Of a DNA stretch of 32,357 nt, positions 1 through 32,357 are shown piece after piece. The translations under genes were made by a program, and so were the position numbers. The stretch spans positions 1-32,357 of IMG/VR virus record IMGVR_UViG_3300004807_000075; one strand, written 5' to 3'. This DNA is from a virus. The notes under the pieces were generated by a model that was given only the letters and a program-made list of their open reading frames with translations, was not told where the DNA came from and made no database searches. Numbering within the stretch: the stretch's first letter is position 1; each line of letters opens with the position of its first letter.

Positions 1-36
1 CTAAGTCTATTGCCTCTCCCGTTGGGCTACAGGTGC
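1..36 (-). tRNA. tRNA 5' half, cut by window edge; probably Leu(TAG)
   Basis: Only the 5' half is present. Read on the minus strand it has a 7-nt acceptor strand, T8-A9, a D-arm with GG in the loop, and a 27-31 strand followed by CTTAG at the edge. In the standard register T33 is followed by TAG, which decodes Leu CUA. The 3' half and any variable arm lie outside the window, so the identity is provisional. It is the only leucine candidate in the array. Confidence 0.5.
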
Positions 37-115
37 TTGATGTCCCCCATTTTTAGGGAGGCCGTGTTTCCTTATTTGAATAGTTTTAAACCGGCTACTT
101 ACGAACGTACTATTG

Positions 116-269
116 CTGTTTCCCATGGATTCGAACCATGACGTGGACTTTAGGAAGAGGACATTGCGCGCTTTGTGGTCAACCCATTATCCAATCTTTA
201 TTAGTTGCTCCACACCCTCGAGACAGGAGAGTGCGTCTGCCAAGCTTTTCAGCGTTTCGCCAGGAAACA
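116..269 (-). tRNA. Oversized type II tRNA-like gene (154 nt)
   Basis: A cloverleaf can be drawn from end to end. The acceptor is a perfect 7-bp helix (263-269 with 117-123). The D-stem is 3 bp (GCG/CGC) with a long loop containing GG. The anticodon stem is 5 bp (227-231 with 215-219) with a 7-nt loop that has T33 and reads GTC at 222-224. A 6-bp helix (209-214 with 142-147) closes a 73-nt variable arm, and the T-arm (124-140) is canonical with loop TTCGAAT. Position 37 is T, which is unusual. A normal tRNA-Asp(GTC) exists at 2377-2450, so this may be a non-decoding RNA with tRNA-like ends. Low certainty on function, fair certainty on fold. Confidence 0.5.
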
Positions 270-273
270 GTGT

Positions 274-471
274 TTATTTATGCTTCATGTGTGAAATCCA
301 TCTTGCACCTAAATCAACCAATGCAAAAAATGGTGCTCCCCATACAAATATTATTGCATCAAATCCTGGCGTGTTTCCTATAACACCATCCAGTGATTTT
401 TTCTTATTACTTCCAATCATTCTAGTGATAACATAAATGATGCTCACTATCCAAATTATTCCCCAAATCAT
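274..471 (-). CDS. Small membrane protein, 65 aa
   Basis: Unrecognised. The first 19 residues are strongly hydrophobic (Ile/Trp/Val rich). A basic stretch SNKKK follows, then a second apolar stretch around residues 38-54 and a basic tail ending HMKHK, so two membrane passes are likely. It lies inside the tRNA array, and its stop is 4 nt before the 5' end of the oversized tRNA-like gene, so it could be co-transcribed with the RNAs. The hydrophobic pattern and charged ends favour a real gene, but there is no family match I can name and no strong ribosome binding site. Confidence 0.5.
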   Translation of the reverse strand: MIWGIIWIVSIIYVITRMIGSNKKKSLDGVIGNTPGFDAIIFVWGAPFFALVDLGARWISHMKHK

Positions 472-522
472 ACTTTTTATTTTTTTCTTTTAAAACATTT
501 TTATAATAAATAAAAGTTCTAG

Positions 523-593
523 TGGTCTTATCTGAATTCGAATCAGATCGTAGAATTTAGAAGATTCTCATGCTTCCATTACATCATAAGACC
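523..593 (-). tRNA. tRNA-Arg(TCT)
   Basis: Acceptor GGTCTTA pairs perfectly with TAAGACC, followed by discriminator A. The anticodon stem AGAAT/ATTCT holds loop CTTCTAA, giving anticodon TCT (AGA codons). The T-arm is TCTGA-TTCGAAT-TCAGA. CCA is not encoded. AGA is expected to be a frequent Arg codon in such an AT-rich phage. Confidence 0.95.
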
Positions 594-651
594 AAAAATG
601 ACACCTTCATTTATCCAACTCACTGGTGTTCTGCTACTTATCAGAACGGAG

Positions 652-724
652 AGCGAAAGACGAGGTTCGAACTCGCAACCCCCGACTTGGAAGGACGGTG
701 CGCTACCAATTGCGCCACTTTCGC
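652..724 (-). tRNA. tRNA-Gly(TCC)
   Basis: Acceptor GCGAAAG pairs with CTTTCGC. D-stem is GCGC/GCGC with AATTGGTA loop. The anticodon loop CTTCCAA reads TCC, with one T-T mismatch in the anticodon stem. The T-arm is standard. The discriminator is T, the glycine identity base seen in bacteria, which supports the assignment. Confidence 0.93.
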
Positions 725-736
725 GTTTTAATAATT

Positions 737-1015
737 TTATACTAAGTACTCATTCGATGAATTATATATCTTAAGTTCATCCTCTATAAGTTCAGACATT
801 TCTACTTTCTTAGGATCGCTAGATAAACACCAAGTATTGGATTTATATCCATATGAATGAATAGTAAAATCATTCAATGGAAACCATACTAATGTAAATT
901 TATCGACATATAAAACTTTAGCTCTATTTTTAAGCCTTATATGTGTTTGATTATCAGAACCGTCGGTAAAGATATCCCCGACTTTTATTTCTCTTCCATC
1001 AATATATCTTCTCAT
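737..1015 (-). CDS. Hypothetical protein, 92 aa
   Basis: Unrecognised small soluble protein. It starts MRRYIDGREIKVGDIF, contains an aromatic beta-rich middle and ends in an acidic stretch (ELIEDELKIY). The opening is reminiscent of small phage proteins with an SH3-like or barrel fold, but I can name no family. It sits between tRNA-Thr (3' end at 1030) and tRNA-Gly (5' end at 724), leaving 12-15 nt on each side. Such tight packing suggests it is transcribed with the tRNA array and released or retained during tRNA processing. Confidence 0.7.
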   Translation of the reverse strand: MRRYIDGREIKVGDIFTDGSDNQTHIRLKNRAKVLYVDKFTLVWFPLNDFTIHSYGYKSNTWCLSSDPKKVEMSELIEDELKIYNSSNEYLV

Positions 1016-1029
1016 AACTATTTATCTTT

Positions 1030-1104
1030 TGAGGTCAATTCCAGACTCGAACTGGAGATTCATGATTACAAATCAAGTGTTATAGCCAACTTAACTAATC
1101 GACC
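1030..1104 (-). tRNA. tRNA-Thr(TGT)
   Basis: Acceptor GGTCGAT pairs with ATTGACC (one G-T). The D-stem is GTTA/TAAC with GG in the loop. The anticodon loop TTTGTAA gives TGT, with one T-T mismatch in the stem. T-arm is TCCAG-TTCGAGT-CTGGA. Confidence 0.95.
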
Positions 1105-1109
1105 TTATG

Positions 1110-1181
1110 TCGCATTACCAATACTCGAAATTGGAATAAAGCCTTATGAGGACTCTGTGATAGCCGTTTCACCATAATGCG
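1110..1181 (-). tRNA. tRNA with CAT anticodon (Met or Ile2), copy 1
   Basis: Acceptor CGCATTA pairs perfectly with TAATGCG, discriminator A. The anticodon loop CTCATAA gives CAT. The anticodon stem (GAGTC/GGCTT) lacks the three G-C pairs of initiators, so this is an elongator Met or a lysidine-type Ile tRNA; sequence alone does not decide. It lies 5 nt from tRNA-Thr. Confidence 0.9.
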
Positions 1182-1230
1182 ATTTTAAAATTTTGTACAC
1201 TTATCAGAGTGTAGTAAGTTAGAAAGAACC

Positions 1231-1313
1231 GTATAGGAATTTAACCTATCCTTATATTAATATGACTACGAATTACTTCGTTTCAGCCAACCGCCCAAGC
1301 TAACTACCTATAC
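1231..1313 (-). other. Structured spacer, possible decayed tRNA
   Basis: An 83-nt segment bounded by a perfect 7-bp inverted repeat (GTATAGG/CCTATAC), with T-A next to the 5' strand and a GTT/AAC pair where a D-stem would be. There is no convincing anticodon arm. The 3' end can alternatively form a 5-bp stem with a 7-nt loop TTAAATT, like a degraded T-arm. A second 69-nt segment at 1317-1385 is bounded by TAAATGA/TCATTTA. Both sit in the 222-nt spacer between two CAT tRNAs and may be tRNA remnants. Confidence 0.3.
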
Positions 1314-1404
1314 TAATAAATGAACGTAGCTGATACTACTGTAATGCGATAGTCTTTACACTTCTATAACTACATCACTCATTTACTTTCTAGCAAAATT
1401 TTAG

Positions 1405-1478
1405 TTGCGCCGGGATAGATTCGAACTATCGATTTTGACCTTATGAGAGTCATGAGATGACCACTTCTCTACCGCGCA
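1405..1478 (-). tRNA. tRNA with CAT anticodon (Met or Ile2), copy 2
   Basis: The D-stem is GAGA/TCTC with GG in the loop. The anticodon stem TGACT/GGTCA holds loop CTCATAA (CAT). The T-arm is GATAG-TTCGAAT-CTATC. The 3' acceptor strand carries one extra base relative to the 5' strand, so the helix has a bulge. Its 5' end overlaps the last 10 nt of the GIY-YIG gene; bases T8-A9-G10 are that gene's TAG stop. Confidence 0.85.
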
Positions 1479-1987
1479 ATTTTATTTTTATAATATTCTA
1501 TCATTCTTTTAGAATGAGATTCTAAATTCTCTTTATTAGAAAATCTTAATTTAGCCTTTTCTGATAATTTACATTTGGTTTCTTCTGAAGAAACTCTTTT
1601 TTTATTAGACTCAGACAATTTTTTTCTAGTTTCTTCAGTAAATTTTCTACCTTTTGCCTTTTCAGATATTACTCTTTTAGTATCTTCTGAATGGGTTCTA
1701 CCTTTAAAATGAGGTCCTCCCTCTCCTCCTACTCCTATATTATAAGTTCTACCTGTTTTTATGAAATCCTCTGTAACTAATTCAATTTCTTTTCTGTTCA
1801 TTTCTTCTTCATTATCAAAAATAAATAGAATCTCTTTTTTGAATTTACTTTTCCCATATTTTTTTATGGCTTTTTGTAAAGCTACTCCTGACCCATAATA
1901 ATCATCATCTATGTTGATAGTTTGATGTTTACCTACGTAAATTTTAGAATTAATTAAATTAGTTATTTTATAGATAATATATTTCAT
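1469..1987 (-). CDS. GIY-YIG homing endonuclease with NUMOD3-like repeats
   Basis: 172 aa. Residues 4-16 (IIYKITNLINSKI) and the following YVGKH match the N-terminal strand pair of the GIY-YIG nuclease fold. The spacing to DYYGSG and to the conserved Glu in the helix (NRKEIELV) resembles SegA-like phage homing enzymes. From about residue 95 there are short repeats of the form GRTHSEDTKRVISEKAKG / GRKFTEETRKKLSES, typical of NUMOD3 DNA-binding modules. Expected role: cut cognate sites lacking the element and drive its spread. It sits within the tRNA array. The exact promoter-like octamer 1994-2001 is 6 nt upstream of the start. The stop codon is formed by the next tRNA, so tRNA processing would remove it. 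Confidence 0.9.
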   Translation of the reverse strand: MKYIIYKITNLINSKIYVGKHQTINIDDDYYGSGVALQKAIKKYGKSKFKKEILFIFDNEEEMNRKEIELVTEDFIKTGRTYNIGVGGEGGPHFKGRTHSEDTKRVISEKAKGRKFTEETRKKLSESNKKRVSSEETKCKLSEKAKLRFSNKENLESHSKRMIEYYKNKIAR

Positions 1988-1993
1988 ATATCT

Positions 1994-2001
1994 ATAAATA
2001 T
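1994..2001 (-). promoter_or_regulatory. ATATTTAT promoter-like octamer upstream of GIY-YIG gene
   Basis: Exact ATATTTAT on the coding strand, 6 nt before the ATG at 1987. It is one of at least 12 identical copies placed just upstream of transcription units in this window. A promoter role is inferred. Confidence 0.45.
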
Positions 2002-2052
2002 TAGCTAATTTAATCTAGCGAGCTACCTATTCACTTCCTCGCAATATTAAAG

Positions 2053-2126
2053 TTGATCCTACCAGACTCGAACTGGTCACCTAATGATTATGAGTCACTT
2101 GCTCTAACCTGATGAGCTAAGGATCA
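2053..2126 (-). tRNA. tRNA with CAT anticodon (Met or Ile2), copy 3
   Basis: Acceptor TGATCCT pairs with AGGATCA (weak U1-A72 end). D-stem GCTC/GAGC, anticodon stem AGTGA/TCATT, loop CTCATAA (CAT), T-arm ACCAG-TTCGAGT-CTGGT, discriminator A. The stem lacks initiator G-C pairs. Three CAT tRNAs in one array suggest that at least one reads AUA as Ile2. Confidence 0.92.
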
Positions 2127-2134
2127 GTGAGAAA

Positions 2135-2193
2135 TTACCTATTCTCCAAGTTGGACGCCTACCAAGTCATGCTCAGGTTATTCCAATAGGTAA
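2135..2193 (-). other. Spacer hairpin with perfect 9-bp stem
   Basis: TTACCTATT pairs perfectly with AATAGGTAA around a 41-nt interior, giving a 59-nt element filling the spacer between two tRNAs. It resembles an acceptor stem without the other tRNA arms. Similar acceptor-length hairpins occur at 2820-2851, 3102-3141, 3485-3520 and 3787-3811. Confidence 0.4.
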
Positions 2194-2200
2194 CATTCTG

Positions 2201-2272
2201 TTTCTCATATTGGACTCGAACCAATGACCTGCTGCTCTCCGCAGCTGCTCTAACCAACTGAGCTAATGAAAA
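2201..2272 (-). tRNA. tRNA gene with abnormal anticodon arm (identity unassigned)
   Basis: Acceptor, D-arm (GCTC-AGTTGGTTA-GAGC) and T-arm (TTGG-TTCGAGT-CCAA) are canonical, and the whole gene is 72 nt. The anticodon arm is only 15 nt: GCTGC and GCAGC close a 5-nt loop GGAGA. If the stem is cut to 4 bp the 7-nt loop is CGGAGAG, with no T33. No normal anticodon can be read. It is either a pseudogene with a 2-nt deletion or an RNA with a non-decoding role. Confidence 0.7.
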
Positions 2273-2376
2273 TAACTACTACCATTTTTCGCCTGCAAGC
2301 TACTTTAAGGGGTGTGTAGAGGATATAGAACATACTTTCAAGTTGCAGCTTGGTTTTTGTTCTTCCAATCCTTTGG

Positions 2377-2450
2377 CGGCTCTAACGGGATTCGAACCCG
2401 TACCACACACCGTGACAAGGTGGTATTGTAAACCATTCAACCATAAAGCC
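2377..2450 (-). tRNA. tRNA-Asp(GTC)
   Basis: Acceptor GGCTTTA pairs with TAGAGCC, discriminator G, the usual Asp identity base. The anticodon loop TTGTCAC reads GTC. T-arm is ACGGG-TTCGAAT-CCCGT. One mismatch at the base of the anticodon stem. Confidence 0.95.
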
Positions 2451-2455
2451 AATTG

Positions 2456-2527
2456 TACAGCGTACGGGGATCGAACCCGTATTATACCCGTGAAAGGGGC
2501 ATGAACTAACCATTATTCGAACGCTGC
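2456..2527 (-). tRNA. tRNA-Glu(TTC)
   Basis: Acceptor GCAGCGT pairs with ACGCTGT (G1-T72 wobble). The anticodon stem TGCCC/GGGTA holds loop CTTTCAC (TTC). T-arm ACGGG-TTCGATC-CCCGT. It lies 5 nt upstream of tRNA-Asp. Confidence 0.95.
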
Positions 2528-2582
2528 ATTTATATAGTAAATATACTACAATAAGTTATATATATGAACTATATCTTTTAAG

Positions 2583-2653
2583 TGGGCCAGAAGAGACTCG
2601 AACTCTTGTGCTTACGTTTTACAGACGGCGCCCACAACCCTGGTGTCTGACCC
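2583..2653 (-). tRNA. tRNA-Tyr(GTA)
   Basis: Acceptor GGGTCAG pairs with CTGGCCC, discriminator A. The anticodon loop CTGTAAA reads GTA, but only three pairs of the anticodon stem form. T-arm AAGAG-TTCGAGT-CTCTT. Bacterial tRNA-Tyr normally has a long variable arm; this one is short (71 nt overall), a departure seen in some organellar and phage tRNAs. Confidence 0.85.
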
Positions 2654-2664
2654 ATTATTTAATG

Positions 2665-2736
2665 CGCTCCCTGAGAATTACGATATCTCGACCTCGATCT
2701 TAACAGGATCTTGCTCTGCCTCTGAGCTAAAGGAGC
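2665..2736 (-). tRNA. tRNA-Asn(GTT) with unusual T-loop
   Basis: Acceptor GCTCCTT pairs with AGGGAGC, discriminator G as expected for Asn. D-stem GCTC/GAGC. The anticodon loop CTGTTAA reads GTT. The T-loop is ATCGTAA instead of TTCGAAT: the normal T54/A58 pair is swapped to A54/T58. The T-stem also has a T-T mismatch next to the loop. Confidence 0.9.
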
Positions 2737-2742
2737 TTGTGT

Positions 2743-2813
2743 GGAGATACTAAGGCTCGAACTTAGATTCCATGAGTATCAGTCATGTGTGCTTACCATT
2801 CTACTATATCTCC
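2743..2813 (-). tRNA. tRNA-Ile(GAT)
   Basis: Acceptor GGAGATA pairs perfectly with TATCTCC. The anticodon stem CATGA/TCATG holds loop CTGATAC (GAT). T-arm CTAAG-TTCGAGC-CTTAG, discriminator A. Confidence 0.95.
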
Positions 2814-2819
2814 AAATGG

Positions 2820-2851
2820 GGTCCGATGCATTCTTTCCATCTACTCGGACC
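2820..2851 (-). other. Spacer hairpin with perfect 7-bp stem
   Basis: GGTCCGA pairs with TCGGACC around 18 nt, in the spacer between tRNA-Ser(GCT) and tRNA-Ile. The stem has acceptor length; on the RNA the 3' strand is followed by CCA. It may be a tRNA remnant or a processing signal. Confidence 0.4.
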
Positions 2852-2866
2852 AACATAGAGGATGCG

Positions 2867-2952
2867 AGGAGAGCATTGCATCGAAGCAAATACCTTTTTA
2901 GAGTACCACACGCTTAGCAGGCGGTGACAGCAACCTTACTGTTTTACTCTCC
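2867..2952 (-). tRNA. tRNA-Ser(GCT)
   Basis: 86 nt, the size of a type II tRNA. Acceptor GGAGAGT pairs with GCTCTCC, anticodon loop CTGCTAA reads GCT, and a longer variable region follows. The T-arm is irregular, with a 6-nt loop TTCGAT between TTGC and GCAA. The discriminator is T rather than the usual G, as in the second Ser tRNA here. Confidence 0.85.
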
Positions 2953-2967
2953 ATAATTATGACCCGG

Positions 2968-3040
2968 GGGTAAATCACAGACTCGAACTGAAACCTCTTG
3001 CTCCACAAACAAGCGTGCTAACCATTACACTAATAAACCC
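2968..3040 (-). tRNA. tRNA-His(GTG)
   Basis: The anticodon stem CTTGT/GCAAG holds loop TTGTGGA (GTG). An extra G at -1 faces C73, the histidine identity pair. The acceptor helix contains two adjacent U-U mismatches (positions 4-69 and 5-68) and the T-stem one T-T, so it is an unusually weak tRNA. D-arm and T-loop are canonical. Confidence 0.88.
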
Positions 3041-3101
3041 ATAAAAATAGTCATTGCTACAACACCTTTCGTCCACTTTCTTGGCAGGACCTCCATCATG
3101 A

Positions 3102-3141
3102 GTTCCGTTAATTGATGTATTTTTATAACCCTCGACGGAAC
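3102..3141 (-). other. Spacer hairpin with perfect 7-bp stem
   Basis: GTTCCGT pairs with ACGGAAC around a 26-nt loop, in the 120-nt spacer between tRNA-Ser(TGA) and tRNA-His. The stem has acceptor-stem length, like the other spacer hairpins of the array. The rest of the spacer shows nothing I recognise. Confidence 0.35.
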
Positions 3142-3160
3142 AAGCAGGGTAACTATTTAG

Positions 3161-3253
3161 AGGAGGAAGACGGACTCGAACCCTCAAACCGGCTTTTTAC
3201 ACCGATACGGCAGTTTTCAAGACTGCTGCCTTACGCAATTAGGCTATTCCTCC
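3161..3253 (-). tRNA. tRNA-Ser(TGA)
   Basis: 93 nt with a long variable arm closed by CGG/CCG. Acceptor GGAGGAA pairs perfectly with TTCCTCC. The anticodon stem GCAGT/ACTGC holds loop CTTGAAA (TGA). The T-stem has one G-G mismatch. Discriminator T. Confidence 0.95.
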
Positions 3254-3263
3254 AAATTATAAG

Positions 3264-3335
3264 ATGCTTCTCAGGGACTCGAACCCCAATTACTTGAATC
3301 AAAATCAAGTGTGTTAACCGTTACACTAAGAAGCA
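3264..3335 (-). tRNA. tRNA-Gln(TTG)
   Basis: Acceptor TGCTTCT pairs with AGAAGCA; the U1-A72 end is typical of Gln. The anticodon stem CTTGA/TCAAG holds loop TTTTGAT (TTG). T-arm TGGGG-TTCGAGT-CCCTG. Confidence 0.95.
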
Positions 3336-3407
3336 ATAAATTAAAGGCTTTTCACCTTTTAGGCAATGCTTGTTTTCATTGAGCCGGCATTTACTGGAAT
3401 GGCCATG

Positions 3408-3480
3408 AGCAGCAAAAGAATTTCGAAATCTCAACCTTCACATTGGCAATGTGACGCTCTAGCCTTTGAGCTACTGCTGC
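3408..3480 (-). tRNA. tRNA-Gly(GCC)
   Basis: Acceptor GCAGCAG pairs with TTGCTGC, discriminator T as expected for Gly. D-stem GCTC/GAGC. The anticodon stem TCACA/TGTGA holds loop TTGCCAA (GCC). The T-loop is TTCGAAA in a weak T-stem. Confidence 0.93.
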
Positions 3481-3484
3481 ATGA

Positions 3485-3520
3485 GTATAGTAGGAGATAT
3501 CATCCTTGAGGTTACTATAC
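3485..3520 (-). other. Spacer hairpin with perfect 8-bp stem
   Basis: GTATAGTA pairs with TACTATAC around 20 nt, directly upstream (5') of tRNA-Gly(GCC) and downstream of tRNA-Val. Another acceptor-length hairpin of the array; possibly a processing or folding insulator. Confidence 0.35.
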
Positions 3521-3535
3521 ATTTTATCCTCTTTG

Positions 3536-3611
3536 TAGGCACTATCCGAGTCGAACGGATGATCTTCACTTTGTAAGAGTGACGCTTTAAAACCATCTAA
3601 GCGAAGCGCCC
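3536..3611 (-). tRNA. tRNA-Val(TAC)
   Basis: Acceptor GGGCGCT pairs with AGTGCCT, with wobbles. The anticodon stem TCACT/AGTGA holds loop CTTACAA (TAC). T-arm ATCCG-TTCGACT-CGGAT, discriminator A. Confidence 0.94.
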
Positions 3612-3672
3612 ATTTGTACCTTCTTTTGAGAAAGTGAAGGCACATTCATCTTTCGGAAAGTTCCATTTATTC

Positions 3673-3688
3673 AACAAAGGCCTTTGTT
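3673..3688. repeat. Perfect 16-bp palindrome AACAAAGGCCTTTGTT
   Basis: A gapless perfect palindrome in the 101-nt spacer between tRNA-Ala and tRNA-Val. It could be a protein operator or an RNA hairpin with a very small loop. No promoter octamer was seen beside it. Confidence 0.5.
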
Positions 3689-3712
3689 TAATGTTTACTT
3701 TCAAACCCATAG

Positions 3713-3787
3713 TGGAAAGTAAGGGTATCGAACCCTTCTCATAGATCTTGCAAAGATCCATCGCCAAGCCTTGGAACATGACTCCCC
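3713..3787 (-). tRNA. tRNA-Ala(TGC)
   Basis: Acceptor GGGGAGT pairs with ACTTTCC and contains the G3-U70 wobble that defines alanine identity. The anticodon stem GGATC/GATCT holds loop TTTGCAA (TGC). T-arm AAGGG-TTCGATA-CCCTT. The D-arm is irregular: the region between acceptor and anticodon arm best forms CCAA-GGC-TTGG. The 3' trailer (3695-3702) can pair 8 bp with the 3' acceptor strand. Confidence 0.9.
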
Positions 3788-3811
3788 AAATTAATGGATT
3801 TGTTTAATTTG
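3787..3811 (-). other. AT-rich spacer hairpin with 8-bp stem
   Basis: CAAATTAA pairs with TTAATTTG around 9 nt, immediately 5' of tRNA-Ala on the transcript. Its AT content makes chance occurrence more likely than for the other spacer hairpins. Confidence 0.25.
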
Positions 3812-3847
3812 ATTAACAATACCATTTAAAAAATAGCTTTTCAAAAG

Positions 3848-3923
3848 TCGAGATGACAAGGGTCGAACTTGCACGATGTCTTCATCCCAAATGAAGCGAC
3901 CTAGCCAATTGGTCCACATCTCG
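3848..3923 (-). tRNA. tRNA-Pro(TGG)
   Basis: Acceptor CGAGATG pairs perfectly with CATCTCG; the C1-G72 end is typical for Pro. D-stem GACC/GGTC. The anticodon stem CTTCA/TGAAG holds loop TTTGGGA (TGG). Discriminator A. Confidence 0.95.
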
Positions 3924-3952
3924 ATAAATTCCATATGTCAAAGATCCAAAAG

Positions 3953-4025
3953 AGGTTAAGGTGAGAATTGAACTCACGTATCAGCGTTTGCAGTGCTGTG
4001 CCTTTATCCACTCGGCCACTCAACC
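3953..4025 (-). tRNA. tRNA-Cys(GCA)
   Basis: Acceptor GGTTGAG pairs with CTTAACC, discriminator T as required for Cys. The anticodon loop CTGCAAA reads GCA, with an A-C mismatch next to the loop. T-arm GTGAG-TTCAATT-CTCAC. Confidence 0.95.
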
Positions 4026-4032
4026 ATTCATG

Positions 4033-4105
4033 TACTCTTAAAGCGATTCGAACGCTTATTGCTAGATCCGTAGTCTAGAGTTCTAATCCATTGAACTATA
4101 AGAGC
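4033..4105 (-). tRNA. tRNA-Arg(ACG)
   Basis: Acceptor GCTCTTA pairs with TAAGAGT. The anticodon stem CTAGA/TCTAG holds loop CTACGGA (ACG). Decoding of CGC and CGA would need A34 to inosine editing by a host TadA. T-arm AAGCG-TTCGAAT-CGCTT. Confidence 0.95.
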
Positions 4106-4111
4106 ATTTTG

Positions 4112-4184
4112 CACGCATACTAAGATTCGAACTTAGAACAGCGGTTTTGGAGGCCGACATGATACCATTTCACCATACACGCGT
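4112..4184 (-). tRNA. tRNA-Trp(CCA)
   Basis: Acceptor ACGCGTG pairs with TATGCGT using wobbles; A1-U72 and discriminator G match Trp identity. The loop CTCCAAA reads CCA, though the closing stem pair next to the loop is C-A. T-arm CTAAG-TTCGAAT-CTTAG. Confidence 0.9.
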
Positions 4185-4194
4185 ATATTTTTTG

Positions 4195-4268
4195 TACCCC
4201 CTGTGAGATTCGAACTCACAACCCCATGGTTAAAAGCCACGTACATCTACCAATTGAGCTAAGAGGGC
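4195..4268 (-). tRNA. tRNA-Lys(TTT)
   Basis: Acceptor GCCCTCT pairs with AGGGGGT. The anticodon loop CTTTTAA reads TTT. T-arm GTGAG-TTCGAAT-CTCAC, discriminator A. The 3' side of the D-stem is GATG instead of GAGC, so only two D-stem pairs form. Confidence 0.93.
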
Positions 4269-4322
4269 GTTTGTGTTCCCTCCTGCTTCAGAGAGACTTT
4301 TAACTTATAATTTTCTTCATTT

Positions 4323-4568
4323 TTATTTTATCTTTATCAAAGTGTTATTTTCAATTGCTTTTCTGATCCATCTCATAAAAGTTATAGCTTTGTCCGTTGC
4401 CATTAACGTTGCGCCTGCTATGTCTTCTGTCGGTATTGTAAACTGATACGTTTCTCCGTCAGGGGTTTTATTACTATTGTAAACATTATAGTAGAAAAAA
4501 CCAGCTCTATAACTATCAAATGATACAACATGCTCTTTTGTCACTATGTCTTTTATATTCATTTCCAT
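4323..4568 (-). CDS. Hypothetical protein, 81 aa
   Basis: Unrecognised. A small soluble protein with a beta-rich first half (FDSYRAGFFYYNVYN) and a helical tail that contains MRWIRKAIENN. The central text ETYQFTIPTEDIAGATLM looks like a strand-turn-helix. It overlaps the preceding 65-aa ORF by 10 nt, so the two are translationally linked. The pair lies between tRNA-Phe and the main tRNA array. The good start context and coupled overlap support a real gene. The function is unknown. Confidence 0.72.
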   Translation of the reverse strand: MEMNIKDIVTKEHVVSFDSYRAGFFYYNVYNSNKTPDGETYQFTIPTEDIAGATLMATDKAITFMRWIRKAIENNTLIKIK

Positions 4569-4756
4569 TTTGTTTTTCTATTATATTTCCATATTCTATG
4601 TTCTCTCCATTTATGATTTGGCATATTTCCATGATGCCAATTCCAAGATCCGTCTTCATAGTATGGTTCACATAAACTTGGGTTTGTAACAATTTTATAC
4701 TCTTTGTTATGAGTAGTTATTTGGCTTATTTTGCCTTTAACTGGTTTCATTGTCAT
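4559..4756 (-). CDS. Hypothetical protein, 65 aa, Trp/His-rich
   Basis: Unrecognised. It is basic and rich in Trp, His and Tyr (SWNWHHGNMPNHKWREHRIW), ending in a basic tail. Two start codons are possible: ATG at 4756 and ATG at 4750 (third codon). The first lies inside the stem of a perfect 8-bp hairpin (4754-4775), so initiation at 4750 or control by this hairpin is plausible. It overlaps the downstream 81-aa gene by 10 nt. Confidence 0.65.
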   Translation of the reverse strand: MTMKPVKGKISQITTHNKEYKIVTNPSLCEPYYEDGSWNWHHGNMPNHKWREHRIWKYNRKTKWK

Positions 4757-4775
4757 TAGGTTTGATTACCTAATG
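4754..4775 (-). promoter_or_regulatory. Hairpin covering a start codon
   Basis: CATTAGGT pairs with ACCTAATG around a 6-nt loop. The 3' strand contains the ATG at 4754-4756 of the 65-aa ORF. There is no U-tract, so it is not a standard terminator. It may separate tRNA-Phe from the mRNA or gate initiation. Confidence 0.4.
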
Positions 4776-4797
4776 CTTGTCGTATTTATTTTTCATG

Positions 4798-4869
4798 CGG
4801 TAACAAGAAGTAATGATCTTCTCTCTTAAGTTTTTCAGACTTACGCTAATCCATCTCAGCTATGTTACC
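4798..4869 (-). tRNA. tRNA-Phe(GAA) with unusual T-loop
   Basis: Acceptor GGTAACA pairs perfectly with TGTTACC. D-stem GCT/AGC with GG in the loop. The anticodon stem TAAGT/ACTTA holds loop CTGAAAA (GAA). T-stem AGAAG/CTTCT is perfect but the loop is ATCATTA, with A54 and T58 in place of T54 and A58, the same swap as in tRNA-Asn. It lies about 530 nt from the main array, across two small genes. Confidence 0.93.
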
Positions 4870-4881
4870 AAAAATAAAAAA

Positions 4882-4904
4882 CCTCAACTTTTTTTGAGTT
4901 GAGG
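4882..4904 (-). terminator. Intrinsic terminator downstream of the 47-aa ORF
   Basis: CCTCAACT pairs with AGTTGAGG around a 7-nt A-rich loop. On the minus strand the stem is followed by TTTTTTATTTTT. It ends the tmRNA/47-aa unit before tRNA-Phe. The plus-strand side has a weaker T-run, so it may act in both directions. Confidence 0.8.
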
Positions 4905-4932
4905 CTTAATTTTTGATTTTATATTTGATCTT

Positions 4933-5076
4933 TTACAATCCTTCAAAATCATTAAGCCCCGGTGAATTACTAGGTTTTCCTTGCACATCATTAATTGACA
5001 TAAAACAATAGCCTAGGGATAACGTATTTCTACGCTCTATCTGCCACGCCGATGTATGTAATAAATGTTGTTTCAT
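4933..5076 (-). CDS. Small hypothetical protein, 47 aa
   Basis: A short ORF from ATG at 5076 to TAA at 4933, translating to MKQHLLHTSAWQIERR and ending LNDFEGL. I recognise no family. Three facts support it: an exact promoter-like ATATTTAT octamer (5081-5088) 4 nt before the start, an intrinsic terminator 29 nt after the stop, and amphipathic, non-repetitive composition. It lies between tmRNA and tRNA-Phe. Confidence 0.55.
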   Translation of the reverse strand: MKQHLLHTSAWQIERRNTLSLGYCFMSINDVQGKPSNSPGLNDFEGL

Positions 5077-5080
5077 GCTA

Positions 5081-5088
5081 ATAAATAT
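5081..5088 (-). promoter_or_regulatory. ATATTTAT promoter-like octamer upstream of 47-aa ORF
   Basis: Exact octamer on the coding strand, 4 nt from the start codon at 5076. If it is a -10-like element, the transcript would be leaderless or nearly so. Confidence 0.4.
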
Positions 5089-5179
5089 GTGCATTTATAA
5101 TAAAACGCTTTTTGTAATTGTGATATAGTAAACTTACTACTAATTTTTGATATAAAAAAATTTATTTTTAAAGTCTCAG

Positions 5180-5247
5180 TATTGGTTATCAATCAGTTAT
5201 GCTTAACTAGTTGGTTTCCAATTACCATAACTAGTTGATAATCAATA
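5180..5247 (-). terminator. Long imperfect hairpin 3' of tmRNA
   Basis: Two 22-nt arms pair with only a G-U and a two-base mismatch, and the interior holds TTGG-TTT-CCAA and palindromic AACTAGTT. On the minus strand it begins 22 nt after the tmRNA 3' end and is followed by an A/T-rich run containing seven T. It is a likely tmRNA terminator or 3' processing structure. Confidence 0.55.
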
Positions 5248-5268
5248 AAGAATTTTTAAAAGTGACCG

Positions 5269-5764
5269 TGGAGATGAGGGGATTCGAACCCCTGTCTCTG
5301 AAAGTAATCATAATACCCTTCTTACATGCTTAGTCATACTGTACACAGTGACAAGAGTTAATCTGCTATCATCAGGCTACGTGTTTCTAATGTTCCTGTT
5401 CTGATGCTTCGCTCAATAACTGATTAGTATGGGTCGTATTGGTATACGAGTTTTGAATCCACCACTTGGTTTAAGTCCAAGAACTTGTAGCATTGGCATA
5501 CTACTGTGTAAGCTCTAAAATCACGGGCCAAAATCCGTCTAGTCTTCACACGATTTGTAACTATTATGTTCCTAGGTCAGTTACCAACCCGTAGACTAAG
5601 CTGCCAGAGCAACAGGAGCATTTGAAAATGCCATGTTGATAACGTTGTTTGCGAAGTCTAGGTTTGCAGTTTTATTTGCGTTTATTTTTTAAGAGTTGTT
5701 TACCTCTCTCTAGGCTCGCATGTGATACTACCATTCTCATCCAGATCAAATGCCGGGCATCCCC
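5269..5764 (-). ncRNA. ssrA: tmRNA (ribosome-rescue RNA)
   Basis: This RNA enters stalled ribosomes as an alanyl-tRNA mimic and then serves as mRNA for a degradation tag. The 5' GGGGATG pairs with the 3' CATCTCC, including the G3-U70 alanine identity wobble, with discriminator A and no encoded CCA. The T-arm is GGGG-TTCGAAT-CCCC. The text GACTAAGCATGTA upstream of the 3' end matches the conserved tmRNA 3' region. A tag frame at 5596-5652 ends ALAA-stop. At 496 nt it is longer than the typical 350-400 nt, mostly in the region after the tag where pseudoknots lie. An exact ATATTTAT octamer sits 11 nt upstream. It is surrounded by phage genes, so it is viral. Confidence 0.95.
5596..5652 (-). other. 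tmRNA tag-peptide reading frame
   Basis: Starting at the GCA at 5652, the frame reads ANNVINMAFSNAPVALAA and ends TAG. The ALAA end is the ClpXP/ClpAP-type degron found on bacterial tags. Eighteen residues is well above the usual 8-15. The resume codon is inferred from the CTAGAC text upstream, which resembles the determinant seen in other tmRNAs; one codon earlier (TTC) is possible. Confidence 0.85.
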
Positions 5765-5775
5765 GTTATGTTATA

Positions 5776-5783
5776 ATAAATAT
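5776..5783 (-). promoter_or_regulatory. ATATTTAT promoter-like octamer upstream of tmRNA
   Basis: Exact octamer within TATATATTTATTATAAC, ending 11 nt before the mature tmRNA 5' end. Because tmRNA is not translated at its 5' end, this copy argues for a promoter rather than a ribosome-binding role. Confidence 0.55.
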
Positions 5784-5846
5784 ATAATAAAAGACCTTTC
5801 GAAATACGTAGTCTTAGCAGACAGACTCTCTGACGCTGAGGTCAGC

Positions 5847-6029
5847 TTACTTCAATGGCTGATTTAATTTTCCACCACCACTTTGAGATGGATTTAAGGT
5901 CGTGTCTACTTTAACTGTATCTACTACTTTTTTTGTGGTATCTACTGTTGTTGTAGAACCAGTATTGGTGTTACTTCCACAAGAAATTAAAACTACTACG
6001 AAAGCAAGCGCTAATACTACTTTTTTCAT
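5847..6029 (-). CDS. Small lipoprotein, 60 aa
   Basis: It begins with a signal sequence MKKVVLALAFVVVLISCGS, in which LIS-C is a good lipobox with Cys17 as the lipidated residue. The mature part is short, hydrophilic and rich in Thr/Val/Asp (TTTVDTTKKVVDTVKVDTT), so it is probably disordered. Expected location: anchored in the host envelope. Phage lipoproteins of this type can block superinfection or act in lysis as spanin parts, but nothing here decides. An ATATTTAT octamer lies upstream at 6062-6069, and it is separated from the next lipoprotein gene by 74 nt. Confidence 0.8.
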   Translation of the reverse strand: MKKVVLALAFVVVLISCGSNTNTGSTTTVDTTKKVVDTVKVDTTLNPSQSGGGKLNQPLK

Positions 6030-6061
6030 GACTATTTGTTTTGATTAATAATTAATAGGAT

Positions 6062-6069
6062 ATAAATAT
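6062..6069 (-). promoter_or_regulatory. ATATTTAT promoter-like octamer upstream of 60-aa lipoprotein
   Basis: Exact octamer 32 nt upstream of the start at 6029, in the intergenic gap after the 93-aa lipoprotein gene. Confidence 0.45.
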
Positions 6070-6103
6070 AAAACTCTTTTTTGAAATAGAGAAATTTAAG
6101 TTT

Positions 6104-6385
6104 CTAGTGTCTTCCTCTTGGAGTATATATTCTTGGTGTTGGTGTCACTATTATTGGTCTAGGCCCATAATATGGTCGACCGAAATAATAAGGTCTTGGA
6201 AATAAAAATGGATCATATCCTAATACTATAGTACTTTGTATAGATGTTTCTCCTGAGCTATAAATTTTTTCTACGGTTTTTGTAGTAATTCCGTTAGTAT
6301 CTGTTTTATAAGTTTCAATAATTTTATAAGGCGTATCGCATCCAATAAATAAGATTACAAATAATAAAAATAAAATCTTTTTCAT
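6104..6385 (-). CDS. Lipoprotein with Tyr/Pro-rich tail, 93 aa
   Basis: The signal sequence MKKILFLLFVILFIGCD has lipobox FIG-C with Cys16. A middle region with Thr/Lys-rich strands (YKTDTNGITTKTVEKIYSSG) follows. The C-terminal third is rich in aromatic, Pro and Arg residues (PRPYYFGRPYYGPRP). This composition suggests a flexible surface or peptidoglycan-associated segment rather than a folded enzyme. It starts 2 nt after the stop of the upstream 113-aa gene, so it is in the same operon. It belongs to a cluster of small envelope proteins. Function unknown; an o-spanin-like role is one possibility. Confidence 0.78.
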   Translation of the reverse strand: MKKILFLLFVILFIGCDTPYKIIETYKTDTNGITTKTVEKIYSSGETSIQSTIVLGYDPFLFPRPYYFGRPYYGPRPIIVTPTPRIYTPRGRH

Positions 6386-6386
6386 G

Positions 6387-6728
6387 TTATTTACTTTTAA
6401 TGATTAATTCTCCCAATACTTCTATTCTACCTACCAATTTCTGAAATTCAGTTTGAGTGAGTTTTATATTTTTATAAGTTTTTGACAATTCTTTAATTAA
6501 TTTTTCGTACTCTTTTTTTGCTATTTCTATATCAAGTTTTCCTGATTCTGCTTTTTTATAGTACGGCAATTTTACAGAAAAATGTTGGTAAGTTAACATA
6601 GAAGGACCACCTTTTTTCTTTGCGTCTTCTGCTATTTTTGTAGCGCCCTTCAATCTTTTACCAGAAAATTCTAAAAAAGTTTCACTCTTTTCTAACTCCT
6701 CTTTTAATAAATCTTGTAAATTTATCAT
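6387..6728 (-). CDS. Hypothetical helical protein, 113 aa
   Basis: Unrecognised. It has Lys/Glu-rich helices at both ends, with a predicted coiled coil over roughly residues 60-100 (KLDIEIAKKEYEKLIKELSKTYKNIKLTQTEFQKL). There is no signal peptide or membrane segment. It is immediately upstream of the Tyr/Pro-rich lipoprotein and downstream of a holin-like membrane protein. Position and fold would suit a cytoplasmic or structural helper, but no family can be named. Confidence 0.75.
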   Translation of the reverse strand: MINLQDLLKEELEKSETFLEFSGKRLKGATKIAEDAKKKGGPSMLTYQHFSVKLPYYKKAESGKLDIEIAKKEYEKLIKELSKTYKNIKLTQTEFQKLVGRIEVLGELIIKSK

Positions 6729-6789
6729 GATTTATTTTGCGTATTTAAATTGTATATAAACTTTAACTAAAAGGAGCTCCGTTTAATGA

Positions 6790-7014
6790 TTATTTGGTAG
6801 TACTATCAGTAGTAATAGTAGTTGGATCTTCTGCAAATAGATTAGAAACAAATTTTCCAACTCCGGCCATTATCAAGACAACAACCGCCACTGTTTTATT
6901 GTCATTTACAAAAGAAAATGCACCTACAGCAATTGCTGCGGCTGATAAAGAATCTGCTACTTTTCTTACAGACTTTGGAGTAGGACTCCAATATTGTTTA
7001 ATACCAAATTGCAT
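6790..7014 (-). CDS. Holin-like small membrane protein, 74 aa
   Basis: Two apolar segments, about residues 22-36 (LSAAAIAVGAFSFVN) and 43-60 (VAVVVLIMAGVGKFVSNL), are joined by a short polar turn DNK. The C-terminus is acidic and Thr-rich. Small size, a hairpin of two membrane helices and a polar tail are holin hallmarks, and it sits in a cluster of small envelope proteins. No endolysin lies in this window, so a holin role is only a hypothesis; it could be another inner-membrane protein. An octamer promoter-like element lies 14 nt upstream. Confidence 0.7.
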   Translation of the reverse strand: MQFGIKQYWSPTPKSVRKVADSLSAAAIAVGAFSFVNDNKTVAVVVLIMAGVGKFVSNLFAEDPTTITTDSTTK

Positions 7015-7028
7015 ATAAATAGTTTTAT

Positions 7029-7036
7029 ATAAATAT
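7029..7036 (-). promoter_or_regulatory. ATATTTAT promoter-like octamer upstream of holin-like gene
   Basis: Exact octamer 14 nt before the start at 7014, within GATATTTATATAAA. Confidence 0.45.
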
Positions 7037-7037
7037 C

Positions 7038-7250
7038 TTAATTTGTAGATCTTTTATTTAAAAGCCATTTTGAGAAAATATAAAATGTAAAGAAAAGACC
7101 CGAAATACAATAAAAAACGATATCTGCGATCCAATATGAACCAGTTATATCCATAATCCATTTGAATAAGGCATCGTAACCAAATGGCAAGAAGAACATG
7201 GCCAACATAAGTGATATCTCTTTTAGGATATTTAGTTGTTTTATAGTCAT
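7038..7250 (-). CDS. Small membrane protein, 70 aa
   Basis: Two apolar segments: residues 13-30 (SLMLAMFFLPFGYDALF) and 42-62 (IADIVFYCISGLFFTFYIFSK), followed by a basic end WLLNKRSTN that suggests the tail is cytoplasmic. An overlapping frame (7054-7260) also encodes 68 residues. I prefer this frame because its segments have membrane-helix length with basic ends. It lies between the thioredoxin-like gene and the holin-like gene, with an ATATTTAT octamer 44 nt upstream. Function unknown. Confidence 0.6.
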   Translation of the reverse strand: MTIKQLNILKEISLMLAMFFLPFGYDALFKWIMDITGSYWIADIVFYCISGLFFTFYIFSKWLLNKRSTN

Positions 7251-7294
7251 CGGCGTTCATATAAACCTTTATGGTTAGTAATATTGTGTCTTAT

Positions 7295-7302
7295 ATAAAT
7301 AT
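7295..7302 (-). promoter_or_regulatory. ATATTTAT promoter-like octamer upstream of 70-aa membrane protein
   Basis: Exact octamer within GTATATTTATATAAG, just 4 nt after the stop of the thioredoxin gene and 44 nt upstream of the next start. Its context TATATTTA also fits a variant of the Bacteroidota TAnnTTTG element. Confidence 0.5.
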
Positions 7303-7306
7303 ACAG

Positions 7307-7567
7307 TTATTTAGCACTAGAAAGAAATTGTATAAGTGCGTGTTTTCCTGAACTAGCTCCAATCTGGCGTTTTACTACGTTTCCTGTTGTGTCTGTTATT
7401 AGTAATGTTGGTACTGAACTAACATCGTATTTTTGAGCCATAGATCCATTTGCATCTACATCTATATAACTTATTGGAATTCCCAGTTCTGCTGAAGTTT
7501 GTTGCAATAATGGTTTGAATGATCTACACGGACCACACCAAGTGGCCGAAAAATATAACACTGACAT
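7307..7567 (-). CDS. Thioredoxin/glutaredoxin-like protein, 86 aa
   Basis: A dithiol redox protein. The active site WCGPC is at residues 10-14 (Cys11, Cys14). The cis-proline loop SSVPT is at 50-54 and the usual central strand YIDVDAN at 34-40. At 86 aa it is a minimal thioredoxin lacking the N-terminal strand and helix, similar to T4 NrdC-type proteins. The likely job is electron donor to the phage ribonucleotide reductase (nrdA/nrdB in this window, C-terminal CVSC). It is 2 nt downstream of the 83-aa gene and follows thyA in the same run. No signal peptide, so it acts in the cytoplasm. Confidence 0.92.
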   Translation of the reverse strand: MSVLYFSATWCGPCRSFKPLLQQTSAELGIPISYIDVDANGSMAQKYDVSSVPTLLITDTTGNVVKRQIGASSGKHALIQFLSSAK

Positions 7568-7569
7568 AC

Positions 7570-7821
7570 TTAATTGTTTTTAAAAATTTTATTCCACCAT
7601 GATTTTTTTGGTGCAATAGTTTCTTGTTTTTTAATTATAATTGATCTGTTAAAAAGTAATGCTGCTTTTTGAAATACTAATAAATTTTGATCTTTGGATA
7701 TATTTGTTGTATCTATTCTAATATGAATTGGTACTTCAATGGTCTCGTCACATTCATTAATTATGAAATTAGTATCTACTATCACATAGTCTTTATTATT
7801 ATGTCTAGCAAATCTTATCAT
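7570..7821 (-). CDS. Hypothetical protein, 83 aa
   Basis: Unrecognised. The N-terminal half alternates strand-like segments (DYVIVDTNFIINECDETIEVPIHIR). A helix with LLVFQKAALLFNRS follows, then a basic aromatic tail KKSWWNKIFKNN that may be amphipathic and touch a membrane or partner. It starts 18 nt after the thyA stop, with an ATATTTAT octamer 7 nt before its ATG, and is followed 2 nt later by the thioredoxin gene. Confidence 0.7.
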   Translation of the reverse strand: MIRFARHNNKDYVIVDTNFIINECDETIEVPIHIRIDTTNISKDQNLLVFQKAALLFNRSIIIKKQETIAPKKSWWNKIFKNN

Positions 7822-7828
7822 AGTACAT

Positions 7829-7836
7829 ATAAATAT
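7829..7836 (-). promoter_or_regulatory. ATATTTAT promoter-like octamer upstream of the 83-aa/thioredoxin pair
   Basis: Exact octamer in the 18-nt gap between thyA and the 83-aa gene, 7 nt before the start codon. Confidence 0.4.
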
Positions 7837-7839
7837 GTC

Positions 7840-9078
7840 CTAATTCGATAATGGTGCTTTAATTACTGGGTGTGATTGATAGTTTTCTAATTCAAAAAAA
7901 TCTGATTTGAATTTATCAATTTTTTCTGTAAATGGTATGCCTATGTCTTTTAAATACCAATATTCGTCTTTACATAAGAGTTTAGGTAATTCATATGGAG
8001 TTCTTGTAATTTGTTCTTTAGCTTGATCAATATGATTATTATATAGATGAACATCACCTAAGTTACCAATTAATTCTTCGGGAACCATATTTACTTCTAT
8101 AGCTATGATTTCTAATAGTAAACTATAAGATGCTATGTTGAATGGTAAACCTAAGAATGTATCTACTGAACGTTGATTCCACATTAAAGAGATTGCTCGT
8201 TTAGGAACATTTCCATTAAATGATGGGTCATCCCACATTGAATTAACTTCCAATCTCACATTAACCATATTAATGGTTTCGTCAGACGTTGGGATTACAG
8301 TATCTTTACCAGTATAACCATGTTTTTTTGATAATTCCCATCTTTCTTCAAACGTCAACTCTCTCGTATAAACTTGAAATCTATAATGGCATGGTGGAAG
8401 AACCATCGAATCCAGTTCTGCAGGGTTCCAGGCCGATACAAGCATTCTTCTACTATCTGGATTTGTTTTAAGGTCATTGATTAGATTTTGGATTTGGTCA
8501 ATACCTTCATTCTTCTTTCTCACTTTGGAATTACCATCTTCAATGCGTTCTTGACAATCACAAAAATATGGGTTTATTTCACCACCTTTATAGTCGGTTA
8601 TCTGTTCAGGTTTACCATTCCAATTCTTCCATTGCTTACCATATATAGGACCTAACTCACCCCACTTCTTAGCAAACTCATCATCGGTTTTGATTTTGTT
8701 GATAAATCTATCTCGAAGAAACTTATCGTAGGTTACTGTTTCACCTAAAGAAGCACTTTCAAACTCTTCTTTTAACTGAACATTATAATAAACGGTATTA
8801 ACCCATTTCTTATATGCATCACCATCCCAAATATGACAATCATTATCAACAAGATATTTGATATTAGTATCACCTCGTAAGAACCATAATAGTTCTGTTA
8901 CTACACTTTTGAAATGTATTTTCTTAGTTGTAAGTAAAGGAAACCCTTCTTTCATATTGTGGCGTATTTGCCAACCAAATATGGATTTAATACCTGTTCC
9001 TGTTCTATCTTTTTTATCAACACCAAAACGAATGATGTGTTCTAATATTTCTTTATATTGTCTGTCTAGATTGTTCAT
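7840..9078 (-). CDS. thyA: Thymidylate synthase, long form (412 aa)
   Basis: Converts dUMP to dTMP with methylene-tetrahydrofolate. The N-terminal RTGTG (residues 25-29) and FPLLTTKK (46-53) are family hallmarks, as is WFLRGDTN at 65-72. The nucleophile is Cys230 in LPPCHYRF. The dUMP-binding RSVD is at 303-306, and Asn314 in GLPFN is the residue that selects uracil over cytosine. GDVHLYNNH closes the folate site. At 412 aa it is about 100-150 aa longer than most ThyA. Insertions lie at about 150-195 (with CDC) and about 240-293, between the catalytic Cys and RSVD. They show no intein motifs. It follows a small secreted protein gene by 1 nt. Confidence 0.96.
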   Translation of the reverse strand: MNNLDRQYKEILEHIIRFGVDKKDRTGTGIKSIFGWQIRHNMKEGFPLLTTKKIHFKSVVTELLWFLRGDTNIKYLVDNDCHIWDGDAYKKWVNTVYYNVQLKEEFESASLGETVTYDKFLRDRFINKIKTDDEFAKKWGELGPIYGKQWKNWNGKPEQITDYKGGEINPYFCDCQERIEDGNSKVRKKNEGIDQIQNLINDLKTNPDSRRMLVSAWNPAELDSMVLPPCHYRFQVYTRELTFEERWELSKKHGYTGKDTVIPTSDETINMVNVRLEVNSMWDDPSFNGNVPKRAISLMWNQRSVDTFLGLPFNIASYSLLLEIIAIEVNMVPEELIGNLGDVHLYNNHIDQAKEQITRTPYELPKLLCKDEYWYLKDIGIPFTEKIDKFKSDFFELENYQSHPVIKAPLSN

Positions 9079-9079
9079 T

Positions 9080-9409
9080 TTACTTTACGATTGTTGAATA
9101 AAATGATGTACTATCTTTTAATATTATTTTTAAACGATAAGTATTTAAGCTGTCGTATAACGATTTATCTATGTAGCTATAAGATACATCATTAGTTACT
9201 TGTATTTTTGCTAATGGATTGTAAGTTTTTGTGGATGTATCTAATTTTTCTAACTGAAAATAATCGATAGAGCTTGGAGACGATATAGTCCAATTTACGT
9301 CTATTGATTTAGTAATTACTATACTAGGTGTAATAGGTCTTATTACTTCTTTTGGTCTACACCAAACAAATAATACTGATATTGTTAATAGCGTTAAAAA
9401 TGTTTTCAT
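9080..9409 (-). CDS. Secreted protein, 109 aa, paralog of the beta-helix protein's C-terminal domain
   Basis: The N-terminal signal is MKTFLTLLTISVLFVWCRP; Cys17 could be lipidated, although Trp at -1 is a poor lipobox. The rest aligns with the last about 80 residues of the neighbouring 561-aa protein. Shared landmarks are NW/GWT(I/V)S, (D/S)YF(Q/S)LEK, SYSY(I/S)D, NTYRLK/NAYRVK and a final TSFYS. The fold is probably a fibronectin-III or Ig-like beta sandwich. It lies 2 nt downstream of the 561-aa gene, as expected for a tandem partial duplication. Likely exported; role unknown, possibly binding the same ligand as the larger protein. Confidence 0.8.
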   Translation of the reverse strand: MKTFLTLLTISVLFVWCRPKEVIRPITPSIVITKSIDVNWTISSPSSIDYFQLEKLDTSTKTYNPLAKIQVTNDVSYSYIDKSLYDSLNTYRLKIILKDSTSFYSTIVK

Positions 9410-9411
9410 TA

Positions 9412-11097
9412 TTAATAAGTAATTACTGATGAATAAAATGATGTTCCGTCCGTTAATACTACTTTTACTCTATAAGCATTAGTACCATTTACTGCAGTAG
9501 CGTCTGAATAACTATAGGTTAATGATGCTGTAGGAGTTATTTTTACTAGTTGACTATAAGTTCCAGTAGTACTCTTTTCTAATGAAAAATAACTAACTGA
9601 AGTTACGTTTGAAACAGTCCATCCAATATTAATTGCTCCAGAAATAGTTACTGTTGGTACTACTACGGTTGTTACGGGATTCAGTGTTAAAGTATAAGTA
9701 GAGGTTGTCGAACCTGTTGTATTCGTTGCTTTAACAACTAACGAATAAGTTCCTGATGCTAAAGTTGTATTCCAGCTAATAACTCCTGTTGATGCATTTA
9801 TACTAATGCCTGTAGCTACTGTAGCATTAAAAGTATATGTAGCCGCTCCTCCACTTCCTAAATTAATAGTAGGAGCTGTTGAATTACCTGCTATACTTGC
9901 ATTTCCACTAAAACTAGCTGGGCTATATGCTAAATTACTAGGCGCTGTTGCTGGCGGGGGAGTTACTGTTCCACCGTAGCTATTTCCACTAGATACTGTT
10001 GGTTGAGCCATGTTCCAATATACTCCCGTAGGCGGAACTGGTAACCAATTTGAACCTTTGTTATTAGTTAATGTAACATGACCACCCATTACTCCAAACA
10101 TATAATTATCTATAAAAAACGCAGGCCATGATGTTTGTCCTGATGTATTTAAATTAGAGCAAGTATTATTATCAATTACTAGGTCAGCGTATGTTGTTTT
10201 TCCTGCAATAGCATAAGAAGTGAATTCTTGAAATTCAAATGATGAGTATTTCATAGAACCGTTACAAATATTATTATAAAAATTTGATGTTTTAATAGTC
10301 GTACCAAAACTAACTGACCATACCGCTGCGAAGTGTGAATATCCAATATTAGTAGCTGTATTATCGTGTATTTGTGCAGTACCTGTTATATGAATTGCTC
10401 TATTATCATTAGTAATACCTAAGTTAATATCTTTTAAAGTATTATTAAATACGAGTGCGTTATCACAAACTATACTAATATAATCACCTCCATTACCTCC
10501 AGAAATAGTATTACCTGAAAATTCAAAGTTTTTTATCAATCCTGTTATACCACTGCTTCCGATACTTCCACCATTTAAAATATAACTGTTATTAGTAAAA
10601 GTACAATTCCTAAATCCAGAATTTAGTAGAGCTACAGTATTATCTGTTCCATCCCATGCTGTATTATTTCCATCACTTAACCAACAACCTTCATAATTAC
10701 CGCTAAATGTGTGACCTATAATATAAAGACCTACATTTCTACCTCCTAAATACAAAGAGCGATATCCTACGTTTTGTGTAGTACCATTGGTAATTGTAAC
10801 ATTTATAAGATTATTCAATGATAAAATGTTATAATAACCAGCCGAGGTATGATTCAATCCATCTAAAATAACCCCAGTAAGATCTACTGTGACATTAGAC
10901 AATCCACTAATAGTAATACCTCCACCTTTGTTGTAAGTACCTGGTTTAACTACGATTTGAGTTCCAGCAGGATAAGAGCCTGATATAATCAGGTTTGAAC
11001 TACCATCTCCTACATTAACGATAGCCGCATTTGCACTAAATCCTAATAATAAAGTTAGTACAAAAATTTGAAGCGTTTTTACAATTTTTAATTTCAT
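9412..11097 (-). CDS. Secreted right-handed beta-helix protein with Ig/Fn3-like C-terminal domains
   Basis: 561 aa. Residues 1-24 form a classical Sec signal peptide (MKLKIVKTLQIFVLTLLLGF then SANA). Residues about 25-370 are Asn/Gly/Ser-rich with repeating strand turns (ISGLSNVTVDLTGVILDG, NVGLYIIGHTFSGN) typical of pectate-lyase-type parallel beta-helices. Residues about 385-475 read like a cadherin/Ig-like repeat (INASTGVISWNTTLASGTYS). Residues about 480-561 form the Fn3-like domain shared with the 109-aa neighbour. Phage beta-helices are usually tailspikes without signal peptides, so export to the host surface is odd. It might cleave or bind a polysaccharide of the host capsule or matrix. 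No catalytic residues could be assigned. Confidence 0.85.
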   Translation of the reverse strand: MKLKIVKTLQIFVLTLLLGFSANAAIVNVGDGSSNLIISGSYPAGTQIVVKPGTYNKGGGITISGLSNVTVDLTGVILDGLNHTSAGYYNILSLNNLINVTITNGTTQNVGYRSLYLGGRNVGLYIIGHTFSGNYEGCWLSDGNNTAWDGTDNTVALLNSGFRNCTFTNNSYILNGGSIGSSGITGLIKNFEFSGNTISGGNGGDYISIVCDNALVFNNTLKDINLGITNDNRAIHITGTAQIHDNTATNIGYSHFAAVWSVSFGTTIKTSNFYNNICNGSMKYSSFEFQEFTSYAIAGKTTYADLVIDNNTCSNLNTSGQTSWPAFFIDNYMFGVMGGHVTLTNNKGSNWLPVPPTGVYWNMAQPTVSSGNSYGGTVTPPPATAPSNLAYSPASFSGNASIAGNSTAPTINLGSGGAATYTFNATVATGISINASTGVISWNTTLASGTYSLVVKATNTTGSTTSTYTLTLNPVTTVVVPTVTISGAINIGWTVSNVTSVSYFSLEKSTTGTYSQLVKITPTASLTYSYSDATAVNGTNAYRVKVVLTDGTSFYSSVITY

Positions 11098-11150
11098 TTT
11101 TTTTATTTTAAATTAGAGAGATTGATTATGCTGTTTTCATAACTTATTTT

Positions 11151-11735
11151 TTAATCCCACCAATTGGCTGATTTTTGTTTTAAAATTTCAAATATTAAAT
11201 CTCTGCACCTTTTTTGATTATAAATGCTTACGCATAAAGAAACATAATCACTATCATTTTCTCTGCCATGTTTTTTTATCACTTTTCTTGTAGCAGACGG
11301 ATATAAATTTAGGTATTCATCTAAACGATTCTCAGTAAGTACCATGTTCCATTCTCTTGATCCGTATTGATCAGGTTCACCGAAACTATCTTCAATTTTA
11401 CAAAAATTATATTTTTCCATTTCGTAATAGCTATTAAGTTCCTTGTCTATCAAATTAAGAACCACTGTCATCCAAAAATTATCATTGTCGATATTGGTGT
11501 GCCTATTAGCATTTACCAATTCTGCTCTTTGGTGTTCTATCTTCTTTTGTAAGATCATAAGAATGAAAGCATCATCCCAATCTTTATCTTTGTATATTGT
11601 TGGGATCCATCTAATAATGTTCCAAACTCCTTGAAAAAAATATCTAATTCTCCAATTAACATATCTTCCCCATTGAAATCTAGTATTGTCCCACGCAGAA
11701 TCTTTGGGTACAATTAATTTGCTATATTTTTTCAT
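11151..11735 (-). CDS. Hypothetical protein, 194 aa, Trp-rich
   Basis: Unrecognised. It is soluble, rich in Trp and Tyr (FQWGRYVNWRIRYFFQGVWNIIRW near the start and SANWWD at the end), with helical segments between and several acidic-aromatic patches. Aromatic residues near residues 20-45 might lie at a membrane surface, but charges argue against a true membrane helix. It overlaps the 152-aa gene upstream by 14 nt, so the two are translationally coupled and probably act together. I can name no domain. Confidence 0.78.
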   Translation of the reverse strand: MKKYSKLIVPKDSAWDNTRFQWGRYVNWRIRYFFQGVWNIIRWIPTIYKDKDWDDAFILMILQKKIEHQRAELVNANRHTNIDNDNFWMTVVLNLIDKELNSYYEMEKYNFCKIEDSFGEPDQYGSREWNMVLTENRLDEYLNLYPSATRKVIKKHGRENDSDYVSLCVSIYNQKRCRDLIFEILKQKSANWWD

Positions 11736-12180
11736 GTTTACTTAGTTTTTTAACGTGATCGTATAAGTCCAATAGTGTACCATCGAAGTCTTCCATTATC
11801 TTGGTCAGCTCTTCTTTTTGAATGTTGAATGTTTTACGAAAGTCAGAATAAAGCTTAGCCATGAGCTCCTTTTCGTGCTTTTGATAATCGTCGTTTAATC
11901 TTCTTGCACGTTCTAAACAAAGTCCAGCAATATCATGTCTCTCATCAGGATAGATAATACCAACTAGTTTATCCTTCATCAAATAGAATTCGTGTTCCAT
12001 TTGATAAAGGTAATCAGAATGATCGTAATCACCATTTCTAATCTTTTCGTAAAGGGGAGTTTTTTTGTCTAGTTCTTTTCTAATTTCGTATCTGCGCCAC
12101 CAATGAAATTTATTGTAACTCTTTTGGGTAAGACGTGATAATTGATCTTCGAGAAATTCTCGGTCGCAGAATGCTTGCAT
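11722..12180 (-). CDS. Hypothetical helical protein, 152 aa
   Basis: Unrecognised. It is almost entirely helical with high Lys/Glu/Arg content. A likely coiled coil covers about residues 85-150 (ERARRLNDDYQKHEKELMAKL and onward). The N-terminal part contains HWWRRYEIRKELDKK. There is no signal or membrane segment. It is coupled to the 194-aa Trp-rich gene by a 14-nt overlap and follows the thymidylate-synthase-like gene after a 50-nt gap. Confidence 0.75.
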   Translation of the reverse strand: MQAFCDREFLEDQLSRLTQKSYNKFHWWRRYEIRKELDKKTPLYEKIRNGDYDHSDYLYQMEHEFYLMKDKLVGIIYPDERHDIAGLCLERARRLNDDYQKHEKELMAKLYSDFRKTFNIQKEELTKIMEDFDGTLLDLYDHVKKLSKHEKI

Positions 12181-12230
12181 AACTTTTATTTATATGTTAA
12201 ATATACTCAATAATAGTATGCTAAAAAAAT

Positions 12231-12872
12231 TTATTTTTCTAGTAAGTTATAATGTCTTGGGTATACATGGAGATTGGTAATCAGCCAATTCATTTCTCCA
12301 ACAGGGATTTTTAATTCATAAGCTACTTTCTCCATTAATTTTGCAAAAGTAAATTGGTCATTACAAAAACCAAAAACTAAATCTATGCTTCTTGCGAATA
12401 CTGTTAGATCTAATCTATTATTTCTAATGTAGAAATTTAATACATCGTTGCAAGGAGTATCGTATTTGTACCGATCTATTTCGTGAGGTATATAATGTAC
12501 CACGATAGCTCTTCTTGTTTCTGGATTGGATTTAAGATCTTCTATAACCCTTTTTAATTGATCGTTATATTTCCAAAAATATCCGTAATTAGAATTGACT
12601 TCTGTGGTACCGGGGATCATCATCTGTTTCCATATCTTTGCTCTTTCTGCAATTTTTTTTGCATCACGATCTCCTTTTAAATACCATTCCCACTCAAACT
12701 CTGCGTATTCTAAATTGAACTTTCTTTCTGGTGTGGTAATGATTTTATCTTCGGGATTTAATAAAGTAAAAGATTTATTAAATACTGCTTTCGTTCCTGC
12801 GAAACTTTCTCCAGCTATGTCTATGTGATGAAATAACCATTCAAATGCTTCTGTTGCGTTACTAAAATTCAT
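12231..12872 (-). CDS. Thymidylate-synthase-family enzyme, possible pyrimidine hydroxymethylase
   Basis: 213 aa, shorter than ThyA. The family is clear from NSNYGYFW (93-100), the SNPETRRAIV region (115-124), the nucleophile Cys141 in TPCND, ARSIDLVFG (160-168) and the final NLHVYPRHYNL. The residue aligned with the uracil-selecting Asn (Asn314 in the long ThyA here) is Asp172 in GFCND. In T4 dCMP hydroxymethylase an Asp at this position gives cytosine specificity. I infer a dCMP or dUMP hydroxymethylase, or a dCMP methylase, rather than a second dTMP synthase. It overlaps the dCMP deaminase gene by 11 nt, placing it in a nucleotide-modification run with MazG. Confidence 0.82.
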   Translation of the reverse strand: MNFSNATEAFEWLFHHIDIAGESFAGTKAVFNKSFTLLNPEDKIITTPERKFNLEYAEFEWEWYLKGDRDAKKIAERAKIWKQMMIPGTTEVNSNYGYFWKYNDQLKRVIEDLKSNPETRRAIVVHYIPHEIDRYKYDTPCNDVLNFYIRNNRLDLTVFARSIDLVFGFCNDQFTFAKLMEKVAYELKIPVGEMNWLITNLHVYPRHYNLLEK

Positions 12873-13365
12873 AGTGCTCTACTTCAATAAATTGTTTTAA
12901 AAATTCTACACTGCCATTATCTCGATAGAATAATTCAGAATATATAACTTTTTTTATTCCCGATTGCAGAATAAGTTTTGCGCAATCAATACATGGAGAG
13001 AGCGTTAAATACATTGTAGCTTCATTAGTAGAAAAGCCCATTTTTGCTGCTTTAAGAATCGCGTTTGATTCCGCGTGTAATACTTCGGGTTTAGAAAATA
13101 ATCTGTACCTTCCATGATCATCTTCAAAAGGGTATTGAGCTTCAATGGTTTCTGGATCGAGCCAACCTCCTTCATCTCCATTCATACGCAATCTATCTTC
13201 ACAACAATTATCCATTCCAGTAGGAGTGCCATTATAACCAAAGCTAATTACGTTACCGTCTTTAACAATAACGCAACCAACTTTAACCCTAACACAGTGA
13301 GATAGAGTAGATACTTCTTTCGCTATGTTTAAAAAAACAATGTCTAATCTTTTTTGTTTTGTCAT
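12862..13365 (-). CDS. dCMP deaminase
   Basis: 167 aa. Deaminates dCMP to dUMP, feeding thymidylate synthase. Zinc-site motifs are HAE at residues 97-99 (VLHAESNAIL) and PCxxC with Cys125 and Cys128 (SPCIDCAKLI). The N-terminal text KVGCVIVKDGNVISFGYNG is typical of the family, and the insert with CCEDRLRMNGDEGG resembles the T4-type second metal or substrate loop. I start at ATG 13365, 1 nt from the stop of the upstream MazG gene; a longer frame to 13452 would overlap MazG heavily and adds residues without family resemblance. Confidence 0.95.
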   Translation of the reverse strand: MTKQKRLDIVFLNIAKEVSTLSHCVRVKVGCVIVKDGNVISFGYNGTPTGMDNCCEDRLRMNGDEGGWLDPETIEAQYPFEDDHGRYRLFSKPEVLHAESNAILKAAKMGFSTNEATMYLTLSPCIDCAKLILQSGIKKVIYSELFYRDNGSVEFLKQFIEVEHYEF

Positions 13366-13366
13366 A

Positions 13367-13759
13367 TTAAGATTCTTTAACAAAACTTCCGTTTTGCATA
13401 GTTCCTTTTCTCTTAGCAATAACTTCGTAAGCAGAGTTAATGCAATCTTCAATATTATACCCTTTTAATTTAGCAAGATTGGTAAGTACTACCACACAAT
13501 CACCAATAGCGTCTACAAATTCTTCTTCGTCTTCTTTTAGAATTGCTTTCGCCAATTCACCAGCTTCTTCTAATAATTTAATGTATTGAGTTTTTGCATC
13601 TCCTTTTGCGTAAATGCCTTTGTCTTCTGCCCATTCTCTGATTGAGTAAAATTCGTTTGTTAAATTCATGTCTATTTTTCTATTATGTAAAAAATTAATT
13701 AATCCAAAAATTGCAAAAGTTGTAAAAAAGAAATATCCAATAATAATTAAAATTTCCAT
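13367..13759 (-). CDS. mazG: MazG-like NTP pyrophosphohydrolase with N-terminal membrane segment
   Basis: 130 aa. The domain from about residue 33 to 117 is an all-alpha NTP-PPase: metal-binding EExxE at 64-68 (KLLEEAGELAKAI) and ExxD at 80-87 (EFVDAIGD). The first 23 residues (MEILIIIGYFFFTTFAIFGL) form a good membrane helix, unusual for MazG. The ATG at 13759 lies 1 nt after the clpP stop, which favours translation of the full form, but an internal ATG at residue 31 (13669) would give a soluble enzyme. MazG in phages may hydrolyse dNTPs or (p)ppGpp-like signals; here it sits among nucleotide genes. Confidence 0.88.
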   Translation of the reverse strand: MEILIIIGYFFFTTFAIFGLINFLHNRKIDMNLTNEFYSIREWAEDKGIYAKGDAKTQYIKLLEEAGELAKAILKEDEEEFVDAIGDCVVVLTNLAKLKGYNIEDCINSAYEVIAKRKGTMQNGSFVKES

Positions 13760-13760
13760 A

Positions 13761-14315
13761 TTATATTATTTCATCAATTATTTGATATGATAATGCTTCT
13801 TCTGCATTGAAAGACCAATCTTTCTTACCGTCGTAACACTCTTTTAATTGTTTTTTTGTTAGTTTTGTTTTTGCCAATGTTTGATCTTCAATCATTTTTT
13901 GTAAGCGAAGCATTTCGGCCAAATCTTCTTCCATGTCTTTAGCTTTTCCCCAAAAACCTGTACTTACTTGATGATATAAGAAAGTAGCTTTATCATAAGC
14001 AAAACGTCTATGTCCAGTTATAGAGATCATGAATCCACAGCTCATTGCGCAACCTGTTACAATTGTGTGTATTGGTACTTTTGATTTTTCTATCACACCT
14101 AATAAACCAAACATTTGATATACTGCCCCACCATAAGAATCAATATAAATCTTAATAGGTTTTGGAGTATATACTAAATCATTAATACTAGCAAGTTTTA
14201 TTAAGTATTCATCATCTTCATTAATTTCTAAAATAGATTTAGTTAAAAGATTAATACTATCTTGATCTACTTGTTTTGCGAAATGCAAAGTCCTTTCTTT
14301 TGGTTTTATTTCCAT
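13761..14315 (-). CDS. clpP: ClpP-family serine protease
   Basis: 184 aa. The triad is visible: Ser92 in CAMSCGFM, His115 in FLYHQVSTG and Asp166 in GKKDWSF. The oxyanion GG is at 62-63 (DSYGGAV), and EALSYQIID near the end corresponds to the usual EAxxYGLID. Length is close to cellular ClpP. It would degrade substrates delivered by a Clp ATPase; none is in the window, so it may use host ClpX. The phage tmRNA makes an ALAA-ending tag, a signal for such proteases. The alternative is a prohead-type protease of the ClpP clan, but the context (metabolic genes, not head genes) argues against it. Confidence 0.93.
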   Translation of the reverse strand: MEIKPKERTLHFAKQVDQDSINLLTKSILEINEDDEYLIKLASINDLVYTPKPIKIYIDSYGGAVYQMFGLLGVIEKSKVPIHTIVTGCAMSCGFMISITGHRRFAYDKATFLYHQVSTGFWGKAKDMEEDLAEMLRLQKMIEDQTLAKTKLTKKQLKECYDGKKDWSFNAEEALSYQIIDEII

Positions 14316-14316
14316 A

Positions 14317-14553
14317 TTAGTGTATTATATAATTTGTATAGTTATTCATCATATCTTCATCAGATACTGTTAATGGTACTTTTAAAACCAAAGATCCTGT
14401 ACCAGGTTTTAAAAAATAATTATATTCTGCTTCCCAATTTAATTTTCCTTTATACGTAGTCATACCTGGAGAATTTCCGGCATCGATGTGTAATACATCT
14501 GTTTGATCTAACTTAATAAATAGTTGATCATCATTTGAAACTAGTTCATTCAT
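14317..14553 (-). CDS. Hypothetical protein, 78 aa
   Basis: Unrecognised. It is beta-rich and acidic, beginning MNELVSNDDQLFIKLDQTDVL, with GTGSLVLKVPLTVSDEDMM near the end. There are no membrane or signal features. It is one base upstream of clpP and one base downstream of the 93-aa gene, so all three belong to one translationally tight operon. It might be a ClpP adaptor or regulator, but only adjacency suggests that. Confidence 0.75.
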   Translation of the reverse strand: MNELVSNDDQLFIKLDQTDVLHIDAGNSPGMTTYKGKLNWEAEYNYFLKPGTGSLVLKVPLTVSDEDMMNNYTNYIIH

Positions 14554-14554
14554 A

Positions 14555-14836
14555 TTATTTATTTTTTGTGTTTAAATATTGGTCTAATGATGCCATGTAT
14601 GCCAAAGCGTCTAAATAGTTATCTTGTTTGTAATTCCAAGACGCTCTGGACAGCTTTAATGCAATCAATACATTATATGCATCTTGTGTAGTTATTTCTT
14701 TCCTGGACATCTCTGATGCGATTCTGGCCGTTTGTTCCATGCCTTCTATGAATTCTCCATATTGACGGGACTTCTCTTCGTTACGTTCGAAGACTATATC
14801 ATGAGCTTGTTGTAAAATGCTTTTATTTTTTTCCAT
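14555..14836 (-). CDS. Small conserved phage-type protein, 93 aa
   Basis: The text RNEEKSRQYGEFIEGMEQTARIAS, then VLIALKLSR, then LDALAYMASL resembles a family of small helical phage and bacterial proteins (DUF6378-like, from memory and unchecked). Their conserved parts are an R-x-x-x-YG near the start, a central ALKxxR and a final DxxAYM. The pattern DxxxYxAxL suggests an all-alpha MazG-like or regulatory fold. Function unknown. It heads the clpP run. Confidence 0.75.
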   Translation of the reverse strand: MEKNKSILQQAHDIVFERNEEKSRQYGEFIEGMEQTARIASEMSRKEITTQDAYNVLIALKLSRASWNYKQDNYLDALAYMASLDQYLNTKNK

Positions 14837-14931
14837 ATCTATAATATAATAATATACTATTAAACTGTATAATTTATTTTATACGTTTAAACATTTTTTT
14901 CTTTTCCCATCCATATACTAGTGAATTTATG

Positions 14932-15126
14932 TTATTTTTCATTTATTAATGTGATATCAAACACTGCTACGCTATCTCGGGATTTTTCCTCATTGTAGTC
15001 GATGTTTACTCCCAATTCAAACCCAGCTTCTTCTAAAAGTTCTTGTATTGTACCTACAGCACTGTATGCAGCATCATGAGGTTGATCATCATGTCGAACT
15101 TCAATAGTTTTTGTTATTTTATTCAT
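14932..15126 (-). CDS. Hypothetical protein, 64 aa
   Basis: Unrecognised. A small acidic alpha/beta protein: strand KTIEVRHD, helix TIQELLEEAGFEL, strand SVAVFDITLIN. It is 10 nt downstream of the PLP-enzyme gene and likely co-transcribed with it. A 95-nt gap then separates it from the 93-aa gene; apart from a Phe/Lys-poor AT-rich stretch I see nothing in that gap. Confidence 0.7.
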   Translation of the reverse strand: MNKITKTIEVRHDDQPHDAAYSAVGTIQELLEEAGFELGVNIDYNEEKSRDSVAVFDITLINEK

Positions 15127-15136
15127 TTATATTATT

Positions 15137-16045
15137 TTATGGTCTTTCTAGATCTCTCATATCACCCCAAGCTCTTTGTGAATCTACTGATTTCATGTCT
15201 ACTTCTTTAACTCTTTTTTCTATTTGAGCATCAGCACCAACATTAATAAAATAAGCACCCGCTTTTGCTTTTCTTCTGAATACATCGAATGCTTTGGCAT
15301 CATAGGTAGCTGTTGTTTGAAATGGTGGAAGTAATTCTGCTTTAAGCGGTTTTAAAAATGGTATTGTTGCGCTTTCTAAAATTGCTCTACCAACTTCACC
15401 CTTCTTTATATTTCTTGCAACTGCAACACCGTAAGGTTGAGAATTTGGCCAACCAATTTGTAAACCTCTGATCATAGTTCCGGTTGATACAGCGCACCAA
15501 AATTCTGGAGGTTCTGGAATACTGTTAGCAAAATTTACAATTCCCGCTGTTACTGCTGGAATTCCTGATAAACCAAAATTTAAATATTGAGCATTATTTT
15601 TTTCTGCCCATCTTTTAGCGTAAATATTAATTGTCGGCATCGCAGGAGTTTTAACAAATCTTAGATCAGCTCCGTAAGCCATTACAACTGCTTGATGCTT
15701 TGAAACTTCTTTTGAAGCAGGAGCAAAGAATACACATTTTTTACCGTATAATTGAGCTAAATTCGCAATTGCTTCGGGTGCGTGACCAACTCTTGGTGCT
15801 ACGTAAACAAACGTATCTTTAGGACATTCTGCGATTACTTTTTCTGCAGCAAACGCTTTAAATCCTGCTAAAGATAAATCACATCGAACAATAAATTTGT
15901 CTTCAAACGGTTCTACTATTACTTTAGGCATTCTCGAAACAAATCCTGTTCCGTACATATCTAAATAATATTGTTTAGCCTGTTCTACACTCATTCCTTC
16001 TGGAATGTCTTTATTTGTTACATCTGTTGTAATTTCAAATGTCAT
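15137..16045 (-). CDS. Fold-type II PLP-dependent enzyme
   Basis: 302 aa. It has the layout of the tryptophan-synthase-beta/cysteine-synthase/ACC-deaminase superfamily. Candidate Schiff-base Lys63 is in LSLAGFKAFAAEK. RVGHAPEAIANLAQLYGKK (85-103) stands where family members have SGNHAQAxAxxAxxxG. AYGADLRFVK (123-132) matches the conserved fGAev strand, and a phosphate-loop-like STGT lies at 187-190. Asn of the GNH motif is replaced, so substrate chemistry may differ. It overlaps the SGNH-like gene by ATGA, so the two are translated together. A role in amino-acid attachment to modified DNA bases is an attractive guess given the nearby thymidylate-synthase homolog, but metabolite chemistry is equally possible. 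Confidence 0.82.
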   Translation of the reverse strand: MTFEITTDVTNKDIPEGMSVEQAKQYYLDMYGTGFVSRMPKVIVEPFEDKFIVRCDLSLAGFKAFAAEKVIAECPKDTFVYVAPRVGHAPEAIANLAQLYGKKCVFFAPASKEVSKHQAVVMAYGADLRFVKTPAMPTINIYAKRWAEKNNAQYLNFGLSGIPAVTAGIVNFANSIPEPPEFWCAVSTGTMIRGLQIGWPNSQPYGVAVARNIKKGEVGRAILESATIPFLKPLKAELLPPFQTTATYDAKAFDVFRRKAKAGAYFINVGADAQIEKRVKEVDMKSVDSQRAWGDMRDLERP

Positions 16046-16974
16046 AGTATTTCTTTTAAAAATGGATAATTCTTCGGTTTTAAATGCACTGAACTTTTAG
16101 ACTCTAGAATATCTAGCATTTTAGTTCCGTCTAAATCAATCCAATCTTCTGGCCATGATATATATTTCTGATCTGAATTTCTTATCATTTCTATAGCTAT
16201 TTGTCGTATCTCCATTCTCTCTTCTCTAGTTCCGAAGAACGGTTGTTTTTTATACAAGCCAGTTCCAGGAATTTTTCTAGATTTGTGTTCTATTGGAAGC
16301 GGTTCAACTATAGTATTATTTTTTAGTCTGCTGGAAAAATCAATATATCTACCAATTAAGTCTTTGGTTGCATCTTTTGGATTCTCTTGTCTCATTAGAT
16401 GGAATCTAATATCAATATTCATAAAATAAGTAGTGGTTTCGTCAAATTTATTATTAATCGCTTCTACCGTTTCTCTTCTTAAGAACCCGTGCAAAGTTCT
16501 TCCTGCTGTAAAGTCTAATGTGTGTTGTGGTCTCCACACAGATAATGCGTGTGAATCCCCAATTACACACTTTCTTGTTTTATTTCCGTAAGAGTTGAAT
16601 AGATCTACGAAATTGCCTACAGGAAAGTTTAAGTCTTCGATCTTGAGTCTCTTATTGAATCCCTCGAAGTCGAACTGATTGTTGATGAACTTCACAGGAC
16701 CTTCGTACTTTCCTATCGCTTTCATCTTTTCGTAGTGTATTGGTTGAGGTCCGCCAATAATATTATAAGACCCAGGAACAAAATTAACACCTTCACAAAT
16801 AAATAAGGCATCATATTTTTCCCATGTAGAACAATCTGGATTTATATCAATATTGTCGCTTGGAAAATAATCTTTTATCATTTTCGTAACAATCAATCCA
16901 TATCCACTTCCTTGTGTATTAAGACTTTTACCTCCTATATTACCTAGCATACTTACTAAAGCGTAATTATTCAT
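16042..16974 (-). CDS. SGNH-hydrolase-like protein, 310 aa
   Basis: Central motif VIGDSHALS (Gly139-Asp140-Ser141-His142) resembles block I of SGNH/GDSL hydrolases and acyltransferases. A second block MNIDIRFHL (185-193) resembles the GxIDxRxH element of some SGNH proteins, and the C-terminal SSVHLKPKNYP (294-304) sits where the catalytic DxxH occurs. The N-terminal about 110 residues (MLGNIGGKSLN, ICEGVNFVPGSYN) look like a separate alpha/beta domain. Predicted: acyl hydrolase or transferase. It is coupled by a 4-nt overlap to the PLP enzyme downstream. An HNH endonuclease gene is inserted 2 nt upstream of its start. Confidence 0.55.
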   Translation of the reverse strand: MNNYALVSMLGNIGGKSLNTQGSGYGLIVTKMIKDYFPSDNIDINPDCSTWEKYDALFICEGVNFVPGSYNIIGGPQPIHYEKMKAIGKYEGPVKFINNQFDFEGFNKRLKIEDLNFPVGNFVDLFNSYGNKTRKCVIGDSHALSVWRPQHTLDFTAGRTLHGFLRRETVEAINNKFDETTTYFMNIDIRFHLMRQENPKDATKDLIGRYIDFSSRLKNNTIVEPLPIEHKSRKIPGTGLYKKQPFFGTREERMEIRQIAIEMIRNSDQKYISWPEDWIDLDGTKMLDILESKSSVHLKPKNYPFLKEIL

Positions 16975-16975
16975 A

Positions 16976-17593
16976 TTATAACTTTTTATTTTCGTAGTAT
17001 TGTAATTTTCCTGTTTTTATTCTGTATATAATAGCGGCTGATGATATTCCATGATACTCTCCTGCATGCTTTAATGAATCAAATATAATATTATTTTCTG
17101 TATCTATAACTTTTTTTCTCTTGGTGCTAGGTTTTCCAAATTGAGAGTTATCTTTTCCATATCTACTTCTACCCATTTTTGATTTTGATTCTTCTGAATG
17201 TTTAAAATTAGCTAATTTGGCTTTAATTCTATCGATTACTTCTTTACTATGTTTTTTATTGTAAAATGGGTTATTTTCTCCTGTGTTTAATTTAGCCATT
17301 TCTTTTCTTGCATATTCGATTACTCTAGAACTAGGAACATAATTCTTTGCGCTAGTCGACTTAATATGACACATTTTACTAAATGCGTAGGCTAATTTAT
17401 GATTATCGGGATAAATTTCATGGAGTAACCAATGACATAAAAAGTGCTCTCTAGCTGTTAATTCTATTAGATTTTCTATTTTATTAGACCCTCCCATACA
17501 CTTTGGAACTATGTGATGTTTTTCTATATAACCTTCTAACTTTCTAGTTTTTGCTCTTTTAATAATTTGATCATAGATTCTTTGGTAATTCAT
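16976..17593 (-). CDS. HNH homing endonuclease with NUMOD3 and NUMOD1 modules
   Basis: 205 aa from ATG 17593. The HNH motif is EKHHIVPKCMGGSN followed by NLIELTAREHFLCHWLL (about residues 23-57), with His-His, Asn and His at the expected places. NUMOD3-like text NPFYNKKHSKEVIDRIKAKL follows at about 108-127, and the end (KKVIDTENNIIFDSLKHAG then SSAAIIYRI) is a NUMOD1 helix-turn-helix. I reject an upstream TTG start because it would lie within the pseudoknot leader. The gene, its leader (17604-17681) and octamer promoter (17697-17704) form a cassette inserted between groEL and the SGNH-like gene. Acts as a site-specific DNA endonuclease. Confidence 0.93.
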   Translation of the reverse strand: MNYQRIYDQIIKRAKTRKLEGYIEKHHIVPKCMGGSNKIENLIELTAREHFLCHWLLHEIYPDNHKLAYAFSKMCHIKSTSAKNYVPSSRVIEYARKEMAKLNTGENNPFYNKKHSKEVIDRIKAKLANFKHSEESKSKMGRSRYGKDNSQFGKPSTKRKKVIDTENNIIFDSLKHAGEYHGISSAAIIYRIKTGKLQYYENKKL

Positions 17594-17603
17594 AAAATAA
17601 AAA

Positions 17604-17681
17604 TGGTCCAAAAAACAGAGGAGCTACTACCTTCCTAAATTTAATGGACCAATAAGTTTATTATAGACTGTTGGTAGTAGC
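17604..17681 (-). promoter_or_regulatory. Pseudoknot leader RNA of the HNH gene (copy 1)
   Basis: On the transcript, helix 1 is GCTACTACC (17681-17673) with GGTAGTAGC (17631-17623), and helix 2 is TGGTCCA (17651-17645) with TGGACCA (17610-17604). The helices interleave, so both together form an H-type pseudoknot ending 10 nt before the ATG. Copy 2 at 23416-23494 keeps loops and spacing, while both helices change in a base-pair-preserving way. Confidence 0.8.
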
Positions 17682-17696
17682 AACTATCTATCTACA

Positions 17697-17704
17697 ATAA
17701 ATAT
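17697..17704 (-). promoter_or_regulatory. ATATTTAT promoter-like octamer of the HNH cassette
   Basis: Exact octamer 15 nt upstream of the first pseudoknot base, the same spacing as in copy 2 (23510-23517). The transcript would start just before the pseudoknot. Confidence 0.6.
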
Positions 17705-17712
17705 CATAAAAA

Positions 17713-17730
17713 AGCCCTCGGAAGAGGACT
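17713..17730 (-). terminator. Intrinsic terminator after groEL
   Basis: AGTCCTC pairs with GAGGGCT across loop TTCC, followed by six T on the minus strand. It begins 9 nt after the groEL stop and ends the chaperone operon, just before the HNH cassette promoter. Confidence 0.92.
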
Positions 17731-17738
17731 CTTTATTT

Positions 17739-19376
17739 TTAGTACATTCCTGCCATAGGATCTGCTGTGGTTTCGTCTTTTGCTTTCTTTTCAAAGATCA
17801 CCGATTCTGTTGTAAGAATAGTTCCAGCAACAGATGCAGCATTTTTTAGTGCGGTTATAACTACTTTTGCAGGATCGATCAATCCTTGTTCAATAGCATC
17901 TACAACTTTACCAATTTTAGCATCATATGTAGCATCTGGGTTTGGTGATGTCATTACTTCTTGCGCGATCTCGTACCAATTTTCTTTTCCAGTGTTGGCT
18001 AAAATAGTTTTAAATGGAGCTTCGCATGCTTTCTTTACAATTCCGTAAGCAATTTCAGAAGATAGAGATAATCCAGTTGATTTTAATTTTTGAGCTGCTT
18101 TATAAAGAGCCACACCACCACCAACAACAATACCGTCGGCCAATGCTGCTTTAGTTGCGTATAGAGCATCTTCTACTCTGTCTTTCTTTTCTTTAATTTC
18201 AATGTCTGAATTTCCTCCAACATTAATGATTGCAACCCCGCCAATTAATTTACCAAGTCTTTCTTGTAATTTTTCTTTTTCATAGAAAGAGGTTGCTTTT
18301 TCAATTTGCTCTTTAATTTCTTCAGCTCTCTGTTCAATTGCATCTGCACTACCTTTACCATCTACGATTGTTGTTTCTTCTTTAGAAATTGTAGCCATTC
18401 TCGCATTACCTAAAAAATTTGAAATTTGAGCAGCTGTTAATTTATCTAATTTGTGTCCTTTATCTTTAGAAATAACTGTACCGCCTGTTAAAATCGCGAT
18501 GTCTTCTAAAATCAATGTTTTTCTTGGTCCAAAATCAGGTGCTTTAACTGCGGCTACTTTAACGATTCCTCTCATTTTATTAACGATAAGAGTTGCTAAA
18601 GCTTCGTCTCCAATGTCTTCTGAGATGATCAATAGAGATTTATTTTCAGCATTAGCAATAGTTAATACTTGCAATAATTCTTGCGCCGAAGAGATTCTTC
18701 CATCATACAATAAAATATATGGACTTTCTAAGCCAGCAGTCATATCGGTATTGTTTGTAACAAAATAAGGTGATTTAAATCCTCTATCAAATTGCATACC
18801 TTCAACGACTTCCAAACTAGTTTCTCCAGTTTTAGATTCTTCGATAGTAACAACTCCTTCACGACCAACTTTTTCAATTGCAGTAGAAATTAAATTACCA
18901 ATTTCTTCATCGTTATTTCCAGAAATTGTCGCTACTTGTTTGATTTGAGATTGAGATGAAACGTCTTCTGCTTTATTTTTAATTTCATTGATAATGAATT
19001 CTACAGCCTCATCGATGCCTGATTTAATCTCAACTGCGTTAGTACCTTGACGAATATTTTTTAATCCCTCTTCAACAATTTTAGTTGCTAATAAAGTGGA
19101 TGTTGTTGTACCGTCTCCTGCTTCGTCTGCGGATTTGATAGATACTTGTTTTACTAAAGTCGCACCAATAGTTTCAATTGGATCTTCCAACTCTCCAAAT
19201 GATTTTGCAACGGAAACTCCATCTTTTGTAGCTTTAATTTCTCCGTTTGAATCTTTAATTAAAACAGTTCTACCTCCTGGTCCTAATGTAGAGCTAACTG
19301 CAGTATTTAATTTTTCAATTCCTGCGAATAATTTTTCTTTTAATTCTTGTCCTTTAATGAATTGTGTTTTACTCAT
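17739..19376 (-). CDS. groEL: GroEL-type chaperonin
   Basis: 545 aa, full cellular length. ATP-site motifs are present: [11 protein letters not shown] near residues 28-38, [11 protein letters not shown] near 85-95, and [11 protein letters not shown] near 412-422. The apical domain ([18 protein letters not shown]) is intact. The C-terminus ends DPMAGMY without the GGM repeat tail of bacterial GroEL, which suggests viral divergence. It should form a ring that folds phage proteins, with the GroES encoded 4 nt upstream. Operon order hsp20, 63-aa gene, groES, groEL, then a strong terminator. Host contamination is unlikely because all flanking genes are viral. Confidence 0.98.
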
Positions 19377-19380
19377 AATT

Positions 19381-19674
19381 TTAGTCTTCTATTACAGATA
19401 GAATTTCTGTGTCTTTTGTGATAAAATAATCTTCTCCTTCTACTGTGATTTTCATAGTTCCCATTTTTGGAATTAGAACTTTTTGTCCAATTTCAAATTG
19501 AGAATCTACGTATTCTCCACGGTGCCAATTATAAGTTTGGCTTACTGCTATAACTTCCCCCATTTCAGGACGTTCTTTTCCAAGATCAGGAATTACGATA
19601 TTTCCGTAAGTCTGTTCTTGTTCTTCTATCGGTTTCAATATAGCGAAACCATTTTTTGGATTTAATTTACTCAT
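19381..19674 (-). CDS. groES: GroES-type co-chaperonin
   Basis: 97 aa. The beta-barrel pattern is intact: NGFAILKPI at the start, a mobile loop around residues 18-32 with YGNIVIPD in place of the usual GGIVLP hydrophobic tripeptide, PEMGEVIAV, and a final EDYFITKDTEILSVIE. The insert YNWHRGEYVDSQ differs from cellular GroES and may be an adapted cavity wall, as in T4 gp31. It lies 4 nt before groEL, so the two are made together. Confidence 0.95.
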   Translation of the reverse strand: MSKLNPKNGFAILKPIEEQEQTYGNIVIPDLGKERPEMGEVIAVSQTYNWHRGEYVDSQFEIGQKVLIPKMGTMKITVEGEDYFITKDTEILSVIED

Positions 19675-19679
19675 ATTAT

Positions 19680-19871
19680 TTATTCTGTGATTAATTCTAA
19701 TTCTTCTATTTTTTCAGTAAAGTAAAATAACCCATTATTTCTAAAAACATGGGGAGTTCCCAATAGTTCTTTAGCTAAATCTAGATTTTTAACATCTTCT
19801 TCTTTAAATGTTCTTTTAACAAGAAAAAGATCATCATTTACTTTAATGAAATTTTTGCAAATTGAAAACAT
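19680..19871 (-). CDS. Hypothetical protein, 63 aa
   Basis: Unrecognised. A short alpha/beta protein: strand DDLFLVKRTF, helix EEDVKNLDLAKELL, strand HVFRNNGLFYF and an acidic tail. It is 5 nt upstream of groES and downstream of hsp20, so it is a candidate accessory protein of the chaperone operon. The 15-nt inverted-repeat arm 19877-19891 lies 5 nt before its start codon and could affect its translation. Confidence 0.72.
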   Translation of the reverse strand: MFSICKNFIKVNDDLFLVKRTFKEEDVKNLDLAKELLGTPHVFRNNGLFYFTEKIEELELITE

Positions 19872-19876
19872 AACTT

Positions 19877-19891
19877 AGGTACTTAGTAGGC
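19877..19891 (+). repeat. 15-bp inverted repeat flanking hsp20, arm 1
   Basis: AGGTACTTAGTAGGC on the plus strand. Its exact reverse complement is at 20392-20406, so the hsp20 gene is bracketed by perfect 15-bp inverted arms about 500 nt apart. This arm is immediately upstream of the 63-aa gene. Confidence 0.75.
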
Positions 19892-19898
19892 TTGTATT

Positions 19899-20330
19899 TT
19901 ACCCTTTTAATAATTGTTTTGGAGTTGTGATTTCTATTCTCTTTGTTGCTTTACCTTCTGCGATAGGAATGTTTAGAATTAGCAATCCTTTATCTAGTGA
20001 AGCGGTTAGTTTAGACAATTCAAATTTACTAGAAATTTTCCAACTAAGATCGAATCCTGATCTTTTAATTCCCTTATAAATGGGGGATTTATCACTATTC
20101 TGTTTACCATCATAGCGAATACGAAGTAAATCTCCTTCGGTTAAAATTTCTATGTCTTCTTGATTAAGTCCTACAGCGGCAACTTCAAATTGAATTCCGT
20201 CTTCGGTTTCGTAAATGTCTACTGGGTGTGTTACTTTCTGCGTGATTGCGGAAAAATGTGATTGTGTGTCGAAAAGATCTCGCCATAATAGGTCAAAATT
20301 GTCCAATTCAAATGATTTTTGTATTATCAT
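19899..20330 (-). CDS. hsp20: Small heat-shock protein (Hsp20/alpha-crystallin)
   Basis: 143 aa. An alpha-crystallin domain spans about residues 38-130: VDIYETEDGIQFEVAAVGLN, EDIEILTEGDLLRIRYDG, and the hallmark ASLDKGLLILNIPIAEG near the end. The C-terminal tail (KRIEITTPKQLLKG) contains an I-x-I-type motif used in oligomer assembly. It acts as an ATP-independent holdase passing clients to GroEL. It is the first gene of the chaperone run, and the gene is bracketed by a perfect 15-bp inverted repeat. Confidence 0.95.
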   Translation of the reverse strand: MIIQKSFELDNFDLLWRDLFDTQSHFSAITQKVTHPVDIYETEDGIQFEVAAVGLNQEDIEILTEGDLLRIRYDGKQNSDKSPIYKGIKRSGFDLSWKISSKFELSKLTASLDKGLLILNIPIAEGKATKRIEITTPKQLLKG

Positions 20331-20391
20331 AGTTTTAAAATTTGTGTTCCCTTACGGTGAACGGTTTAATGTTTATTGTTTATAACTAAAG

Positions 20392-20406
20392 GCCTACTAA
20401 GTACCT
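20392..20406 (-). repeat. 15-bp inverted repeat flanking hsp20, arm 2
   Basis: Exact reverse complement of arm 1 (19877-19891). On the transcript this arm lies about 60 nt upstream of the hsp20 start and 10 nt downstream of an ATATTTAT octamer, so it would be near the 5' end of the mRNA. Confidence 0.75.
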
Positions 20407-20416
20407 TTTATTTCTA

Positions 20417-20424
20417 ATAAATAT
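20417..20424 (-). promoter_or_regulatory. ATATTTAT promoter-like octamer upstream of hsp20
   Basis: Exact octamer within ACATATATTTATTAG, about 87 nt upstream of the hsp20 start and 10 nt upstream of the inverted-repeat arm. Confidence 0.5.
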
Positions 20425-20458
20425 ATGTAAATTATAATTCATAAAAAAATTAAATTTT

Positions 20459-22771
20459 TTAGTGACCTTCAAGCCAATTTTTAGCTAATGATGGTACTGC
20501 GAATAAAGGAACATTTAATTTAGTTGTATTCTCCATACAATCTTGTACAATTTCCGCGGCTTCTTTTGCTCTATCGTGTTCTACTTCACATATCAACTGG
20601 TCATGAATTTGAGCGCAAACCCATCCATTTATTCCTACTTCCTTAAATCTTCTATTGATTGATATAGCAGCTCTGTTTACGATGGAAGCGGCTAAGCCTT
20701 GTATTTGTACATTACAACTATTATTTAATCCATTTTTATAATCTCTATATAATTTAGTTATTTGATCTTCTCCAAATTCATATGATAATTGTTTTTTTAT
20801 ATTCCAATCTAACAAAGAATCTCCTAATTCATCATATATTTTTTTTACTTTAGGCAAGTGTCTTATTCTACCCACTTGAGTTTTTATATAACCAAAATCT
20901 TTTATATATTTAATTGAATTTTCCATCCACTCTTTTAATTTTGGAAATCCATTTAAATAACCATCGACTAATTTTTTAGCATCTTTAGTAGGAATATCTA
21001 AATTTTTACCTAAAGCATAAGGAGACATACCATAAGGAATTCCTAAAGCATATGCTTTGGCTTTATTTCTAATTTTTGGTTTATGTTTTCTTAAAAAATT
21101 ATCTGCTTTTTTGTCTGGAGAATAGTCGAACAGTTTTTCTGTTTTAATAGCAATCGTACAATAAAAGTCCCAACCATTTTTAAAAATGTCCATTAATCCA
21201 TTATCACCAGATACGTGAGCGAATACGCTTGGTTCTAGAGAAGAATAGTCATCGTCGATGAATATGTTATGTTCGTCAGGAATAAAAAATGCTCTTACTC
21301 TATTATTATATTCGATAACTATTGGATCGTCATCGCCTTCTTCTTTTGGTCGAGGTAATTGTTGTGCGTCAGATCCGTATCTTCCTGATACAGTACCGTG
21401 TTGCTTATAACTAAAATAGTATCGACCGTTTTCTTGATTACCCAAAAATCTTTCTACGTATGTAGACTTAATTTTTAATAACTTATTGTATATTCTTAAA
21501 TTCTTTGCCCATTCTTCAGTGTCTCCGATAATTTGGATTACATCGTCGTCAAATTGTGGCTTTCCTGTTTTTGTGGTTGATTTGTGTTTTATGCCCAAAG
21601 CTCCAAAAGCAATTTCACCCATCTGATCTTTAGATTGTATGTTAAACCAATCCCCATCGTTGGATTCTTTCCAAAGTTTTAATTGAATTTTAGTAACATC
21701 ATCAGGATCTAAGATTTGTTTATCTCCGTGTAATAAGAATTCTTTTAAAGGTCCCGCTTCTATTTTAAGAATGTTAGAATTGGTGATGTTATATTTACCC
21801 GTTTTTTCTGACTTTGGAAAATCTATTCCACTTCTATTAATTAATTCTACTGCAAATGTGCCTCGGTTATTCGCAGGGAACGCATCGGCAGCTTTTAGCA
21901 TGATCCAATACTTAACCTCAGCATTACTAAGCAATTCATCAACGACCTTCTTCTTGTGATCCTCAAGAGCTTGGGTAACTTCTTCTTGGGTTTTGAGAAT
22001 TAAATCCATATCCAATCTTACACCCTTTTCTTCCATAGGAATTGTAACTTCTTTGTACAAAGGCATTACTTCGTCTTCAAAAAAGAATTTATCAAGTTCT
22101 TGATCATAAAGATCTTTTATAAAGTGATTGTATATTCTAAGTGTTAAATCGGTATCTGCTGCAGCGTATTCGGACAAAATTTCTATATCTGCTTTCCAAA
22201 TTTCATAATTATCTCTTGTAATTGATCCGCCATTTTTTTTGATGGATTCTTTCAATATAATCTGTTCTTCATTGGCCGCTTTCTCTATGTCTAATCCAAG
22301 TTCTGTTTGAATTGATTTGGCTATGCTTTTTAAACCAAATGGGGAATTGGATCCAAATCCAGCGCCTTCTTCATTTACTGTGTGTACTAATAACATTGTA
22401 TCAGCGTGTAAAGAAGGCAATAAGTCAATGCCGTAAAAACACCTAATAAATCTGCCATCAAAAGAAAAATTATGAGCGATTAATTTTTTACCATGAAGTA
22501 AATTAAGTATTTTTTTAGCTATATCATGACATGATACACCTTCTACAGTATTTTCTATAAGAGAATTTGATTCTTTATCATATAATAGCGTAGGTATATA
22601 ATATCCATAGCCCTCTATTGCTGATATAGACAGGCCTATTATTTTTCCTTTTCTAGGATTTAGACTGTTAGTTTCTGTGTCTATTGATATTAAGTCATAA
22701 CTTTTTATATGGTCAACTAGATTTTTGATATCTTCTTTTGTTGAAACACATATATACTTTTTATTTATCAT
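20459..22771 (-). CDS. polA: DNA polymerase I, family A, with 3'-5' exonuclease
   Basis: 770 aa. The N-terminal DEDDy proofreading domain shows ISIDTETNSLN (Exo I), LIAHNFSFDGRF (Exo II) and EYAAADTDLTLRIY (Exo III, Tyr and Asp). The polymerase domain shows motif A DDDYSSLEPSVFAHVSGD, motif B RNKAKAYALGIPYGMS and motif C VCAQIHDQLICEVE, where HDQ replaces the usual HDE. There is no 5'-3' exonuclease domain; that activity is a separate gene at 28337-29365. This is likely the main replicative polymerase. A GIY-YIG endonuclease gene lies directly upstream and overlaps its start by 11 nt, a common place for homing cassettes. Confidence 0.97.
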   Translation of the reverse strand: MINKKYICVSTKEDIKNLVDHIKSYDLISIDTETNSLNPRKGKIIGLSISAIEGYGYYIPTLLYDKESNSLIENTVEGVSCHDIAKKILNLLHGKKLIAHNFSFDGRFIRCFYGIDLLPSLHADTMLLVHTVNEEGAGFGSNSPFGLKSIAKSIQTELGLDIEKAANEEQIILKESIKKNGGSITRDNYEIWKADIEILSEYAAADTDLTLRIYNHFIKDLYDQELDKFFFEDEVMPLYKEVTIPMEEKGVRLDMDLILKTQEEVTQALEDHKKKVVDELLSNAEVKYWIMLKAADAFPANNRGTFAVELINRSGIDFPKSEKTGKYNITNSNILKIEAGPLKEFLLHGDKQILDPDDVTKIQLKLWKESNDGDWFNIQSKDQMGEIAFGALGIKHKSTTKTGKPQFDDDVIQIIGDTEEWAKNLRIYNKLLKIKSTYVERFLGNQENGRYYFSYKQHGTVSGRYGSDAQQLPRPKEEGDDDPIVIEYNNRVRAFFIPDEHNIFIDDDYSSLEPSVFAHVSGDNGLMDIFKNGWDFYCTIAIKTEKLFDYSPDKKADNFLRKHKPKIRNKAKAYALGIPYGMSPYALGKNLDIPTKDAKKLVDGYLNGFPKLKEWMENSIKYIKDFGYIKTQVGRIRHLPKVKKIYDELGDSLLDWNIKKQLSYEFGEDQITKLYRDYKNGLNNSCNVQIQGLAASIVNRAAISINRRFKEVGINGWVCAQIHDQLICEVEHDRAKEAAEIVQDCMENTTKLNVPLFAVPSLAKNWLEGH

Positions 22772-23405
22772 AAATGAATTTTACCTTTATTTTATTTTTA
22801 TTCCATCTAGAAATTGTAGCTGATGATCTATTAAAAAATTTAGCTGCATCTTGTATAGTTAAGAAAACGGTACCAGATTCTATACATAATACTTTTTGTG
22901 ATCTACCATTAGAGGCTCCTGATAGCTTTTTGGATTGAATAATCTTTTTTTCATTAGTCCATAGAGCCTGAAATTTTTTCTTATAATCATCAGTTGTGTA
23001 TTTTATTTTTAATTTATCACCTAATTCACGAGCAATTTTCTTATTTTTCATAGGATTATGAAATCTCATAAATTGTGACTGTTCAGGTCTTTTTTTACCA
23101 AACATTATACATTTATCTCCCGATCCAGAGCCACTTGCTGATGCACATTGCATTGAGTAATATGGTTTTTTAAAAAATTTATCTAATAAAAGCTGCTCTT
23201 GTAAATATGCCTCTTCTCTACTTTCATATTCACTTAATATTTCATATTCAAACATATTATATTTTAAATACGCTCTTTGCATTATAGAATTTCCATGTGT
23301 ACCCTTAGCTAATTCTCGAAAATGATCTTTCATTCTCTTTTTTAAATTATTTGTAGATCCAATTTGTTTCCATGGACCTATTTTAATTTGATATACTACA
23401 TTCAT
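22761..23405 (-). CDS. GIY-YIG homing endonuclease with NUMOD1 end
   Basis: 214 aa from ATG 23405. The N-terminus (NVVYQIKIGPWKQIGSTNNLKKRM) is a divergent GIY-YIG core: the first strand is VYQIK and the second IGST, with the conserved Arg in KKRMKDHF and a likely catalytic Glu in REEAYLQEQ. A NUMOD-like middle (NPMKNKKIARELGDKL) follows, and the C-terminus (VFLTIQDAAKFFNRSS then ATISRW) is a NUMOD1 helix-turn-helix. Its leader pseudoknot and promoter octamer are near copies of those before the unrelated HNH gene at 16976-17593. The stop overlaps the polA start by 11 nt. Site-specific DNA endonuclease. Confidence 0.85.
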   Translation of the reverse strand: MNVVYQIKIGPWKQIGSTNNLKKRMKDHFRELAKGTHGNSIMQRAYLKYNMFEYEILSEYESREEAYLQEQLLLDKFFKKPYYSMQCASASGSGSGDKCIMFGKKRPEQSQFMRFHNPMKNKKIARELGDKLKIKYTTDDYKKKFQALWTNEKKIIQSKKLSGASNGRSQKVLCIESGTVFLTIQDAAKFFNRSSATISRWNKNKIKVKFIYDK

Positions 23406-23415
23406 AAAATAAAAA

Positions 23416-23494
23416 TGGTTCAAAAAAACAAAGGAGCTCTAACCTTCCTAAGTTTAAATGAACCAATAAGTTTATAACAGATATCTAGTTAGAG
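23416..23494 (-). promoter_or_regulatory. Pseudoknot leader RNA of the GIY-YIG gene (copy 2)
   Basis: Helix 1 is CTCTAAC (23494-23488) with GTTAGAG (23443-23437), and helix 2 is TGGTTCA (23465-23459) with TGAACCA (23422-23416). Same order, loops and 10-nt spacing to ATG as copy 1, but helix 1 differs at several positions and helix 2 at one, all with compensating partners. Confidence 0.8.
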
Positions 23495-23509
23495 TAGTTT
23501 CTATACATT

Positions 23510-23517
23510 ATAAATAT
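23510..23517 (-). promoter_or_regulatory. ATATTTAT promoter-like octamer of the GIY-YIG cassette
   Basis: Exact octamer 15 nt upstream of the pseudoknot, identical spacing to copy 1. Confidence 0.6.
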
Positions 23518-23524
23518 GTATTAT

Positions 23525-23701
23525 CTATTCTTTTTTCTTATAAGGAACTAATTTATTTAGTTTGTCCTTTCTTCTTGTGCAGCCACAATCTTCTTTTCCA
23601 AATAAATGCGCTATTTTTTCTGCTAAAATATCTAACTTAAAAAATTTAGTGACTTTAGCGACTGTATCGCCAAGACCTTTAGATTTTTGTATCTTCTGCA
23701 T
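23525..23701 (-). CDS. Small CGC-motif protein, 58 aa
   Basis: I start at the internal ATG 23701 (MQKIQKSKGLGD) because the longer form to 23734 overlaps the upstream gene by more. Residues 13-31 form an amphipathic helix (VAKVTKFFKLDILAEKIAHLF). A DCGC-TRRKDKLNKL element follows and then a basic tail. The C-G-C-x-x-R-K-x-x-L-N pattern recurs, as far as I recall, in small proteins of Bacteroidota phages, but no function is known to me. The two cysteines could bind metal. It overlaps the membrane protein gene upstream by 23 nt. Confidence 0.7.
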   Translation of the reverse strand: MQKIQKSKGLGDTVAKVTKFFKLDILAEKIAHLFGKEDCGCTRRKDKLNKLVPYKKKE

Positions 23702-23885
23702 TTGATTCTTGTTTTTTCTTATTAACAGTGTCACCTAAAACTTTAGACATAATCATGCTAATTATTGCCATCTGATCCCAAATTTGGTTGGCATCTTTTT
23801 TAATTTCACCAATTAATTTAAATTGGTATATTTGTAACATCATAAGTGCCACAATAATTATCAAATAAAAATTTTCTAATGTCAT
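23679..23885 (-). CDS. Small membrane protein, 68 aa
   Basis: One N-terminal membrane helix (residues 5-22, FYLIIIVALMMLQIYQF) is followed by a Lys/Asp-rich helix with heptad-like spacing (IKKDANQIWDQMAIISMIMSKVLG) and a charged tail. It may oligomerise through the second helix. It overlaps the CGC-motif gene, so the two are probably made together. Function unknown; a lysis accessory or internal scaffold are possibilities. Confidence 0.7.
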   Translation of the reverse strand: MTLENFYLIIIVALMMLQIYQFKLIGEIKKDANQIWDQMAIISMIMSKVLGDTVNKKKQESNAEDTKI

Positions 23886-23937
23886 AACTGTAATATAAAT
23901 AAAACTTGAATACGATTGCTATTTTTAATTTCTGTGA

Positions 23938-25578
23938 CTATTCACAGGACACACAATAAGTAAATTTTTTAGCAAATTCCGACGCGCTTGAAATATTATG
24001 TTGATAGTACAAAGATTTTATTCCCATTTTATGTGCCAATAACATCAATTCATTTACTTCTTTTGCTTTTGTGTCAGCTGTAATAAATAAATTTAAAGAT
24101 TGACCTTGATCTATATATTTTTGTCTTTGAGATGCTTGTATAATAATTTCTGTTTGAGAAATTTCTCTAGCAGTCTTAAATACTAATTTTTCTTCTTCTG
24201 TTAAACAATCTAAATGTAAAATACTTCCCTGCTGTTTTTGAATGCTTTCCCAAATTTCGTCAGTATTTTTACCTTTTGATTCTAATAATTTTTCTAAAAA
24301 CACATTTTTAATAATGTACTTTCCTTTAGATAAATCTTTGATCATATAATTACTCATCCAAGGTTCTATGCTTTGAGAAACTTGCATAATAAATGCTGAA
24401 GAAGTCGTTGGTGCAATTGCTTGAGTTGTTGTATTTCTTCTACCCAATCCTTTTGTCATTTCGCATTCACCAAATAATTTTGCTAATGTTTCTGAGGCTT
24501 TTAATGAATTCTCTTGTATATTTTTTTGAATCGCGATGTTTAAATTCCTTGCTTCTAAACTTTCAAAAGGAATCATTTTACCCTGTAATAAAGAATGATA
24601 TCCTAATCTTCCAATTCCTAGTGCTCTATGTTTTTTTGAAAAATTAACAGCTCTTGATAAAAATTTTACTTTAGAAGCTTTATCAATAAATTCTGTCATT
24701 GCAGCGTCCAATAAGAAAGTTAAAACCTCTACACAATCAGTATCTTTCCACTCGTCAAAATAGAAATCGTTCATAGAACCCAAATCACAAACAAAAGAAT
24801 TTTCACTATCTGATGGTAACATAATTTCTGTGCACATTTGAGAAGCTTTAAGCTTATTTTGACCCCTATATACCTCAGGAGTTGACTCGTGATTATTTGC
24901 ATTGTCTGTAAAGAAAATATATGGTAAACCAGTTTCAAATTTCTTTTGAATTACTTTTGCCCAAATTTTTCTTTTTTTAGCATCTCCACTTTTCATTGCT
25001 TCCAACCAAGCATCAGAAACACAAACTCCCCAAGTAATATGCTGAATTGGATCTCCTTCTGCTCTAATATTTAACCACTCTTCGAAATCTGGGTGATCAA
25101 TATCTTGGTAAGCAGAAAAATATCCACGTCTAACCGAACCTTGATTCATTGATTGAGCGCACGATTGGAATAATTCCAAAAAAGGTTTTGTTCCATTACT
25201 AGAACCATTATTTGTAATAACGCTTCCTCTTGGTCTTACTGCGCCAAAATATCCTGAAGTTCCTCCACCATATTTACTCATAGTTCCAATTTCTGCAACT
25301 GATGATAAAATGCTTTCAACACTATCATCTATATAAACACCAAAACAACTAATTGGCAATCCTCTATCTGTGCCAAAATTGGTCCACATAGGAGTACTTA
25401 AACTGATCCAACCATTGGCTATGTACTGCTGTAATTTTTCACTGTATCCTTCAATACCTAAAATTTTTTCTGCTGAGTCTCCGATTATTTTTAATCTTTC
25501 TTGTACAGTTTGTCCTGGAAGTAAGTAATCCTTTTCCAGAAATGATTTAGAGTACTTATTTAGCCATCTGATCTTCAT
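23938..25578 (-). CDS. nrdA: Ribonucleoside-diphosphate reductase, alpha subunit (class I)
   Basis: 546 aa, much shorter than E. coli NrdA (761) and lacking the N-terminal ATP-cone, so overall activity control by dATP is probably absent. Key residues are visible: first disulfide Cys in LPISCFGVYIDDS, active-site Cys with Glu two residues on in ASQMCTEIML (the usual Asn before Cys-x-Glu is Gln), partner Cys in FVCDLGSMN, radical-transfer Tyr pair in KSLYYQHNIS, and C-terminal CVSCE that receives electrons from thioredoxin. It lies 22 nt downstream of nrdB, in the same operon, and supplies dNTPs for replication. Confidence 0.96.
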   Translation of the reverse strand: MKIRWLNKYSKSFLEKDYLLPGQTVQERLKIIGDSAEKILGIEGYSEKLQQYIANGWISLSTPMWTNFGTDRGLPISCFGVYIDDSVESILSSVAEIGTMSKYGGGTSGYFGAVRPRGSVITNNGSSNGTKPFLELFQSCAQSMNQGSVRRGYFSAYQDIDHPDFEEWLNIRAEGDPIQHITWGVCVSDAWLEAMKSGDAKKRKIWAKVIQKKFETGLPYIFFTDNANNHESTPEVYRGQNKLKASQMCTEIMLPSDSENSFVCDLGSMNDFYFDEWKDTDCVEVLTFLLDAAMTEFIDKASKVKFLSRAVNFSKKHRALGIGRLGYHSLLQGKMIPFESLEARNLNIAIQKNIQENSLKASETLAKLFGECEMTKGLGRRNTTTQAIAPTTSSAFIMQVSQSIEPWMSNYMIKDLSKGKYIIKNVFLEKLLESKGKNTDEIWESIQKQQGSILHLDCLTEEEKLVFKTAREISQTEIIIQASQRQKYIDQGQSLNLFITADTKAKEVNELMLLAHKMGIKSLYYQHNISSASEFAKKFTYCVSCE

Positions 25579-25600
25579 TTACTTTATTGTTTATATTATG

Positions 25601-26575
25601 TTAAAAAATATCCTCTTCTGTAATAGATTGTGCTTTCTTTTGATATGCAGTTGGAGTTTTGTGAAAGAAATCTGTATGAGTTTCAGAATCACTTTCTATA
25701 TCAAACCACTGAGATTCTTTTAATAATTCCTTATTAATTTGAAATATAGGATTTGCTCCTATCATTTTTAAAGATTCATTAAATCTATTCTTAGTGAATT
25801 CTAAAACAATTTCTTTAGATAAAAAAGTTAATTCTCCAAGTTCAAATATCCATTCTATGATTTTTTCTTCAGCAGCGTATGCTTTTTTACACGCCCTTTC
25901 AATGGTTTTAAAAAATTCTTCATTAAACCAATCAGGGTTTTCTTTTTTAATCAAATTAATAATGTAAGCTCCAGCCAATGCATGAAGTTTTTCTTCTTTC
26001 ATAGTCGCTTGAATAACATTATCGATCCCCTTAAATGTATTTTTTTGTTTATTAAATGACTTTATAATAAAAAATTGACTAAATAAAGAACAATTTTCTA
26101 CAAATAAAGAAAATAATGTAAGTGTAAGTGTGTATAATTCTTTGTTATTGGATCCTGCATTTTTTAAATATTTAGAAAGATAGTCAATTCTTCCTTGAAT
26201 TACAGGATTTTCTATTAATTCATCAAATGCGTCATTAAATCCTAGAAGTTCTAGCACATGACTATAAGCTCTACTATGTCTAACCTCTGATTCTCCAAAA
26301 GTATTTCCTAAAGCATCAAATTCAGGTTTAGGAAATTGTGTGTATAAATTGCTCCAAAATCTTTTAACGTTAACCTCTATTTGAGAAATCGCTAACATCG
26401 CATTTTTTACTGCGTTTTTCTCTATTTTATTTAAATTAACTTTAAAGTCTTGTATATCTGAATCGTATGAATACTCTGTATGAATCCAATAACTGTGATT
26501 AATTGCGTCAACGAAATCGTAAAGTTCAGGATATTCGAATGGTTTAAATGCCACTCTTTTATCAAATATAGACAT
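25601..26575 (-). CDS. nrdB: Ribonucleoside-diphosphate reductase, beta subunit (class I)
   Basis: 324 aa from ATG 26575; upstream in-frame residues to 26647 show no family resemblance and run through a hairpin. Metal ligands: Glu66 (SQIEVNVK), Glu97 and His100 (ESEVRHSRAY), the Glu of FVENCSLF, and Glu/His of KEEKLHALAG. Tyr104, four residues after His100, is in the place of the radical tyrosine, so this is a conventional tyrosyl-radical enzyme. The C-terminus ITEEDIF should bind NrdA. A leader hairpin lies at 26608-26639. The order nrdB then nrdA is the reverse of many bacterial operons. Confidence 0.96.
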   Translation of the reverse strand: MSIFDKRVAFKPFEYPELYDFVDAINHSYWIHTEYSYDSDIQDFKVNLNKIEKNAVKNAMLAISQIEVNVKRFWSNLYTQFPKPEFDALGNTFGESEVRHSRAYSHVLELLGFNDAFDELIENPVIQGRIDYLSKYLKNAGSNNKELYTLTLTLFSLFVENCSLFSQFFIIKSFNKQKNTFKGIDNVIQATMKEEKLHALAGAYIINLIKKENPDWFNEEFFKTIERACKKAYAAEEKIIEWIFELGELTFLSKEIVLEFTKNRFNESLKMIGANPIFQINKELLKESQWFDIESDSETHTDFFHKTPTAYQKKAQSITEEDIF

Positions 26576-26607
26576 TATTTTTGTTTTAAGGTTATAAAAT
26601 AGACTAG

Positions 26608-26639
26608 CCATTAGAGCACATAATGCTACTCTATAATGG
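26608..26639 (-). promoter_or_regulatory. Leader hairpin upstream of nrdB
   Basis: On the transcript CCATTATAGAG pairs with CTCTAATGG, allowing a two-base bulge, around a 12-nt loop that can itself pair AGCA/TGCT. It ends about 32 nt before the nrdB ATG. There is no U-tract, so it is more likely regulatory or stabilising than a terminator. Confidence 0.4.
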
Positions 26640-26665
26640 AAAGTCAATAAAATTTTCTAATTTAA

Positions 26666-26884
26666 TTAAGCACCAGGAATTTTACCTAGATTATTATCTC
26701 CAGGAATAAATGTTGCAGTAATTTTAGATAAATTAGCGGTAGTAACTTTAGTATTTGTACTAGCACTTAAACCACCAGCATTTGCTGCGGCTATCTTATC
26801 TGCATATCTATCAGGCGTTTCAGGAGCTCTGTAGGCGTCGCCTTTTTTGGCTTTTTTAAATAAATCTATTAAAAAGAAACTCAT
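26666..26884 (-). CDS. Hypothetical protein, 72 aa
   Basis: Unrecognised. The N-terminus MSFFLIDLFKKAKKGD is an amphipathic or weakly membrane-active helix; the rest is Ala/Thr/Gly/Asn-rich (NAGGLSASTNTKVTTANLS) and probably flexible, ending PGDNNLGKIPGA. It is not related to the replication proteins around it and resembles small virion or scaffold peptides in composition only. An octamer lies 18 nt upstream of its start. Confidence 0.62.
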   Translation of the reverse strand: MSFFLIDLFKKAKKGDAYRAPETPDRYADKIAAANAGGLSASTNTKVTTANLSKITATFIPGDNNLGKIPGA

Positions 26885-26902
26885 AATGTCTGTTTTGTTC
26901 TA

Positions 26903-26910
26903 ATAAATAT
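26903..26910 (-). promoter_or_regulatory. ATATTTAT promoter-like octamer upstream of the 72-aa/nrd run
   Basis: Exact octamer within ATCATATTTATTAGAAC in the 48-nt gap after the helicase gene. Confidence 0.45.
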
Positions 26911-26932
26911 GATGTCTTTTAATAAAATACAA

Positions 26933-28333
26933 TTAAATACTGGAAGATAATTCATAAAATTTTTGATTTAAATGGTTTCTTTCTTCTGGTGTAAATGAGG
27001 ATTTATTGGTCAATTGAGTTCTAGGAGGTCCATTTTGATTGATTCCACTATCAAATACAAGGTCATCTTCATCCATTTCATTTTTATCTATCTCAATCTT
27101 ACCACAGTGAGTATTCACTTTAGCGCTGTAAGTCATACCATCACCACCGTATCTATTTTTCATAATATGTATACGGCCGGTTCCATTAACTTTATCCTGA
27201 CGCTTCCTAGATAGCGACATTGCGAAATCTGCAATCATCATCTTATTATAGGATCCTGCTGCTTTATCTCCTTCAATAACATCATCTTTTGCGCCCATTC
27301 TATTTACTTGTGATACAGTCCATACAGGAACTTTTAATTCTCTTGCCATACCTTTAATAGCCGTGTACACATCATCAATGGCATCTTTAGGATCTATTGA
27401 TCTTGTTTTACTTTTTAATAAATCAACGTAATCAATGATAACTAAATCTGGTGGATATCCTAAATCTCTACATTTTTGAATGTGAGATTCAATTGTATTA
27501 GGCGATGCTTTTCCCATTGGAAATTCTTTAATAATCAATTTACCCGTTAATTTAGATATAGCTTCTGCTACTTTATCCCTGTGTAAATGTATCTGTTGAG
27601 CGTCTATGCCTGTAAATAAAGCGTCGTATCTTTTTCCTACATAATCTTCAGAAAGTTCTAATGTATAATGAGCAACATTAAATCCGGACATTACCGCAAT
27701 AGCACCTAAGTTAACTAGCATCCAAGATTTTCCTCCTCCAGGATTCCCGAATATTAATCCTAGATCTCCTACACCCAAACCGCCCATTAACAGCTCGTTT
27801 AAATTATTCCATGGAGTTAGAACTGGTGATCTTTGTTCTTGTCTATATCTAGTCTCTACATCTTTTTCATATTCGTGACCTATAGTTTTGTCTTGACCTG
27901 CTTTTGATGCGGTGTTGATGATGTGTCTAATGTCGTCGTATTCCCCTTTCTCTAGTAACTTAACTGATTCTAAAATAGCGTTTTTTAATTGTTGATTCTT
28001 ACAAAAATTTGCAAATTCCTGTTCAACATATTCTCTATCATCATTAGTAGCTTTTAAAGATTCTTTTAATTGTTCTACAATACTAACTTTTAATATTTCA
28101 TTGTCTATTTTCTTTACTTCTACTTGTAACGACTCGGGTGAAGGTGTTGTGTGATACTTATAATAGTACCTAAGAATTTCTGCCACTATCCATTTATGAG
28201 CTGGATTATCGAACATCTCTGTGGATAATACATCATTAATATTTTGTAAAAATTCTTTGTGCTTTAATAAACTAGATAAAACTTTTATTTGAAATCCGTT
28301 TCCGTAACTCTGTAATGTACTTAATACTGCCAT
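26933..28333 (-). CDS. Replicative DNA helicase, DnaB/T4 gp41 family
   Basis: 466 aa. The N-terminal helical domain (about 1-150) binds primase in this family. The RecA-like core has Walker A GNPGGGKSWML (about 191-201), Walker B PDLVIIDYVDLLKS with catalytic Asp, a Gln sensor in VWTVSQVNRMG, and the Arg-containing motif MSLSRKRQDK near the end. It unwinds DNA at the fork with the exonuclease, recombinase and SSB encoded just upstream. No separate primase is in the window. It lies 3 nt after the 5'-3' exonuclease gene. Confidence 0.95.
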   Translation of the reverse strand: MAVLSTLQSYGNGFQIKVLSSLLKHKEFLQNINDVLSTEMFDNPAHKWIVAEILRYYYKYHTTPSPESLQVEVKKIDNEILKVSIVEQLKESLKATNDDREYVEQEFANFCKNQQLKNAILESVKLLEKGEYDDIRHIINTASKAGQDKTIGHEYEKDVETRYRQEQRSPVLTPWNNLNELLMGGLGVGDLGLIFGNPGGGKSWMLVNLGAIAVMSGFNVAHYTLELSEDYVGKRYDALFTGIDAQQIHLHRDKVAEAISKLTGKLIIKEFPMGKASPNTIESHIQKCRDLGYPPDLVIIDYVDLLKSKTRSIDPKDAIDDVYTAIKGMARELKVPVWTVSQVNRMGAKDDVIEGDKAAGSYNKMMIADFAMSLSRKRQDKVNGTGRIHIMKNRYGGDGMTYSAKVNTHCGKIEIDKNEMDEDDLVFDSGINQNGPPRTQLTNKSSFTPEERNHLNQKFYELSSSI

Positions 28334-28336
28334 AAC

Positions 28337-29365
28337 TTATTTATATTTTGAAAGTTGTGAAAATTTTTCAAACAACCATATTTGAAGATTATTTATACTT
28401 TTTCCTAAATCATCTTCTTCATATAATTCTGAAAACTCTTTTGGTCTAAATATTTTATTAGGATTTTCCAAAACATATTCTATTTCTATTAGTGAATCTT
28501 CAGGAATATTTGGATTTTTTAGATCCATTAATTTTTCATTGATTCTTAACTGATACGCAAATTCTGCAATACTTTTAAATGCTTTTCCTTTTCCATTTTG
28601 TGATTTAATTATCAGATCTTCTAATTTAGATATTTCTTCATCAGCTAATTCTGGAAATAATTTAGTGACCGTTTTAATTCCAACTCCTTTAACTCCAGGT
28701 ACATTATCTCCTGAATCACCTAAAAGAATTTTTTGATTTAAAAAGTTTTGAGGTGTAACTCCATACTCTTCTAAAATCTGTTTTGCTTGATAAAACTTTT
28801 TCTTGATAGGAGAATATACAGTAATCTTATCATTCACAAGCTGTAAATAGTCTCGGTCGCTTGATACAATCGTAATTTCTCCATGTAATTTATTCGCTAA
28901 ACATCCAATTACATCATCCGCTTCAATCTTATCAATTGACAATAAATCAACTGGTAAACACTTAAGATAGTCTATTAGTCTAAGAATTTGATTAGTAATT
29001 GATTCTGCTTCCTGCTCTTGAGATTCAAACAGATCCCAATTAGTCACTCTGCGATACCCTCTATTAGCTTTATATTCAGGAAATAAATACCTTTTATTAG
29101 TACTTCCACCTTGCCCATCGAACACTAAAATCACTCTGGTAGGTCTAATTAGATTGATAGCGTAACCCAAAGATTTTAGGTATCCTGTAAGCCCTCCAAT
29201 ATGATGACCATGTTTATTTATATGATTAATGATAGTAAATGATCTTATAAAAGCATTTAATGAATCTATGATTAAAACTCTATCATTTAATTTTAAAGGT
29301 GTTTCCTTTTCTATTATTTTTGTATCACCAAGGGACTCCAACATTTGTTTGTATCTATCTTCCAA
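28337..29365 (-). CDS. 5'-3' exonuclease / RNase H, FEN family
   Basis: 342 aa. Metal-binding acidic clusters appear in order: VLIIDSLNAFIRSF (about 28-41), VILVFDGQGGSTNKR and FPEYKANR, IEADDVIGCLANKL, TIVSSDRDYLQLV, then the helix-hairpin-helix LLGDSGDNVPGVKGVGIKT. This matches the T4 RNase H and Pol I N-terminal exonuclease fold. It would remove RNA primers and flaps, supplying the activity missing from the 770-aa PolA. It is 2 nt after the recombinase gene and overlaps nothing. Confidence 0.95.
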   Translation of the reverse strand: MEDRYKQMLESLGDTKIIEKETPLKLNDRVLIIDSLNAFIRSFTIINHINKHGHHIGGLTGYLKSLGYAINLIRPTRVILVFDGQGGSTNKRYLFPEYKANRGYRRVTNWDLFESQEQEAESITNQILRLIDYLKCLPVDLLSIDKIEADDVIGCLANKLHGEITIVSSDRDYLQLVNDKITVYSPIKKKFYQAKQILEEYGVTPQNFLNQKILLGDSGDNVPGVKGVGIKTVTKLFPELADEEISKLEDLIIKSQNGKGKAFKSIAEFAYQLRINEKLMDLKNPNIPEDSLIEIEYVLENPNKIFRPKEFSELYEEDDLGKSINNLQIWLFEKFSQLSKYK

Positions 29366-29367
29366 TT

Positions 29368-30435
29368 TTATTCATTTTCTGATGTTTCGAAAATATCTTT
29401 TGCGTCTGCGTCTTGTTCTTCGATGATATCAAAATCCGATGAACCCAATACCTGTAGCCACTGATGTGAATACTGCTTCTTATATTTTTCTAATGCCGAA
29501 GGTTTATCATCTATAAATCCGTGCACAGTCATAATTAATTTACCAGCGGCTGTAACACCCGTGATGTGATTTTTATCACAAGATAGTTTCGTTCTTTTTG
29601 CAAATTCAACATCTTTGCCATTTTTACTAGCTTTGATTTTATTAGTTCCTGCATTTGTTACATTTCCAAAGGTAATTATCATTGAAGAATCAAAGAACAT
29701 CGTATCTCCACCTTTGTTCTTCATCTTTGGTTTACCCATAATATGTTCTGCTTTTGCAACCCAAACTTTATTAATCGCAACAAGCGTGTTAGTATAAGGT
29801 TGACTTTCCTTTCTTGACATTACGATTTTTTGATTAACGAAATTCCCAAATTGTTGGGACATTGCTCCTGCGTTCCATTCATTATTATTTGTTGATTTTT
29901 CGATAGACATCTTACAAGGAATTGATCCAACCGAATCCCAAAAGAAACAAAGATCGTATGGTAAATTACCCTTCTTTTGTTCGTCTAAAATGTCCAATAC
30001 AAAAGATGCTACATCTTCAATACAATTTAATTTTTCCCTATCTATGTATACAAAAAATCCACTGTAATCGCTAACCACTCCATCTTTGTCTGCCACTTCT
30101 TCGAACTGTAACCCCATTTCTCTAGCATGTTCCCAACTCCATTTCATCTCTGTGATAATGAATACTGGTAATATGCCCATCTTTTGTGCGTTAACTGCTG
30201 CTTCCAATAATGCGGTAGTTTTACCAGTATCTGAGTGACCTCTTAATAGAGTAATATGACCGATTGGAATTCCTGGAATTTGTAATGAATCTTGAAATGC
30301 TGATGATAATGGAATCCATGTAGGTTCCTTAAATTTTACAGAAGTTGAAGATAAATTCTTTGCTTTTTTAAATTTATCCAAATTAAACTCTGACTTGATC
30401 GCAGATGATATTTTGCTGTTTAAAGCTTTTGCCAT
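29368..30435 (-). CDS. RecA/UvsX-like recombinase
   Basis: 355 aa. Walker A is LLRGHSDTGKTTALLEAA (about 63-80) and the Walker B region is LCFFWDSVGSIPC. The loop text MSQQFGNFVNQKIV and the following NTLVAINKVW match the conserved L1 neighbourhood and the strand after it. Thus it is a strand-exchange ATPase of the UvsX type, for recombination-dependent replication and repair. The acidic C-terminus (EEQDADAKDIFETSENE) is typical of UvsX/RecA. It follows the SSB gene, separated by an intrinsic terminator, which may set the ratio of the two proteins. Confidence 0.92.
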   Translation of the reverse strand: MAKALNSKISSAIKSEFNLDKFKKAKNLSSTSVKFKEPTWIPLSSAFQDSLQIPGIPIGHITLLRGHSDTGKTTALLEAAVNAQKMGILPVFIITEMKWSWEHAREMGLQFEEVADKDGVVSDYSGFFVYIDREKLNCIEDVASFVLDILDEQKKGNLPYDLCFFWDSVGSIPCKMSIEKSTNNNEWNAGAMSQQFGNFVNQKIVMSRKESQPYTNTLVAINKVWVAKAEHIMGKPKMKNKGGDTMFFDSSMIITFGNVTNAGTNKIKASKNGKDVEFAKRTKLSCDKNHITGVTAAGKLIMTVHGFIDDKPSALEKYKKQYSHQWLQVLGSSDFDIIEEQDADAKDIFETSENE

Positions 30436-30453
30436 AACTAAATGTGTTTAAAA

Positions 30454-30475
30454 AACCCTCTTTTTAGGGAGGGTT
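30454..30475 (-). terminator. Intrinsic terminator between SSB and recombinase genes
   Basis: AACCCTC pairs with GAGGGTT around an 8-nt loop, followed by T-rich sequence on the minus strand. It begins 6 nt after the SSB stop and probably lowers transcription into the recombinase gene, allowing abundant SSB. Confidence 0.88.
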
Positions 30476-30480
30476 AGTAA

Positions 30481-31302
30481 TTAAAATGAAAATAATTCAT
30501 CGATTTTTGCATCGACGTCCGTTTTCTTCGTGCTCAGTGAAAATTTAGGAGTTGGAGTTTCCTCTTTTTCCCAAGGTAAATCACCGACTGTTTCAGTCTT
30601 AACTTCAACCGAATCAACGTTTTCTTTAAGATCTTCTTCAGGATTTAAATGAGACATCAATGCGCTCTTCATTTCTTCATAAGAGTATTTTTTGAATTGC
30701 GTCATTGGATCTGGTTGTGTAGTCAACCACTGTTTAACTTTTGCAGCATCATCAGATAACGCGCTAATTTTTGTTCTTACACGTACACTAGATGTATTGT
30801 AAGATAAACCAGTAGTTTCTTTTCCTTGCACGTCGATAATAATATCTCGACCTTGAACTGGATCTGTAAAATCTCCTACATCTTCATCTTCGATCAAAGC
30901 CAATAAATCCATGTAAACTTGCTTACCAAATCCCCATAAAAGTACACCTTTATCTTCTTCTCCTCTAACAATTACAGGAACGTAGATTCTCATTTTTGGT
31001 TCTAATTTCTTAGCTAATTGCCAATCTTCTTTAACAGAAGATTTTCTTAAGCCTTGAGAAAATTCAACAATGGGATCTTTTTCTCCAAAATTGCTTAAAG
31101 AGATCATGGTGTTTTTGTTACCAATTCCATAATGAAATAATAACTCTTTAAATGGGTTTGATTTACTGTACATCGAAGGAACGATGCGTACATTGTGTTT
31201 ACCTACTGTAGGTGACCATAGCGTTTTTGCTAGGCCTGATGACTGTCCGCCTCTTGGATTTTGAAGCGTGGCAAGTCTTTGCTTTAGAGCAGAAATGTCC
31301 AT
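30481..31302 (-). CDS. Single-stranded DNA-binding protein, T4 gp32-like
   Basis: 273 aa. The N-terminal LAST-like basic segment (MDISALKQRLATLQNPRGG) is followed by LWSPTVGKHNVRIVPS, as in gp32 relatives. The OB-fold region contains MRIYVPVIVRGEEDKGVLLWGFGKQVYMDLLALIED and the strand GRDIIIDVQGKE. The C-terminal tail is acidic (VDAKIDELFSF), the part that recruits helicase and polymerase. There are no Cys residues, so the zinc site of T4 gp32 is absent. It coats ssDNA at the fork. Followed by a strong terminator, consistent with high expression. Confidence 0.9.
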   Translation of the reverse strand: MDISALKQRLATLQNPRGGQSSGLAKTLWSPTVGKHNVRIVPSMYSKSNPFKELLFHYGIGNKNTMISLSNFGEKDPIVEFSQGLRKSSVKEDWQLAKKLEPKMRIYVPVIVRGEEDKGVLLWGFGKQVYMDLLALIEDEDVGDFTDPVQGRDIIIDVQGKETTGLSYNTSSVRVRTKISALSDDAAKVKQWLTTQPDPMTQFKKYSYEEMKSALMSHLNPEEDLKENVDSVEVKTETVGDLPWEKEETPTPKFSLSTKKTDVDAKIDELFSF

Positions 31303-31353
31303 AACTATATATTATTTTGATTAAATATAAACTAATTGGGATATAGAAAAAAT

Positions 31354-31800
31354 CTAATTTTCGAGTTCTACATTTATTATTTTGTAAATTGAAGTATTTA
31401 GTCTTCTTAATTCATCTCCTTGGGTTAATAAAATTGAATTTTTATAATCTTTCCAAGAGATTACGTATTTGGTATCTAAAATACCACCATTTAAAGATTT
31501 GATTAATGTATTTAAAGCATTAATTGTATACAGTGTATTAGATTCTTTTTTTCTATGTAATAAAATAGTATTACTTAAAATTTTAGCAGTGGATCCTTCT
31601 AATTCTATATTATAAGTACACATGTATTCATCTGAATCAGGTGATTCTAAAACGAATATTTTTCCGTACATTATTTTGTACTGTTTATTTATCTCTTGTA
31701 ACCTATCATCTAAGTTATCTTTCGTAGCAAAACTACAAAATAGTTTGTTCATCAGCAGTTCTTGGGTTAGTTCTATGTCTTTAAATCCGTGCATAACCAT
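31354..31800 (-). CDS. Hypothetical protein, 148 aa
   Basis: Unrecognised. A mixed alpha/beta protein with DNLDDRLQEINKQYKIMYGKIFVLES near the start and LYTINALNTLIKSLNGG later, ending in beta strands. It lies between the family A-like polymerase fragment and SSB and is preceded 5 nt upstream by an octamer element. Its place suggests a replication accessory factor. Starts at residue 1 or 3 (both Met) are possible; the nearby octamer does not decide. Confidence 0.75.
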   Translation of the reverse strand: MVMHGFKDIELTQELLMNKLFCSFATKDNLDDRLQEINKQYKIMYGKIFVLESPDSDEYMCTYNIELEGSTAKILSNTILLHRKKESNTLYTINALNTLIKSLNGGILDTKYVISWKDYKNSILLTQGDELRRLNTSIYKIINVELEN

Positions 31801-31805
31801 TATTT

Positions 31806-31813
31806 ATAAATAT
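31806..31813 (-). promoter_or_regulatory. ATATTTAT promoter-like octamer upstream of the 148-aa/SSB unit
   Basis: Exact octamer within TTAATATTTATAAATATG, between the polymerase-like stop and the next start codon at 31800. Confidence 0.45.
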
Positions 31814-31818
31814 TAAGT

Positions 31819-32357
31819 TTAGTTTAAAAATGAATAATTCAATCCGTGTTTGTGTTTTACGATCATGCCATCTTCTTCTAAAATAGTTTTTAGTGCTAGT
31901 AAAGTTTTTTTTCCATCATTAGCGCTAAAGTCTAGTAAAAAAGAATCATAGGTGATCAATACGAGCTTCGTCCTTAGCTTCTTTTCTTCTAAGTATTGGT
32001 TTATACGCTCTATTTTAGATACGTTGGCCAGAGTCTCCTGGTTTTGAATAACGTAGTTAAATAGCTTAAGCTTATTCATTTCTGAATTGTATTTTAGAAT
32101 TCTTCCTGTGGGTAAAGATATGGCTCTCTGTCTTTTGTAATTTTCCCATAAATCTTCTATATAAGCATCTATTTTAGCAAAAAATTCAATATGCTTATAT
32201 TTTTTATTAACTCCACCGTATAGCTGTTTAAAAGTTATAGTTTTTGATTCAGAATATTCTTCATCTGTTAATTCTTCTTTATTAAAATATAACTTTCCTA
32301 AAAATGTATGTATGGATTCTTGATGCCACTCATAACCAATTAATTTTCCTATTAATC
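31819..32357 (-). CDS. Family A-like DNA polymerase, C-terminal part (cut by window edge)
   Basis: The frame is open from the right edge to the stop at 31819, about 179 residues, so the ATG at 32079 is internal. Visible motifs in order: EWHQESIHTFLGKL where Pol I has D-x-H; SKTITFKQLYGGVNKKY, a motif B with Lys and YGG; ISLPTGRIL, the conserved TxxGR step; and VLITYDSFLLDFS in the place of motif C, with YDS instead of HDE. It is thus a divergent family A-type polymerase, different from the complete one at 20459-22771. The N-terminal part, including motif A, lies outside the window, so activity cannot be judged. Confidence 0.8.
   Translation of the reverse strand, partial: LIGKLIGYEWHQESIHTFLGKLYFNKEELTDEEYSESKTITFKQLYGGVNKKYKHIEFFAKIDAYIEDLWENYKRQRAISLPTGRILKYNSEMNKLKLFNYVIQNQETLANVSKIERINQYLEEKKLRTKLVLITYDSFLLDFSANDGKKTLLALKTILEEDGMIVKHKHGLNYSFLN

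Follow-up and report, generated by a model that had tools for sequence, protein, structure and literature searches.

A kissing-loop pseudoknot leader at the front of phage homing endonuclease cassettes

Two nuclease cassettes in the viral window

The window, which is the whole stretch of 32,357 nucleotides of the IMG/VR virus record IMGVR_UViG_3300004807_000075, contains an HNH and a GIY-YIG homing endonuclease gene (HEG), each preceded by a leader. Both leaders are on the minus strand and align end to end (Table 1). The complementary segments named for them in the original prediction are present when the minus strand is read. The predicted spacing of 10 nt to the ATG holds for the end of helix 2 in both leaders, and helix 1 begins 15-16 nt past the octamer ATATTTAT in both. 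For the core pattern TTAGGAAGGTNNNAGCTCCT the window has two occurrences, versus 0.04 expected.

Table 1. Coordinates of the two HEG cassettes in the window
Feature	Position	Strand	Basis
HNH copy, helix 2, TGGTCCA / TGGACCA	17645-17651 / 17604-17610	-	
HNH copy, helix 1 (kissing helix), CTACTAC / GTAGTAG	17674-17680 / 17624-17630	-	
HNH cassette, promoter-like octamer ATATTTAT	17697-17704	-	Group-wide enrichment
HNH copy, P1 5' hairpin, outer stem GTAGAT/GTCTAT, inner stem GTTG/CAAC	17663-17695	-	MFE fold; covarying pairs in relatives
HNH copy, loop L1 CTACTAC, 5' strand of kissing helix	17674-17680	-	Fully complementary to L2
HNH copy, P2 stem-loop, base TGGTCCA/TGGACCA and inner stems	17604-17651	-	Compensated base-stem variants
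HNH copy, loop L2 GTAGTAG, 3' strand of kissing helix	17624-17630	-	Fold and covariation
HNH copy, U-rich start region UUUUUAUUUU, P2 to AUG	17594-17603	-	U counts vs ordinary genes
HNH homing endonuclease ORF with NUMOD3 motif, ATG at 17593	16976-17593	-	Pfam PF07460, E 1.5e-12; PF01844 sub-threshold
GIY-YIG copy, helix 2, TGGTTCA / TGAACCA	23459-23465 / 23416-23422	-	
GIY-YIG copy, helix 1 (kissing helix), CTCTAAC / GTTAGAG	23488-23494 / 23437-23443	-	
GIY-YIG cassette, promoter-like octamer ATATTTAT	23510-23517	-	Group-wide enrichment; missing from empty site
GIY-YIG copy, P1 inner stem and loop L1, ACTA (CTCTAAC) TAGA	23484-23498	-	
GIY-YIG copy, loop L1 CTCTAAC	23488-23494	-	
GIY-YIG copy, P2 stem-loop, base TGGTTCA/TGAACCA	23416-23465	-	
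GIY-YIG copy, loop L2 GTTAGAG	23437-23443	-	
GIY-YIG copy, U-rich start region UUUUUAUUUU before AUG	23406-23415	-	U counts vs ordinary genes
GIY-YIG homing endonuclease ORF, ATG at 23405	22761-23405	-	Pfam PF01541, E 3.2e-8

The octamer ATATTTAT is found 36 times upstream of genes across the phage group against 3.3 expected, an elevenfold enrichment, and it is best read as a putative general promoter element of the group. Its assignment to the leader element itself was rejected because it is general to genes of these phages. It is present upstream of nearly all leaders, which places a putative promoter of its own beside the HEG. With ordinary start-site spacing after the octamer, the 5' end of the mRNA would fall within the outer stem of P1.

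A third HEG (GIY-YIG with NUMOD3, 1469-1987, minus strand) has the octamer alone, 14 nt before its ATG, and no kissing-loop leader. It is the one HEG inserted among the 24 tRNA genes and the tmRNA that are clustered at 522-5764. The window also has two distinct thymidylate-synthase-like genes (7840-9078 and 12231-12872), judged from their translations.

Structure and covariation of the leader

The leader is an intramolecular kissing-loop pseudoknot of about 100 nt, made of two stem-loops (P1 and P2) with complementary loops. The two interleaved helices of the original prediction were confirmed, but it had missed the 5' hairpin P1 around the first strand of helix 1; its helix 2 stands as the base stem of P2, which has an inner stem in addition. 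Since the P1 loop is the 5' strand of helix 1 and helix 2 has this inner stem, the topology is that of a kissing loop. MFE folds recover P1 and P2 in nearly all copies. The P1 loop has 7 nt and the apical loop of P2 usually 7 nt, with 6 nt in a few copies. There are 19 loop types, and every one is perfectly complementary between P1 and P2. Those of 7 nt are CTACTAC, CTCTAAC, GCGGAAT, CCGGAAT, CTGCGAA, TTGCGAC, CTGGTAC, ATGCGAC, CTACGAC, GTGCGAT, GGGCAAT, GGGGAAT, CCGTAAT, ATCCGAC, CTAGGAA and CTGCGAC, and those of 6 nt are CGGCAA, CTGCAA and CTGCAT. These matched pairs provide a natural series that is useful in research on RNA loop-loop contacts and in their engineering. The ColE1 RNA I/RNA II pair also uses fully complementary loops of about 7 nt, but in intermolecular antisense control, whereas the contact here is made within one mRNA leader.

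Covariation was assessed in a structure-guided alignment of 18 copies, in which standard pairs fill 97.4% of the pair cells. Two-sided changes occur at 19 of 32 pairs, compared to 0-4 when the partners are slid, and the covariation score of 0.415 compares to 0.162 in shuffled alignments and does not exceed 0.071 once the partners are slid. In this alignment (A7), pairing in the kissing helix is complete (100%); 5 of its 7 pairs have changed on both sides, as have 5 of the 6 in the P2 base. The model behind this alignment held the P1 and P2 stems without the kissing helix; therefore, the kissing-helix counts are the cleaner test. The P2 base stem appears in 22 variants among 32 leaders, nearly all of them compensated. 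Pairing of the linker to the start region is present in some MFE folds and has no covariation support. In a distant subfamily an extra helix joins the 5' end to the start-site region; across three sequences it shows one compensatory change.

On the mRNA-sense strand the mismatches of these 18 copies comprise 18 G-U pairs and no A-C pairs, with two shifted-P1 rows left out. Together with the two-sided changes, this asymmetry indicates that the selected form is RNA of the mRNA-sense strand, and the predicted selection on RNA structure is thereby supported. A signal acting as single-stranded DNA in recombination or homing would suit an element that belongs to a mobile cassette, but the strand asymmetry and the constant position between promoter and start codon make it very improbable. 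A riboswitch or self-cleaving ribozyme is also highly unlikely. The leader is a compact pseudoknotted 5' UTR as such elements can be, but it has no Rfam match, and the P2 interior and the loops vary freely, so that neither a ligand pocket nor a catalytic core is conserved.

Distribution and mobility of the cassette

A structure-guided model (R2) and a wider model (R3) were run on 200 related virus records, which had been collected via GroEL, DNA polymerase, RecA and the leader sequence. The family comprises about 50 distinct copies in 49 of the 200 records (18, 8, 20 and 3 records with matches per set of 50), some of the records being overlapping fragments of one phage. The covariance search thus found far more than the two copies of the window, with the helices maintained. 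An architecture-only descriptor also refinds the family, with 51 matches in total versus 17 in shuffled sequence of equal length; because of this background, descriptor matches outside a promoter or start-codon context are no evidence. Three leader-sequence patterns searched against IMG/VR returned overlapping contig sets, and the copies read from them all lie upstream of an HEG-like or truncated HEG ORF. One pattern match, in L007, was discarded as an unrelated chance match.

With few exceptions, intact copies stand before HNH or GIY-YIG HEGs, in agreement with the proposed association with mobile nuclease genes. The association is not circular since the searches used the leader only. Among isolates, Flavobacterium phage immuto comes closest, its polymerase being 54% identical, which makes Flavobacterium-like hosts probable. 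The leader has no significant match in immuto, blastn against isolated phages gave only short chance matches, and of six pattern matches in bacterial genomes none was confirmed by the covariance model. At the gathering threshold Rfam 15 reports only tRNA and tmRNA in the window, and the leaders stay below every gathering score in permissive scans, which covered one window copy and divergent copies. Neither Rfam nor the openly accessible literature searched yielded an equivalent of the architecture, as the original prediction had supposed. Both the kissing-loop architecture and its sharing across nuclease families appear to be new. The manA and wcaG motifs are likewise structured 5' UTR elements of T4-like phages (PMC2864571), but they belong to other genes in cyanophages, and no leader member matches Rfam.

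The leader is the front of an optional, free-standing homing-endonuclease cassette. At the polA site, the empty alleles L102 and L112 have near-identical flanks and lack both the leader and the HEG; since the two are absent together, they form one mobile cassette. The octamer is missing from the empty site too, and the annotation of phage immuto has no HEG at this position. The leader is also exchanged between nuclease genes, because L369 and L368 share an identical run of 114 nt, from octamer to ATG, which leads into an HNH gene in the former and a GIY-YIG gene in the latter. Here the sequence differs on both sides of the run and the ORFs are unrelated. Independence from nuclease family is borne out by this one leader serving both. 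The two window nucleases were predicted to be unrelated, which holds for the catalytic domains but not entirely for the C-termini, where there is weak similarity (24% over 82 aa, E 7e-5).

Some leaders are separated from an intact nuclease. In L103 and L150 the leader is kept and the ORF deleted; in L103 (4436-4660) the HEG ORF is cut to its last codons behind an intact leader, the nuclease decaying before the leader. L020 has a copy without P1 upstream of a broken HEG. A solo kissing structure, CTGCGAC/GTCGCAG, is found in L354 (about 905-1000, record G189), where a recA/uvsX-like gene follows directly. This copy has neither an HEG nor the octamer and lies between ssb and recA; it is either a remnant or a takeover by a phage gene.

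Within genomes, none of 27 leader pairs shares a loop type, versus 2.2 expected (permutation P = 0.09), so that orthogonality of the loops is suggestive only. It is conceivable, but distinctly doubtful, that the loop pair is an address and that differing pairs prevent trans pairing between the leaders of one genome. If so, the leader would itself count as a mobile regulatory module that passes from one nuclease gene to another and is at times left over or adopted by phage genes, as with the recA/uvsX-like gene of L354.

The start region and nuclease output

The leader ends in an unusual start region. At least 8 of the 12 nt before the start are U in 37 of 40 HEG leaders, compared to 3 of 258 ordinary genes. 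Adenine at positions -3, -6, -12 and -13 is found in 5, 10, 15 and 7% of 40 distinct HEG leaders but in 51-57% of 258 ordinary phage genes; U occupies -3 and -6 instead, and C of the P2 base occupies -12 and -13. In F. johnsoniae, A at these four positions promotes initiation, and UUUU at -14 to -11 lowered reporter output by 60% (Baez et al. 2019, PMC6847099). The stretch from -27 to -13 is also far more structured, with a predicted unpaired fraction of 0.31 versus 0.56 in ordinary genes (p 4e-15). Since the HEG leaders are poor in the adenines that favour F. johnsoniae initiation and are structured at -27 to -13, a design for low translation is supported, though not proved. Composition and position of the start region make it, on balance, somewhat probable that the leader restrains HEG translation and keeps nuclease output low.

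In such a mechanism, transcription would start just past the octamer and the mRNA would open directly with the fold. P2 would be locked by the kissing complex as a stable fold at -12, immediately upstream of a start region depleted of the adenines favoured by Flavobacterium ribosomes. The locked P2 and the adenine-poor start may together hinder 30S loading, resulting in low nuclease output. Candidates for release of the brake, if there is any, are unfolding, a bound protein or the origin of the transcript as in T4. Translation from a TTG in the leader (MDHFYFM...) is disfavoured, since the distance from P2 to the ATG varies, at about 7-14 nt, and the frame is not kept.

Several observations count against a translation brake. 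In the main family P2 adjoins the last 12 nt and does not cover them, and these are predicted to be mostly open (0.60 versus 0.70 in ordinary genes). Related HEGs without the leader occur in the same phage group. P2 followed immediately by a U-run is also terminator-like, and attenuation of transcription is the main rival. P2 and the U-run would be a leaky intrinsic terminator, with P1 kissing tuning the folding and HEG mRNA kept low. The P2 base abuts a run of 4-7 U residues in nearly all copies, and such runs are rare before ordinary genes. However, A or C breaks the run in most copies and no alternative antiterminator pairing was noticed. A terminator scan detected the groEL terminator but flagged neither window leader; with loops restricted to 3-8 nt, it is biased against a hairpin this long. 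Overall, attenuation is considered unlikely. It is quite improbable that the compact kissing loop is instead a 5' stability element shielding HEG mRNA from end-dependent decay. The fold begins a few nucleotides from the likely start site and keeps its architecture while the sequence changes freely, in keeping with this, but the adenine-stripped start region is left unexplained.

The nearest functional precedent for a translation brake is the RNA structure that limits HEG translation in T4 I-TevI/II/III, segB and Aeh1 mobE (PMC2988022). These also concern phage HEGs of the GIY-YIG and HNH types with their own promoter near the RNA structure (PMC2988022). Unlike the leader, which kisses through a loop-loop helix of 6-7 bp, those hairpins sequester a Shine-Dalgarno site (PMC2988022), whereas the hosts here lack Shine-Dalgarno use and one leader family is exchanged between nuclease families. 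Detailed knowledge of HEG self-restraint is confined to a small number of T4-like phages infecting enterobacteria and Aeromonas. Support for the leader as an RNA family is strong, and the family, apparently undescribed, may do a comparable job in phages of hosts without Shine-Dalgarno use; it makes the need for homing endonuclease restraint testable in Flavobacterium.

In the T4 gene 32 operator, binding is nucleated at a 5' pseudoknot and covers an A/U-rich start region that is itself unstructured (PMC535899). The leader has the same order of elements in a T4-type phage mRNA, so a protein-binding operator, e.g. for the phage's gp32-like SSB (window 30481-31302), was considered; the solo copy beside ssb would also fit. 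However, the gene 32 pseudoknot has about 28 nt, is bound by gp32 and precedes its own gene, whereas the leader has about 100 nt and precedes HEGs. The phage's own ssb leader was examined and has no such structure, and no unpaired recognition motif is conserved across all loop types. An operator of this kind is therefore rather remote.

Two leaderless HEGs, in L183 (about 5230) and L233 (about 4700), have inverted repeats of 10-11 bp across the octamer that reach the start site, resembling the logic of T4 I-TevI. Octamer-straddling repeats of at least 6 bp are not clearly enriched before leaderless HEGs (9 of 22 versus 69 of 268). The hsp20-like gene has a conserved structured leader of a second kind (window 20331-20426, minus strand). 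It consists of the octamer, then AGGTACTTAGTAGGCCT and, further on, CCGTTCACC and GGGAACACAAA, and words from it are met again before about 17 genes in the compared loci.
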